The position numbers and the translations under genes were made by a program. Source: Venturia oleaginea (Eukaryota; Ascomycota; Dothideomycetes; Venturiales; Venturiaceae). Taken from it: DNA of 64,000 nt. Positions 1 through 64,000 of the stretch are shown one piece after another (position 1 is the first letter of the stretch; each line of letters opens with the position of its first letter). Under the pieces are notes generated by a model that had not been told where the DNA came from, did not search any database, and was given only the letters and a program-made list of their open reading frames with translations. Location: NCBI GenBank assembly GCA_013176395.1, contig JABMLP010000001.1, positions 1 to 64,000 on the forward strand. Direction: 5' to 3'.

Positions 1-3000
1 TGAGGGGTTCTGCAACTTCGGAAAAGCTTTCGATGAATTGTCGATAATAATTCGCGAAGGCGTGAAATGACTGTACTCCTTTGACGTTCGAGGGTACCGG
101 CCAATCGCGGACCTTCTGGTAAATTTCCGGGTCCATCTCAAGTCCATCTTGAGAGACAAAACATCCAACGAACTTGATTCGTTGCTTGTGGAATTCGCTT
201 TTCGAGGGTTTCAGCCGCAAGTTAAATATCTGTAGTGCGCGGAGGACGGTTCGAACGTGATTGGCGTGTTCTTCGAACGTTCGATAGTAAACCAAAATGT
301 CATCCATATAAACAGACACAAACTTGTCTAAGTGCTCGCGAAGCACATTGTTCATATAGGCTTGCAGCGTCGCAGGGGCGTTTGTCAAACCAAAGGGCAT
401 GACAAGGTATTCGTAGTGCTCAAGGTGAGTGCGGAATGCTGTCTTCCACTCGTCACCTTCCTTAATCCTAATTCGATGAAAAGCCGCAGGAATATCGAAT
501 TTCGTGAATCATCTGGCTCCTTGGAGTCTGTCCCTCAACTCCTGGATTAAAGGCAGCGTGTACGCATTCTTCACCGAAATCTCATTTAGATGTCGGTAAT
601 CGACACACAATCGTTGTGAACCATCGGGCTTGGGTACGTAGAAAACTGAATATCCGGCGGGTGACTTCGACTCCCGGATGAACTTCTTCTTCGTGAAATC
701 GTCGATATATTCACGAAGGGTTTCAAGCTGATCTTCCTCAATGGGTAGATCTTGAACTTCTTTGGTTGTTCATTATTCTTGAGCTTGATCTCATGATCCC
801 ATGGTTGGTGTGGTGGAAGAGAATCTTCGATCGATTCCCCTTTAAAAAGTTCTGCAAATTCCTGGTACCCATGGGGAATTTGGAACACTGACCTATCCTC
901 CTCTGTCTGGAGACGATAGCAGTATGCCACTTCAACGTGTGTAGGCCTTTTCCGCAAAGGTCTTTGTGCTGTCCGTGTTCTAGCGCGCATGCTAGCCTGC
1001 ACGGGATATCGTTGGTCTGGGAACGTGAGCGTCAATGTTCTCCAGTCGATATGCGGATTGTGAGTTCGAAGCCATGGCAGACCAAGGATCAAATCCGAGT
1101 CTCCAATATTCGTGACGTCTAGAACAATCTGTTCTTTCCTCCCTTGTATCCACAAGATTATGTCTGCTTCGTAGATCACTATGCCTCCATTGAAGTTGAC
1201 AGGTCTTCCATCAGCGATAGTTAGTGGATATGGATGCCGTTTCGACCGTACGGGTAGTTTCCATTCGTCGACCAATTTCTCGCTTAGAAGATTCCTATCG
1301 GCACCAGTGTCGATGAAGGCCCATGCTGGTACGTCGTCGATCTTTCCTTCGACCAGCATCTTGGATGTACCAAGGTTGTTCAGAAAATGAGGCGCTTCAT
1401 TAGGATTCAACAGGGCCTTCTCTACTGTTGATCCTCCTCGTTTCCCGAATTCTCATGCCATTTGCGTGCTTGCTTTGTTTTGACTGCGATGTCCAATCGT
1501 CGGACAAGGTGTCGAAGGTTCCTTGCCCCATTCGGATGGTATGGGCAGGTGAAGTCAAGGCATGCATTTGGATAGACGTCTTTGCACTGAGAATCGTCCT
1601 GATCAATTGCTCGTTCAACGTCTCGTGTCAAACGTGAGAGCCGGAAGGTCATAAACTCTAGATCTTCCTTCGATTCTCCTTCGTTGGAGTTGTCTTCTAC
1701 TGTAGACTCACTGTCGTCGCCCGACATAGACTGTAGAGATTCGTTTTCGTTTGGTGTAGACCAACTCCCGGAAATGGCTGGCAACTCTTGGAGTATTTCT
1801 CCAAGATCTTTCATTTCCTGGTGCTGAGGTAAATCGCATTCCTCATACTCGCAGCAATTCATAGGTGAGTGTCTGTGGTGGACGTGCTGTACATCTGTAC
1901 TGATGTTTGGGATTTTCATGATCTTCCTGAGGGTCGTATTGTTGACTTCCTTTTCGTGAACCAGTGGAATTCCCAATCTGGTTCTCCTGGGTCTTCCTCG
2001 GACTTGTGCTCCCACAGTGGGCATTCTTTGACTTTGTACCAGTTCGATGGAATCATCCAGTGAAGATCGTGTTCCGGATTCTTTCTCATGCTTGGGTATC
2101 TGCTGATAACTTTGACAGCAGCCATTGTATTCCCAACCCCGAATTGGTTTGTGCCATACTCTGCTTTTGGCAATACCAACTGAGTGCCATAAAGACCGGG
2201 TGAGCTAGATGACGAACTCATCATAGCGAGATGTCCTTTGACATTGCCGTTACCTTGGTAACCTCCTCTATCCCGAGGGTAGTATCCGGAGCTCTGCTTC
2301 TCGGATAGGTGTACTTTGCAGTCGTCCTCATAACAAGCCGTCCAGCTCAGTATGTTGTGGATTGGCGGTACTGACGCATCGGATTGTAAAGCCTTGAGGT
2401 GTTCTGAGCCCATGGGTGAGTTTCCGAATCGTTGTCCCTGATTCGTGAAACGTCCAGTGTTGTTCTTTTTTGGGGCTTTCTGACCTGTACTGTAAGAGTT
2501 CAACCCTCAAAGGTGTTTCGCAAGTGAGGGAAGACAGCTTATATTTCAAGTATCTAAGTACAGAGAAGAAAGTGTAAGTACAGGAAGGATAGCTCGTATA
2601 TATAATCCTCCTCTTACAATAGATCCTTCTAGAAAGTATCTTTAAATGGAAACGTGACAACTTGCAAAATAGAACATGACAGCTTGCAAAATAGAACATG
2701 ACAGCTTGCAAAATAGAACATGACAGCTTGCAAAATAGAACATGACAGCTTGCAGAATAACAAGAGAACAATTGGAAATCCAGTCATGGATAAGCTAGAG
2801 AGAAGGATTCCATCCCTTAACATGTACCTTTCTTGGATCCACGTGGAGCGCTCTGGATCTTGTCGAGCTCCATTGGCTGCGGTCCGTATGAATCAACTCA
2901 AACACCTATATTCGCACGACTGTTGCTTCCATGTCCTCGATAAGAACTAACTCCCTTCCTCTGAAGTTTTCTTTCGAATAGGCGGTTATCAATCTTGATT

Positions 3001-3057
3001 GACGTTCCAATCATCGAGTACAGGCTCTGAGGCTGAGTTTCCTTCCGACTGATTTCA
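1..3057 (-). pseudogene. Gag C-terminus, protease and RT relic of A-left
   Basis: Read on the minus strand from 3057 down. A gag C-terminal piece (IDNRLFERK-like motif and the LSWTACYEDDC box seen in fungal gypsy gags) is followed by a retropepsin with the DTGADRN motif near 1300 and the start of reverse transcriptase (CVDYRHLNE region near 600). The RT frame stops at a TGA within CCAGATGATTC near 510, the same stop as in A-right at 16685. A separate one-base deletion near 735 shifts the frame in this copy only. The gag capsid half is absent. The relic cannot make a functional polyprotein. Confidence 0.85.
2491..2822 (-). mobile_element. Solo LTR of B type in A-left
   Basis: A 332-bp LTR, TGTAAGAG...TTAACA, flanked on both sides by TGTAC (2486-2490 and 2823-2827), a 5-bp target duplication. 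The corresponding place in A-right has no insert. It is the same length as the B 3' LTR and holds five copies of a 22-bp unit (GACAGCTTGCAAAATAGAAC plus two bases). Solo LTRs arise by recombination between the two LTRs of a full element. Confidence 0.93.
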
Positions 3058-3482
3058 TCCTTGACAGTCTGCTCTGCAACCCTTATTACTAAGGACGGAG
3101 CTCCTAGGGACTATGAAGGTCAAGGGTATTGAATCTCTCTTCCTAACTCTTTCTTTCCTCAGCTTATTACAGCTTCAACTCCTAAGACTACGCTGTCTTA
3201 GGATGACCTCTGATTTCCTCTTTGTAAATTTTGCGAGAATTTACTGTGGATTGGCCCTTACAGTTGGCCCTTGCTTCTTGGAGATTCTAGCACCTTCTAG
3301 AAAATCTCAGCTTGAATTCTCTTGAATTCCCCTTTTGTTTGGCCCTTGAGGTTGGCTCTTGAGGTTGGTCTTTGAGGTTGGCCCTTGCTTCTTGGGTTAG
3401 GACAAGTGTTCTCTTCTTGAAATTCCTTTTTGTTTGGCCCTTGAGGTTGGCCCTTGAGGTTGGCCCTTGCTTCTTGGGTTAG

Positions 3483-3748
3483 GTGTCCTCTTTAGGACCT
3501 TGACTCTACAGGCTCTTCCTGAGACTACTGAAATGGCTGGGGTGTCCTCTTTAGGACCTTGACTCTGCAGGCTCGTCCTGAGAGTACTGAAAATGGCTTG
3601 GGTGTCCTCTTTAGGACCTTGACTCTACAGGCTCTTCCTGAGAGTACTGAAATGGCTGGGGTGTCCTCTTTAGGACCTTGACTCTGCAGGCTCATCCTGA
3701 GAGTACTGAAAATGGCTTGGGTGTCCTCTTTAGGACCTTGAATCACCA
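3483..3748. repeat. 59-60 bp tandem repeat in the A leader
   Basis: About four and a half units beginning GGTGTCCTCTTTAGGACC and ending in TACTGAAATGGCT. Alternate units carry one of two variants (CTACAGGCTCTTCC or CTGCAGGCTCGTCC), so the array may have grown by doubling a pair. A-right has one unit fewer (13873-14078). Confidence 0.85.
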
Positions 3749-4077
3749 ACAGGATTGACCTGGGAGTACTTTCAACTTGTGGGTGTCACTTTGGACGTTG
3801 TTGATATACCTTCGCAAAGGACAAGTTTCAACAACTCTCAATCTTCGACGTTCGTGATTACTACACAATGAGAAGATGTAGCATCCGTCCTAGGTTATGA
3901 GGTACCTAGCAAACTCTTTCTCAATGCCTCGCTCAATGGAGGGCTTTCTCAGTGCCTCGCTCGATGGAGGGCTTTCTCGGTACCTCGCTCAATGGAAGGC
4001 TTTCTCTTTGCTCTGACGATTGCTGCAGAGACTCTCTCTTACTGTCAGCAAGAGGTACTGGTGCGGTACTTAGATAA

Positions 4078-4358
4078 TGTAAGAGTTCAACCCTCAAAGG
4101 CGTTTCGCAAGTGAGAGAAGACTGCTTGTATTTCGAAGTATCTAAGTACAGAGAAGAATGTGTAAGTGTAGGAAGGACGACTAGTATATATGTCCTCCGT
4201 ATAAGAAAAAAGGACATGCTGTCCAGAGAAGTATGGAAAGGAATAGAAATACATGTGAAACAATCCTCAAACAATCCCTGCTAGGCGCACGTGAAAGACT
4301 ACCAGGTAGTGCTAAGAATCCATCCAGGATAAGTTGAGAAAGGATCTATCCTTTGACA
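4078..4358 (-). repeat. 5' LTR of A-left with primer site
   Basis: A 281-bp LTR with TGT...ACA ends, begin TGTAAGAG and end CTTTGACA on the plus strand. The primer-binding site lies one base inside the element at 4066-4076 (GTACTTAGATA on the plus strand). It is the exact complement of an 11-base stretch within the LTR. Confidence 0.88.
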
Positions 4359-4469
4359 GCTATGGCATAGAAGGTTTGCCCATTACGGGCCAAGTCCCTA
4401 AGATACGTCCACAAGGTTACTACCTTAGACCAGCCAATTCCTACCTTTGAGTCAAGAGACTGTCCATGC

Positions 4470-7348
4470 AAGATCTGTCTTACTACCAAAATGAAAAGAA
4501 GCTATGGTAGGGTGACGGAACCGATGCAAGAAATTATGGAACTTATCTCAGTCGATATCTGTGGACCATTGCCCGTGTCAAGAAAGGGATTCAAGTGGTT
4601 CCTACAGATCGTCGAAAATGCTTCCCGAAAGAAATGGACAAGGCCAATGAGAGAGAAGTCGGATGCACCTCAAGAACTCAGACAATGGAAAGTGTCAGCC
4701 GAGACTGAAACTAGGAAGAAGCTGAAAGCTGTGAGGATCGACAATGCGGGAGAACTTGTCAAGCTGGCGAGAGATTGGGAGAAAGAAGAGGGTATTCACC
4801 CTGAGTTCACAGATGCATATAGTTCCAACCAGAATGGGGTTGCGGAAAGGAATATCCAGACCTCAGAGAACAATGTCCGGGCTATGTGCGAGGATTCCGG
4901 AATGCCTATTGAGTTCTGGCCAGAAGCAATCGAAACCCATACCTATGTCAGCAATCTTCTCGCCAACGGTCCAGAGCTTGAAGGATTCAGGCTCTCCCCA
5001 GAAGAAGCATGGTCAGGAAGGAAACCCTCAATTGATCACCTCCGAGTATGGGGATGTCAGGCTATCGTACATGTCCCGAGAGAGGAGTTGCAGGGGCAAT
5101 GCATAACTCCTCCAAGTCGAGGGCTGACAAATTCATGAATACTGGCAAGCCTGTAGTCTTCATGGGATATGTCAAAGGTACGAGAAAAATGTGGAAGTTC
5201 TGGGATCCAGATTTCAGGGATATCAAGACACACAGCTCGGTAAGGTTCCTTGAAGATCAAAGAGGAGCTGACTTGAGTTTGAACCTCGGAACGGCAGGTC
5301 AAACCAACTCAGCAAGCCTTAACAGGAATCCAAGAGGAAGACCGAGAAAACTCCCAATAATCCCAGAGACTGTTGAGACACCCAGGCCAGCTAGGGAATT
5401 GGTACCTAAATTCCCAGTCTTTGAGAGAATTGTTAGGAAATCCACGCCAGAGGAAATTGCATTGGCAGACTCCCAAGGGCCAGAAGTAACAAGTCCAACA
5501 GAGATATCTCACCCGGCTGAGTCTGAGACAGCAATCCCTACTCAACCTACCTCTACACCTGTGCATTCTACACCTGCATCAACTCAAGCTCAGGAAACAG
5601 GGCGTAAGAGACTTAGGTCAGACTCTATTACCTCGGACGAGAGACCATCGAAAAGACTCGATTACGCTATGTTCGCCCAGATCATGATGATGGCTAGTGA
5701 GCTTGCTGCAGATGGGAAAGATTTCCTAGGTGAGATCGACGAAGCTGCTTTCATTGCGTGCAAGGAGACAGTGGGAGCCAAGCACAACATCCCTATCCCC
5801 AAGACCTACAAAGAGGCGATCCAGGACAAGAAATGGGGCCACCTATGGAAGGAGGCTATTCAGAAGGAACTGGCTGCACTGGAGAGCAACCACACATGGA
5901 GCCAGGTTGTCCCCCCCAAGGAAGCCAATCTTGTGACATCCAAATGGGTATTCGACGTGAAGTACCTCATCAGTGGAGCAATCGATAAGTTCAAGGCAAG
6001 GCTTGTGGCCAGAGGATTCTCACAGAAACTAGGTGTAGACTTCACGGACACCTTTGCACCTACTGTTAGGCATGATACCCTGAGATGCTTTATGGCTACT
6101 GTTGCCAAGAAGAATCTCCACATGCATGTAGTTGATGTAAACAATGCATTCACCGAATCATTCCTGAAAGAGGACATCTTCATGATCCCTCCCCAGGAGT
6201 AGACATTCCACCAGGCAAAGTCTTCAAGATGCTGAAGAGCTTGTATGGTCTGAAACAAGCAGCAAGAGACTGGAACCAACTCTGTGTAGAGAAATTGAAG
6301 AAGTTGGGCTTTGCCCAATCAGAAGTTGACCCTGTCTTTTGGTTCACAAGGAGAGAGACATCATGATTCTTACATGGGTAGACGACATACCTATTGCATC
6401 CTCAAATCTCGACAATATCAAATGGTTCAAGCAAGAATTTGGAAAGATCTTCCAGATCAAGGACCTAGGAGAACCAGACAAGATTTTTGGCATGAGGATC
6501 GCCAGGATAGAACGAAGGGAACCCTGAAGCTTGACCAAGGACACTACATCAGGGAGGCCCTCGCAAAGTTTGGAATGTCGGCGGAAAAAGGGAAGCCAAC
6601 ACTGTCACCCATGGATTCCTATGATGATCTGAGGAAATCAGGACCAACAGATCCTCGCGCAGATAGTGGGAGCTACCAGGAGCAGACGGGAACATGGATG
6701 TGGCCAATGATGTGCAGGCCAGATATAGCTTTTGCTATTGGAAGACTCAGCTCCTATGCATCTGACCCAACGGTATTCCATGAGAAGGCAATCAAGAAAG
6801 TAGCTAGGTACCTCAGGTCATTTCCAGATCTTGGACTGGAATACAGCATTGGAGGACATACTGGGCTTGTGGGATACTCAGATGCAGATTACGCTATGGA
6901 CAAGGCAGACAGGGTCTCCATCCTAGGATGGGTGTTCTTTCTTGCTGGAGCACCAGTTGCCTGGATGAGCAAGAAGATGAAGTCAGTAGCAACCTCTACG
7001 ATGGAAGCTGAATACATGGCAATGAGCAGCGGTGGTAAACAAGCTCAATTCCTTTCATCGCTCTTGAGGGAAATGGGACATCCGGACATGGTAGGCAAGA
7101 ACGCTTTTGAGCCTCTCATGGTTCTGAAGGGAGACAACCAAGCTTGTCTCAGCCTGGTTAAGGACTCCCATGCTCATGAGAGATCTAAACACATTGACAT
7201 CGCATACAACAATGTCAGAAGAATGAGGGAAAGGAACCAATTGATCGTGGAGTTCTGTCCTACTGCAGACATGGTTGCAGATGGGTTGACTAAGCCAAAG
7301 AATGGTCAACAGTTCCAGAACTTCTTACATCAACTGGGAATGGTATAG
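4470..7348 (+). pseudogene. Copia integrase-RT-RNase H relic
   Basis: Integrase begins with a CxxC remnant (CKICLTTK) near 4470 and shows DICGP, RIDNAGE and GVAERN, the three acidic catalytic positions. A shift near 5110 moves into the frame of GYVKGTRKMWKFWDP. RT follows with WVFDVKYL, KARLVARGFSQ and VDVNNAFTES, is broken at the TAG at 6200, continues through LYGLKQAARDWNQL and WVDDIPIAS, and is shifted again near 6525. RNase H has YSDADYAMD, STMEAEYMA and KHIDIAYNNVR. At least three frameshifts or stops make it inactive. It is a different lineage from the copia element at 59.4-64 kb. Confidence 0.85.
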
Positions 7349-7372
7349 CTAAGGTCTAGGCATGAGTGGGAG

Positions 7373-7604
7373 TGTTGAACAGTGGCATGCCAGTCCTTGA
7401 TACCTCAGGTATAGTGCACGTGATAGATGCCAAGGAATGCATTGACATGCATTATATGCATGCAGATGCAACGGTGTACTTAACCTCTGCAGTCAATACA
7501 GTCAAGTCACCGGGTGATACTCGTTCTGTTCATCGGCTCCTATCGTTAAGTTCGTTTGTTGAATCTACTTCTGAATAACTCTGTTTTGCGCGTTCAGCGT
7601 AACA
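7373..7604 (+). repeat. 3' LTR of the copia relic
   Basis: A 232-bp stretch starting TGTTGAACAG and ending GCGTAACA, just downstream of the RNase H stop (7348) and the purine-rich GAGTGGGAG. The partner LTR is not in the window, so the ends rest on TG...CA ends and position. Confidence 0.7.
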
Positions 7605-8607
7605 CTTTTTAGCCTTCTTCCGCTTCCGCAAAAGTTCGGATTGCTCAACTACTTGTTTAGCTTGAATTGCAATGGTTGCATTTTGAGTTTCGCATAGACG
7701 TGTCATACGCTCTGCATAGCCCCGTACCGGCGAAACAACGGCATGTCACTCGCGCAACGATTCTGAACTTTTTATTTGATTTTGATAGTTCAACTACTTC
7801 TGGAGGAGCTCTGTAGTAAAGAGAGATCGAGAGTAGTTATTGCGCGTGGTGTAATTGGTTGTGGAGCCGGTATAAGTGAGTCTTTCGGAAGCCCTCTGAG
7901 TACTCGCATAGGAAGCGCAGGCCATAAGCCGGTGCCACGCCATCCACTAAGGATATTTTCCTTGCTCATAGCCCTTTCGCGTGCACGAGAGAGGCAATTC
8001 AATCCATTCTGAGCGTGGGATGCGCTGTGAACTGAGCCGGGAGATCGCATGCGTTTCGATAGTATGGGCCCGTTTAAACACCGCAAACACGCCTACATCA
8101 AGCGGTTGTAGTATATGTGAGCAGTGAGGAGGCATAATGAGGAGATCAATATTTTTCTCCATACAGTAGGCAATAAAATCGCCCTAGATATGACTTCCAT
8201 GGCCATCCGCGACAAGTAACGCTGGCGACCCGCAGCCTTCTCGCGGGTAAGAGGTGTCACGGGCTACACCCTTGGGCCTTTATCTAGGCTTTGCCTATCT
8301 CTCTAGGGTAAGCTGTGAATGGCTTGGCATCTCCGGTCAAACCTCGGAATGATTCTGCGGCAAGCATGTGAATGGCTTGGCATCTGCTTCAAAAGGAGTT
8401 TGCAACTGTGTATCTATCTTTTCCTGCTTAGCTAGATTGTATTGCACATTTGGGTGGTTTTCTCTGGTATCCAGGCATGATCTTAACCCGTCACAAGAGG
8501 GTCCAAAACATTGATTAAGCACGCCAACCTAAGGTTATTCGAGGTCCAGCCATTCTTGCTTGTTGCAAGTGCCATCCCAGAGAGGTGATGATTCATTGAT
8601 CCATCGC
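7605..8607 (-). pseudogene. Fot1/pogo (DDE) transposase relic
   Basis: Minus-strand remains of a Fot1-like transposase. From 8600 downward one reads NGWTSNNL, then after skipping a solo LTR (8255-8495) LLVADGHGSH-like sequence (second catalytic D) and PPHCSHILQPLDVGVF (third catalytic D) near 8100, then a C-terminal lysine/arginine-rich tail near 7620. Several stops break the frame. The N-terminal helix-turn-helix part is absent on the right and the terminal inverted repeat on the left was lost to the copia LTR. Confidence 0.82.
8255..8495. mobile_element. Solo LTR, TGTCACGGG type, in the Fot1 relic
   Basis: A 241-bp insert with ends TGTCACGGG...CCCGTCACA, flanked by AGAGG at 8250-8254 and 8496-8500. 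Leaving it out joins the two halves of the transposase in a sensible way. The same end type occurs at 32131 and 57432. Confidence 0.85.
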
Positions 8608-8902
8608 TGTAAGAGTTCAACCCTCAAAGGTGTTTCGCAAGTGAGAGAAGACTGCTTGTATTTCAAAGTATCTAAGTACAAAGAAGAAAGTGTAGGTACA
8701 GGAAGAACAACTTGTATATATAATCTTCCAAATAGGAAAAGGACATGCTGTCCTGAGAAGAGAATAGAAAGGAGTAGAAGCGCATGTGAGACGGGGTCCC
8801 TGAATAATCCCTGCTAGGCGCACGTGAGAACTATCAGGAACCTACCAGGAATTGCTAAGAATCCACCTAGGATAAATGGATATAGGATACCATCCCGTGA
8901 CA
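8608..8902 (-). mobile_element. Solo LTR, A-related with a variant end
   Basis: A 295-bp LTR starting TGTAAGAGTTCAACC and ending CATCCCGTGACA. It shares R-U5 and most of U3 with the A LTR, but the outer end is different. No 5-bp duplication is seen, so it is probably a recombination product. A 22-bp match to its outer end recurs at 45171-45192. Confidence 0.8.
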
Positions 8903-8959
8903 GCCATGCCCATAACATTACCCTCTCCTTACCGGCTGTACAGGACTAAAGAGGGTGTG

Positions 8960-10610
8960 GTAGGTGGGATAATTAAACAGACAAACGCAATACATCGCTT
9001 CTGCCAGCTTGTAGCAGGTTCGAAGGCGCTGGCCACCGCTACTCGGTTCCTTCGGGCCCCTGTTTGAGCTCCTATATCTTCGCCGACACCGTCGCCCTTG
9101 CCATACTCCGCCTCGAAGCGGTCTAAGTCCTCGACTTCTGTAAATAATGAACGTGGCTGCCAATCGGGATCTGCATAGTCTTTCCATTTGATTAATAACT
9201 GACGAGCCCAGCCTCGCCCAACCCTTTTCTTCTCTGCGCGAAGTATACGTTCCTACTTCAAACTCAGCCTCTGTTTCTTCGGTTTGAGGCACTAATGGTG
9301 GCGGCTAGGTATCATCGGTTTCTTGTGAGGGCAGTGTGTCGGTTGCGGCTCGGCGGAGTAGGTCAACGTGGAAACGGTTATGGATACCACTTGGCAGGTC
9401 AGCCAGCTCGTATACCATCGGGGAGATCTGGTTCTCGACAGTGTATTTGGCTTGCGTCCACGACAGTTTCTTTGATAGCTGCGGAGTATTGATATTCCTA
9501 AGGTTCAACCAGACTTTGTCGCCCCTTTTTAACGTTTCGGCAGCTTGACGTGACTTGTTGGCGTCGTTCTCCATCTTCTGCTGGGACCAGGCCATCGCTG
9601 CCTGTGCATATTCTTGTGCCTCTTCTATTCGTTGCACAAAGGTCTCGGCATCGGCTGCTGGTGAGTTACTGGGTGAGATTCGTTGTACTTTCTGGATTGG
9701 TTCCGCATGGTAGCCGTGGGTTAGATAGAATGGACTCATCCCTGTGACTGAAGAGTCACGATTGTTCAGTGCTAACGTAGCTGTAGGTAGTAGCGTTGGC
9801 CAGTCTAGTTGGGAGTATGCGATGAAGACGCGGAGATAGCGTAGAACTTCCTGGTTCATACGCTCGGTCGCGCCATCGGTCTGTGGATGAAAGGCTGTAG
9901 AGAATCTCTGCTCAATCTTTGCAAGTTCGCAAAGCTTCCTCCAAAAACGACCTGTCCAATTGCTGCCTCTGTCCGACGTCAATGCCATGGGAAATCCGTG
10001 GTAGCGATAGTGGCATTGTAAGAACCTTTTCGCGCACTCTTTGGCGCTCATTGTAGTCATAGCCTGCAACGTAACACTTTTGAGGAGGCGATCTGTGATA
10101 ACCATGAGGTATTTTGGGCCGTTTTCCTCCGCGGGCAAATCAGTCATGAAATCGATTGATAGCTCGCTGTGGAAGCGGGCCGGGATTGGTAGTGGTTTCA
10201 GAAGACCTCGCTTCTTATCACGCCATATTCCTTTTCTCCCACATACGTCGCAATTACGTACAAGCTGTCGGACTGTCTTGTATTGTTGGGGCCAAAGAAA
10301 CTTCTGGATAGAATCGCAAGCGTGCTATCTCTCCCTTGCTGTCCAGTAATATGGGAATCGTGAGTTTGTTGGACCAGCGTTGTTCACAGCGGTTCCCAAT
10401 CTGGTACCCATAGGATCCTTCTTCTCGTGACCGCGCCCGTGGTCGTCTACTTCGCATTCGGGTAGCTGTACCGACAACTTGAGCTCTGGAGGGAAGGAAC
10501 GTTCGCCAGTAACTATAGGTGTATGAATAGCTTGGTAGGATTGGTCCTCTGCTATTGCGCGATCCCAGAGAAGTTGTAACTCTGGTTTCTCGAAAAGATC
10601 GCATCCTTTT
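8960..10610 (-). pseudogene. Gypsy F integrase-chromodomain relic
   Basis: Minus strand, 10610 downward. The integrase zinc finger (HDS...RNCDVCGRK) is in broken frames near 10250-10380. The core is in a 280-codon open stretch (10147-9305) with ITDRL, TSDRGSNW and HPQTDGATERMNQ, which holds the second D and the E of the DDE triad. The GPY/F-like region (NLRNINTPQL, SGIHNRFHVDLLRR) follows. A chromodomain is recognisable near 9100-9240 (LLIKWKDYADPDWQP) after a frameshift. No gag, protease or RT is present and no LTR can be assigned. Confidence 0.82.
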
Positions 10611-10822
10611 GCAACTGACGGTTTTGACCGTACCTAATAGTGGACCGGTGTTGACCGTTTTCGGCAGTTAGCTGGTGTCGACCGTCCAATCCAGTATTTT
10701 GCTGGTGCTCCCGTTATAACGTCCCATGTACTATTGGATGTATTCGGTGTATTGACCGGGCAGATAAGGGCTTGTATTGCGATTGTTTCGGTCGTCCTCC
10801 CGGAAAGAGGAGGAAAGCCATT
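10611..10822. other. Unassigned sequence between F and an LTR
   Basis: Short imperfect repeats of a TTGACCG word occur here. No coding frame or recognised family is seen. Confidence 0.4.
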
Positions 10823-11112
10823 TGTAAGAGTTCAACCCTCAAAGGTGTTTCGCAAGTGAGGGAAGACAGCTTATATTTCAAGTATCTAAGTACAGAGAAG
10901 AAAGTGTAAGTGTAGGAAGGACGACTAGTATGTATGTCCTCCGTATAAGGAAAAAGGACATGCTGTCCAGAGAAGTATGGAAAGGAATAGAGATACATGT
11001 GAAACAACCTTCAACAATCCCTGCTAGGCGCACGTGAAAGTCTACCAGGAAACTATCAGGTAGTGCTAAGAATCCATCCAGGATAAGTTGAGAAAGGATC
11101 TATCCTTTAACA
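10823..11112 (-). mobile_element. Solo LTR, A-related
   Basis: A 290-bp LTR starting TGTAAGAG and ending CCTTTAACA. The inner flank lacks the TATCTAAGTAC primer site, so it is not the 5' LTR of a neighbouring element. Flanking bases (CCATT, GTAAG) do not match, which suggests recombination or deletion after insertion. Confidence 0.8.
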
Positions 11113-11225
11113 GTAAGAGCTAGGGTTAGGCGCGTATTCGAGCGCATTCCACCGCATTCTAAGCAATCTACTCTGGACGCGTCACGTGATCAACCAACTC
11201 GTCGGAACCGGAAGCGCCCGTGCGA

Positions 11226-11366
11226 CCATTTGAACAGCCAATTGAGGGCTGATTGCACGGCTAGTTGAGAGCCATTTGTGCAGCCGATTGAGGGCTGATT
11301 GCACGGCTAATTGAGAGCCATTTGAGCAGCCAATTGAGGGCTGATTGCACGGCTAATTGAGAGCCA
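11226..11366. repeat. 46-bp tandem repeat, about three units
   Basis: Units of the form CCATTTGAGCAGCCAATTGAG followed by GGCTGATTGCACGGCTAATTG. They precede the leader of element C and are not found in the B or A leaders. Confidence 0.85.
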
Positions 11367-11676
11367 ATCACAGGATAGGTTATCCTAGAACAAAAACAGT
11401 TCTGGGAATTGAAGCTGTGAAGCTGAGGAAAGAAAGAACTTGGGAGAGAGATACAATACCCTTGACCTTCATAGTCCCTGGGAGCTCTGTCCTTAGTAAT
11501 AAGGGTTGCAGAGCAGACTATAGTGTAAAAATCCTTCTGGGATTCTATAGTCACCTTCCTATACTAATAGGTGTTGACTCTATACTGCCTAGCAAATCTC
11601 TGGGGCAGAGCCTAGGAGTGTGTATAGGGTGCTTCCTATTGTCTCTCATTGATAAAAGGTTTTGAAGTTGTTCAAG

Positions 11677-13093
11677 ATGGAAGAAGAGCAAGGAGAGAAT
11701 GTCTCTCAATCTCAAGATCGAGCTCAAGCTCTACAAGGGGAAGTAGCAGCTTTGAAGGATCAAATGGCCGCTCAGAATACTATGATTCAACAACTCCTTG
11801 TACAACTCACAACTCCTGCTTCTATCCTCCTTGTCAAGAAGGAAGTAGCTCAGTTCAAGAGAGAACTATCTCCCAGGAGAGGAAGAAATCAATACTTCCT
11901 AAGCTTCAAGAGTTGACGGAAAGCGTTCTGAGTGGGCCCAGTGGTATCAACAAGCTAAGCTGAAGTTAGAAGTTGATGGAATAGCAGTAGGAGATGAATA
12001 TCAACAATTCGCTTACATCTTTGCATCCTTACGGGGTTCTGCTGCTCAGGCTACCTTAGCCTATGTTCAATCTTCTCCTGAAGAAGATAAAACAGGAAAG
12101 CAGCTACTTCAGTATATGGATAACTTCTACGATGATCCTGTACAGCAACAAAGAGCCACTGTTAGTCTTACGACTATGAAGCAAAAAGACAAAGAATCCT
12201 TCTACTCCTTCCTTCCGAAGTTTGAGAGTACTCTTGCCAATGCCGGAGGAATGGCATGGCCTGATGTTGTGAAAATTGCGTTTTTGAATAAGGCAATAAA
12301 CAACGAACTCCGTTTAAAGAGAATTGGACATCCTCAAAGCAATTCCTACAAGATATTTGTGTCCGAACTCTTGAATACGAGTATGCAAATTGCTACTGGA
12401 AAGATTTTATCTTCTTCAGATAGTAACGCTCTATTCAAAAGTAAGTCTTTGAAAACAAATTCGGATGCCATGGACTGGGAACCCACCCCTCGAGCAAACA
12501 AGTTAAACATTGCACCTAAGGACTACGAGTACAGACGTGCTAACAACCTCTGTTTATGCTGTGGGAAGGCCGGTCACCGAATTAAGGACTGTACTGCAAG
12601 GGAGGCAAGAGTATCTCAAACGACTACCAGGAAACTACCAGGAAGAGAACTGGAAATTGCGCAAGGGAAAGGAGAAGAGGAAGAAGGAGAAGACTACTCG
12701 GAAAAAGAGTAGCCTCTATCCGAAGTCGTGGATGGAGGCGTGAGCAGAAGAGACCTAGATTATCAATAGAATCTGTACGAAAAGTGAACAATATCATTTC
12801 TTCAAACTCCTCTCAGGTAGAAAAAGAATGGAAACAGTTTCAGCCAAGATGATTTCCCAACTCTTTTATACCAATGTTATTATAAATGATGTACACTCTC
12901 TTACAGGACTAATTGATAATGGGTCCAGCTGCTACGCATCGAATAAGCAAGGAGAAAGCCTCTCAATTGAACCTTGAACAGCTCCCTATTAGTCCTAGGA
13001 TAATAGGTGGAGTTCTCAAAGAAGGAAAGACCCAAGTGACGAGAATTGCTAAGATGAATCTTGATGTAGGAGGACACTGTTGTAACGCTTTTG
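11677..13093 (+). pseudogene. Gag and protease start of C
   Basis: The gag starts at the ATG at 11677 (MEEEQGENVSQ) and is shifted near 11915. It resumes through the capsid part (MDNFYDDPVQQQRATVS from 12116) and a zinc knuckle CLCCGKAGHRIKDC, ending at the TAG at 12710-12712. Pol begins in the -1 frame, as in B2, with the same GGAAAAAGAGTAG context. A one-base loss near 12852 breaks pol before the protease motif LIDNGSSCYAS. The sequence stops at the B insertion at 13094, where TTTTG is the target duplication. Confidence 0.8.
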
Positions 13094-13228
13094 TGTAAGA
13101 GTTCAACCCTCAAAGGTGTTTCGCAAGTGAGAGAAGACAGCTTATATTTCAAGTATCTAAGTACAGAGAAGAAAGTGTAAGTACAGGAAGGATAGCTGGT
13201 ATATATAATCCTCCTCTTACAATAGATC

Positions 13229-13508
13229 TGTCAAAGGATAGATCCTTTGACAACTTATCCTGGATGGATTCTTAGCACTACCTGGTAGTTCTCACGTGCG
13301 CCTAGCAGGATTATTCAGGGACCGTTTCACATGCGCTTCTACTCCTTTCTATTCTCTTCTCAGGACAGCATGTCCTTTTCCTACTTGGAAGATTATATAT
13401 ACAAGTTGTTCTTCCTGTACCTACACTTTCTTCTTTGTACTTAGATACTTTGAAATACAAGCAGTCTTCTCTCACTTGCGAAACACCTTTGAGGGTTGAA
13501 CTCTTACA
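13229..13508 (+). repeat. 5' LTR of A-right
   Basis: The 280-bp LTR opens with an almost perfect 24-bp palindrome (TGTCAAAGGAT, two bases, ATCCTTTGACA) and ends ACTCTTACA. The last third, from about the TATA motif, is nearly identical to the B LTR, while the first part (U3) is unrelated to B. Confidence 0.92.
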
Positions 13509-13520
13509 TTATCTAAGTAC
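13394..13520 (+). promoter_or_regulatory. TATA box, predicted transcript start and self-primer site of A
   Basis: TATATATA lies at 13394-13401. GTACTTAGATA lies 43 bases on, at 13437-13447. One base after the LTR, at 13510-13520, is TATCTAAGTAC, its exact 11-base complement. In Tf1 of fission yeast the first 11 bases of the RNA fold back to this site and prime reverse transcription, so 13437 is the predicted start of R. This is inference from the match. Confidence 0.7.
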
Positions 13521-13872
13521 CGCACCAATACCTCTTGCTGACAGTAAGAGAGAGTCTCTGCAGCAATCGTCAGAGCAAAGAGAAAGCCTTCCATTGAGCG
13601 AGGTACCGAGAAAGCCCTCCATCGAGTGAGGTACCGAGAAAGCCCTCCATCGAGCGAGGCACTGAGAAAGCCCTCCATTGAGCGAGGCATTGAGAAAGAG
13701 TTTGCTAGGTACCTCATAACCTAGGACGGATGCTACATCTTCTCATTGTGTAGTAATCACGAACGTCGAAGATTGAGAGTTGTTGAAACTTGTCCTTTGC
13801 GAAGGGATATCAACAACGTCCAAAGTGACACCCACAAGTTGAAAGTACTCCCAGGTCAATCCTGTTGGTGAG

Positions 13873-14078
13873 TCAAGGTCCTAAAGAGGACACCCAAGCC
13901 ATTTCAGTACTCTCAGGAAGAGCCTGTAGAGTCAAGGTCCTAAAGAGGACACCCAAGCCATTTTCAGTACTCTCAGGACGAGCCTGCAGAGTCAAGGTCC
14001 TAAAGAGGACACCCCAGCCACTTCAGTACTCTCAGGAAGAGCCTGTAGAGTCAAGGTCCTAAAGAGGACACCTAACCC
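13873..14078. repeat. 59-60 bp tandem repeat in the A-right leader
   Basis: Three and a half units starting GTCAAGGTCCTAAAGAGGAC. The same array is present inverted in A-left with an extra unit. It is followed (14080-14220) by GGGCCAACCTCAA-rich repeats that are shared with the B leader at 25440-25640. Confidence 0.85.
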
Positions 14079-14482
14079 AAGAAGCAAGGGCCAACCTCAA
14101 GGGCCAAACAAAAGGAATTTCAAGAAGAGAACACTTGTCCTAACCCAAGAAGCAAGGGCCAACCTCAAAGACCAACCTCAAGAGCCAACCTCAAGGGCCA
14201 AACAAAAAGGAAATTCAAGAGAATTCAAGCTGAGATTTTCTAGAAGGTGCTAGAATCTCCAAGGAGCAAGGGCCAACTGTAAGGGCCAATCCACAGTAAA
14301 TTCTCGCAAAATTTACAAAGAGGAAATCAGAGGTCATCCTAAGACAGCGTAGTCTTAGGAGTTGAAGCTGTAATAAGCTGAGGAAAGAAAGAGTTAGGAA
14401 GAGAGATTCAATACCCTTGACCTTCATAGTCCCTAGGAGCTCCGTCCTTAGTAATAAGGGTTGCAGAGCAGACTGTCAAGGA

Positions 14483-17400
14483 TGAAATCAGTCGGAAGGA
14501 AACTCAGCCTCAGAGCCTGTACTCGATGATTGGAACGTCAATCAAGATTGATAACCGCCTATTCGAAAGAAAACTTCAGAGGAAGGGAGTTAGTTCTTAT
14601 CGAGGACATGGAAACAACAGTCGTGCGAATATAGGTGTTTGAGTTGATTCATACGGACCGCAGCCAATGGAGCTCGACAAGATTCAGAGCGGTCCACGTG
14701 GATCCAAGAAAGTTACAGGTCAGAAAGCCCAAAAAGAACAACACTGGACGTTTCACGAATCAGGGACAACGATTCGGAAACTCACCCATGGGCTCAGAAC
14801 ACCTCAAGGCTTTACAATCCGATGCGTCAGTACCGCCAATCCACAACATACTGAGCTGGACGGCTTGTTATGAGGACGACTGCAAAGTATATTCCGAGAA
14901 GCAGAGCTCCGGATACTACCCTCGGGATAGAGGAGGTTACCAAGGTAACGGCAATGTCAAAGGACATCTCGCTATGATGAGTTCGTCATCTAGCTCACCC
15001 GGTCTTTATGGCACTCAGTTGGTATTGCCAAAAGCAGAGTATGGCACAAACCAATTCGGGGTTGGGAATACAATGGCTGCTGTCAAAGTTATCAGTAGAT
15101 ACCCAAGCATGAGAAAGAATCCGGAACACGATCTTCACTGGATGATTCCATCGAACTGGTACAAAGTCAAAGAATGCCCACTGTGGAGCACAAGTCCGAG
15201 GAAGACCCAGGAGAACCAGATTGGGAATTCCACTGGGTTCACGAAAAGGAAGTCAACAATACGACCCTCAGGAAGATCATGAAAATCCCAAACATCAGTA
15301 CAGATGTACAGCACGTCCACCACAGACACTCACCTATGAATTGCTGCGAGTACGAGGAATGCGATTTACCTCAGCACCAGGAAATGAAAGACCTTGGAGA
15401 AATACTCCAAGAGTTGCCAGCCATTTCCGGGAGTTGGTCTACACCAAACGAAAACGAATCTCTACAGACTATGTCGGGCGACGACAGTGAGTCTACAGTA
15501 GAAGACAACTCCAACGAAGGAGAATCGAAGGAAGATCTAGAGTTTATGACCTTCCGGCTCTCACGTTTGACACGAGACGTTGAACGAGCAATTGATCAGG
15601 ACGATTCTCAGTGCAAAGACGTCCATCCAAATGCATGCCTTGACTTCACCTGCCCATACCATCCGAATGGGGCAAGGAACCTTCGACACCTTGTCCGACG
15701 ATTGGACATCGCAGTCAAAACAAAGCAAGCACGCAAATGGCATGAGAATTCGGGAAACGAGGAGGATCAACAGTAGAGAAGGCCCTGTTGAATCCTAATG
15801 AAGCGCCTCATTTTCTGAACAACCTTGGTACATCCAAGATGCTGGTCGAAGGAAAGATCGACGACGTACCAGCATGGGCCTTCATCGACACTGGTGCCGA
15901 TAGGAATCTTCTAAGCGAGAAATTGGTCGACGAATGGAAACTGCCCGTACGGTCGAAACGGCATCCATATCCACTAACTATCGCTGATGGAAGACCTGTC
16001 AACTTCAATGGAGGCATAGTGATCTACGAAGCAGACATAATCTTGTGGATACAAGGGAGGAAAGAACAGATTGTTCTAGACGTCACGAATATTGGAGACT
16101 CGGATTTGATCATTGGTCTGCCATGGCTTCGAACTCACAATCCGCATATCGACTGGAGAACATTGACGCTCACGTTCCCAGACCAACGATATCCCGTGCA
16201 GGCTAGCATGCGCGCTAGAACACGGACAGCACAAAGACCTTTGCGGAAAAGGCCTACACACGTTGAAGTGGCATACTGCTATCGTCTCCAGACAGAGGAG
16301 GATAGGTCAGTGTTCCAAATTCCCCATGGGTACCAGGAATTTGCAGAACTTTTTAAAGGGGAATCGATCGAAGATTCTCTTCCACCACACCAACCATGGG
16401 ATTATGAGATCGAGCTCAAGAATAATGAACAACCAAAGAAGTTCAAGATCTACCCATTGAGGAAAGATCAGCTTGAAACCCTTCGTGAATATATCGACGA
16501 TTTCACGAAGAAGTTCATCCGGGAGTCGAAGTCACCCGCCGGATATTCAGTTTTCTACGTACCCAAGCCCGATGGTTCACAACGATTGTGTGTCGATTAC
16601 CGACATCTAAATGAGATTTCGGTGAAGAATGCGTACACGCTGCCTTTAATCCAGGAGTTGAGGGACAGACTCCAAGGAGCCAGATGATTCACGAAATTCG
16701 ATATTCCTGCGGCTTTTCATCGAATTAGGATTAAGGAAGGTGACGAGTGGAAGACAGCATTCCGCACTCACCTTGAGCACTACGTATACCTTGTCATGCC
16801 CTTTGGTTTGACAAACGCCCCTGCGACGCTGCAAGCCTATATGAACAATGTGCTTCGCGAGCACTTAGACAAGTTTGTGTCTGTTTATATGGATGACATT
16901 TTGGTTTACTATCGAACGTTCGAAGAACACGCCAATCACGTTCGAACCGTCCTCCGCGCACTACAGATATTTAACTTGCGGCTGAAACCCTCGAAAAGCG
17001 AATTCCACAAGCAACGAATCAAGTTCGTTGGATGTTTTGTCTCTCAAGATGGACTTGAGATGGACCCGGAAATTTACCAGAAGGTCCGCGATTGGCCGGT
17101 ACCCTCGAACGTCAAAGGAGTACAGTCATTTCACGCCTTCGCGAATTATTATCGACAATTCATCGAAAGCTTTTCCGAAGTTGCAGAACCCCTCACGGGA
17201 TTGATGAAGAAGGGGATTACCTTGGAATGGAACGAGCATGCGCAAAAGGCCTTTGACGCACTCAAGATACGGTTAACAACACCACCCATTCTGCAACTGT
17301 TTAACTCAGAAAAAACAGCCACAGTCGAGGCGGATGCGTCCGATCGAGCCCTCGGAGCATGTCTCAGCCAACCTGATTCAGATGGAAAGCTAAGACCAGT

Positions 17401-18108
17401 AGCTTACCACGCACGAAAATTCCTGAAAGCAGAAGTCATCTACTCCACTTCAGACAAGGAACTCATGGCCATAGTTGATGCCTTCAAGTACTGGAAGCAT
17501 TATCTTGAAGGAGCGAAACACAAGATTACCGTGTATTCCGATCACAAGAACCTGCGGAATTTCACGACGACAAAGGAATTGAATCGACGGCAACTAAGAT
17601 GGTCAGAAGAACTGTCATTTTACAACTTCCATATCCTTTACAAGAAAGGAAAGGAAAACGTTAACGCCGATGCATTAAGTCGACGAGAAGACTTCATGGC
17701 AGGAGAAAAAGAGAAAGTCGAACGCGCTTTGTTCCGACAGAAGGTGATGCACTTGTGCACCAAGTCTCATCACTTCAGACAGGAAAGTCCTCTTATTGGC
17801 AAGAGGTCAGGAACGCGCAGCAAAGGATCCAGATGTACAAGGCTACATTCAATCAGCAGATCAGAATACCCGTATTGAAGACGGATTGCTCCTCTTCAAC
17901 AACTTGGTATATCTTCCCACGAGCCTTAGGAAACAGTACTTCCTACATCAACACGAATCTCCACTCAATGGTCATTGCCGACCAGAGATTGTCCTTTCAC
18001 GACTTCAGAATACCTTCTACTTCCCGCGCATGCGACAGGAAGTTTTCAAGGAAATAGGAAAGTGTGTTCTTTGCAAAAAGGCCAAGTACGAACGACAGAA
18101 ACTGTCGC
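14483..18108 (+). pseudogene. Foreign gypsy gag-pol segment carried by A-right
   Basis: The B-like leader ends at GCAGAGCAGACT and the next bases open a typical gag C-terminal frame (IDNRLFERKLQRKG, then PQPMELDKIQ, then LSWTACYEDDCKV). A retropepsin follows from 15788 (FIDTGADRNLL). RT starts (CVDYRHLNE) but hits TGA at 16685-16687; beyond it are MPFGLTNAPATLQ, VYMDDILVYY and RNase H (VEADASDRALGACL, DKELMAI, YSDHKNLRNF). The integrase zinc finger ends in CVLCKKAKYERQK and then jumps, near 18108, to a B-like tail LDTFESIYGDVFQNDG. The DDE core is missing. Gag also carries a TGA near 14643. Confidence 0.88.
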
Positions 18109-18228
18109 ATTAGATACCTTTGAAAGTATCTACGGTGATGTTTTTCAAAACGACGGACCGAGTCTACGTCCTCCTAGGCGTACAAAAAGCAAAACCGCCC
18201 CAACGGAAACGGGGGAGAAGAAGGGTAA
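18109..18228 (+). other. B-like 3' tail and polypurine tract of A-right
   Basis: This encodes the last residues of a B-type pol tail (FESIYGDVFQNDGPSLRP) and ends with GGGGGAGAAGAAGGG, the polypurine tract for plus-strand DNA synthesis, just before the 3' LTR. It shows that the 3' end of A comes from a B-like element and not from the carried segment. Confidence 0.8.
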
Positions 18229-18509
18229 TGTCAAAGGATAGATCCTTTGACAACTTATCCTGGATGGATTCTTAGCACTACCTGGTAGTTCTCACGTGCG
18301 CCTAGCAGGGATTATTCAGGGACCGTTTCACATGCGCTTCTACTCCTTTCTATTCTCTTCTCAGGACAGCATGTCCTTTTCCTACTTGGAAGATTATATA
18401 TACAAGTTGTTCTTCCTGTACCTACACTTTCTTCTTTGTACTTAGATACTTTGAAATACAAGCAGTCTTCTCTCACTTGCGAAACACCTTTGAGGGTTGA
18501 ACTCTTACA
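18229..18509 (+). repeat. 3' LTR of A-right
   Basis: A 281-bp LTR identical by eye to the 5' LTR except for one extra G in CAGGGATT. Such close LTRs mark a recent insertion, since both are copied from one template. Confidence 0.92.
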
Positions 18510-18711
18510 AGATCCTTCTAGAAAGTATCTTTAAATGGAAACGTGACAGCTTGCAAAATAGAACATGGCAGCTTGCGAAATAGAACATGACAGCTTGCAA
18601 AATAGAACATGACAGCTTGCAAAATAGAACATGACAGCTTGCAGAATAACAAGAGAACAATTGGAAATCCAGTCATGGATAAGCTAGAGAGAAGGATTCC
18701 ATCCCTTAACA

Positions 18712-21700
18712 CGTTCTGACTAAATGTACAGAACTTACGTAGATAGGCTTCAACTTCTTGATTTCTTCTTTCCGTAGATCCATCAGTCTCAGGGTGATAC
18801 GCTGTAGAGAGTCTTCTCTCTATCTTAAGAAGGTGACAAACTTCTTTCCAGAAAGCATTAACAAATTGCGTGTCCCTATCTGAGACTAGAGATCTAGGAA
18901 GCCAGTGTAATCTTACGTAGTTCTGCATAAATAGTTTTGCAAATCCTTCAGCTCCAAACTGTTCTTTAGGCACTGGGAACAGGATAGTTCCTTTACCCAA
19001 GCGGTCAGTAATAACGCAGAGTCTTGTGCATCTTTGGCTCTCTGGTAATTCGACTATGAAGTCTACTGAAATATCTTGCCAGATACGGCTAGGGACAGGA
19101 AGAGGTTTAAGTAAACCTTTCTTTTTGTCTCGCCAGACTGAAGTTCTTCCGCAGATGTCACAATTGCGTATAAACTGACGTATATCTTGAGCAAATCCCG
19201 GCCAGTAGAACTGTCTGGAGAGAATAGCAATAGTAGCTTCTCGTCCAGGATGCCCTGATAGGACTGAATCGTGTATTTCTTGAATTACTCCTGTTAAGAG
19301 AGGCTCGTAGGAGGGCAACCAGATTCGGTCTCTATAGTAGAGCTGGTTATTTTCGACTTTACAATCTCCTATAGAAGTAGGAACCTTTAGCTTAGATGGG
19401 AACTGCCTATCTTGCTTTAGAACGCTTTGGAAAATACGTCTGTAGTCTAGATCTCCTTCGAGTGCAGTTTCCCATCTATCCCTTAGATCACCTGAGAGAA
19501 AGGGATTTTGTATAAAGGGGATAGGTTCTTTGTCTACTTCTTGAGCATTTTCTTGGGCAGCTTCTTCTCTTGCAGGAGTCTTATCCTCTAGAACGTTAAT
19601 CCAAAGCTTTGGAGGTAATAACGTTCTAGTTCTTTCAACGATTCTTGGGTCTTGAATATCCTTTGGGAGATCTTGATCCCTTCGAGTTAAGGCGTCTGGA
19701 ACTACAGATTCAGAGCCTGGGCGATAGCCTAGTTTGAAGTTAAACTTAGCTAGTATCTGCGCCCATCTCATTTGCCTTTCATTTAGTTCCCTTTTTACCA
19801 TAAACTTCTCAAGGTTCTTGTGATCTGTGAGGATAATGAATGGCTTACTTAGGCTTAGTAGCTCGCTAGTCCAATGGACTAGAGCTTTGACTATAGCCAT
19901 AAGTTCTTTGTCGTGGATATCATAATTGCATTCGGCTGGCAAGTGCTTAGTAGAGAAGAAAGCACATGGTTTCCAGTTACCTAGCTCATCTTTTTGACTA
20001 AGTACTGCTCCGGAAGCCCAGCCTGAAGCATCAGGTTCTACTCGCGTAGGCTTATCTTCATCAAGTGCAGACAGGACAGGTTCTTTGCAAAACTCTGCCT
20101 TAAGTTTTTGAAAAGATTCTTCTTGCTCCTTTCCCCATAAAAATGGAGTATTCTTCTTTGTAAGGCGAACCAGAGGCTCCCTTATTGTTGAGTTATCTTT
20201 TACAAAGTCACGGTAGAAGTTTGTAAAGCCTAGGAAGCCACGTACTCCTCGTAGAGTAGTAGGACGTTCCCATTCTTTAATTGCTTTGATCTTCTCCGGA
20301 TCCATGTGTAGGCCCGTTTCAGTATCTATAACGAAGCCTAGATACTTGACTCGTTTGGTATTAAACTCGCACTTCCGAATATCAAGGTATAACCCAGCGT
20401 TAAGGCAGCTTTGAAGTATCTTTTCAGTCTTTTCTTCATGGTCTTTAAGGTTCTTTGAAGAGTATATTACTATATCGTCTAGATAAGCTGAGCAGAACTC
20501 GTCTAGGTATCGTCGAAGGATATAGTTTATATACCGTTGAAAAGACGCAGGTGCACCGGTTAAGCCAAAGGGAGTAACTAGCCATTCAAATAGACCATAT
20601 CTAGTTCGAAAGGCAGTTTTGAACTCATCTCCCGTTGCGATTCGAATCTTGTGGAAGGCAGCATTTACATCAAGCTTACTAAGATACTTAGCACGAGCTA
20701 AGGTTAGTAAAGTCTCTTTTACTAACGGTAGCGGGTACCTATCCTTTCGAGTAATTGCGTTTAAGGCTCGGTAGTCTACGCAAAAGCGTAAGCCCCCTCC
20801 TGGTTTCTTCACAAAGAGAACTGGAGACGCAGCAACTGATTTACTCTCTCGGATAAAGCCTTTATCTAGTAGCTCTGTAAGAGTCCTTCGCAAAACAAGG
20901 AGTTGTTCTCGACCCATACCATATAGAGGTCCCCAAGGAAGTGGTTTTCCTTCTTCTATAGGTATTTCGTGATCAATCCCAGGGCGATGCGGTGGTAGTC
21001 TCTCGGCCCTTTTAGGATCAAAGACAGCAGCGTACTTATGAAACCTCTTAGGTAGCAATTCCAGTATTTGCTCTGTTGTCAAAGGGACTTTCGGCTTCAA
21101 GGCAATATCAATATCTCGAAGAGTAACAGCAAATACTCTAGACGCGTCTTTGATTTTCTCAAGTGTAGAAGTGACAAGGCGGTGGAATCTTACGGGCGCT
21201 ACTTGTTGTATATCAAGTTTGTCTTCAAATTTAGCATCGCGAATGCTAATCCCGTTTGCAAAGGTAAGAGTACCTTTAGATTCATTGATAACGGCTTTGG
21301 TGTCCTTGAGAAAAGGCCTGCCTAGTAGAAGATCCTCAAATTGTCCCGGGACTATATAAGCAAAAGCGTTGCATATAAGTCCCCCTAAATCTAGGTTCAA
21401 CTTCGCAATTTTTGTCACTTGGGTCTGTCCTTCTTCCTTAAGAACTCCACCTATAGTACGCGGACTAATAGGGAGTACTTCAAGGTCCATCTGCGAAGCT
21501 TTCTCCTCGTTTATTGATGCGTAGCAGCTAGATCCATTATCAAGGAGAGTTTTAAGAGAGTATATATCGTTCACTATAGTATTTGTGTAGAAAAGGCGGG
21601 AGAGCATCTTGGGTCTGAACTGCTCCCATTCTTTTTCTATCCGAGAACGGTGTGAATCAGTGTCTTTGTTCGAATTCAAAATACTATTTACTCTCTCAAT

Positions 21701-21790
21701 TGACTCCTTTGACAATTTTGCTCTATCTACTCTACGCCTCCATCCACGACTTTGGATAGAGGCTACTCTTTTTCCGAGTAGTCCTCTTCT
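18712..21790 (-). pseudogene. Pol of element B, truncated in integrase
   Basis: Open in the -1 frame relative to gag from about 21790 and co-linear with the B2 pol (paired coordinates add to 48852). Protease [17 protein letters not shown] and YLDDIVIYS, RNase H DASGWASGAV and TDHKNLEKF, the integrase zinc finger (CDICGRT) and the D and E motifs SDRDTQF and HPETDGSTERRN are all intact. After CTFSQ the frame leaps into the 3' LTR and ends there at 18518. The C-terminal integrase part and the chromodomain are deleted. A CDICGRT to CDVCGRT change is the one residue difference from B2 I noticed. Confidence 0.88.
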
Positions 21791-22785
21791 TCAACTTCTT
21801 CATTCTCCTCAGTGGTTCCTTTGGCCCTTTTTGAACCAAGTTGCGTGACTCTTTCTACCTCTGTATCCAACCAGCAGTCTTTCATTCTATGGCCGGCCTT
21901 CCCACAGCGTAAGCAGAGGTTATTTGCCTTCCTATATTCATAGGCTTTAGACGAAATTTTTAACTTGTTTACGCGTGTAGGCTCCCAGTCCATAGCGTTC
22001 AGATCTTTAAAAGACTTCTCTTTATCTCTGAATCGTAACTTATCTTCTGAGGAAGAGAGCATCTTTGCTGTAGTGATTTGCATACTTGTATTCAAAAGAT
22101 CGGACACAAACTGCTGGTAGGAGGTACTCTGAGATTGGCCTATTCTCTGGTTTCGCAGCTCTTGATTTATTGCTTTGTGTAGAAATGCAATTTTAACAGC
22201 GTCAGGCCAAGTCATTCCTCCAGCATTAGCAAGAGTGGTTTCAAAACGGGGAAGAAAAGAGAAGAAGGGTTCTTTCTCTTTTTGTTTGATTGTGGACAGG
22301 CTTACAGTAGCTCTTTGTTGTTGTACTGGATCGCCATAGAAGTTGTCCATATACTGTAACAATTTCTGTCCCGTTTTATCTTCCTCTGGAGCTGTCTTTA
22401 CGTAGGCCAGAGTAGCCTGAGCTGCGGAGCCTCGTAGAGAGGAGAAGATGTAGGCAAATTGGTTCCTACTATCCCCTATAGACTCTGCGTCTATCTCCAA
22501 CTTCATCCTTGCTTGTTGAAACCACTGAGCCCATTCAGAACGCTTGCCATCAAATTCTTGGAGCTTAGGAAGTACAGCTTTCTTCCTATGTATTCTGTCT
22601 TTTTGTGAATTCTTAGTCTCTTGTCCTTCTACTACGTTCTCAGAGCGAGTAGTGTTAGGCAAGATTGTAAGAATACGCGTAATAGCATCGTTCTGAATGG
22701 CTAGTTGATGTTGTAATGCTGCCATAGCTTCTTGTAGGGCTTGGGGTTCTTGAGGAACTCTTTGTTCCTGATCTTCTCCTTCCAT
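21763..22785 (-). CDS. Gag of element B
   Basis: 340 residues, identical by eye to the B2 gag at 26067-27089. It holds a coiled N-terminal stretch (QEAMAALQHQLAIQNDAI), a retrotransposon capsid region (residues about 80-230) and one CCHC zinc knuckle CLRCGKAGHRMKDC near residue 295. It would form the particle that packages element RNA. The stop codon sits just after a run of five A in CGGAAAAAGAGTAG. Confidence 0.9.
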   Translation of the reverse strand: MEGEDQEQRVPQEPQALQEAMAALQHQLAIQNDAITRILTILPNTTRSENVVEGQETKNSQKDRIHRKKAVLPKLQEFDGKRSEWAQWFQQARMKLEIDAESIGDSRNQFAYIFSSLRGSAAQATLAYVKTAPEEDKTGQKLLQYMDNFYGDPVQQQRATVSLSTIKQKEKEPFFSFLPRFETTLANAGGMTWPDAVKIAFLHKAINQELRNQRIGQSQSTSYQQFVSDLLNTSMQITTAKMLSSSEDKLRFRDKEKSFKDLNAMDWEPTRVNKLKISSKAYEYRKANNLCLRCGKAGHRMKDCWLDTEVERVTQLGSKRAKGTTEENEEVEEEDYSEKE

Positions 22786-23450
22786 ATTTTCACCTATGAG
22801 AGATAATAGAGAGCACTACTATACACACTCCTAGGCTCTACTCTAGAGATTTGCTAGGCAGTATAGAGTCAATGCCTATTAGTATAGGAAGGTGACTATA
22901 GAATCCCAGAAGGATTTTTTACACTATAGTCCGCTCTGCAATCCTTATTACTAAGGACAGAGCTCCCAGGGACTGTGAAGGCCAAGTGTATTAAATCTCT
23001 CTCCCTAGCTCTTTCTTTCCTCAGCTTATTACAGCTTCAACTCCTAAGACTACGCTGTCTTAGGATGACCTGCCCTTGCTTCTTGGAGATTCTAGCACGT
23101 TCTAGAAAATCTCAGTTTGAATTCTCTTGAATTCCCTTTTTGGATTGGCCCTTTCGATTGGCCCTTGCTTCTTGGAGATTCTAGCACCTTCTAGAAAATC
23201 TCAGCTTGAATTCTCTTGAATTCCCTTTTTTGTTTGGCCCTTGAGATTGGCCCTTGAAGTTGGCCTTTGAGGTTGGCCCTTGCTTCTTGAGTTAGGACAA
23301 GTGTCCTCTTCTTGAAATTCCTTTCTGTTTGGCCCTTGAGGTTGGCCCTCGCTTCTTGGATTAGGACAAGTGTCCTCTTCTTGAAATTCCTTTTTGGAGC
23401 TTGCTCTCTGTGAGCCTTTCTTCCTTTGTAAGATTGAGGTACTTAGATAA

Positions 23451-23760
23451 TGTAAGAGTTCAACCCTCAAAGGTGTTTCGCAAGTGAGGGAAGACAGCTT
23501 ATATTTCAAGTATCTAAGTACAGAGAAGAAAGTGTAAGTACAGGAAGGATAGCTCGTATATATAATCCTCCTCTTACAATAGATCCTTCTAGAAAGTATC
23601 TTTAAATGGAAACGTGACAGCTTGCAAAATAGAACATGACAGCTTGCAAAATAGAACATGACAGCTTGCAAAATAGGACATGACAGCTTGCAGAATAACA
23701 AGAGAACAATTGGAAATCCAGTCATGGATAAGCTAGAGAGAAGGATTCCATCCCTTAACA
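23451..23760 (-). repeat. 5' LTR of element B
   Basis: 310 bp, TGTAAGAG...TTAACA, with four 22-bp units. The primer site is at 23439-23449, one base inside the element. Confidence 0.92.
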
Positions 23761-25092
23761 TTTTGCCTACATCGTTCCTGGGCAATTCGAAGATCTTTTA
23801 CTAGGAAGGCCCTTCCTAAAAGACTCCAAAGCAATTCTTGACGAATCCAAAGGCACTCTTACGTTTAAGGGGAAAGATATTTGTATCAAAGACATCCGGT
23901 TTCAAGAGAACTTAGTTATTCAACAGATGAATTCTATTAAGTTCCACCAACTTGTCACGTCAACAATCAAGAGAAAAGAATTCTCTAGAGTTTTCGCTAT
24001 TACTCTAAAGGATCTTGACGAAGCCTTGAAGCCGAAGGTACCATTGACCCTTGAACAAATCCGTAAGAAACTACCGAAAAGATTTCACAAGTATATCGCG
24101 GTATTTGACCCAAAGAGAGCTGCTAAGTTACCTCCCTTTCGCCCTGGGTTCGATCATGAGATACCTATAGAGGAAGGAAAGCAACTCCCTTGGGGACCTC
24201 TATATGGTATGGGTAGAGAGCAACTTCTTGTCTTGAGAAAAACACTTACAGAACTGCTGGAGAAAGGCTTTATCAGAGAAAGCAAATCAGATGCTGCATC
24301 TCCTGTTCTTTTTGTTAAGAAACCAGGAGGAGGATTACGGTTCTGTGTAGACTACCGTGCCCTCAATGCTATTACTAGGAAGGATAGATACCCTATACCT
24401 CTGGTTAAGGAAACCTTACTAGCTTTAGCAAGAGCTAAGAATCTAAGCAAGCTGGATGTTATTGCTGCTTTTCATGAAATTCGTGTAGCCCAGGGAGATG
24501 AATACAAGACTGCCTTTAGAACTAGATATGGTCTATTCGAATGGCTAGTTACTCCCTTTGGCTTAACAGGCGTACCTGCGACATTTCAGTGATATATCAA
24601 TTATGTCTTAAGGCAATATTTAGATGAGTTCTGTTCAGCTTATCTAGACGACATACTTATATACTCTGAAGGAAGCCTTGACAATCATGAATCTAAGACA
24701 GAGAAGATTCTACAAAAATGTCTAGATGCCGGACTGTACCTAGACATCAAGAAGTGCGAATTCAACGTTGAAGAAGTCAAGTACCTAGGCTTTGTTATCA
24801 ATACAAAGACAGGACTCCATATGGATCCGGAGAAGATACGAGCAATTAAGGAATGGGAAAGACCTACTACTCTAAGAGGAGTAAGAGGCTTCCTAGGCTT
24901 TACTAATTTCTACCGTGATTTCATCAGTGGAAATTCAACATTGAGAGAACCTCTTACTCGTCTTACCAAGAAGAATTTCCCTTTCGTTTGGGGGAAGGGA
25001 CAAGAGGAGGCTTTCCAGAGACTTAAGAGAGAGTTCGAAAAGGAACCTGTCTTAGCAGCACTTGATCAAGACAGTCCTACAAGAGTAGAACC
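23761..25092 (+). pseudogene. Protease end and RT of element C
   Basis: Continues C across the B insertion: [20 protein letters not shown], then the linker [13 protein letters not shown] region, [19 protein letters not shown] and, after a TGA at 24590-24592 (CGN to TGA relative to B2), YLDDILIYS. It then runs to DSPTRVEP, where B2 is inserted with GAACC duplicated. It is clearly diverged from B2 in this part, unlike the last part of C near 31.9 kb. Confidence 0.88.
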
Positions 25093-25403
25093 TGTTAAGG
25101 GATGGAATCCTTCTCTCTAGCTTATCCATGACTGGATTTCCAATTGTTCTCTTGTTATTCTGCAAGCTGTCATGTTCTATTTTGCAAGCTGTCATGTTCT
25201 ATTTCGCAAGCTGCCATGTTCTATTTCGCAAGCTGTCACGTTTCCATTTAAAGATACTTTCTAGAAGGATCTATTGTAAGAGGAGGATTATTTATACGAG
25301 CTATCCTTCCTGTATTTACACTTTCTTCTCTGTACTTAGATACTTTGAAATACAAGCAGTCTTCTCTCACTTGCGAAACACCTTTGAGGGTTGAACTCTT
25401 ACA
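25093..25403 (+). repeat. 5' LTR of B2
   Basis: 311 bp, TGTTAAGGG...CTCTTACA. U3 contains four 22-bp tandem units upstream of the TATA-like motif. Confidence 0.95.
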
Positions 25404-25415
25404 TTATCTAAGTAC
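25288..25415 (+). promoter_or_regulatory. TATA-like box, predicted start and self-primer site of B2
   Basis: TATTTATA at about 25288-25295, GTACTTAGATA at 25332-25342, LTR end at 25403 and TATCTAAGTAC at 25405-25415. The second and last are exact 11-base complements with a one-base gap after the LTR, the same as in A. Confidence 0.72.
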
Positions 25416-26066
25416 CTCAATCTTACAAAGGAAGAAAGGCTCACAGAGAGCAAGCTCCAAAAAGGAATTTCAAGAAGAGGACACTTGTCCTAATCCAAGA
25501 AGCGAGGGCCAACCTCAAGGGCCAAACAGAAAGGAATTTCAAGAAGAGGACACTTGTCCTAACTCAAGAAGCAAGGGCCAACCTCAAAGGCCAACTTCAA
25601 GGGCCAACCTCAAGGGCCAAACAAAAAGGGAATTCAAGAGAATTCAAGCTGAGATTTTCTAGAAGGTGCTAGAATCTCCAAGAAGCAAGGGCCAACCGAA
25701 AGGGCCAATCCAAAAAGGGAATTCAAGAGAATTCAAACTGAGATTTTCTAGAACGTGCTAGAATCTCCAAGAAGCAAGGGCAGGTCATCCTAAGACAGCG
25801 TAGTCTTAGGAGTTGAAGCTGTAATAAGCTGAGGAAAGAAAGAGCTAGGAAGAGAGATTTAATACACTTGGCCTTCACAGTCCCTGGGAGCTCTGTCCTT
25901 AGTAATAAGGATTGCAGAGCGGACTATAGTGTAAAAATCCTTCTGGGATTCTATAGTCACCTTCCTATACTAATAGGCATTGACTCTATACTGCCTAGCA
26001 AATCTCTAGAGTAGAGCCTAGGAGTGTGTATAGTAGTGCTCTCTATTATCTCTCATAGGTGAAAAT
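25404..26066 (+). other. Untranslated leader of B2
   Basis: No long open frame leads into gag. It holds GGGCCAACCTCAA-rich direct repeats (25440-25640) and a stretch from about 25780 to 25925 that recurs in the leaders of A and B. It probably carries the packaging signal, by analogy with other LTR elements. Confidence 0.6.
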
Positions 26067-27089
26067 ATGGAAGGAGAAGATCAGGAACAAAGAGTTCCTC
26101 AAGAACCCCAAGCCCTACAAGAAGCTATGGCAGCATTACAACATCAACTAGCCATTCAGAACGATGCTATTACGCGTATTCTTACAATCTTACCTAACAC
26201 TACTCGCTCTGAGAACGTAGTAGAAGGACAAGAGACTAAGAATTCACAAAAAGACAGAATACATAGGAAGAAAGCTGTACTTCCTAAGCTCCAAGAATTT
26301 GATGGCAAGCGTTCTGAATGGGCTCAGTGGTTTCAACAAGCAAGGATGAAGTTGGAGATAGACGCAGAGTCTATAGGGGATAGTAGGAACCAATTTGCCT
26401 ACATCTTCTCCTCTCTACGAGGCTCCGCAGCTCAGGCTACTCTGGCCTACGTAAAGACAGCTCCAGAGGAAGATAAAACGGGACAGAAATTGTTACAGTA
26501 TATGGACAACTTCTATGGCGATCCAGTACAACAACAAAGAGCTACTGTAAGCCTGTCCACAATCAAACAAAAAGAGAAAGAACCCTTCTTCTCTTTTCTT
26601 CCCCGTTTTGAAACCACTCTTGCTAATGCTGGAGGAATGACTTGGCCTGACGCTGTTAAAATTGCATTTCTACACAAAGCAATAAATCAAGAGCTGCGAA
26701 ACCAGAGAATAGGCCAATCTCAGAGTACCTCCTACCAGCAGTTTGTGTCCGATCTTTTGAATACAAGTATGCAAATCACTACAGCAAAGATGCTCTCTTC
26801 CTCAGAAGATAAGTTACGATTCAGAGATAAAGAGAAGTCTTTTAAAGATCTGAACGCTATGGACTGGGAGCCTACACGCGTAAACAAGTTAAAAATTTCG
26901 TCTAAAGCCTATGAATATAGGAAGGCAAATAACCTCTGCTTACGCTGTGGGAAGGCCGGCCATAGAATGAAAGACTGCTGGTTGGATACAGAGGTAGAAA
27001 GAGTCACGCAACTTGGTTCAAAAAGGGCCAAAGGAACCACTGAGGAGAATGAAGAAGTTGAAGAAGAGGACTACTCGGAAAAAGAGTAG
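26067..27089 (+). CDS. Gag of B2
   Basis: 340 residues from the ATG at 26067. Domains: N-terminal helical segment, capsid-like region at about residues 80-230 (WAQWFQQARMKLE, MDNFYGDPVQQQRATVS) and a CCHC zinc knuckle CLRCGKAGHRMKDC near residue 295, followed by an acidic tail. Gag assembles the cytoplasmic particle and binds element RNA. It stops at 27087-27089, while pol is open in the -1 frame across that stop, so Gag-Pol probably needs a ribosomal frameshift. Confidence 0.93.
   Translation: MEGEDQEQRVPQEPQALQEAMAALQHQLAIQNDAITRILTILPNTTRSENVVEGQETKNSQKDRIHRKKAVLPKLQEFDGKRSEWAQWFQQARMKLEIDAESIGDSRNQFAYIFSSLRGSAAQATLAYVKTAPEEDKTGQKLLQYMDNFYGDPVQQQRATVSLSTIKQKEKEPFFSFLPRFETTLANAGGMTWPDAVKIAFLHKAINQELRNQRIGQSQSTSYQQFVSDLLNTSMQITTAKMLSSSEDKLRFRDKEKSFKDLNAMDWEPTRVNKLKISSKAYEYRKANNLCLRCGKAGHRMKDCWLDTEVERVTQLGSKRAKGTTEENEEVEEEDYSEKE
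27062..27086 (+). promoter_or_regulatory. Predicted -1 frameshift window between gag and pol
   Basis: Pol is closed upstream by TGA (27059-27061) and gag is closed by TAG (27087-27089), so ribosomes must change frame in these 25 bases if a Gag-Pol fusion is made. The only slippery-looking stretch is GGAAAAAG at 27077-27084. It is conserved in the diverged element C. It is not a canonical X-XXY-YYZ heptamer. Confidence 0.5.
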
Positions 27090-30000
27090 CCTCTATCCAA
27101 AGTCGTGGATGGAGGCGTAGAGTAGATAGAGCAAAATTGTCAAAGGAGTCAATTGAGAGAGTAAATAGTATTTTGAATTCGAACAAAGACACTGATTCAC
27201 ACCGTTCTCGGATAGAAAAAGAATGGGAGCAGTTCAGACCCAAGATGCTCTCCCGCCTTTTCTACACAAATACTATAGTGAACGATATATACTCTCTTAA
27301 AACTCTCCTTGATAATGGATCTAGCTGCTACGCATCAATAAACGAGGAGAAAGCTTCGCAGATGGACCTTGAAGTACTCCCTATTAGTCCGCGTACTATA
27401 GGTGGAGTTCTTAAGGAAGAAGGACAGACCCAAGTGACAAAAATTGCGAAGTTGAACCTAGATTTAGGGGGACTTATATGCAACGCTTTTGCTTATATAG
27501 TCCCGGGACAATTTGAGGATCTTCTACTAGGCAGGCCTTTTCTCAAGGACACCAAAGCCGTTATCAATGAATCTAAAGGTACTCTTACCTTTGCAAACGG
27601 GATTAGCATTCGCGATGCTAAATTTGAAGACAAACTTGATATACAACAAGTAGCGCCCGTAAGATTCCACCGCCTTGTCACTTCTACACTTGAGAAAATC
27701 AAAGACGCGTCTAGAGTATTTGCTGTTACTCTTCGAGATATTGATATTGCCTTGAAGCCGAAAGTCCCTTTGACAACAGAGCAAATACTGGAATTGCTAC
27801 CTAAGAGGTTTCATAAGTACGCTGCTGTCTTTGATCCTAAAAGGGCCGAGAGACTACCACCGCATCGCCCTGGGATTGATCACGAAATACCTATAGAAGA
27901 AGGAAAACCACTTCCTTGGGGACCTCTATATGGTATGGGTCGAGAACAACTCCTTGTTTTGCGAAGGACTCTTACAGAGCTACTAGATAAAGGCTTTATC
28001 CGAGAGAGTAAATCAGTTGCTGCGTCTCCAGTTCTCTTTGTGAAGAAACCAGGAGGGGGCTTACGCTTTTGCGTAGACTACCGAGCCTTAAACGCAATTA
28101 CTCGAAAGGATAGGTACCCGCTACCGTTAGTAAAAGAGACTTTACTAACCTTAGCTCGTGCTAAGTATCTTAGTAAGCTTGATGTAAATGCTGCCTTCCA
28201 CAAGATTCGAATCGCAACGGGAGATGAGTTCAAAACTGCCTTTCGAACTAGATATGGTCTATTTGAATGGCTAGTTACTCCCTTTGGCTTAACCGGTGCA
28301 CCTGCGTCTTTTCAACGGTATATAAACTATATCCTTCGACGATACCTAGACGAGTTCTGCTCAGCTTATCTAGACGATATAGTAATATACTCTTCAAAGA
28401 ACCTTAAAGACCATGAAGAAAAGACTGAAAAGATACTTCAAAGCTGCCTTAACGCTGGGTTATACCTTGATATTCGGAAGTGCGAGTTTAATACCAAACG
28501 AGTCAAGTATCTAGGCTTCGTTATAGATACTGAAACGGGCCTACACATGGATCCGGAGAAGATCAAAGCAATTAAAGAATGGGAACGTCCTACTACTCTA
28601 CGAGGAGTACGTGGCTTCCTAGGCTTTACAAACTTCTACCGTGACTTTGTAAAAGATAACTCAACAATAAGGGAGCCTCTGGTTCGCCTTACAAAGAAGA
28701 ATACTCCATTTTTATGGGGAAAGGAGCAAGAAGAATCTTTTCAAAAACTTAAGGCAGAGTTTTGCAAAGAACCTGTCCTGTCTGCACTTGATGAAGATAA
28801 GCCTACGCGAGTAGAACCTGATGCTTCAGGCTGGGCTTCCGGAGCAGTACTTAGTCAAAAAGATGAGCTAGGTAACTGGAAACCATGTGCTTTCTTCTCT
28901 ACTAAGCACTTGCCAGCCGAATGCAATTATGATATCCACGACAAAGAACTTATGGCTATAGTCAAAGCTCTAGTCCATTGGACTAGCGAGCTACTAAGCC
29001 TAAGTAAGCCATTCATTATCCTCACAGATCACAAGAACCTTGAGAAGTTTATGGTAAAAAGGGAACTAAATGAAAGGCAAATGAGATGGGCGCAGATACT
29101 AGCTAAGTTTAACTTCAAACTAGGCTATCGCCCAGGCTCTGAATCTGTAGTTCCAGACGCCTTAACTCGAAGGGATCAAGATCTCCCAAAGGATATTCAA
29201 GACCCAAGAATCGTTGAAAGAACTAGAACGTTATTACCTCCAAAGCTTTGGATTAACGTTCTAGAGGATAAGACTCCTGCAAGAGAAGAAGCTGCCCAAG
29301 AAAATGCTCAAGAAGTAGACAAAGAACCTATCCCCTTTATACAAAATCCCTTTCTCTCAGGTGATCTAAGGGATAGATGGGAAACTGCACTCGAAGGAGA
29401 TCTAGACTACAGACGTATTTTCCAAAGCGTTCTAAAGCAAGATAGGCAGTTCCCATCTAAGCTAAAGGTTCCTACTTCTATAGGAGATTGTAAAGTCGAA
29501 AACAACCAGCTCTACTATAGAGACCGAATCTGGTTGCCCTCCTACGAGCCTCTCTTAACAGGAGTAATTCAAGAAATACACGATTCAGTCCTATCAGGGC
29601 ATCCTGGACGAGAAGCTACTATTGCTATTCTCTCCAGACAGTTCTACTGGCCGGGATTTGCTCAAGATATACGTCAGTTTATACGCAATTGTGACGTCTG
29701 CGGAAGAACTTCAGTCTGGCGAGACAAAAAGAAAGGTTTACTTAAACCTCTTCCTGTCCCTAGCCGTATCTGGCAAGATATTTCAGTAGACTTCATAGTC
29801 GAATTACCAGAGAGCCAAAGATGCACAAGACTCTGCGTTATTACTGACCGCTTGGGTAAAGGAACTATCCTGTTCCCAGTGCCTAAAGAACAGTTTGGAG
29901 CTGAAGGATTTGCAAAACTATTTATGCAGAACTACGTAAGATTACACTGGCTTCCTAGATCTCTAGTCTCAGATAGGGACACGCAATTTGTTAATGCTTT

Positions 30001-30922
30001 CTGGAAAGAAGTTTGTCACCTTCTTAAGATAGAGAGAAGACTCTCTACAGCGTATCACCCTGAGACTGATGGATCTACGGAAAGAAGAAATCAAGAAGTT
30101 GAAGCCTATCTACGTAAGTTCTGTACATTTAGTCAGGACGACTGGGTTGAGCTCCTGCCTATTGCTCAAATATGCCTCGATAATAGACCAAACCAAGCTA
30201 CGGGCCTATCGCCTTTCTTCTTAACCCACGGTTATAACATTGAGCATATAGGAACTGTTGAAGCTCCCCAGAAAACCCCTGAGAATCCAAAAGAAAAAGC
30301 ACAAGATCTTGTAGCAAAATTGAAGGACGCACAAGAATGGGCAGAAACGTCAATGGTATCAGCTCAGCAACAGCAAGAATACTACTCTAATAGAGATCGT
30401 GCTCCGGCTGACTCTTTTAAAGTGGGAGACAAAGTCTGGCTCAACCTAAAGAACGTAAAAACCCTACGTCCTTGTAAGAAACTAGACTGGATTCATGGGA
30501 AGTATACAGTTACACGAGTTATCAACTCAATGTCTTACGAGCTTGATACACCCAGAGGAATCCACAACCGATTTCATACGTCTTTACTTAGGAGAGCTGG
30601 CACAGATCCCCTACCTTCACAAATACAAGATAATACACAGCCGCCTCCTATAGTAACTGAACAAGGAGACGAGGAATACGGTATCGAGGCTATTCTAGCC
30701 GCAAGATGGCGCCGGCGAGGTCGACAACAAACACGAGAAGTCTTAGTTAAGTGGGTAGGCTACGTTGATCCTACGTGGGAACCCCTTAGCGAACTCCAAC
30801 AAACTACAGCTCTGGACGCTTTTGAAAGTGCCTACGGCAACGTTCTTGAAAACGACGGACCTATACTACGCCCTCAGAGACTACGCTCACATCGATCTAC
30901 AAGAGAGGGGGGGAGGGGATAA
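27062..30922 (+). CDS. Pol of B2: protease-RT-RNase H-integrase-chromodomain
   Basis: Open in the -1 frame from just after a TGA at 27059-27061 to the TAA at 30920-30922, which abuts the 3' LTR. No ATG is needed if made by frameshift. Order: retropepsin with LLDNGSS (Asn where Thr/Ser is usual), RT ([30 protein letters not shown]), RNase H (DASGWASGAV, DKELMAIV, TDHKNLEKF), integrase zinc finger (H-H-CDVCGRT-C), core (SVDFIVEL, SDRDTQF, HPETDGSTERRN), GIHNRFHTSLLRR region and a C-terminal chromodomain (VLVKWVGYVDPTWEPLSEL), which in chromoviruses directs integration to modified histones. All catalytic positions are present. Confidence 0.93.
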   Translation, partial: RRGLLGKRVASIQSRGWRRRVDRAKLSKESIERVNSILNSNKDTDSHRSRIEKEWEQFRPKMLSRLFYTNTIVNDIYSLKTLLDNGSSCYASINEEKASQMDLEVLPISPRTIGGVLKEEGQTQVTKIAKLNLDLGGLICNAFAYIVPGQFEDLLLGRPFLKDTKAVINESKGTLTFANGISIRDAKFEDKLDIQQVAPVRFHRLVTSTLEKIKDASRVFAVTLRDIDIALKPKVPLTTEQILELLPKRFHKYAAVFDPKRAERLPPHRPGIDHEIPIEEGKPLPWGPLYGMGREQLLVLRRTLTELLDKGFIRESKSVAASPVLFVKKPGGGLRFCVDYRALNAITRKDRYPLPLVKETLLTLARAKYLSKLDVNAAFHKIRIATGDEFKTAFRTRYGLFEWLVTPFGLTGAPASFQRYINYILRRYLDEFCSAYLDDIVIYSSKNLKDHEEKTEKILQSCLNAGLYLDIRKCEFNTKRVKYLGFVIDTETGLHMDPEKIKAIKEWERPTTLRGVRGFLGFTNFYRDFVKDNSTIREPLVRLTKKNTPFLWGKEQEESFQKLKAEFCKEPVLSALDEDKPTRVEPDASGWASGAVLSQKDELGNWKPCAFFSTKHLPAECNYDIHDKELMAIVKALVHWTSELLSLSKPFIILTDHKNLEKFMVKRELNERQMRWAQILAKFNFKLGYRPGSESVVPDALTRRDQDLPKDIQDPRIVERTRTLLPPKLWINVLEDKTPAREEAAQENAQEVDKEPIPFIQNPFLSGDLRDRWETALEGDLDYRRIFQSVLKQDRQFPSKLKVPTSIGDCKVENNQLYYRDRIWLPSYEPLLTGVIQEIHDSVLSGHPGREATIAILSRQFYWPGFAQDIRQFIRNCDVCGRTSVWRDKKKGLLKPLPVPSRIWQDISVDFIVELPESQRCTRLCVITDRLGKGTILFPVPKEQFGAEGFAKLFMQNYVRLHWLPRSLVSDRDTQFVNAFWKEVCHLLKIERRLSTAYHPETDGSTERRNQEVEAYLRKFCTFSQDDWVELLPIAQICLDNRPNQATGLSPFFLTHGYNIEHIGTVEAPQKTPENPKEKAQDLVAKLKDAQEWAETSMVSAQQQQEYYSNRDRAPADSFKVGDKVWLNLKNVKTLRPCKKLDWIHGKYTVTRVINSMSYELDTPRGIHNRFHTSLLRRAGTDPLPSQIQDNTQPPPIVTEQGDEEYGIEAILAARWRRRGRQQTREVLVKWVGYVDPTWEPLSELQQTTALDAFESAYGNVLENDGPILRPQRLRSHRSTREGGRG

Positions 30923-31233
30923 TGTTAAGGGATGGAATCCTTCTCTCTAGCTTATCCATGACTGGATTTCCAATTGTTCTCTTGTTATTCTGCAAGCTGT
31001 CATGTTCTATTTTGCAAGCTGTCATGTTCTATTTCGCAAGCTGCCATGTTCTATTTCGCAAGCTGTCACGTTTCCATTTAAAGATACTTTCTAGAAGGAT
31101 CTATTGTAAGAGGAGGATTATTTATACGAGCTATCCTTCCTGTATTTACACTTTCTTCTCTGTACTTAGATACTTTGAAATACAAGCAGTCTTCTCTCAC
31201 TTGCGAAACACCTTTGAGGGTTGAACTCTTACA
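30923..31233 (+). repeat. 3' LTR of B2
   Basis: 311 bp, identical by eye to the 5' LTR. Confidence 0.95.
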
Positions 31234-32130
31234 GAACCTGATGCATCCGGATGGGCAGCCGGAGCAGTTCTTAGTCAACAAGATAAGCTAGGGAATTGGA
31301 GAGCCTGTGCTTTCTTCTCTACAAAGCACCTCCCAGCTGAATGCAATTACGACATCCATGACAAGGAACTTATGGCTATAGTGAAAGCTCTAGTACACTG
31401 GACTAGCGAGCTACTTAGCCTAAGTGTAAGAGTTCAACCCTCAAAGGTGTTTCGCAAGTGAGGGAAGACAGCTTGTATTTCAAAGTATCTAAGTACAAAG
31501 AAGAAAGTGTAGGTACAGGAAGAACAACTTGTATATATAATCTTCCAAGTAGGAAAAGGACATGCTGTCCTGAGAAGAGAATAGAAAGGAGTAGAAGCGC
31601 ATGTGAAACGGTCCCTGAATAATCCCTGCTAGGCGCACGTGAGAACTACCAGGTAGTGCTAAGAATCCATCCAGGATAAGTTGAGAAAGGATCTATCCTT
31701 TGACACTAAGTCAACCCTTTGTTATGCTTACAGATCACAAAAATCTCGAGAAGTTTATGGTCAAGAGAGAACTAAACGAAAGACAAATGAGATGGGCGCA
31801 AATACTAGCTAAGTTTGACTTCAAACTAGGCTACCGCTCAGGTTCTCAAGCTGTAGTTCCAGACGCCTTAACTCGAAGGGATCAAGATCTTCCAAAGGAT
31901 ATTCAAGACCCAAGAATCGTTGAAAGAACTAGGACGTTATTACCTCCAAAGCTTTGGATTAACGTTCTAGAGGATAAGACTCCTACAAGAGAAGAAGCTG
32001 CCCAAGAAAATGCTCAAGAAGTAGACAAAGAACCTATTCCCTTTATGCAAAATCCCTTTCTTTCAGGTGATCTAAGGGATAGATGGGGAACTGCACTCGA
32101 AAGAGATCTTGACTATAGACGTATTTTCCA
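31234..32130 (+). pseudogene. RNase H and linker of element C
   Basis: Resumes C after B2 with DASGWAAGAVLSQQDKLGNW and DKELMAIVKALVHW, is cut by a solo LTR at 31425-31705 (CTAAG duplicated), and goes on with TDHKNLEKFMVKRELNERQ and a linker up to LDYRRIF, where another LTR begins at 32131. From about 31850 on it is nearly identical to B2, in contrast to earlier parts of C. Confidence 0.87.
31425..31705 (-). mobile_element. Solo LTR of A type in element C
   Basis: 281 bp, TGTAAGAG...CTTTGACA, flanked by CTAAG at 31420-31424 and 31706-31710. The sequence matches the A LTR closely on the opposite strand. Confidence 0.93.
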
Positions 32131-32365
32131 TGTCACGGGAGCGATAGAAGTAGTTGTAAAGCACGTTGACGAGTGTTTAGCCGTACTAGCTATGAGCGAG
32201 CGTGATAGAAGTCAAATGGTATTATCTTTCTAAGAGTCAAGACATTGCGTGAAGAATCTAAGCACAGTGGAGGAATCGCGAGGTAGGTAAGGGATTCCTC
32301 GGTTTGTGCGCTAGAATCACGTGTATACCAGTTCATGGTAACACTCTCAGTGTCACTCCGTGACA
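32131..32365. mobile_element. LTR-like segment, TGTCACGGG type
   Basis: 235 bp beginning TGTCACGGGAGCG and ending CTCCGTGACA. It starts exactly where C breaks off and is followed within about 40 bases by integrase sequence of element D, so it may be the D LTR joined to a deleted interior. No duplication is visible. Confidence 0.55.
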
Positions 32366-32399
32366 CTACGCGAAGGTAAAGCGTAGGCTAAGCACAGCC

Positions 32400-33368
32400 T
32401 TCCACCCTCAGACAGATGGCCAAACAGAAAGGCAAAATCAAACAGTTCAAGAATACCTGAGAGCGTTTTGCTCCGAGAACCAGAATGGAATGGGCGAGAC
32501 GCCTACCTATTGCTGAGTTTGCGTACAATAACAGCCATCGTGCCGATTTAGGCACTTCTCCATTTTTTACCGTACTTGGTTACCACCCATCCATGCAATT
32601 TGATGCTGGGGACAGCACCTTTGAGGGGAAGGTACCTGCGGCGAAGGAAAGAATCCAGCGTATTCACAAGCTCAGAGAAACGCTACAGAAGCGCCTAGAA
32701 GATGCATCTAAATCCCAGGCAGCGTACTATAACGAGCGACATAAGCCTATGAAGTTCAACAAGAACGACCTAGTCCTTATTTCAACGAAGAATCTTAGCT
32801 TGCGAAGCTCAAGCAGGAAGATGTCGCAACGGATGATGGGTACATTCAGGATTGATGAACCAGTGGGATCACAGGCGTACAAAGTACACCTACCAACCAG
32901 CTTCAGGATACACAATGTGTTCCACGTCTCGTTACATGAGCCATACCACCGCAGAGAAGGCGCCCAGGAGACGCTACCACCTCCTGAGCTGATCGAAGGC
33001 GAAGAGAAATGGGAGGTCGAGGAAGTCCTGGCTAAACGTACGCGCCAAGGCAGCATGTGGTACAAGGTGAGATGGAAGGATTGGGGATCCGAATATGATC
33101 AATGGGTTCCTGAGGAGGGCGTAGCGAATGCGCCTGAACTGGTCAACGCTTTCAAGCAGAAAAGAAAGAGCAGAAAATCACAGTCACAGCACAGGCGAAG
33201 CACACATTAAAGCGGAGCAGGAGATTAATTGCAGGCCAGGGCCCTTCAGACCCATCTACTCCTCATCGGACTCAGCTACTGGAGCCAGAGGGGAAGTCCA
33301 TTCTACGAAGTAAAGGGTCAGTGCAAGCAAGGAGCAGGCAGAGAGCGAGACTTACGACGGAGCGGTAA
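32400..33368 (+). pseudogene. Gypsy D integrase C-terminus and chromodomain
   Basis: Starts inside the integrase core ([13 protein letters not shown], near 32405), shifts frame near 32480, then an open stretch 32485-33210 gives [22 protein letters not shown], the GPY/F-like region and a chromodomain (WYKVRWKDWGSEYDQWVPEE). A further frame after 33210 continues (TPHRTQLLEPEGKS) to a stop near 33366. RT, RNase H and most of integrase are lost. The lineage (PSMQFDA, ALHEPYH-like motifs) differs from B. Confidence 0.8.
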
Positions 33369-33853
33369 CTGTCCATCATGTTGATCATGACATCCTTCAG
33401 TTGCCTCACTTCCTTCACAAGCACCACGACCGCGTCAGCCGTGCTCTTCGGCTTCGCAGAGCCACCAAACTTGTCCTCCTTCTTCATGTGGGCATGCACG
33501 CGCTTGTTGAGCTCTTTGAGGACGTCAATCTGTCGCTGAGTGGGTGCGACGCCGGAGTCACGAATGTCGAAGAACACATTGAAGTCGGCCCAGAATTTGG
33601 CTGGGATCTAGCCAGGCGATTAGCGGACGCAGCAGGCCTCCTGGAGAGCCTCGGCCATGGTTTTGGACCTTTTGGCTATGGGCGTTGATGGCGCTATGGG
33701 CGCGGGGCGCTTGCTGCTGGTGGCCGCCATGGAGGTGTCCGCCATGGAGGTGTTGTGAACGGTTGATTTTGAAGAGGAATTAACTGTGAGGGCGGGCGGT
33801 GAGGTTACGACCCGTGAAGAGGGCTTGTTGTGACTGCGGAGGAAATGCTTCAC
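33369..33853 (-). CDS. Hypothetical protein, probably partial
   Basis: Two minus-strand open pieces: 33853-33620 (MKHFLRSHNK..., serine-rich, then KRSKTMAEALQEA) and, in a second frame, about 33610-33369 (IPAKFWADFNVFFDIRDSG, then a charged helical stretch TADAVVVLVKEVRQLKD). The frames are separated by only about 25 bases, too short for an intron, so a frameshift is likely. A GTAAGT follows the second piece, where element D begins. I do not recognise the family. The helix could be a coiled coil. Confidence 0.3.
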
Positions 33854-33889
33854 GCAGTAAGAAGTCGGGTTACGGCTACGAGGAGTCTA

Positions 33890-34257
33890 TGTTATGGGCA
33901 TGGCCCATGGTTGGTATTGGCTGAGAGCCTAAGCCTGATTGAGCCTAGTATAGAGAAAGAACCTCATTGAGGTTCTCTGTTTGTAGATACCTTCACTCCT
34001 TAACTGAATCTAAACAATCTTTGGCTACGAGTATGCTGCGTCTTTTCAGCTACCGTCCCGTAATAATATCTTTTACATCTATATTACGGGACGGTAGCTG
34101 AAAAGACGCAGCATACTCGTAGCCAAAGATTGTTTAGATTCAGTTACGGAGTGAAGGTATCTACAAACAGAGAACCTCAATGAGATTCTGTCTCTATACT
34201 AGGCTCAATCAGGCTTAGGCTCTCAGCCAATACCAACCATGGGCCATGCCCATAACA
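33890..34257. repeat. 368-bp near-perfect palindrome (fold-back or MITE)
   Basis: Two arms of about 175 bp are inverted copies with about three mismatches around a short AT-rich centre near 34074. Outer ends are TGTTATGGGCATGGCCCATG and its complement. No target duplication is evident (flanks AGTCTA and GATATA). No coding frame is present. It could fold into a long hairpin RNA if transcribed. A 15-bp match to its end lies at 8903-8917 beside a solo LTR. Confidence 0.88.
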
Positions 34258-34651
34258 GATATAGAGGTTTCTAGGGAAAAAACATGTTTGAAAACCCGTT
34301 TCCCCCCGCCTCGTTTACTAAACAATGTCCCTAGCCTTGGCGGGTCGGGTCGGGTCGGAGTCTGAGAACCTGAACCCGCCCCGCCCCGCCCCTCCACCGA
34401 CCCAGCCCGTTTGACACCGCCCCGTTGGAGACCCTACTTACAGATCCCTAGTATTTTCTTAATCCCGATTTTTCTTTCTATAAGCCTGCCAATTTTCTAA
34501 GATCGAAGGCTTACAATTGGGATAGCCTCTTCTTAATGCCGGTAATATACTTGTAAAAGGTGAGCTACATACAAGTTTTTCTAGTTGTGTCCTGTTGGTA
34601 TATTACGAGGGCATTGCCTGCTGCCGAATAGTAATCGATTGTGAGATGAGC
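34258..34651. other. GC-rich simple sequence and RTR1 3' flank
   Basis: About 34330-34440 holds GGGTC repeats and CCCGC repeats on the plus strand. The rest is AT-rich sequence downstream of RTR1. I see no gene. Confidence 0.5.
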
Positions 34652-35485
34652 TTATATCAGATCCAGCTCGAGATCTCCAAGTTCGTCAGCAGTCTTGGGT
34701 CCAGAGCCGATCTTTAAGCCTCTGGGAGCATGTCCTTCAATAGTCCCAACCGTTTCAGAGAATCTAACATCCTGCCTGGGAGCTGCAGCTGGTGTAGAGG
34801 TACTCGAGAGTCGTTCCACAATTGTATCCGTAATAATACCCTGAGGCATCATCCTGCCTTGCTCACCTCTCTCAACCTTCAGCTTCTCGAGATCCTTCCT
34901 TAAAGCTTCCTGATCCATTGCGATACTTCCTCGTTTGTCTTCTTCGTCCCGCTCAGTGAGAAGTTGGATCACAGCCACGCCTCCCCCTCTCCTCAGCCAT
35001 GCAGGCTCTTCATCCAGCTGGACTCGCACGTAAAGCGCTCGGTGTGCACATTCGGACGAGCACCAGCATTCTGTTTTATGCTTCTCCACGACCGTGAAGT
35101 CTTGACCCTTCTTGCCACCTACGAACTTGAACTTGCTGCCGCGACCAGACTGTTTGGGTGGTTTCGGGCAGAAAACGTAGCCACATTTCTGGGCTATGCG
35201 ACGCTCCTCGAACAGCTCATCGTAGTCGGACGGTTGGAAAGGTTGGATGAGAGTCTTGAAGGTGTCGACATCGGACGACGAGGGCTCACTTGATGTTGAG
35301 GAGGGATCGGCTGGAAAGTCTATCAGCGTTTCTAGGGCGCTGAGGATCTCCTTCTCGGCGTCCTTCTGAGCTTGAATGAGGTTTGCGTGGTACATAACGA
35401 TTTCTAGATGGCGCTTGTCGCGAAGGGATGGATCTTCAGTCTTTGCGGCATCGGCAGTGTTTTTGAGGATCGAATTGAGCGCCAT
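34652..35485 (-). CDS. RTR1: Rtr1/RPAP2-type RNA polymerase II CTD phosphatase
   Basis: 277 residues, single exon, from the ATG at 35485. The Rtr1/RPAP2 family binds RNA polymerase II and is described as removing phosphate from the C-terminal domain during the change from initiation to elongation; it also helps polymerase enter the nucleus. The zinc-binding signature is visible: RIAQKCGYVFCPKPP (residues about 94-110, first CxxxxC pair) and CWCSSECAHRALYVRVQL (about 139-156, the second pair), then EEPAW. The C-terminus is charged and low in conserved motifs. Length fits fungal homologues. It is divergent from BBC1, the starts being 511 bp apart. Confidence 0.88.
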   Translation of the reverse strand: MALNSILKNTADAAKTEDPSLRDKRHLEIVMYHANLIQAQKDAEKEILSALETLIDFPADPSSTSSEPSSSDVDTFKTLIQPFQPSDYDELFEERRIAQKCGYVFCPKPPKQSGRGSKFKFVGGKKGQDFTVVEKHKTECWCSSECAHRALYVRVQLDEEPAWLRRGGGVAVIQLLTERDEEDKRGSIAMDQEALRKDLEKLKVERGEQGRMMPQGIITDTIVERLSSTSTPAAAPRQDVRFSETVGTIEGHAPRGLKIGSGPKTADELGDLELDLI

Positions 35486-35995
35486 GACTTCTTGCTAATC
35501 TATTTCGTGGCTGTCAAGAAGTTCATGTTGTTTGAGGAGCTTGTCTGTGTCTGGCTGGCTAACAGCGGCGAAAGAGGGCGAGGGCGAGGGCGAGGGCGAG
35601 GGCTCAACTTGAGGTCGCTAGCGTGAGCGTGAGGCTCGGGTGAGGGCTGTGGCTCAATTAAATACACCACAAGAGAGGAACGCATCAGAGTACTGGCAAG
35701 ATCAATCGCACTTGCAATCATCTCAGATTGCGGCAAATACTACATATAGAGCTTCGTTGATCTTCTCAAACCTTCCCACACCCCTACGTCCTGTCGTCCC
35801 CGTTGAGGCTCTGGCTGGCTGACGTACCCTCCTCTGTTCTCGTTTCCCACTCGCATACCATACCATACCCCCTCTGTCAGCCATTGCACCCAGCTCAATG
35901 CGATAAAGTGACTAGACCTATCCTTCTTATCCATCTCCAGACATCGGTATTCCTCGGGCATCTCCACACAACCACGACATACATAAACGTTGACC
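35486..35995. other. Divergent RTR1-BBC1 promoter region
   Basis: It contains about five GAGGGC hexamer repeats at 35577-35612 and a pyrimidine-rich stretch near 35850-35960 before the BBC1 start. No further gene is seen. Confidence 0.55.
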
Positions 35996-38900
35996 ATGTC
36001 GACACTGCCTATGAAGGTCAAGGCCATATTCGCCTACTCTTCCGAGCATGACGACGATCTGAAGTTCTCGGAGGGGCAAATCATTACCGTCACAGAAGAG
36101 GAGGACAACGAATGGTACGTAGGAGAATATGTTGACTTGACCGGTGTCTCGCAGTCAGGCCTCTTTCCCAAGAACTTCGTAGAGCGCTATGAACCGGCTC
36201 CACCACCACGGCCTACAAGAACTCACAAACCAAAAGCTGCCGAGGCGCCGGGTCCAGGGCCTTCTTCGCCTCAGCTTCCGGAACCCTCAAAGCCCAAATT
36301 CGAAAAGATCAAGAGCCCGGAGGCCGAGATTGCTGCTCCACCAGATTCAGCGCCCAGCGAAGAGCGTCCTGCGCCAACACTTTCCCCGAAACCTGTCTCT
36401 AAACAATTTGAGGCTGCAACTGAGCCTCCGCCGGCTCCCAAGCCAGTACAAGCTACTCTTGCTAAAGGTCCGCCTCCGCCAGTTTCAGACAAACCGTCAT
36501 CGAGTTCGTTCAAGGATCGACTGAAGGCTTTCAACCAGGCGGGAGGGCCTCCACCAGTGCCATTCAAGCCTAAGGGTTCTGACAACTATATCAAAAAACC
36601 TTTCGTTGCTCCCCCGCCCTCGCGATCAGCATTTGTACCAACTCCTCGCGAAGCGCCTCCTCAAAAGGTCTACAGGCGCGAAGAGGATCCGGAAATCGCA
36701 CAGCGAAGAGTAGGCGATGACGCAGCTGCTCAAAAGGCTGGTCTTGCTCCAGCAGAAGGAGAAGAGGAGGACGCTCCTAAACCTGTTAGCTTGAAAGAGC
36801 GCATTGCTCTTCTACAACAACAGCAACTGGAACAGGCAAATCGAGCTGCAGCCACACACAAAAAGAAGCCTCCTAAACCTCCCAATAAGCGGACAGAATC
36901 TCACGAAGCTGAAGCACCCCCGGCTCGGGACAGCATTGATACAGATCAAGATCGAAATGCGCGGACATCTTCAGATCTTCCGCGCGAACAGCCAGCTCGA
37001 GGACCTTCGAAGGGTCCAAAGGTTCCAGAAACCGGACCACGTGAGCCTTTTATTGACGGCAATGAAGCCGACCAGTCTGCAGCGGGTGAGACCACTGAGG
37101 AGAATGAGCCGGAATCGTCGACTGAGGACGACTCTGCAGCTAAACGTCACAACCAAGCGCCAGCGGCGCAGCCTGATGTCGGAGAGGAAGAGGATTTGAC
37201 CGAGGAAGGGGAAGAGGAAGAAGAGGAGTCCGAAGACGAGGAAACAAGGCGCAAACGAGAATTGCGAGAGCGTATGGCAAAAATAAGTGGTCAAGGAGGA
37301 TTCAATCCCATGTTCGGCGGTGGTGGAATGGGTGTCTCTATGCCTGGTATGGGTGGCGCTGCTCCCAAAAGGAAGAAGCCGGCTCCAGAACAAAAGTCGC
37401 ATGAAGAAGAGGAGCCACCAACAGCTTTTTTTGCTCCTCGCATGCCAATGCCTGGCATCGCAGTCCCCGGCATGTCCCGAACATTGAGCGCGGAATCTGC
37501 AGCGACTGTTGGCAGGGACGGAGACAATGAGTATGAAGAGTCTCCAAAGCAGACTTCTGCTCCGTTTTCGCCCAAAGGTAATTATCCTCCTCCAACAAGA
37601 CCCGCGCCCCTAGCCCCTTGTCGCCTGAGACTTTCTCGCCGCGAGTACGAGAGTGAATATACATATGCTTTGGATTCGGTGCCTACTCTCCGCCCCCGAC
37701 TTGTCAGCGCAGGGGCATACCGACGCTCGTGGGCATCCCATTCAAGTCAGGACGAGAATCTCAATGGTTACTGTCTCAAGTCCGTTACGCGGAAACCTGT
37801 AAACCCATATTCAAAGTCAACATTGGAATGCACTCCTGGTTTGACAAATCTGTTACCTGGTCGCTATTTATCCCAGCAGTCGGCTTTGAGATGGGTTTTG
37901 GGTCGGCTGAAATCTCCTCTTTATTCCCAAATCATATACTTGTGCTAATAACTGGTAGAACATGCGCCAGCTTCGCCGATGACAGATAGAGGAGCACCCC
38001 CTCCCATTCCTAGGGGTAGACCGTCCCTCGAAAGCCGCCCTGTTCCGCCACCTCCGGCTCCCATCGAATCCCCAAGTGCTGGTTCAGAATCTGACAATGA
38101 AATGCCCCTTACTTCCCAGGCGTCTGATCTGCCTATTCGAGCAGCACCCCCATCAGTTCCGCAGTCTCATATTGAACCTCGGTCACTACCTCGTCCATCT
38201 TTGGATCCCAGGCCGACTGAGTCTTCGTCGCCAATTGATAGACGAGCAAGTCGCCTGCCCCCACCGATTCCAGTATTAAGCCCTACAATGGCACCGTCAT
38301 CAGCACAAACGAGGCTTCCACCTCCGCCACCACCTTCGCAAGCTCCTATACGACCGACCACTTCTGACTCCTTGCACAGGAGAGCATCAGGCCAAACCGG
38401 CGAAGATGGAAGTGATTACGAAGGCGATTACGATACTGACATCGCTCCTGGTGCGCATCACAAAGATGCACTGAAATCGCATGCTCGTGAATCAAGTCTC
38501 GAACATAGCACGGCGCCCGAGGACTACCCGATGCGAAGCCCTCCCGTGCCCGGCGCTTCATTTTCAACACCACCGACGTTGGCTCCTAGAGCTGTACCGC
38601 CATTGCCCCCTACTGGACCACCTAGGAAGAGTGGTGAAATCTCCAGGGCCCCTCCACCCGTTCCTTCCGGGGGACAGTATGATGAAGAAGGCGAGGATTA
38701 TGATCCGTATAAATACTCACCAGGAGTTGCTGCTGCATCGCGCTCTCCTACTGCGAGGCAAGCACCGCCTCTTTCGATGCCTTCGATGCTGCCACCAGCA
38801 CCTGCTCAGTATCATAACGATGGCGGCGACGATGACGACGAACTCTATTCCCCTCCGACGCGCCTGTCCACGGACCGTCCTAGGAAATCTATGGATCGTG

Positions 38901-39994
38901 CACCTCCACCTTTGCCTACTCAAGCACCACCTCTAACTATTCCGTCTCAAGCATCACCTCAACATGATCGAGCTCCTCCACCATTACCACCTCAAGGACA
39001 TCCTCCATCCCACTTCGAAGCCGCGCCACCACTTCCTTCGGGCAGAGCGCCGATGCGTCCTTCCATGGACCAAGAACGTGCCTTTAATCCTTCGTCACGC
39101 ATATCTGTCGACCCAGGAATGCCACGGCAGTCCTCATCTGGATTCCGTCCTGAAGTAGTCGACCCTGGGTTCATTGCGCACGAAGTCGACATGGGTGAAG
39201 CGTCGAAGTGGTGGAGCCAGCCAAATCTGCCTCCGCCATCGATCCAAGGTCGCAACGATGTGCTTTTCGAGATCGAAGAGATGCCGAAGAGTGTTCAGGG
39301 AGGTCAGACTGTGATCTCCAAAGATGTCCTTATCCTCTACCAGGATTACAGTCAGACTGTTATCACGGCTCGTTTTGACGCTAATAATATGGATGATGTC
39401 GTTTTTGAACAGAGGCAAGAGGGACCACCTGGGAAGTTAAGACAGGATCAGCTTGAGAACTCTTGGAATAAATTTGGGAAGGGCATCTCGAAATTGGTTG
39501 ACAAGATGACGGGGAGTGTCGCTATCAATGATGGCTCTTCCCATGCGCTCGTTATCGAGTTGTTAAGGGGCATGCCTGCTGCTCTCCCACCTGTCGGTAC
39601 ACGTGCCTACGGCGCTCTTGTCTATACCAATCTTGGAAATGCATCGGTACAACAGTTTGATGAAATTCGACCTGGCGATATTGTGAGTTTTCGAAATGCG
39701 AAGTTTTCGGGGAAACATAGTGGCGCGCTGCATCAAAAGTATTCTCTCGATGTGGCAATTCACGTCGGTGTTGTTACCGAGTGGGATGGTACGAAGAAGA
39801 AAGTCAGAGTTGCAGAGCAGGGGCGTGACTCCAATGGGGAGAGTGATGGTGGAAAGGGGATCAGTTCTTCAAAGGACAAGAAGAAGAAGAAGGGAAAGAT
39901 TGAGATTGAGAGCTATCGATTGGGTGATTTGAGGAGCGGCGAGGTGAGGGTTTGGAGAGTAGTCGGGAGAGAGTTTGTTGGGTGGAGGTTCTGA
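35996..39994 (+). CDS. BBC1: Bbc1/Mti1-like SH3 protein of actin patches
   Basis: Starts at the ATG at 35996 (MSTLPMKVKAIFAY). Residues about 7-65 are an SH3 domain (ALYDY-like AIFAYSSEHDDDL, EWYVGEY, GLFPKNFVE). Long proline-rich stretches, an acidic region (EEEDLTEEGEEEEEE) and a methionine/glycine-rich patch (GGFNPMFGGGGMG) follow. The last exon ends with the conserved Bbc1 C-terminal domain (HEVDMGEASKWW to GDLRSGEVRVWRVVGREFVGWRF). Bbc1 binds type I myosin tails and restrains Las17/WASP-driven actin assembly in endocytosis. Exon 1 is open to about 37580. A clear acceptor (CTAATAACTGGTAG) ends at 37957 and exon 2 runs 37958-39994. The donor is unresolved because 37580-37957 changes frame. 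Confidence 0.85.
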
Positions 39995-40420
39995 ACGTCT
40001 TGATGATTAGGTTGTTGTAGATTCGATGAAGTGCAATTGTTCCGTATTGAATAGCGGTGGATATCAGGGGCTTTGGGGACGCACTTGTTGTTGATCATGT
40101 ATTGTTCAAGATTGGCATGCGAGGGTTCTTCCCGTCGTACCTCTTCTCGGTTGAATTAACATACGTCTTTCATTGGAGCTATGTTTCGTCATTCGTATTG
40201 CATGAACTGCTGATTGAACACTCTTAAGTTTGACCGGTAGTGCAAGATGATTTCCCCGGCTGTGCCAATATTCGCAAGTGTACTTGTAAAGCAGAACGAT
40301 GAGTCAGTTCTGTCGTAGAAAGAAAGCATACACTGGGCTTAATAAATATTGAACTGTCGATTGGATGTGAATATGAGCAGCAGCAGTATAACGAGTGGGA
40401 AATGATGGAGTGTATGTGCA
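39995..40420. other. Convergent 3' flanks of BBC1 and UFE1
   Basis: A gene-free stretch between two stop codons. AT-rich blocks (AATAAATATTG near 40340) may serve 3' end formation. Nothing else is seen. Confidence 0.5.
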
Positions 40421-41594
40421 TCAAAATAAGAAGTCCCAAGTCACCACAAACAGGCTTGTCCCTACAGCTCCCCAGAAGATCATTTGCGCGATACCCCTCC
40501 TTTTCGTCGCCTCCTTCAGATTCTTGTTTCCCTTCTCCACATTCTCGCGCGAGAATTCGCCATCGGCCACTAATTGGGAGATCTGTTCTGACTGTATCTC
40601 GAGGTTGGCAGCGAGCTCGGTTTGCAGGGACGATATCTCTATAAGGGAGGCTTCTGCCGTTCTATCCCGTCATTAGTTTGAATTTTGCAGGGAGAAAGAG
40701 GGGAGATTTACTTTATCTTGTTCAGCTCGGAATTGTAGTGTTTGAGCATATCTTCTTGTTCGCGTTCGAATAGCTGGATTTGTTCTGGCGACAGCGAGGA
40801 CTCCATGGATGCTGCTTCTTGCCTTTCTTCATTTTCTAAATCTGTTACTGACAGGTGTTCCGCTCTGCTTCCGCTGACGCCAATGCCATCGACTAGGCCA
40901 GGTCCCCGTGCTTTGTAGAGGATGCTTCGACTTCGCTCTACTTCTCTCTTCACGCGTATCTCGACCATGCTCCTCTGGATCTCTCCTGCGCCTTCAAGTC
41001 GCCGTTGTAGAAACCATATTACACCCTCCCTGTGCCTTTTGATCGTATCCCTCGCTTCCGCTTCTTCCAGTTCCTCGGGCGTCTTTGCCGTGACTCCACC
41101 ACCTGCAGCCCATCTCCCTAGAAAGCCACCTCTGGGCCTCTTTTGTTGCGCAAATGACTTGTCGAGATCCGATGAGATTTGCGCCGTCTCTTGGAGTTGT
41201 CGTATAGCTCCTGAGATGGTTGCAAGAAGTTGTCGCGTCTCATTGTCTATACGTGTTCTCTGAGCATCGGTGAGAGGTTGTAATCTGTCCCCATTCGGAC
41301 GCTGAGAAGTGACATCGTAATGTCGCGCGCGGTGGTTGGTCGGGCGGTGAGATTGGAGAGTTAGATACGAAGCTCGAATAGAGCGGAGGTAGGTAGTAAG
41401 TTCTGAGATATGAGAATTCTGGGCAATGGTTGTTAGAAAGGACAGGACAGATAACTGTGACTTTGGGGGGTTGGTACTATTCGGTATGCTTCTTTGAGAA
41501 ACTCGTTCAGAGTCGAGAGTTTGAAGACGAATGGTTCCACACCAGAGGTCTTCTTCTCTTTGAGGCAAATATTGAATTGCGCCGTTATGTCCAT
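40421..41594 (-). CDS. UFE1: Ufe1/syntaxin-18-type ER t-SNARE
   Basis: Three exons: 41594-41478, 41418-40712 and 40661-40421. Introns are 59 nt (41419-41477, GTACCA...CTAACAACCATTGCCCAG) and 50 nt (40662-40711, GTAAAT...ACTAATGACGGGATAG). The spliced product is 354 residues. It begins MDITAQFNICLKEKK, as ER syntaxins do, with a helical N-terminal domain. A SNARE helix follows (HYNSELNKI, then EASLIEISSLQTELA), and a single C-terminal membrane anchor (MIFWGAVGTSLFVVTWDFLF) ends the protein. Ufe1 sits in the ER membrane and receives Golgi-derived COPI vesicles with Sec20, Use1 and Sec22. The N-terminal ATG has no in-frame ATG before it. Function rests on family knowledge. Confidence 0.87.
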
Positions 41595-41787
41595 TGTTGT
41601 TGGTGTTGCAATCGGGATGACGACGGTCAGGCCAGCTCTCACAGGATTCAATTCAAAAGTAGTTCTAGCCGGGCCACACGGTAGAACCTGGCCCTGCTTG
41701 GCTCGAGCGTCCAATTTACTACTACAGTAGCTGTAGAAATTAGACGCTCTCGCTTAGCAGGCTCAGCTACCTCAATGTAAATAGTTA

Positions 41788-42878
41788 ACGTGTTTCACCA
41801 CAAAGTCGCCAACCCCACCGAGTCGCCACCCCAACCCAACCAAAACACCTATGCGACAACTACACGTAATGTCACGACAACGCCTACTTCAAACATCTTA
41901 TACTGAAGGTGATTTACAGCTTGCTATCCAAGACATCAATTCTCAGCAAATTCAAAGTAGTAGCCGCGCTGCAGCAATCTACAAAGTCCCTCGAAGAACG
42001 CTCGTGGACCGACGCGCTGGAAAACGCCCCCGACGCGACTGCGAGCCAAACGCAAAGCGCCTTACAAAGCTAGAGGAGGAGGTTATCGTAAAGCGTGTTC
42101 TTGAGGAGTCTGTACGCGGTATACCCTCCTCAAAGGCAGACGTACGAGATATGGCTGATAAACTGCTAAGAGAGCGTGGTGGAGGGGCTGTTGGCAAGAA
42201 TTGGGTTTTGTCCAGCGTACTCCTGAGCTGCGAACGCGATGGAGCCGTCCGTATGATCGCCAGCGAGCTGCCTGCGAGGACCCGGCGGTTATCCAGCCCT
42301 GGTTTACGCTGGTTCAGAATACGAAGGCAAAGTATGGTATTCTAGACGAGGATACATACAACGAGATGGAGGCGCAATCAATACTAATTCAAAACCGTAT
42401 GAAAATCCATCAAGGGTCTCCAGCAAGTTCTCTTGATGAGCAGATCAAGCAGCTGAGTAAGGGTGCTCAGCAGATAGCTCATAATATCGTATTAATGCAG
42501 GAGAAAATTGACCGCCTTCAAGACGCAGTCGAAGCCTCAACAAAGCGCCGGAGTCGCAAGCGACGCTACTTACAAGTAGAGGAGACCTTAACAGTTGGTG
42601 AGGTAACTGACTTATTTACTGCAACAGTGGTTAATAGTTGTGACGAAGGTGATAGACCGTCAAAGAGGGTACGCGCAGAGAGGCACTGCGGGCATTGCGG
42701 CAAGACTGGGCATAACTCTCGAACCTGTAAGGCAGAAATAGAGGACATAGATAATAATAGTGCTTCCAAAGAATAGAGTACTGTTACTTATAGTCTAATA
42801 TTTTGTTGTAGTATTGCGCCGTATCGCTGCGAAGGCGTTTTGGTGATGGTGGGGTGGCGACTCGGTAGTGAAACACGT
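41788..42878 (+). mobile_element. Fot1/pogo deletion derivative with TIRs and TA duplication
   Basis: 1091 bp bounded by TA (41786-41787 and 42879-42880). Termini ACGTGTTTCAC... and ...GTGAAACACGT form imperfect inverted repeats of about 45 bp. The interior is a transposase gene lacking the DDE core, so any movement would depend on a related full transposase. Confidence 0.87.
41851..42776 (+). pseudogene. Deleted Fot1/pogo transposase
   Basis: The N-terminal DNA-binding part (DLQLAIQDINSQQIQS, helix-turn-helix, then a CENP-B-like domain DMADKLLRERGG...KNW) is followed by a frameshift near 42200, the stretch VQRTPELRTRWSRPYDRQR, and KYGILDEDTYNE. There it jumps to the C-terminus (SSLDEQIKQLSKGAQQIAHN, a coiled coil). 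A CCHC knuckle CGHCGKTGHNSRTC lies near the end. All catalytic acidic residues after the first are missing. Confidence 0.82.
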
Positions 42879-42894
42879 TAGTTTAATACAAATA

Positions 42895-44709
42895 ACGTAT
42901 TCCACCACCGAGCCGGCCACTTTTCCTTGGCACGACCATCTCATGTTACGACTCTTCAATTTTATCACTACCAACAATAGATTCCAAGTCCTTCGTGCTA
43001 CTATCTGATTCAGAAGATATTCCGATATTCTTTTTACACGTTCGCGCATTGTGCCCGGTCGCGCCGCAGTTCCCACAACGTCTTTGAGTTGGTTGGGCTG
43101 TTTCTTGATCACCACTACTACGAATATTCTTTGATCCCTGAGACGCAACAGACGCCTCAGCAGCTACCCGCGCTGCTGCAGTCCCATACTCTACAGTACC
43201 ACCTTGCTGGATCCGCTTTCTTTTACGCGATTTTCGCTTCGTCATTACTGCCAATTGCTCTTCAAGCTCGTGGTTTCGTGCAATAAGTAGAGCGTTCTGG
43301 TGTAGCATCAATTCAGCGCTTTTAACAAGCTGGGAAAAGCCTGCCTGCGTAGTAACTGGTGACCGAGTAAAAGACTCGTTTACGAGCTTGGATTGAAATC
43401 CAAATTCTTGAGTATTGCTTGGAGTCTTCGACTGCCACGGCGTCTCCTGTGGTGGGGGTGCTGGTGGGGTACGTAGCCGTACTTCAAGGCGATCCAAAAC
43501 TACCTGCGCGTTGATAGGGACTAGCCCTACTACCTCAAAGGCCTGTCGACAATTCTCTTCCGTGAACACGTCGAAAAACGCGTCTTTAAAGGCAGGAAGA
43601 AAGCCTTCCTTATTGATATGGTACACGCGTCGGCGTGCCAAGTCCCGGACGCGTTGGGAATACTTGCGCTTCAATGGCGTGAAGCAGACCACGTCAAGAG
43701 GCTGGAGTATATGCGACGAGTGCGGTGGCATACAGAGGGTTAGGATCTTGCTTTCGAGGCAGTAGTCCTTGAAATCCTGGCTGAGATGGCTCTCATGGCC
43801 GTCCAAAATGAGTAGCCTGTAGCCCTCCACCTGCCGCGCCTTTGTATACGCGTCAAAATGCTTCAACCACCCAAGACCAAGCGCGTTGTTTGTCCAGCCG
43901 TTCTCAGAGACTGAGAGCTTCCAATTCCGTGGTATATCTGCCTCCTCATACCACGCAGAGATGTGAACGCGTCCTTAATAGATAATGAATGGCGGAGTCG
44001 CATACCCAGCTGCGCAGATGCTCTGAATAACCGTAACCCATTCGCGATCGCCCGGCTGGATGAGTTCAGGCCTTGTACGTCTTTCAGAGGCTGTAACGAT
44101 CTTCATTGACCCAATAACGCCCATCTGGAAGCCAATCTCGTCAGAGTTGTGCGTATCCTCATCGTGGACGCCGTACTTTGCCTTAGCGTCTGCAACGAGC
44201 TTGAACCACGCGCCAATAATCTCTGGATCTTCCTGTAGTATTCTCTGCCTATCCTTGGCTCGATTGAAGGATATTTTGAGCTCATCTGAGCGCGTTACGA
44301 ACCTCTCAGCCCAGTTTTTCCCTATTGGCTCTCCACAGCGTATACCCAGTAGTTTATTCGCCATATCTGCCATCTCACACGGCCAGGGTGGGAATCCTCG
44401 CGAATCGAGATCGAGGATATATCGGATAATCGTTTGCTCTTCTATCGTAGTGAGCTTATGAGAGTTTGGGCGAGTTTGAGATCGAGAGGTGATTCCGCGG
44501 AGCCGATCAGAGAGTCTTTGGTGTTTAACGTTAAAGGCTGTAGCAGCGCGCCGTAGGCTTTGAAATTGGCTAGAGGTATAAGCCTGAAGAGCGAGATCAA
44601 TCCTACCTTCTTCTTAAACGGCTATGGCGTTGCGTTGTTGAGACATTACGTGTTAGAGAGGATAAGGGCTGTGCCAAGGAAAAGTGGCCGGCTCGGTAGT
44701 GTAATACGT
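42895..44709 (-). mobile_element. Fot1/pogo element, full-length structure
   Basis: 1815 bp with TA at 42893-42894 and 44710-44711. The ends match over about 41 bp as inverted repeats (ACGTATTCCACCACCGAGCC on the left, its near-complement on the right, including AGTGGCCGGCTCGGT). It lies 16 bp from the neighbouring Fot1 derivative, whose TIR is related but clearly different. Confidence 0.9.
42946..44646 (-). pseudogene. Fot1/pogo DDE transposase with two stop codons
   Basis: Reads from MSQQRNAIA at 44646. It has a helix-turn-helix/CENP-B region, NSDEIGFQMGV (first D), LLILDGHESHLS (second D), PPHSSHILQPLDVVCF (third D), a coiled coil and a C-terminal CCHC knuckle CGNCGATGHNARTC. The frame is intact over about 560 codons except for a TAA near 44614 and a TAA at 43975-43977 in the IIY-GRVH context, where related proteins have Gln or Lys. 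CAA to TAA would be a C-to-T change. Otherwise the protein is complete, so it died recently. Confidence 0.87.
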
Positions 44710-44752
44710 TATAGAATATTCTAGTATTAAGTTTATCTCTTAGCAAGGCGTA

Positions 44753-44927
44753 TGTGACGGCACGGCATATCCATACAAAGGCACAAGGCACTTCAGAACA
44801 AGTCACCGAATTACACTTAGGATCTAAGGTAGAGAGAGGTAAGAGTTTCATAAGGAAACTCCGACTAAGTAGAGAAAGTGCACGAGCCATAGCACGTGAT
44901 TTAATGGTCACGTGCCGTGCCGTCACA
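44753..44927. mobile_element. 175-bp element with 5-bp duplication
   Basis: Ends TGTGACGGCACGGCA and its exact 15-base complement, flanked by GCGTA at 44748-44752 and 44928-44932. It could be a short solo LTR (TG...CA, 5-bp duplication) or a small inverted-repeat element. No coding sequence. Confidence 0.75.
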
Positions 44928-45192
44928 GCGTATTTGTAGGGTAAAATACTACTAGTATTACTAAGTCGGCCTATTATAGCTTTTGCTAGAATACGGTCTT
45001 TTTATTGTTCCTACTCTTAGATAGGTAATTACAAAAAACTGTGATAAGATCTCGAACTATAACTTGAATATATTTTAAACTAATAATAATCAGGATTTAT
45101 TGTTGTATGTAGGGCTAGGTTAAGCCTGTGCCAACATCCTCTATCTACAAAGAAAAACCCCTCTTTTAGATATAGGATACCATCCCGTGACA
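44928..45192. other. AT-rich spacer ending in an LTR fragment
   Basis: No gene. The last 22 bases (45171-45192) are identical to the outer end of the LTR at 8608-8902 and end in CCCGTGACA. The rest of that LTR is absent, probably cut off when the LINE inserted. Confidence 0.6.
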
Positions 45193-45433
45193 GCTGCGAC
45201 CCGCGGCATATCCGCGAGCTTTACCATCCTATTCGTATATATCGAAGCGTTTCCGGGTCAACACTGCCTAAGCAGCTTCTCCTAGCTCCCTAGTATCCAT
45301 TTCAGTCCATTGCCATCCAAGTCCGAGCGTAGTCCGGTCCCGGTCCGTGGTATTTCCTCGAGGCAAGGATCTTGGGACCCTGGGGGAAATCACTTCCGCC
45401 CTCTTCCTCCTCCTATCGAGGTAAGACCTACTG

Positions 45434-48400
45434 TTATAGTCCTGTGCCTTCAAGCTCCGGCGCCGTTCCGAAGCCCAACCGGTTCTCTGTAACTGCTGCG
45501 TTTGCTCTAGCAAGGTATGGGAGTAGCGAATTCTTCAAAAACCACTGGGACGCGGCCTTGCATCCTTCCCTCGTTCCTAGTAGCCCCTTCACCCCTCGAG
45601 AGCCTCCCCTGGCGCTGAATAGGCCTCTCCTATTGAATCTAGTACAGTACGTAAAAATGTGTTCTACCGTCTCTTGCTGCCATCCACATTCGCATTCGGG
45701 GGTAATCCCTGGGACATGTATCGATGCGAGCCAGGACCGGAGTCCTAGCACTTCGACTCGGAGTAGGAACGTTGTATGTGCTTCTACCTTCGTAAGGCCG
45801 TCGTATAGCTCAATTGGGGACTTCTCCCATGGCTCGTTCCAAGTCTTCGCCCTCCGGTTCCGGCCCAGTGCTTCCCATTTTGTACGCCAGATCTCTTCCA
45901 TCAGCTTCGAGATTTTGCTGGGTAGAACCCGCTTATGGATGTTTCCTCCTTTCCTCGAGTTCCTTACTCGGATAGCGTGCCCCGGGTCTCCCGGTGCGGG
46001 GTCGCCTCGAAACCGTCGAGAGCCAGTAGTGCTGCGTATCTCATTGTACGGTCCAATTTCTTGCGTTGTGATCCTCCTCCTCTGGTAGGGGTTGTCAGGG
46101 TTGTTCCGTACGGTAGTAATCCGCCTCCGGCGCCACCCGTCAGTATTGATATCCCCGAGGTACTCTCCTTCGGGTGCTGTGTACTCCGAGAGGTCATTGG
46201 CTTCCTCCTTCCTCTGGATATATCTCTTCGCCCGCTTCTCCGTAGACGTATCTGGCTTACATCTGGCCGTAGGCGGCCTCTCTCGGCTGCCAGCCGGCCG
46301 GCGGGGTCTTTCCTCCATCATGATTCCTATCCACATTTTGTTGAGAGCAGCTCTCATCTCTGCTTCTATTGGGTCCTTCTCTACCGAGCCAGTCCTCTCC
46401 AGGATAAGCTGTTCTATATACAGGGATATTGGCTGGAGGCAGAGCTCTCTTTCCATCGCTGCGAGAGGTGTCCTCTTGTAGGCTCCTGTAGCCATTCGGA
46501 GGCACTGTCTTTGAACTTTCTCTATCCGTTCCATTAGCGGCGCTCTCATAATTTCTCCTCCCTGGATGTCGTTTGACCCCCAGACCTGGATGCCATATAG
46601 CATAGTCGGCCGTACAACCGCGGTATAGACCATTCGGCTCTTTCGGAAGCTTGGTCCCCAGTTGACTCCAACTATCCAGCCCATCGCTGCCATCGCTGCT
46701 CTTCCCTTAGCCTCTGCTTTCGTTATTTGCGCATCCCATTTGAGCTGTGGATCAAACCACACGCCGAGCAGTCTGAGCTCCTTACTCTCTGGTTTGGTAG
46801 AGACTCCATTGATGTTGATAGCCGACTTCATATCTCCCGGGGAGGCCTCGGGGCTGCCTGGCTGCTTGAAATGCATAAGCTGGTACTTCGTAGGATTGAA
46901 TGCTGCGCCGTGCCTCCTAGCCCATAGGAGGCACTTCTCGTGGGCCTCGGCTAGTCGTCTGCAGTTGTCCGCTGCCGAGGGACCCCAGGCTACGAGGTTT
47001 GTATCGTCAACGAACCCAAAGCCGATTGTGTTATCTTGAGGGGTAAGGAATTCTTCGAGGAGCTCGGAGACGAAGAACAGGAAGAGGATAGGGAAGAGAG
47101 GGGAGCCCTGGGGGATGCCAGTACGAGCCCGGTACCACTCGCTCTTATATCCCGTGAAGGAGATCTTGGTCTTTCGTTCTGTGAGGAAGCTTTCCACGAA
47201 TCGGATAATCCACGGCGCTACCCCTTTGCGCCAGAGGATATGGAGCAGTCTTTTTAGAGACATATTATCAAAGGCTGCTGTGAGGTCTAGAGCTAGTATC
47301 GATACTACTTTGTGGTTTTTCGTCTTCCAAGCTGTTTCGATGATATTCCGGAGGAACGATATGGCTGAGAGGGTAGACCTCTTACGGCGCCCTCCGAATT
47401 GATTCCAGGGTAGCTTCGAGCTTTCGGCGACATTAGTGAGCTCTCTAGCAACGATCGTTTCAAGGACTTTCCCGAGCGTATTTTCGAGGGCGATAGGCCG
47501 GTACGACCCCGGCGAAGTATAGTCGCCTTTGCCTTCTTTCTTGAGTATGCAGATAATCGACTCCTTGAGGGTTGGGGTGATGACTCCATTGGTAAGGCTT
47601 GTTTGTACCGCTTCGGCGAAAGGTTTCTTAATACAGGGCGCGAGCATCTTCAGGACTTCGTTAGTAATCAGATCCGGGCCAGGGGCCTTGTTGTTTGGTA
47701 GATCCTGGAGAATTCCCTCGATGAGCTCCTCTGTGATGTTAGGTATCTTCTCGTTGTCTGTCTTTGTTGCCCATGGGCGGGCCGCTCCCGGCGTCTCTAG
47801 GGTATCGCTGAGGTCTGCATCTTGGTCTCCTGGAAAGAACTTTGTCGCTAGGATTCTGGAGATTTCCTCCTTGTTCTTACTCTTGGTTCCTGTTGAAGGA
47901 TCCACGAGGTTCGGCATTTGTGGGAGCTGTACCGGGCCTCGTCGACTCCATTTGCTTATCGTCCACAGCCCTTTGTTGTGTGCTTCTGTAGAATTCTCAC
48001 AGAAGTCGTCTAGGAATGCTCTCCAGTTGTCGGTGCTAAGCCTTCGCAGCTCTCGGGTTAGGGCCTGTGTAGTGTCGCGGACTCTCTGCTTGTTCGTTTC
48101 TGAGAGTCTCCTCCTTAAAAGTACTCGTGCTTCGTTCTTCTCCCGGAGCAGCTCAGCTGCGAGGGGGGACCAATCCCGGCGTTCTCTGGTCGCTGTTCCT
48201 TTCTTGGGGCATAGCTTGTTAAGGGCGTTCATAATTGCCTGCTGGAGGCCGTGGATTTTGTCCTCCTTCTCTTGCCACTTATCCAAAGTAACCATCTCTT
48301 GAAGTTTACAAACGTCGAGTTTTGATGTATCGTACCTGTCGGGGGCCCGTGGGGGTATTGCAGTTACGTCGAGGACGATTCTAATAGGGTGGTGGTCTGC

Positions 48401-49054
48401 AAAGGGGGTCCAACCTGGTTTAGGATGGCATAGGCGAAGACGGTCCATTACCGTTTCGGTGCCGAAGGTTAGATCGATTACGGATGACCTCCCATCTCTC
48501 TCCCACGTAGGTTTACCTTTCGCGGTCATCATATATAATTCGTGTGTTTCGACTTTCTCCCAGAGGTGTGTCCCCTGGCGGTCCGTAGCTGTACCGACCC
48601 CTCCCCATCGGACGTTTTTGGCGTTCATATCCCCAAGAAGGATGTAGTTTTCCTTGGCCTCTGCAATAGCTCGTGCGATGTCTGGCCAGGCGGGTAGCCG
48701 GACTGTGTTAGCTATAGGGTTGTAGACATTGATGATCGTAAGGTTGAAATCTGCGAGTGTAATGTCCAGGGATATCACGTTTGTCCCGTAGAATTGGGCC
48801 TCCCACGACCCCGGGTCGATGCCTTTGCTGACTAGAAACGCGACCATAGTTACTTTGTTTTCTGGGCTGGGTTCGTACGCGAGGGCGTAGCCGGGAGGGC
48901 AGTATGTGGTTCGGTTCTTCTCCATTGGCTCCTGGATCGCTACCACCATCTGGGTCTTGTGGTTGAGCTGTTTGAACAGTGGTTGCGCTTTCTTATAGTT
49001 TGCGTTTCCGCAGTTATACTGTATGAGTTCGAATGTCCTGGTTTCGCTAGACAT
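45434..49054 (-). CDS. LINE ORF2: endonuclease and reverse transcriptase
   Basis: 1206 residues, uninterrupted, from the ATG at 49054. Residues about 1-230 are an APE-type endonuclease (IQYNCGNANY, IQEP, LLGDMNAKNVRWGG, SSVIDLTF, ADHHPI), which nicks the target DNA. The RT domain lies at about 420-720 (NNKAPGPDLI, SYRPIAL, NQFGGRRKRST, LALDLTAAFDN, TGIPQGSPLFP, and FVDD at the active site). Near the C-terminus is a CECGWQQETVEHIFTYC zinc motif, typical of Tad-like elements. I see no RNase H domain, which many Tad relatives have. Start ATG overlaps the ORF1 stop by eight bases. It may still be active. Confidence 0.9.
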   Translation of the reverse strand: MSSETRTFELIQYNCGNANYKKAQPLFKQLNHKTQMVVAIQEPMEKNRTTYCPPGYALAYEPSPENKVTMVAFLVSKGIDPGSWEAQFYGTNVISLDITLADFNLTIINVYNPIANTVRLPAWPDIARAIAEAKENYILLGDMNAKNVRWGGVGTATDRQGTHLWEKVETHELYMMTAKGKPTWERDGRSSVIDLTFGTETVMDRLRLCHPKPGWTPFADHHPIRIVLDVTAIPPRAPDRYDTSKLDVCKLQEMVTLDKWQEKEDKIHGLQQAIMNALNKLCPKKGTATRERRDWSPLAAELLREKNEARVLLRRRLSETNKQRVRDTTQALTRELRRLSTDNWRAFLDDFCENSTEAHNKGLWTISKWSRRGPVQLPQMPNLVDPSTGTKSKNKEEISRILATKFFPGDQDADLSDTLETPGAARPWATKTDNEKIPNITEELIEGILQDLPNNKAPGPDLITNEVLKMLAPCIKKPFAEAVQTSLTNGVITPTLKESIICILKKEGKGDYTSPGSYRPIALENTLGKVLETIVARELTNVAESSKLPWNQFGGRRKRSTLSAISFLRNIIETAWKTKNHKVVSILALDLTAAFDNMSLKRLLHILWRKGVAPWIIRFVESFLTERKTKISFTGYKSEWYRARTGIPQGSPLFPILFLFFVSELLEEFLTPQDNTIGFGFVDDTNLVAWGPSAADNCRRLAEAHEKCLLWARRHGAAFNPTKYQLMHFKQPGSPEASPGDMKSAININGVSTKPESKELRLLGVWFDPQLKWDAQITKAEAKGRAAMAAMGWIVGVNWGPSFRKSRMVYTAVVRPTMLYGIQVWGSNDIQGGEIMRAPLMERIEKVQRQCLRMATGAYKRTPLAAMERELCLQPISLYIEQLILERTGSVEKDPIEAEMRAALNKMWIGIMMEERPRRPAGSRERPPTARCKPDTSTEKRAKRYIQRKEEANDLSEYTAPEGEYLGDINTDGWRRRRITTVRNNPDNPYQRRRITTQEIGPYNEIRSTTGSRRFRGDPAPGDPGHAIRVRNSRKGGNIHKRVLPSKISKLMEEIWRTKWEALGRNRRAKTWNEPWEKSPIELYDGLTKVEAHTTFLLRVEVLGLRSWLASIHVPGITPECECGWQQETVEHIFTYCTRFNRRGLFSARGGSRGVKGLLGTREGCKAASQWFLKNSLLPYLARANAAVTENRLGFGTAPELEGTGL

Positions 49055-50603
49055 TAGGTGTTCCCGTTGTCCGTGTTCGGTCCGCTTCCCTGTTGCCGTC
49101 GGCCGTCATGTTGTCTCCTGCCATATCGCTATCAGCTGGCTCATCGGTCCCCTGAGTAGAGCTGATGAGGATACTGTCCGACCTCTGGCAGTCAGTCGGT
49201 ACGCTGTAGGCCCTAGCGGGGTCCATACTTCTACTGAGGATGTTTGGGAGGCCGGTGAAGGCTTCGTTGATTCTCGACTGCATACCGCCACCGGGGCCAA
49301 GCTTCGGTTTGTTCTTTGATCCTAGCGGGCGCCCTACTCTCCGCGCGATTGCTTCCTGGGAAGGTTCCTCTCGGTTTCGCTTTGCCGAGTTCTCTGGGAA
49401 CGTCTTGGGTACCGCGATATCCACGTACCGTCCGTCCCTGATCCGTTGAGTCTGTAGGATGTAGCTCTGCCTAGTCTCCTGGATGTTGATTAGGTACTTC
49501 TCGTATACCTTGCACTTAGATTTCGCCCATGCCGGGTGGGGTCTATCGCAGTTCCGGCACCTGTCCGGTACTGTAGCGGCTATCTTGTAGCAGTCTCTCG
49601 TATCGTGTTCCCCTGCACAGCGCCCACAACGGATCGCTTCGGCACCGCAGTGGGTAGCTATGTGGCCCCATTTCTGGCATTTCAAGCACTACTTTGTCGT
49701 GGTGTTGTGGTCGAACAGTCTGCACTGATAGATCTCCCCCTGGATGACTATGCCTTTCCTAATGATCGTGTCTCTGTCCCCAACTGTAGCTACCCCAATA
49801 AGGAGGGATCCCCGTTGGTTTGCCGTGGCCGGACCACTCTCGTCCCCTTTCCGTTTTGAGGATTTCCATGCCGCTGATACTATTTTTGTGCTTGGGCAGA
49901 GCCTCTGGTTACCCTCGTTCAGGTACCTAACCGCTGCCGTATTGTCCTCGCTCTTTCCGTCTCCGATTCTAATGTTTTTCTTTACTCCAAACACCTCAAT
50001 AAGGTAGTTCTTTTTGAGTACCACTGTAGTCGTGCCAGGGCCTTGAGTAGCGCTCCTCTCCTTATCTGCTGTAGTTCGAAAGTGGACATCTACTGCCCCG
50101 CTCTTTAGTACTTTTACTGCAATTGCTTGTGGCATATCCTTCCGACACTCTTCAAGGACCCTTTGGGGGTCCAGACGGTCCTCCGCCGTGAGGCCGGCTG
50201 TATCCTGGAGCTGCACTCGGACTGATTTGGGGGCTTCCATATGGACTTTCGACCATAGCTTGTTTCCTGGGCCCGGGGTAGATCCGGTAGGGGACCGCTG
50301 GGTGAGCGATTCCACTAGTCGTTCGATTCGATCGAGCTGTTTGCTTGCGGTAGCGTTCTGGGAGTCCAGGGGTTGGCCTAGGGCTTTGACGGCGAGTTGG
50401 ACTGTGATAAAAATGGACCGATTTGGGGGCGGTGCCGGGCTATCGAGCTCGAGAAGAAGCTGTAGCAAGATGTTCTTTGCGCTCTCGGGCTTTTTAGGGC
50501 CTTTGGGGGGGTCTTTTTGGGTTTGTTGAGTCCCGTTTGGCTGAGGTGGTGTACCTCTGGTGCTGAACCGAAGGCTGCCAGACTCCTGCGCTGGTTGCGG
50601 CAT
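49047..50603 (-). pseudogene. LINE ORF1, gag-like, with one in-frame stop
   Basis: The frame is continuous from the ATG at 50603 to the TAG at 49047-49049 except for a TAG at 49689-49691. That stop stands directly before the zinc knuckle CLKCQKWGHIATHC (then CGRCAGEHDTRDC and a third Cys-rich motif), where CAG (Gln) would be usual. The part before the stop is a proline-rich N-terminus and an RNA-binding type domain. ORF1 coats element RNA. The stop removes all three zinc motifs unless it is read through. It overlaps ORF2 by ATGTCTAG (49047-49054). Confidence 0.85.
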
Positions 50604-50915
50604 CTATTTTGGGGATTAGTAACTCTTGCGAGTACGGTGCGAGTGTCTGTAGCTTTATTTCGATGGATTTGGGCGATTTCGACTCCGTGGAGAAGTTTTC
50701 TTTAAACTAATACTTCAACGAAGGAGTTTCCATCAGTTGAAGCTCTATAGTTACTTAATATTAAAGGTTACATCTTACGGGCTGAAGATATCTTTATACT
50801 TATATAGGTTCTCGGACAAACACGGTTGCCACAACAGTGTTTACGCTATAACTACTTGTAGCACGCTTTAACCCTATCTTAGCGGTCCGGTAAGGCAATG
50901 ATCCTGAACGGTTTA
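50604..50915. other. LINE 5' region and DDI1 3' flank
   Basis: The right part (50710-50915) is AT-rich and lies just downstream of the DDI1 stop. The left part is taken as LINE 5' untranslated sequence. No other gene. Confidence 0.5.
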
Positions 50916-52363
50916 CTAATCAAACATCATTCCCGCAGCAACATCAACGTTTCCGCCAGCAGCGTCCAGGGCTTGCGCAGCGGCAATCTTCGACATTCCC
51001 ATCTCGACCAGACTATTAATGTCCTTTTCAGGCCATTTGGACTGAGCTGGAGCTGGAGCTCGACGAGGTGCACTCGCAGCGGGTGCCGACGATGGTCCTG
51101 CTGTGCTGGGACCCGCCTGTACTGGTTGCTTGCCAGAAACACGCAAATGGGAAGCCGCCTCTTGCGATGTACCAGCCGGTCGTACAGTACCGGTCCTCGC
51201 GCCAACCTCGGTGCCATTTGGTCCTTCCACCGTAGGCTCGTCCATCATTGCGTCCTCAAATTTCTTTGGGATTTGCGACTCAGGTAGAAATTGGACAGAG
51301 GTATGAGGGAACCGAAGTTCGTCTGCGAGGAGATCGATGCATGCTTGGTGACGGCGAAGCATATCTAGACCCAAGAGTAGATCAACGTCTTTGCCTTCCA
51401 TGACCGTGAATGAGCAATCCAGCTCCGCATCTCCAATTCGTATCTTGGCTTGGTGAACACGGCCTAGGATCTTTGCCGTGCCTACACCTCGGGCAATACC
51501 GCCGAATCGTTCGTCAATGAGGTCGCTGATGCCGCAAGCTTCCGCGCAGTCAGGTGACATGATTGTGGATTGGGCTCCTGAGTCGACGAAGGCTTTGACA
51601 GGGTGGTCATTGACTAAAACATCAACGTAAAGCATGTTGACACGGCCGAAGACTTGACAAGGGTTAGCTTTCTCTTCAACAAGGCCAAAGGCGTGACGTA
51701 CCTTCGGGGTTGTTCTCGATAGCATACTGGAGATTGGCCTCGATCCTTTCCCTGCGAATCATGGCCTCGATCGTCTTCTGAGCTTCAGGATTAAAGGGAT
51801 CATCATTCAATGCCCTATTGTGCTCCTCTTGTTGTCGCTGCATCCTATCGCGCTCGTCCAGCATACTTATCCACAAGTTTCGGAATTGGGCGGGGTCGTT
51901 GACGACGGCCGCCAGGTCTGGTTGTTGTTGGATGAGGCGGGAGATTTTCTGGGGATTCGAGGCTATATCACTACGGATCTGTTCAATGGCGGCGGGCGAT
52001 CTTTCGTCCTCAGAGCGTTGGGGTCGTACTGAAGGTTGATTGCGACGGTCCACCATCATTGCTAGCATTTCCCCATCCTTTATCCCAACGGCTGCTAGGG
52101 TCTGGTTGTCATCCTCCAACTTGTTCCCGTTGAAGAAATAGGATTGGGTGTTTGCAGGGAATTTAGTCTCTTTCTCCACCGTATCCTTCAGAGCCGCTAC
52201 GGTTTGTCCTTCGTGTAGCTCGAGGGTAAGCAAGTCCTGGTCATTTGGTTCGCCCCGCGCGGAGATGGAGATGGTAATTCGTGGCCTGGGCAAGAACGGG
52301 CATGTGAGCTCTTCCGCCAGTGCTACAGAGGGTGGTGTGAGGTCGAATGGATGGGACTTACAT
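50916..52363 (-). CDS. DDI1: Ddi1-like ubiquitin-shuttle aspartyl protease
   Basis: Three exons: 52363-52362, 52285-51702 and 51652-50916; product 440 residues. The first intron (52286-52361, GTAAGT...GCCCAG) splits the start codon AT|G, giving MPRITISISARG. The second (51653-51701, GTACGT...CTAACCCTTGTCAAG) joins ENNPE to VFGRVNMLYVDV. Domains: ubiquitin-like (residues 1 to about 78), helical region, retroviral-type protease with FVDSGAQSTIM and LLLGLDMLRRHQACIDL (about 200-330), and a C-terminal UBA (INSLVEMGMSKIAAAQALDA). Ddi1 links ubiquitinated proteins to the proteasome and cleaves heavily ubiquitinated substrates; it also acts in DNA damage response. Confidence 0.9.
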
Positions 52364-53728
52364 TGTGTATGAATGAGCAACTTCCTTGCTTTATATGCAG
52401 GTGTTTCTGAAAGCGGCTATTGGGATGTCGTACACTTGACGGCAGACAAGAGGGAGCTTGAGCGACCTCTAGGCTGGAGCGTCCAAATGTCACCTTGCGC
52501 AAGTGGGACTTGACACGAAACGGCGCCGACTCGGGGGTATATGGAAGGAGGATCCGTGGATGAGGCTCTGTTATCGACTGAGACCGGTGGTGTTGTTTTG
52601 AGAGGGTCGGGGAAGTTTGGTCGATGATAGAGTGGGAGTAGAGCGGGAGTTCGAGTAGTCTTCAGGCACCGAGACGTTAACGCGGGGGTAATCAATTCGG
52701 CTAGAGTCTCCAGCTGTAGTGCTGTACAAGCATTGCCAGAATGTACTGCGCCATGCATTGACCTCACTAGGCTACGCCCTACTACCGCAGTACTGCATAT
52801 ACTCGGGCATATTCTTCCGGACGCCTCCCTCCTATTAACTATATAACATCACCCTCGTACTACTATAACATTATCTATCTATAGAAGTCCCGATACATTG
52901 CTAGACTATACTGTATTAATATATTCGGATCGGCATTGTCCAGATTTCGGCTATATACAACCCGATTTTATATACTGGGATAATATGCAAATACACCAGT
53001 CCTTTCATGGTTTTAACAGTGGCCTGACACTGCATGTCCGAGTATCGCAGTACTCCTGAGTATATTCCGGCAATGCATGTACAGCTGGAATCAATGTTTG
53101 GAATGTTTGGCAAAGTAACACAGCATGAGGAGTGCGGTGGCCATAGGATTGTGGGTGCTGGGTGCTTGCGAGCCGAAGAATTGCTTGATTGGGAGAAGGC
53201 TGAACTTATTCCTCAAAAGGGAAGTGATCGCACCTGAGAGAACTCTCCAGTACGCCGACGCCGACTGCTTTACGGACGGTTCGCCTAATTCCCGGAAAAG
53301 ATTGGCTACTGCTGGCATGCCTTCAACCGTGACAATTCCCGTGTTCCCTACAGCTGCAAATGATCAATGCAACCAGCCAGAATTCACCATAGCAAACGTT
53401 CGGCATGTGGTCAAACCTCCTCAAACATGTACCTTGCCTGGCATTGTACCGCCAGTTTGTTGCCTTGCTTGTGCCAACGCACTTTTTCCCGTTGAGGCCG
53501 TTGGTTATCTCCTTTCCCTCGACAGACTATCTACACTTTTTCGACTCATGGCTTCCACCTCCAAGAAAACATCATCAACAACAACAAAATGCACCGCCCA
53601 CAACCGCAAGCCATCCACAATTGAATATTCCATCCTCATTCACGCTCCGCCGACTCCAGAATTGACTCCAGAATTGGCAACTGCTCTAATCCTTGCTCGT
53701 TCCACGTCACGATATCCAAGTTGTACAC
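52364..53728. other. Intergenic stretch between DDI1 and the acetyltransferase
   Basis: 52790-53060 is AT-rich with many TATA words. Several open frames occur (for example 52417-52767 minus and 53125-53796 plus) but none has a recognisable domain or intron signals. I see no gene I can support. It should hold both genes' 5' control regions. Confidence 0.45.
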
Positions 53729-54870
53729 ATGTCCCATCACACAATGCAGACCGAAGAGGTGGAGTTAGATGTCACCGAGGCGGACCCCAGCAATGACGTC
53801 CTGGAAGGTTCTATCCCATTGGAACCGATGCAGGCCTCTCAAGGTCGTGCAGTAACCTCAAGCCGGGGATCAAAAATGCAAAGGGCGATGAGGCGGGAAG
53901 CCAGACTCTATGAGTTGATGCCTTACACTCTGACCTTGTCCGTTGGAGACGTGGCTCAATGTGAAATTGTTGAGAACGAAGCATTTCCACCGCATGAACG
54001 AGCAAGTCGCGAAAAGGTACGTGTTTGTGCATGAGGATGCGCGTTATCGATATCCATCGTTTTGGAATGGCGAAATACAATTCTTCATGTCTTTGGTCTA
54101 CAGTGGGCATTGGCGTCATCAATCTGGTCCACCTCAATCCTTTCTCATTTCATGTCACCTTTAAAATGTGCATCACACAGAGGACAAGGAGAAGCGGGAT
54201 TTCATTAACATCGCTCCTTTACTTCAATTGCGAAACCAGACAATACAACGCTGATTCGGTCGAACAGTTCATCTACCGGCTTCGCAACTGCTCAGGTATC
54301 TGCTATGGTGTTTTCACCACGGTTGACCCCAACCTGGATGAGGATCGTGAAGACATGAGCGCCCCTATATATGCAGTAGCACCAAAGGTTGAGACAATTT
54401 CGGACCGCCGACGCGTTCTGCTAGGCCACATCGTCGCGACGCTCTCTACCAACGATTTGATCAAAGACGAAGACATGGATCTACCACCTGACTGGGATTC
54501 GGGTTCCCCTCCTGCCACGTCAAATCTAGGCCATAAACCTTATGGACGAACGCTCATGGTACACTCTCTTGCAGTTCTGCCGGAATATCAAGGAAAGGGC
54601 GTCGGAACGCTGCTCATGAGTGGCTTCATCAAGCACATGAGGGATGCTAAGATCGCCGATCGCATCGCTCTGCTGGCGGAGGACGACCTAGTACCATTCT
54701 ATGACAGCCTAGGTTTCGACGATTTGGGAGAATCTGACGCCACCTTTGGAGGTATCAGGTGGAAAGATATGGTAATTGGCCCGAAGAAGCTCTGTCCTAA
54801 GCTATGGCTGACTGATTGGGAACAGGTCTACGATTTCACAACCGCATCACCGGCGTCGGGCTCAAATTGA
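53729..54870 (+). CDS. GNAT N-acetyltransferase, polyamine/arylalkylamine type
   Basis: Two exons, 53729-54016 and 54268-54870, with a 251-base intron (GTACGT...CAG) that ends shortly after a CTGAT branch-like site; product 296 residues. After splicing the frame joins ERASREK to FIYRLRNC, which matches the layout of yeast Paa1 and AANAT-like enzymes (ENEAFPPHERAS). Motif A of the acetyl-CoA binding fold is clear: MVHSLAVLPEYQGKGVGTLL, with QGKGVG as the Q/RxxGxG/A loop; FYDSLGF near the end is the usual motif B. Such enzymes acetylate polyamines or aromatic amines. The start could also be the ATG at 53744. The substrate is not shown by sequence. Confidence 0.8.
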
Positions 54871-55722
54871 TATTCAACACGCATATCAAGGCATTCAAAG
54901 AGTGTGGTTCCAATATCCATAGAATGGTTGATGATAGCAGTGTAGTTGAACATCAACGCGACCAGTAATCCACGTCTCTCACAACGAGTATGCTGGAAAA
55001 TTTATGTGCTCAGATCGACGTCGATAAATTTCTGGCATTTTTCAAACCCGGTTTTGACTATCATTATCGTTCCAGATTTGGGCATTGTAATTTTCCCTGG
55101 ACTGTCAGATTTTGGGACCTATTCGTACCCTCGCGTAATACAAGTCGGCTGATCTTTTAGCCTAACATCTAGATTCAACGAGTTTGCGTCCCACGGATCT
55201 TCCTTGCGACACGATGCCCAAATTGAGATTTTCAGAACCAGAATCTATTCCCGCCAATATTTCGATACGTCGCGCAACAATCAGAATTATACTTACTTTT
55301 GAAACTCGTCACAGTCTCGTGAAATTTCAAAATCATCAGGAAAACTAGCGATATCACTCGCAAGGTAAAACTGTCACAGTTACCTGACCTACCACCGCCA
55401 AAAGCATTGTCGAAAACCAGCCTCTTGGTGTGGGCCTCGGTCAGGACTCAGGATAGGGATATTCTTCTTCTCAACAAGACACATCCAACCGGAAGAACGA
55501 AAACCGTTGTGCAGTGCCGATGCGACTTAGTCAATGTAAATAGAATGGAGTTGACTGAGTTATTCCCGCAGTGCAGTCCAGGCAGATGGTTGTGAAAGAT
55601 TGGAGATTGGAGTGGGTTGGCTAAGATTCTGTTATCTAGGTACCCATGCTGTCGGTAATTTCCCGGATCAAACTCGGATTGAGGCCAGACGCGTCCGCGT
55701 CATAAACAACCGTTTCATCATA
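54871..55722. other. Intergenic stretch without a supported gene
   Basis: Moderately AT-rich. No conserved domain, tRNA or repeat was recognised. Confidence 0.45.
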
Positions 55723-55921
55723 ATGTGTTTCACAAGCTAGCTGGCCACCCAAGCTAGCTGGCGACTCCGCTCATGCGTCGCGTTTACCGTAGTTATTTTC
55801 ATTTTTATCAACAATGCCTCCTTTGTACGATCTTCAAAAAGAAGGGAGAATTTCTTTAGCTATTCAAGCCTTAGAACAAGGCCAGATTAAGAGCGTACGA
55901 ACTGCAGCTCAGTTATATAAT
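55723..55921 (+). pseudogene. 5' end of a Fot1/pogo element
   Basis: TA (55721-55722) followed by an inverted-repeat-type end ATGTGTTTCACAAGC. An ATG at 55814 opens MPPLYDLQKEGRISLAIQAL, the N-terminal helix-turn-helix of a Fot1 transposase, which ends after about 36 codons where gypsy G sequence starts. The other end of the transposon is not in the window. Confidence 0.75.
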
Positions 55922-57322
55922 GTGCAGTCATAGTTACAGATAACCTCTGACCATCGGGCTTGTCGTGCGTTCAACATCCTCTTGGTGGTAAAGTATTCCA
56001 GTGCGCGGTGGTCAGTAATAGCCACAAACGGCTGCTGCAAACCTCTCAAAAATGCGCTCCATTCTTCAAGGCCTTTGATTAATGCCAGTAGTTCCTTGTC
56101 GAGAATCTCGTATTTCAGCTCGTGTACGTTCATTGTCTTGCTGAAGAAGGCTACTGGGTGCCATAGGTTATCTTTTCCTTTCTGAGATAGGACAACTGCA
56201 ACTACTCCGTCAAAAGCATCAGTTTCCATCCGGGTTCGTAGCAAAGGGTCGTACAATGCGAGGACTGGCGCAGAGGTAAGGGCTTGCTTTAGCATATCAA
56301 AAGCTTCTATACACTCTTCGTTGAAATCAAAGATGTGTCCTTTGCGAGTAAGCCGAATCAATGGGCGGGCCATCCTGCCAAAGTTCTCGATAAATCTCTG
56401 ATAGAAATTGCAGAAGTCAATGAAGCTTTGAACTTATTTGACGGTGCGGGGCTGCTTCCAGTACTTAACAGCAATCTTGTCCGGGTCAACCCTGATGCCT
56501 TCGGTGCTGATGATGAAGCCTAGGTACTTGGTTTCAGTAACATCGAACTCACTCTTTTTGATGTCACATTGTAAGCCTGCAGCGTGCAGTCTTTCAAGCA
56601 CCTTGTGAACGTGCTGTGTGCTGCAATAGGCCTTCCGAGAAGATGAGGATATCATCAAGGTATGCGGTACAGAAGTCTTCAAGGTATTCCATTAGGATCG
56701 TATTCATGTACTTCTGCTAGGTAGCAAGGCCATTAACCAGTCCCTCCATCATGACTTTGCATTTGAAACTTCCATATCGGGTGCGAAAAGTGGTGAGATC
56801 CTCAGATGCTGGGTCTAGCCTGACCCGGTGGAAGGCCTGGCGAATGTCTAGCTTGGCAAAGACCTTAGTTTTTGACAGACGTGCTATAGTCTCAGTAATT
56901 AGTGGAATAGGATACCTATCCTTCTTGGTCAGAGCATTGAGTTTACGGTAGTCAATACAGAAGCGGAACTTCTGCTTCTCACCCACCGGCGTGGGCTTCT
57001 TGACGATGAGTACAGGCGATGCGAATGGGGATGTGCTTGTCTCAATAAAGCCTGAGTCAAGATTCTTCAGTAGCCATTCTTTGACGAAGTTCAGCTCATC
57101 CAATGACATGTTGTACAGAGGGCAGAATTCAGGCGAAGCCTTGCCTCCACCTTCTAGTTCAATGACATGGTCAACACCTTCTTTGTAGGTTGCCAATCGA
57201 TTCGAGTCTGCTTCTGAAAAGACATCCTTAAACTTTGCATGCTTTGCCGATAGCTTGTTGTCAATGAGCTTCTTCATGTCCACAGACTCATCTGTAGGTA
57301 GTCGTCCATCCAATGATGCCAA
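55922..57322 (-). pseudogene. RT and RNase H of gypsy G
   Basis: RT opens at about 57322 with CPLYNMSLDELNFVKEWL, FRFCIDYRKLNALTKKDRYPIP and LDIRQAFHRVRL. It is shifted near 56720 and again near 56660 in the polymerase motif region, and reads on with KSEFDVTETKYLGFIIS. RNase H (56373-55922) has METDAFDGVVAVVLS, DKELLALIKGLEEW and ITDHRALEYF. It ends at CNYD, where the Fot1 fragment is joined. Confidence 0.83.
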
Positions 57323-57431
57323 CGATAGCCTTAATCGCTATGCATGGTCTTCAGGCGAGTCTCCTTCGGCTTCAGCTTGCTGCTGCGTCAGTTCACATAT
57401 ACGGAGCTCAACCTCATGCAATGATATGGAG

Positions 57432-57687
57432 TGTCACGGGGCGGGTTCGGGTATCAGGAGGAAGGAGCAGCAGCAGGAACAGGTATCATTCAACAGGCTA
57501 CATACGAACTGGCAGGCAAACCAACAGGCAGGTTTGACGACAGGACGTAGCTCAAAGAGCTACGAATTGGTTGAAGCCACGCAGGCTTTAAAACCCTTTC
57601 CTCGGCAGAACTACGGTTCTGCCTTGATCACGTACCGTGGGGCCACCCCAACGGCGGGAGAGACTTGTCCGCGGTCGTACCGTGACA
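57432..57687. mobile_element. Solo LTR, TGTCACGGG type, in gypsy G
   Basis: 256 bp, TGTCACGGGG...CCGTGACA, with TGGAG at 57427-57431 and 57688-57692. It lies in the linker between protease and RT. Confidence 0.88.
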
Positions 57688-58135
57688 TGGAGCCTGCAAT
57701 GGCTTCCTTATCTTTTAAAGCTAGTCGAAATCCTGCAGCGCTGATGAGGCAGAGATCAACTCGGTCTTCTGAATACCAGGATCTAGTGCGATGGTCAAAC
57801 TCCAATGCCTCAATCTACACCTGATGGTTGCTTCTCTTGAGCTCCTTATCCATTATGTTGTATCCCCGGGCTCTACTCCATTGGAAAGAGTCTCCATAGC
57901 TGACGTACAGCTCTTCATTTTCATCCTCTTCGCTGTCAGTGCTATTGTTGGAATAAGGGCTGTTCAGGAAAGTATTCATTGAAAACTTAGAAACAACTTG
58001 TGGAGGAAAGAAAAGATTGAATGGCTTACTTTCCTAATTGATGGCATAAAGCCTGACTATATACACTAGAAGTGAAAGTGTGAGGTCATTGCCTGAACTT
58101 GACGTAATGCCAAAAGGCTCCTATCCAAAGATGTT
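57688..58135 (-). pseudogene. Protease-RT linker of gypsy G
   Basis: Broken frame with CLISAAGFRLALKDKEA near 57700, a linker motif (ISAA-type) often seen ahead of RT in fungal gypsies, and an acidic stretch near 57930. Several stops. Confidence 0.6.
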
Positions 58136-58954
58136 TCAACAGCTATCCTCGAAATCAGATAGGTCTGAGCATCCACTGTCGGAATCGCTGTCAGGGTAGT
58201 CCTCATTAGGATCTTCTTTGGCTGTTGGAGGTGGTGCTGGCGTGGTAATCTCGCGTAGAGTTGGCGTCAGTTTCGTGTTCTGCGGAACTGAGGGCTGGTC
58301 CAAGGCCAAAGTCAAGTCAACTGGCTCATTCTGAGTCAATTTGCGCAGTCTTTTCGAAAAGGTATTGTCCAAATTAGGCCTAGCCTGTCCTGCTTGATGC
58401 CTGACCTGGCTAAGCCGTCCACCTTGGTTCCTCCTATCCTGCAGTCTCATTGCCTGCTCCTGCTTATTGATGTCCTTTTGGATTGCGCTGACATTGATAG
58501 CTTCCGCTGGTATGTATGCATTGTCTTCCACCATAACCCTTCGCTGGAGAGGAGCTACTTTAGGCCTTGATTCTGGCCAGTGCAATCGATGGCGCTTGCA
58601 GTCCGGGGAGATATCATTGTATGCCAACCATGTCCTGCCTAAAATCACATCGTGGTGTCCTAATGTCACCTCTAAGCAGGGAACATTGTGCTCTTGCCTG
58701 CCATCCAATTCTATGTGTAGCAGCGTCGCATGTGTGATGTCTTCCTCCTTGTGGTCCTGGTATCCGGTGGCCTTGGCTGGCTTCTCAAGAGGTCGTCGCT
58801 CAACCTGAGGGAATCGTGAGGATAATCGCGCTGCACACTTGCGGTCCATGAAGGCGTAGCCGTTGGCTCCTGTATCAATCAGTGCGCGGAGAGTGACTCC
58901 CATTCCATTAAAGTAGACAACGATGTCAAAGATGAAGGCAGGGCCGCCAAACAT
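58136..58954 (-). pseudogene. Protease region of gypsy G
   Basis: 272 codons open. Near the N-terminus is LRALIDTGANGYAFMD, the retropepsin active site, then LGHHDVILGRTWLAYND, the usual ILGxxWL motif. The rest is a linker with an acidic, serine-rich end (DSDSDSGCSDLSDFEDS). The segment is intact as a frame but cut off from RT by stops. Confidence 0.75.
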
Positions 58955-59416
58955 CTTTGAAAGATTCAGTTCACCATGTAACGATACTCAATGTCTCTGT
59001 TACTGGGACCCGGTGTGGTGACTTCCACCGAGCCTAGTCGTTTAAAGGCAGCTCAGCAACCACTCCATTTAACTGTAAGGCGATAATTGTAGTAGCGTGG
59101 CAATTTCGTTGTTGGTGACCTTCCTGCTTACATTTAAATCACTTGTTCTCTCGAGTCAGTTGAACAGCTTCTTCGAAGGTTAGGCCAAAATCCTTGAACT
59201 TGTTGAACCCGGTGTCTCGTTGCTCAAAGCGACCACCTCCGCTGCCAGAGGAGTTGGGTCTGCTGTTGTTGAATCCTCTACTGCTGAATCCTCCATTCTG
59301 GCCATTGTTGCCTCCATTCTGGCGATTGCCATTGCCGTTGTTTTTGGAGTTGTCCTTAGGCTTTTCATTGCGCCTGCGCAGTTGGTCCTCATATCTGAAG
59401 TTGGAACAACACCAAA
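58955..59416 (-). pseudogene. Gag C-terminus of gypsy G
   Basis: Around 59180-59400 the minus strand encodes an Asn/Gly-rich stretch (NNGNGNRQNGGNNGQNGG) following FRYEDQLRRRN, and near 59120 a degenerate zinc knuckle FKCKQEGHQQRNC whose first Cys position is a TGA. The rest of gag is beyond copia H, off the window. Confidence 0.65.
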
Positions 59417-59598
59417 TGTGAGAGGTAAACTGAGGTAAGATATCGATTCAATGAGTGACTGCATGCCCTCAAACCGAGTGGAAAATGAGGGCTATATATA
59501 CACTATTGAAAGTACTGAAATAGGTTCTGATGGCTCGGTCGGTCTTGAGGCCGCCGGAGATATCACCATATTGCACCATATTACACCATATTGCAACA
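59417..59598 (-). repeat. 3' LTR of copia H
   Basis: 182 bp; on the minus strand TGTTGCAATATGG...CTCTCACA. It starts with three near-copies of a CAATATGGTG word. A TATATATA motif lies inside near 59495. The partner LTR is off window, so the ends rest on TG...CA and the adjacent polypurine tract. Confidence 0.7.
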
Positions 59599-59849
59599 CA
59601 CCCTCTCAGGAAGGAAATGATGACTTCCTGTACAAAGAAAGTGCCAAGCCTGGTGATACAACCCAATATGGAGTAGTAATCCGAGCCAAAGAAACCAATG
59701 AAATGTAGTGAAAAGAGCGTGATTACACAGTAGCTGACTTTAGGTAAATCCTTTATCACTGATAGTCGTTTGAGAGCATGAAAGAGAGTAGTACATTCGC
59801 CTAAAACTGCTAGTACACTGAGAGAGAAAATGGAGGTCCTGTTAGGATT
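59599..59849. other. Copia H 3' non-coding spacer
   Basis: The stretch between the pol stop and the LTR. It holds the polypurine tract at its left edge and no supported ORF. Confidence 0.55.
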
Positions 59850-62800
59850 TCAGGAGGTTCCAGAGACGTCCTGCGGCGATCCAAGTGCGGTGATGGGAGC
59901 CTCAAAGTTGACCATGCGGAGTAGAGTGATGAAGTGTGAATGTGCTTGTGGTGTAAGAAGCTTTGTGAGGCCATCAGCTGGCATTGCATTCGTAGGAGTC
60001 CACTCAATGTTGATGTTTCCAAGAGAGACGTGTTCCTTCAGCCAACTGCGATGAATATCAACGTGGCGGAGACGGGTTTGCAGTTTAGGAGAGTCATCCA
60101 TCATAAGACGTATAGTCTGTCTATTGTCGCAAAAAATGGTCGCCTTGCTCTGGTGTAAGTTGCAGTGGATGGACTCGAAAAATCGCTTCCACCACATCAT
60201 CTCCCGTGCAGCGGCGGAGAGGGCTAGTAATTCAGCCTCTGTGGAGCTCGTGGTGACAGTCTTTTGCTTGGTAGCACGGCAGTCAATAAGTCCTCCAAAC
60301 AGAAAGAATGTGAAGCCTTCAGAAGATCGCCTGGAGTCAAGATCGTCCGCAAAACTGGCGTCAGAGGAGCAAAGAAAGTAGTTAGAGGAGTCTGCATCGC
60401 CCCTATACTCATAGCCGTAGAACCGAGTGGTCCAGAGGTACCGAATACACTGATTGGCTGCATCAATGTGATCTTTACTGGGATTCTGTAGGTGTTCAGA
60501 GAGGACGGAATGAGCTTTGGCTACATCTGCACGAGTGATGTATGAAGCAAAACCAATGGAACCAACCTTCATCTGGTAGCTTAAGACGTCAGAATGAGAG
60601 GCTTGGGCTGAATTCTTAGGCAGATCTCGCACAGGCATTGGTGACCAAGTTTGGCGTGAGTTGTCCAGACCAAAACGGGTTGCGATCTTCTCAATGTATG
60701 CATCTTGAACGAGACCAATTGAGCGATTGTCTCTATTCCTGATGATGCGAATACCGAGGAAGTATTGAGGTTCTCCAAGTCGTTTAATGTCGTATTCTGA
60801 AGCCAAAAACGTCTCGAACTGTTCGATAAGATGCATCTGAGAGGGAGGGCAGGCGGTGATAATATCGTCCACAAAGAATAGAACAATGAGGCTTCCTTTG
60901 GTGAATAAACAGTCGATGCCAGGGACAGGTTTGAGACCGAATTCGAGGAGTGATCGAGTGAAGTGTTGTTGCCAAAGGTAAGGTGATTGCTTCAGACCAT
61001 ACGACGCTCTGCGGAGACGTATGTAACCACCAGGAGGTCCAGGGAAGCCATCCGGGTATGTGATGTACACAAGATCTCCCAGCAATGCATTGATGAAGGC
61101 GTTGATGATGTCAGATTGTCGCATTTCAAGCCCAAAGTAGGCTATGATGGCGATCAATGCACGAAATACGCGAGAAGCCAAAGTGGTGGCAGAGGTCTCG
61201 GCAAAGGTGGTCTGAAGGTCACCACGTACAACCAAACGTGCTTTGTATGACAACAAGAAGCCATCAGAATCTTGCTTGTATGTCCATACCCACATAGTTG
61301 GAATAGCTTTGTGACCCTTAGGCAAAGACTCAACTGGTTCAAAAGTCCCTTGGCCAACAATTCGAGTGTGCTCCTTCTGGGTTGCTTCGATAAAACCTTG
61401 GCGATGAGGGTGTTTGAGCATAGCATTCCAGTGCTTCGGAGGTGGAGGTAGTGAACTGACAAGCACCTTCTGTTTAGAGGCAAAGGAGAGGGCTTGATTC
61501 AGTCCCAAAGTGACGCCAGAGAGATTCTCTGTCGTGGTAAGAAACCCAAGGTGACGCTGCTTTCTGACACGCTTGGTGGTTAGAACCTCGTCGCTCAAAA
61601 TGGTGCGCTCAGGGCCGTACTCCATTGTGTATGAAGAACCTGAGGGACCAGCGATGACGGTAGGAGAAGCAGGTGTTGAACACTCAGATGGTGGATGATT
61701 TGGTGAGTTGGCCTCATCTGAGGCTGAGGGAGTTAGCGAGTTAGACGCACCCTCACCCTCTGAGGTAATAGACGGTGTCGGAGATGGTGATAGAAGTTCA
61801 CCTAGCATTGGAAAAGATTGAGGAGGTTTTAAGGTTTGCTGTTGCTCAGGTACCTCAGAATCCGATGCTGATGTGTCTTCCGGTGTATACATCGATGTGG
61901 ATGGTTCGCCAATGTCCAAATGCATGCTGGTAAGGCTGGGAAGAGGGGTTTGTACTTCGACGTAGTCAGTCACCCTCTCAGAAACACTGAGAACATCAAT
62001 ATCGTGATGTTTGTAGAGGCGTTTCTGGTCGAATTTGACGTCCCTGGTGCGAATGACCCTTTGCTGAGAAGGAATCCAAATCCGGTAAATGCCTGTAGAG
62101 TCATAGCCCACATAGTAGCCAATGAATGCACGACGCTCCATCTTCTGAAGGCGACGAGACTTTGGAATGTTCTTGTCCAAACAATAGGCTACACTGCCGA
62201 TTTTGACGAGGTGACGACCATCAGGCTTGCGTTTGAACACCATCTCAAATGGAGTCTTCCAGCCAAGTTCAGCTGTCGGAGTGCGATTGAGGAGAGTTGT
62301 GGCGTGTGCCATTGTCGATGGCCACATATTGGTGGGTAAGCCGGCAGTCTCAATCAGACATCGAGATACCGTGGTAATTGACCTTCCAGCACGCTCGGCC
62401 TTTCCGTTCTGAGCCTGAGTATCTGGTGCAGATGGCTCTCGAATAATACCTCGAATTCGTAGCTCGTGGTCGAAGGCGTCGTCCTTAAAATCATCGGTCT
62501 GTACATACTTCACTTTGAAGCCCCAGTTCAGTTCGATGATATTCAAATGTTCCACCAGAACCTCGCGATAGGATGACATCTTCGAATGAGAAGCAGAAAG
62601 ATTGAACCTCATCAAGGTACACAGAGTGTGTGAGGTATACCAGTCATTGTTGTAACCCTCATCATGATGAATCCAGTCAAAGGCGATCCGCTCAAAAGGT
62701 TCGGTAACTGGTGCACTGCGCTCCGGATATCGTGAGACTTGGCGTGTCATTTTCGATAATGCACAGCACTCACAATCGGTGATGCACTGAGGTGCGGTTG

Positions 62801-64000
62801 ATGCGTCAGTGAGGAGGATGCCAGTGACGTTATCAGTAAGGTGCTTCAAAGTATCCTTGTTGATATGGCCATAAATCTCATGAAGATCCTTACCATCAGC
62901 AATCAGGACTGGCTTCTGGCGTGCAGACTTGCGCACTTTTGTCGCAAATGAAGCTGGAGGAGCGGTTAAACTGCCATGTGGTGGTCTAACTGGAGGAGTA
63001 TTTGGAGGGGACATAGATCCCACCCTCTCAGATGTTGAAATGTCTGGATTTTGAGCCACCACAAACATGGAGCCTTCACGTCTGAAAAGAATGACGACTT
63101 GGCCCTGTGCATTGGCGATTGTACCAGTAGAGAAGTCTACCAAGAAGCCTTTGTCAAGAATTTTAGCCAAACTCAGGACGTTGGTGGCGTAATCGGGAAT
63201 GAAGAGAACTCCCTCAAGATGAGCAGAGCCTTGGCCAGTGGGAGTCTCTACTGAGAAAGAGACCTTGCCCCGGGCAACGATTGCTGTTGATCCAGTGCCA
63301 GACATCACTGCTTCGCCATTTGTGGCTACAGAGGTCTGTGAAAAGATCGATGCGTTATTTGTTATGTGATCAGAGGAACCACTATCAAGAAACCACTTGT
63401 TCTGATAGCTGGTTGGCGTTTCTGTCACAAAAGAGACGGCAGAAGATGGAAAGGCTTTCGGCTGGGTAACCCTCGTCGTGAGTGAAATTGCAGGAGTGTT
63501 TGTTGACTTCTTGCTTCCTTGATCTCCAGACGTGGACTCAGAGCGCTGACGAGAAGCCCACTGTTCCATATGCTTCCTTAGATTGACTGACGGCGTCTTC
63601 AATGCAGTAGCAACTTTGGCTGCAATGTCGACATCTTCCTTCCATCCTGGTTTGCGAATTTCTGCGTGCAAGTATGGACAATTCTTGTACCACTCCCTTG
63701 CCCCACAGACACACACAGATGGGTGCTTTGACTGACTGCCTGGTAGCGATGGTTGCTTCCCGTTGAGCGTGGCTGTCTGAAAGGAGGTGTGAGCTGATCC
63801 TTTCCAGTAGGAGTTGATGGAGCGCTCAGCGTTAAACTCCTCGATAAGAAGTTGAATGGTGGTTGGTGGAGCCCCCTTCACCACGGCCTTGGTGATGGAA
63901 AGACGTTGAGAAGCAGCCCAGCTGGCGTCGTAAGAATGTACAGCTTCAAGGAAGGCATACAACGGCCTCTCTCCTGTCACCTCAGGTAACTCCACCCTCT
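59850..64000 (-). CDS. Copia H gag-pol polyprotein (N-terminus off window)
   Basis: At least 1382 codons without a stop; the true start lies beyond base 64000. From the N-terminus seen here: gag end with a Cys/His cluster (CVCGAREWYKNCPYLH), protease WFLDSGSSDHIT (about residue 200), GAG-pre-integrase region (LHEIYGHIN, then DCECCALSK), integrase (AFDWIHHD, YVQTDDFKDD, AQNGKAERAGRS), RT (WVWTYKQDSDGFLLSYKARLVVRG, ASYGLKQSPYLWQQH, LFFVDDIITAC) and RNase H (SSDASFADDLDSRRSSEG, SSTEAELLALS, RHVDIHRSWLKEH). All motifs are intact, so it is a young and possibly active copy. Confidence 0.92.
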   Translation of the reverse strand, partial: RVELPEVTGERPLYAFLEAVHSYDASWAASQRLSITKAVVKGAPPTTIQLLIEEFNAERSINSYWKGSAHTSFQTATLNGKQPSLPGSQSKHPSVCVCGAREWYKNCPYLHAEIRKPGWKEDVDIAAKVATALKTPSVNLRKHMEQWASRQRSESTSGDQGSKKSTNTPAISLTTRVTQPKAFPSSAVSFVTETPTSYQNKWFLDSGSSDHITNNASIFSQTSVATNGEAVMSGTGSTAIVARGKVSFSVETPTGQGSAHLEGVLFIPDYATNVLSLAKILDKGFLVDFSTGTIANAQGQVVILFRREGSMFVVAQNPDISTSERVGSMSPPNTPPVRPPHGSLTAPPASFATKVRKSARQKPVLIADGKDLHEIYGHINKDTLKHLTDNVTGILLTDASTAPQCITDCECCALSKMTRQVSRYPERSAPVTEPFERIAFDWIHHDEGYNNDWYTSHTLCTLMRFNLSASHSKMSSYREVLVEHLNIIELNWGFKVKYVQTDDFKDDAFDHELRIRGIIREPSAPDTQAQNGKAERAGRSITTVSRCLIETAGLPTNMWPSTMAHATTLLNRTPTAELGWKTPFEMVFKRKPDGRHLVKIGSVAYCLDKNIPKSRRLQKMERRAFIGYYVGYDSTGIYRIWIPSQQRVIRTRDVKFDQKRLYKHHDIDVLSVSERVTDYVEVQTPLPSLTSMHLDIGEPSTSMYTPEDTSASDSEVPEQQQTLKPPQSFPMLGELLSPSPTPSITSEGEGASNSLTPSASDEANSPNHPPSECSTPASPTVIAGPSGSSYTMEYGPERTILSDEVLTTKRVRKQRHLGFLTTTENLSGVTLGLNQALSFASKQKVLVSSLPPPPKHWNAMLKHPHRQGFIEATQKEHTRIVGQGTFEPVESLPKGHKAIPTMWVWTYKQDSDGFLLSYKARLVVRGDLQTTFAETSATTLASRVFRALIAIIAYFGLEMRQSDIINAFINALLGDLVYITYPDGFPGPPGGYIRLRRASYGLKQSPYLWQQHFTRSLLEFGLKPVPGIDCLFTKGSLIVLFFVDDIITACPPSQMHLIEQFETFLASEYDIKRLGEPQYFLGIRIIRNRDNRSIGLVQDAYIEKIATRFGLDNSRQTWSPMPVRDLPKNSAQASHSDVLSYQMKVGSIGFASYITRADVAKAHSVLSEHLQNPSKDHIDAANQCIRYLWTTRFYGYEYRGDADSSNYFLCSSDASFADDLDSRRSSEGFTFFLFGGLIDCRATKQKTVTTSSTEAELLALSAAAREMMWWKRFFESIHCNLHQSKATIFCDNRQTIRLMMDDSPKLQTRLRHVDIHRSWLKEHVSLGNINIEWTPTNAMPADGLTKLLTPQAHSHFITLLRMVNFEAPITALGSPQDVSGTS

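What the first reader, a model, noticed from the sequence alone, without database searches (positions are those of the whole stretch)
13229..18509. A chimeric, non-autonomous retrotransposon: B-like shell around a foreign gypsy segment
Seen: both A copies share with B the R-U5 part of the LTR, the primer site, about 0.9 kb of leader and (in A-right) the pol tail and polypurine tract, but the interior from 14483 to about 18108 belongs to another gypsy lineage. The join ...GCAGAGCAGACT|GTCAAGGATG is the same in A-left (near 3057). The carried part has no gag capsid region, no integrase core, and a TGA in RT that both copies share. Yet A-right has near-identical LTRs and a perfect AGATC duplication. 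Inference: template switching in a particle captured a segment of another element and the hybrid then multiplied using B-type proteins.
Basis: partly seen in the sequence, partly recalled or inferred. Interest (0 to 1): 0.85.

Follow-up and report, generated by a model that had tools for sequence, protein, structure and literature searches.

The report
Hybrid, helper-dependent fungal retrotransposon family
A jumping DNA element in a fungal genome was stitched together from at least two different elements, carries a borrowed enzyme gene that in most copies decays as dead cargo, and still spread to many places, probably by using another element's proteins.

Summary
In the 46-Mb fungal assembly the 5' join occurs at 59 places and the tail behind the 3' join at 44 (0 in reversed-pattern controls); 28 joins pair at 2.8-4.3 kb. 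Seven different sites carry perfect 5-bp duplications; LTRs are identical in 4 of 12 complete copies. The donor lineage exists with full gag and a 1214-aa pol, and donor-lineage copies run unbroken through each join point. The captured piece starts at the end of the capsid match and stops after the integrase zinc finger; the zinc knuckle and integrase core are missing. In 14 copies sharing the RT stop the cargo evolves neutrally; cargo and donor otherwise differ mostly by silent changes.

Corrections: (1) the shell is not B itself. Its pol tail was found only in the chimera, at 73-82% from B-like relatives; leader and LTR are patchworks. (2) The RT stop is in 19 of 22 copies; a sublineage with an open protease-RT-RNase H frame also moved. 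(3) The families tested (A, B, C, D) each have a Tf1-like 11-nt self-primer match; A uses the B-type one.

Two template switches, then copying by B-type proteins in trans, fit best; both steps are inferred.

The parts
13224..13228 (+). AGATC target duplication, left copy
13229..13508 (+). 5' LTR of A-right (A1 type). Positions 1-35 match the A2-type LTR, 71-210 match the P-type LTR, the last 70 (R-U5) are near-identical in A, P and B
13437..13447 (+). GTACTTAGATA, inferred 5' end of R and self-primer
   Evidence: 11-nt complement to the PBS
13510..13520 (+). TATCTAAGTAC, self-primed primer-binding site, one base behind the LTR
   Evidence: 0 of 500 shuffles of the 32 downstream bases reach 11
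13521..14474 (+). Leader: 13509-13808 without a good match in B or P, 13809-14058 P-like repeats of about 59 bp, 14059-14408 B-like, last part like the E/P leader
14474..14475 (+). 5' join, shell to donor gag
14476..18097 (+). Captured donor segment: end of capsid, gag C part without zinc knuckle, protease, RT, RNase H, integrase zinc finger
16685..16687 (+). In-frame TGA in RT, in 19 of 22 A-type rows that cover it
18097..18103 (+). 3' join, donor integrase zinc finger to shell pol tail; 4-5 nt possible shared bases if the lost shell read like B
18104..18228 (+). Shell pol tail (last codons of a B-like pol) and purine-rich tract
18229..18509 (+). 3' LTR of A-right
18510..18514 (+). AGATC target duplication, right copy
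1..4358 (-). A-left: A2-type LTR at 4078-4358, same 5' join at 3045-3080, B-type solo LTR inserted at about 2488-2823, cut by the contig start
25093..31233 (+). B: complete element, gag frame 26037-27089, pol frame 27062-30922 (1286 aa), identical LTRs; candidate helper
11405..13093 (+). E: part of another B-like family; its leader equals A up to the 5' join

Best explanation
A is a family of chimeric, non-autonomous LTR retrotransposons. A B-related element, not found as an element of its own in this assembly, gave the cis-acting shell: LTR, self-primed PBS, leader, pol tail and purine tract. A gypsy/chromovirus of another lineage (D, nearest a D' sublineage) gave a colinear internal piece from the end of capsid to the integrase zinc finger. 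The likeliest origin is co-packaging of two RNAs and two template switches during minus-strand synthesis: from the shell tail to donor RNA, then back to the shell leader. The hybrid spread to many sites. Lacking capsid, zinc knuckle and integrase core, it must take these from an intact relative, most likely B. In the main sublineage the captured pol is now neutral cargo. Shown: structure, two joins, donor, insertions, neutrality. Inferred: template switching, co-packaging, B as helper.
For: Joins: 59 and 44 places, 0 in controls, 28 same-strand pairs at 2.8-4.3 kb, four more at 9-14.5 kb that probably hold insertions. Insertion: 7 distinct perfect 5-bp duplications (7 of 15 rows, two of them one duplicated site; L038); LTR pairs identical in 4 of 12. 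Donor: L039 with gag frame 692 aa and pol frame 1214 aa, 90.7% identical over protease to integrase zinc finger; L037 91.6%. L056 crosses the 5' point and L050, L051, L053, L057 cross the 3' point with donor sequence on both sides. D' fragment L051 is 95.4% identical to A. Defects: and, for an A copy without the stop; the 46 donor bases at the knuckle are absent from A. Neutral cargo: 27 silent and 62 amino-acid changes in 14 copies against 27.0 silent expected, 95% range 18-36. Shell: same 11-nt self-primer as B, R-U5 35/35 and 35/35 to B. Helper at hand: 89 of 150 scored rows have an open 1286-aa B pol frame (hand count).
Against: No RNA, particle or transposition data. The 5' join shows at most 1-3 shared bases and one or two bases that neither known parent explains. 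The parent of the shell was not found, so the join at the 3' side cannot be compared with both true parents. B's own MFE fold does not form the primer duplex (only the centroid does), and both folds are within the shuffle range (z -1.58, 17 of 200; z -0.99, 35 of 200). Over 19 A copies that include those without the stop, the pairwise nonsilent/silent ratio is 0.57, not 1. DNA-level recombination among copies is plainly active (L035 with unlike LTRs, tandem L031/L032, arrays).
Confidence: 0.8

Rival explanations
1. The chimera arose at the DNA level: the donor piece replaced the middle of an integrated B-like element by ectopic recombination or repair, and only then was transcribed and spread.
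For: DNA recombination among these repeats is active: L035 has one A2 and one A1 LTR (87.7%), L031/L032 share an LTR, C34 and C11 hold regular arrays. Little sequence is shared at the 5' join.
Against: Two exchanges in the same orientation and the same gene order are needed at unlike sequences; the A1 LTR is a further patchwork inside U3, which is usual for reverse transcription of mixed RNAs (abstract of PMC5668417).
Confidence: 0.2
2. A is an ordinary autonomous family whose gag and integrase were overlooked or have diverged beyond recognition.
For: An A sublineage (L038, L052) still has an open 790-aa protease-RT-RNase H frame and a 370-aa gag-C frame.
Against: No gag or integrase-core match in either A type at E up to 0.5; no room: the 3' join leaves about 40 codons of pol tail; colinear donors carry the missing parts outside the joins.
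Confidence: 0.03
3. The copies are mainly segmental duplicates of chromosome ends and not transpositions.
For: Many are: A-left, L025 and L035 share a flank, L020/L022/L023/L028 are near-identical blocks, C1 and C61 begin alike.
Against: Seven distinct 5-bp duplications, identical LTR pairs, and an A inserted in another A (L027).
Confidence: 0.05
4. The helper is the donor D, or P, and not B.
For: D has at least 12 near-identical copies with an intact gag segment and open pol frames in some; P and A1 exchanged LTR sequence (98.0% over 255 bp with L044 and L045).
Against: D uses another self-primer (AGTGAAGATAC against TATCTAAGTAC) and shares no LTR or leader with A. P has 6 rows, most with short or broken frames, while B has 89 open frames among 150 rows.
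Confidence: 0.2

Closest known systems
BARE-2 of barley (non-autonomous, gag-defective; title 'Life without gag' and passages in PMC10025401 seen; details recalled)
   Same: Non-autonomous LTR element without working gag that lives off a relative
   Different: Here capsid, knuckle and integrase core are deleted, and the pol piece comes from another lineage; fungal, self-primed
LTR swapping between autonomous and non-autonomous soybean elements (Du et al. 2010; only the title seen in reference lists; paper not held)
   Same: Exchange of LTR sequence between a helper family and a dependent one
   Different: Here the exchange lies inside U3, in a fungus, and comes on top of a foreign pol segment
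Ty1/Ty2 hybrids (PMC7175516) and Tf1/Tf2 hybrids (PMC10085805; passages seen)
   Same: Hybrid fungal LTR elements made by recombination
   Different: Those join close relatives; here B and the D lineage differ at about 60% of pol residues (37-41% identity)
Complex elements by template switching in Triticeae (PMC1950507, abstract seen) and Onsen recombinants (PMC5668417, abstract and passages)
   Same: Template switching as source of new elements
   Different: Those are fusions or within-family recombinants; this one is a double join across lineages that became a family
Tf1/sushi self-primed chromoviruses (PMC7175516, PMC10085805 passages)
   Same: 11-nt complement between LTR and PBS in A, B, C and D
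   Different: A itself encodes no integrase core or chromodomain

Membership tests
Non-autonomous LTR retrotransposon | LTR pair, PBS, purine tract and target duplication | tested here: met
Non-autonomous LTR retrotransposon | Lacks proteins needed for its own movement | tested here: met
   no gag or integrase core; zinc knuckle bases absent
Non-autonomous LTR retrotransposon | Mobilised in trans by a named helper | not testable with these tools
   B inferred from shared R-U5, PBS and part of leader
Chimeric (recombinant) retrotransposon | Parts from two lineages with unjoined relatives of each part | tested here: met
   donor side; shell side: E leader runs on as E/B at the 5' point, P and B tails on the 3' side
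Chimeric (recombinant) retrotransposon | Actual parent of the shell found | tested here: not met
   tail 45-mer with up to 3 mismatches found only in A; a more diverged parent would be missed
Tf1/sushi self-primed group | First 11 bases of RNA complementary to PBS | tested here: met
   the RNA start itself is inferred
Tf1/sushi self-primed group | Folded primer structure | tested here: inconclusive
   A MFE forms it, B only in the centroid; neither stands out from shuffles
Tf1/sushi self-primed group | Chromodomain integrase and RT clade | tested here: inconclusive
   Chromo in D (50.6 bits, cut-off 25.1) and weakly in B (24.3); not in A; no RT tree built
BARE-2 type | gag present but not translated, pol intact (recalled) | tested here: not met
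   capsid deleted; pol lacks integrase core
LARD / TRIM | Long non-coding or miniature interior (recalled) | tested here: not met
   4.7-kb interior derived from gag-pol

The most novel reading that the evidence does not exclude
The shell (U3-R-U5, self-primer, leader, pol tail) works as an interchangeable replicon: it outlived its own autonomous family, took in the body of another chromovirus lineage, and goes on trading LTR pieces with P while B copies it. The early form, still present as moved copies with an open protease-RT-RNase H frame, may have brought foreign enzymes into B particles before the cargo died.
Probability: 0.3. Interest if true: 0.7.

Novelty: new variant of a known kind. 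Interest (0 to 1): 0.52.

Why it matters
Most recombinant LTR elements known to me join close relatives. Here both joins, the donor lineage, relatives of the shell and two stages of the cargo (open and stopped) sit in one assembly, so the birth and decay of a hybrid can be read step by step. It also separates what is needed in cis (LTR, self-primer, leader, tail) from what can be replaced, and makes it directly testable which family packages the hybrid.

Tried and rejected
Shell from family C: the integrase piece at 9305-10324 beside an A1-like LTR suggested it, but C (L040) has a 176-bp LTR unlike A's. Shell is B: rejected, U3 unlike, tail 80-82% over 55 bases. Shell is P: LTR body fits, tail 73-81% and leader about 80-84% do not. 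RIP as source of the stops: no CpA excess (C>T before A 13 of 42; TA/AT 0.57 in A). L049 as a donor with its own gag: its sequence at the 5' point is interrupted by insertions, so it is read as A-type. L054 and L058 gave no match at the expected 5' point, so C60 and C13 were not shown to cross it. L055 does not run on into donor sequence. Organism: one gene's hits point to Dothideomycetes-like fungi, best named hits near 50% identity; no name given.

Dropped rows: 14 of the 19 copies with the stop were used; L020, L022, L023, L028 and L035 were left out as near-duplicates of others. In the copy table 24 A-type rows were looked at out of 59 join places; the rest were counted by pattern only. 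Lists are capped.
Full report
What is there. A-right (13229-18509) is a complete LTR element with an AGATC duplication, LTRs that differ by one gap only, a PBS right behind the LTR and a purine-rich tract before the 3' LTR. Between a B-related leader and a B-related pol tail lies a piece of another gypsy element: gag C part, protease, RT, RNase H and the integrase zinc finger. B (25093-31233) has identical LTRs and GAACC on both sides.

Copies. In the 46.08-Mb assembly of 61 contigs that holds the window, the 36-base 5' join with up to 3 mismatches occurs 59 times, 54 of them exactly, and its reversed control 0 times. The 45-base tail occurs 44 times, control 0. 28 joins pair with a tail on the same strand at 2.8-4.3 kb, four more at 9.3-14.5 kb; two opposite-strand neighbours fall in the same range. 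Of 15 copies with both ends read, 7 have perfect 5-bp duplications at six sites; L038 adds a seventh. In 12 complete copies the LTR pairs are 100% identical in four, 99.6% in three, 97.9-98.9% in four, and 87.7% in L035, which bears two LTR types. Several copies are segmental duplicates of one insertion (A-left, L025, L035; and L020, L022, L023, L028), so 59 is not a count of insertions.

Donor. A protein search of the assembly with the A RT found 92-96% relatives with long frames. L039 has a 692-aa gag frame and a 1214-aa pol frame with capsid, zinc knuckle, protease, RT, RNase H, zinc finger, integrase core and chromodomain matches; the integrase core is under Pfam's cut-off (30.8 against 32.6 bits) but at E 3.7e-7. 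Its gag segment has 12 near-identical copies and 11 weaker matches. A aligns with it from the end of the capsid match to the zinc finger: 90.7% (L037: 91.6%) over protease to zinc finger, about 71% over the faster gag part, with 46 donor bases missing at the knuckle. Donor-lineage copies cross each join point unbroken: L039, L037 and L056 the 5' point; L039, L037, L050, L051, L053 and L057 the 3' point. The nearest is a D' fragment, L051, at 95.4% over RT-RNase H, Ks 0.055 to the A copy L038 against 0.24 between L038 and L039.

Shell. At the 5' join the E leader equals A to the last shell base and then runs on as B does. The first 300 bases behind the PBS match neither B nor P, the next 250 are P-like repeats, the next 350 B-like. 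The tail is 77-81% identical to five P copies over 79 bases, 73% to a sixth over 124, and 80-82% to B over 55. So no separate parent was seen; a parent with more than 3 changes in 45 bases would be missed.

LTR patchwork. The A1 LTR matches the A2 type in bases 1-35 (33/35; P 21-22 of 37) and the P type in bases 71-210 (34-35 of 35-36 without one P copy's insert; A2 23-30 of 35-36). The last 70 bases are 34-35 of 35 in every row, B included. P copies L044 and L045 share the A1 form of one U3 stretch while L043 and L046 do not, so exchange may run both ways.

Priming. An 11-base match between the bases behind the LTR and the LTR is found in A-right, A-left, L038, B, C and D; the sequence is the same in A and B and another in C and in D. 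For A-right 0 of 500 shuffles reach 11. Passages of PMC7175516 and PMC10085805 describe just this for Tf1. Folding is inconclusive: A forms the duplex in its MFE, B only in its centroid, and neither is unusual against shuffles.

Cargo. The RT TGA is in 19 of 22 A-type rows that cover it; L038, L049 and L052 lack it. L038 has a perfect CCACC duplication, and L038 and L052 do not differ in 1983 bases yet have different 3' flanks, so the form without the stop also moved. In 14 copies with the stop, 27 silent and 62 other changes were found, six of them new stops; 27.0 silent are expected without selection (95% 18-36). Between A and L039, 68 of 108 are silent against 33 expected. Ka/Ks of A to D is 0.13-0.19, to L051 0.39-0.40. 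Over all A pairs the ratio is 0.57, so constraint lasted in part of the A history.

How it works, with marks. Shown: joins, donor, missing parts, insertions, neutrality. Inferred: minus-strand synthesis began on shell RNA, jumped to donor RNA at the 3' join and back at the 5' join; the hybrid RNA is packaged, copied and integrated by proteins of a relative, most likely B, of which 89 of 150 scored rows have an open 1286-aa frame (hand count). DNA recombination cannot be excluded for the origin and is active among the copies.

Known or new. Hybrid and dependent LTR elements are known (see Closest known systems). In the held library, eight searches listed no fungal family with a captured pol segment of another lineage; these saw titles, abstract starts and a few passages only, and subscription journals are mostly missing. 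I call it a new variant of a known kind.

Noticed in passing
18712-23760 and 25093-30140: Two B copies head to head as an inverted repeat with 5-kb arms, 99.6% identical.
   Followed up: no
C11:1117937-1149410, C18:665370-675867, C27:289546-300043, C34:156462-176529: Regular arrays with steps of about 10.0 kb (C34) or 10.5 kb (C11, C18, C27) that hold the A joins; in L048 (C11) A is broken by B-type LTRs.
   Followed up: partly
C34:200885-206049: Three steps of 1828 bp in which an A-type LTR start follows directly behind the 5' join; looks like multimers of LTR plus leader.
   Followed up: no
window 1-4359: Contigs C1 and C61 begin, and C32 ends, at the same base of an A copy, so the contig ends are probably assembly breaks in repeats.
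   Followed up: no
8608-11113: An A1-like LTR, a piece of family C integrase and an A2-like LTR lie together on the minus strand; a mosaic remnant repeated on C7, C32, C33 and C61.
   Followed up: partly
L040 (C34:141400-149200): Family C: 176-bp identical LTRs, 1373-aa pol frame, a third very abundant self-primed family.
   Followed up: no
13870-14079 and other A copies: The leader has repeats of about 59 bp whose number differs between copies.
   Followed up: no
42946-44613 and 45434-50603: A DDE_1 transposase match and, by eye, a LINE-like pair of frames.
   Followed up: no
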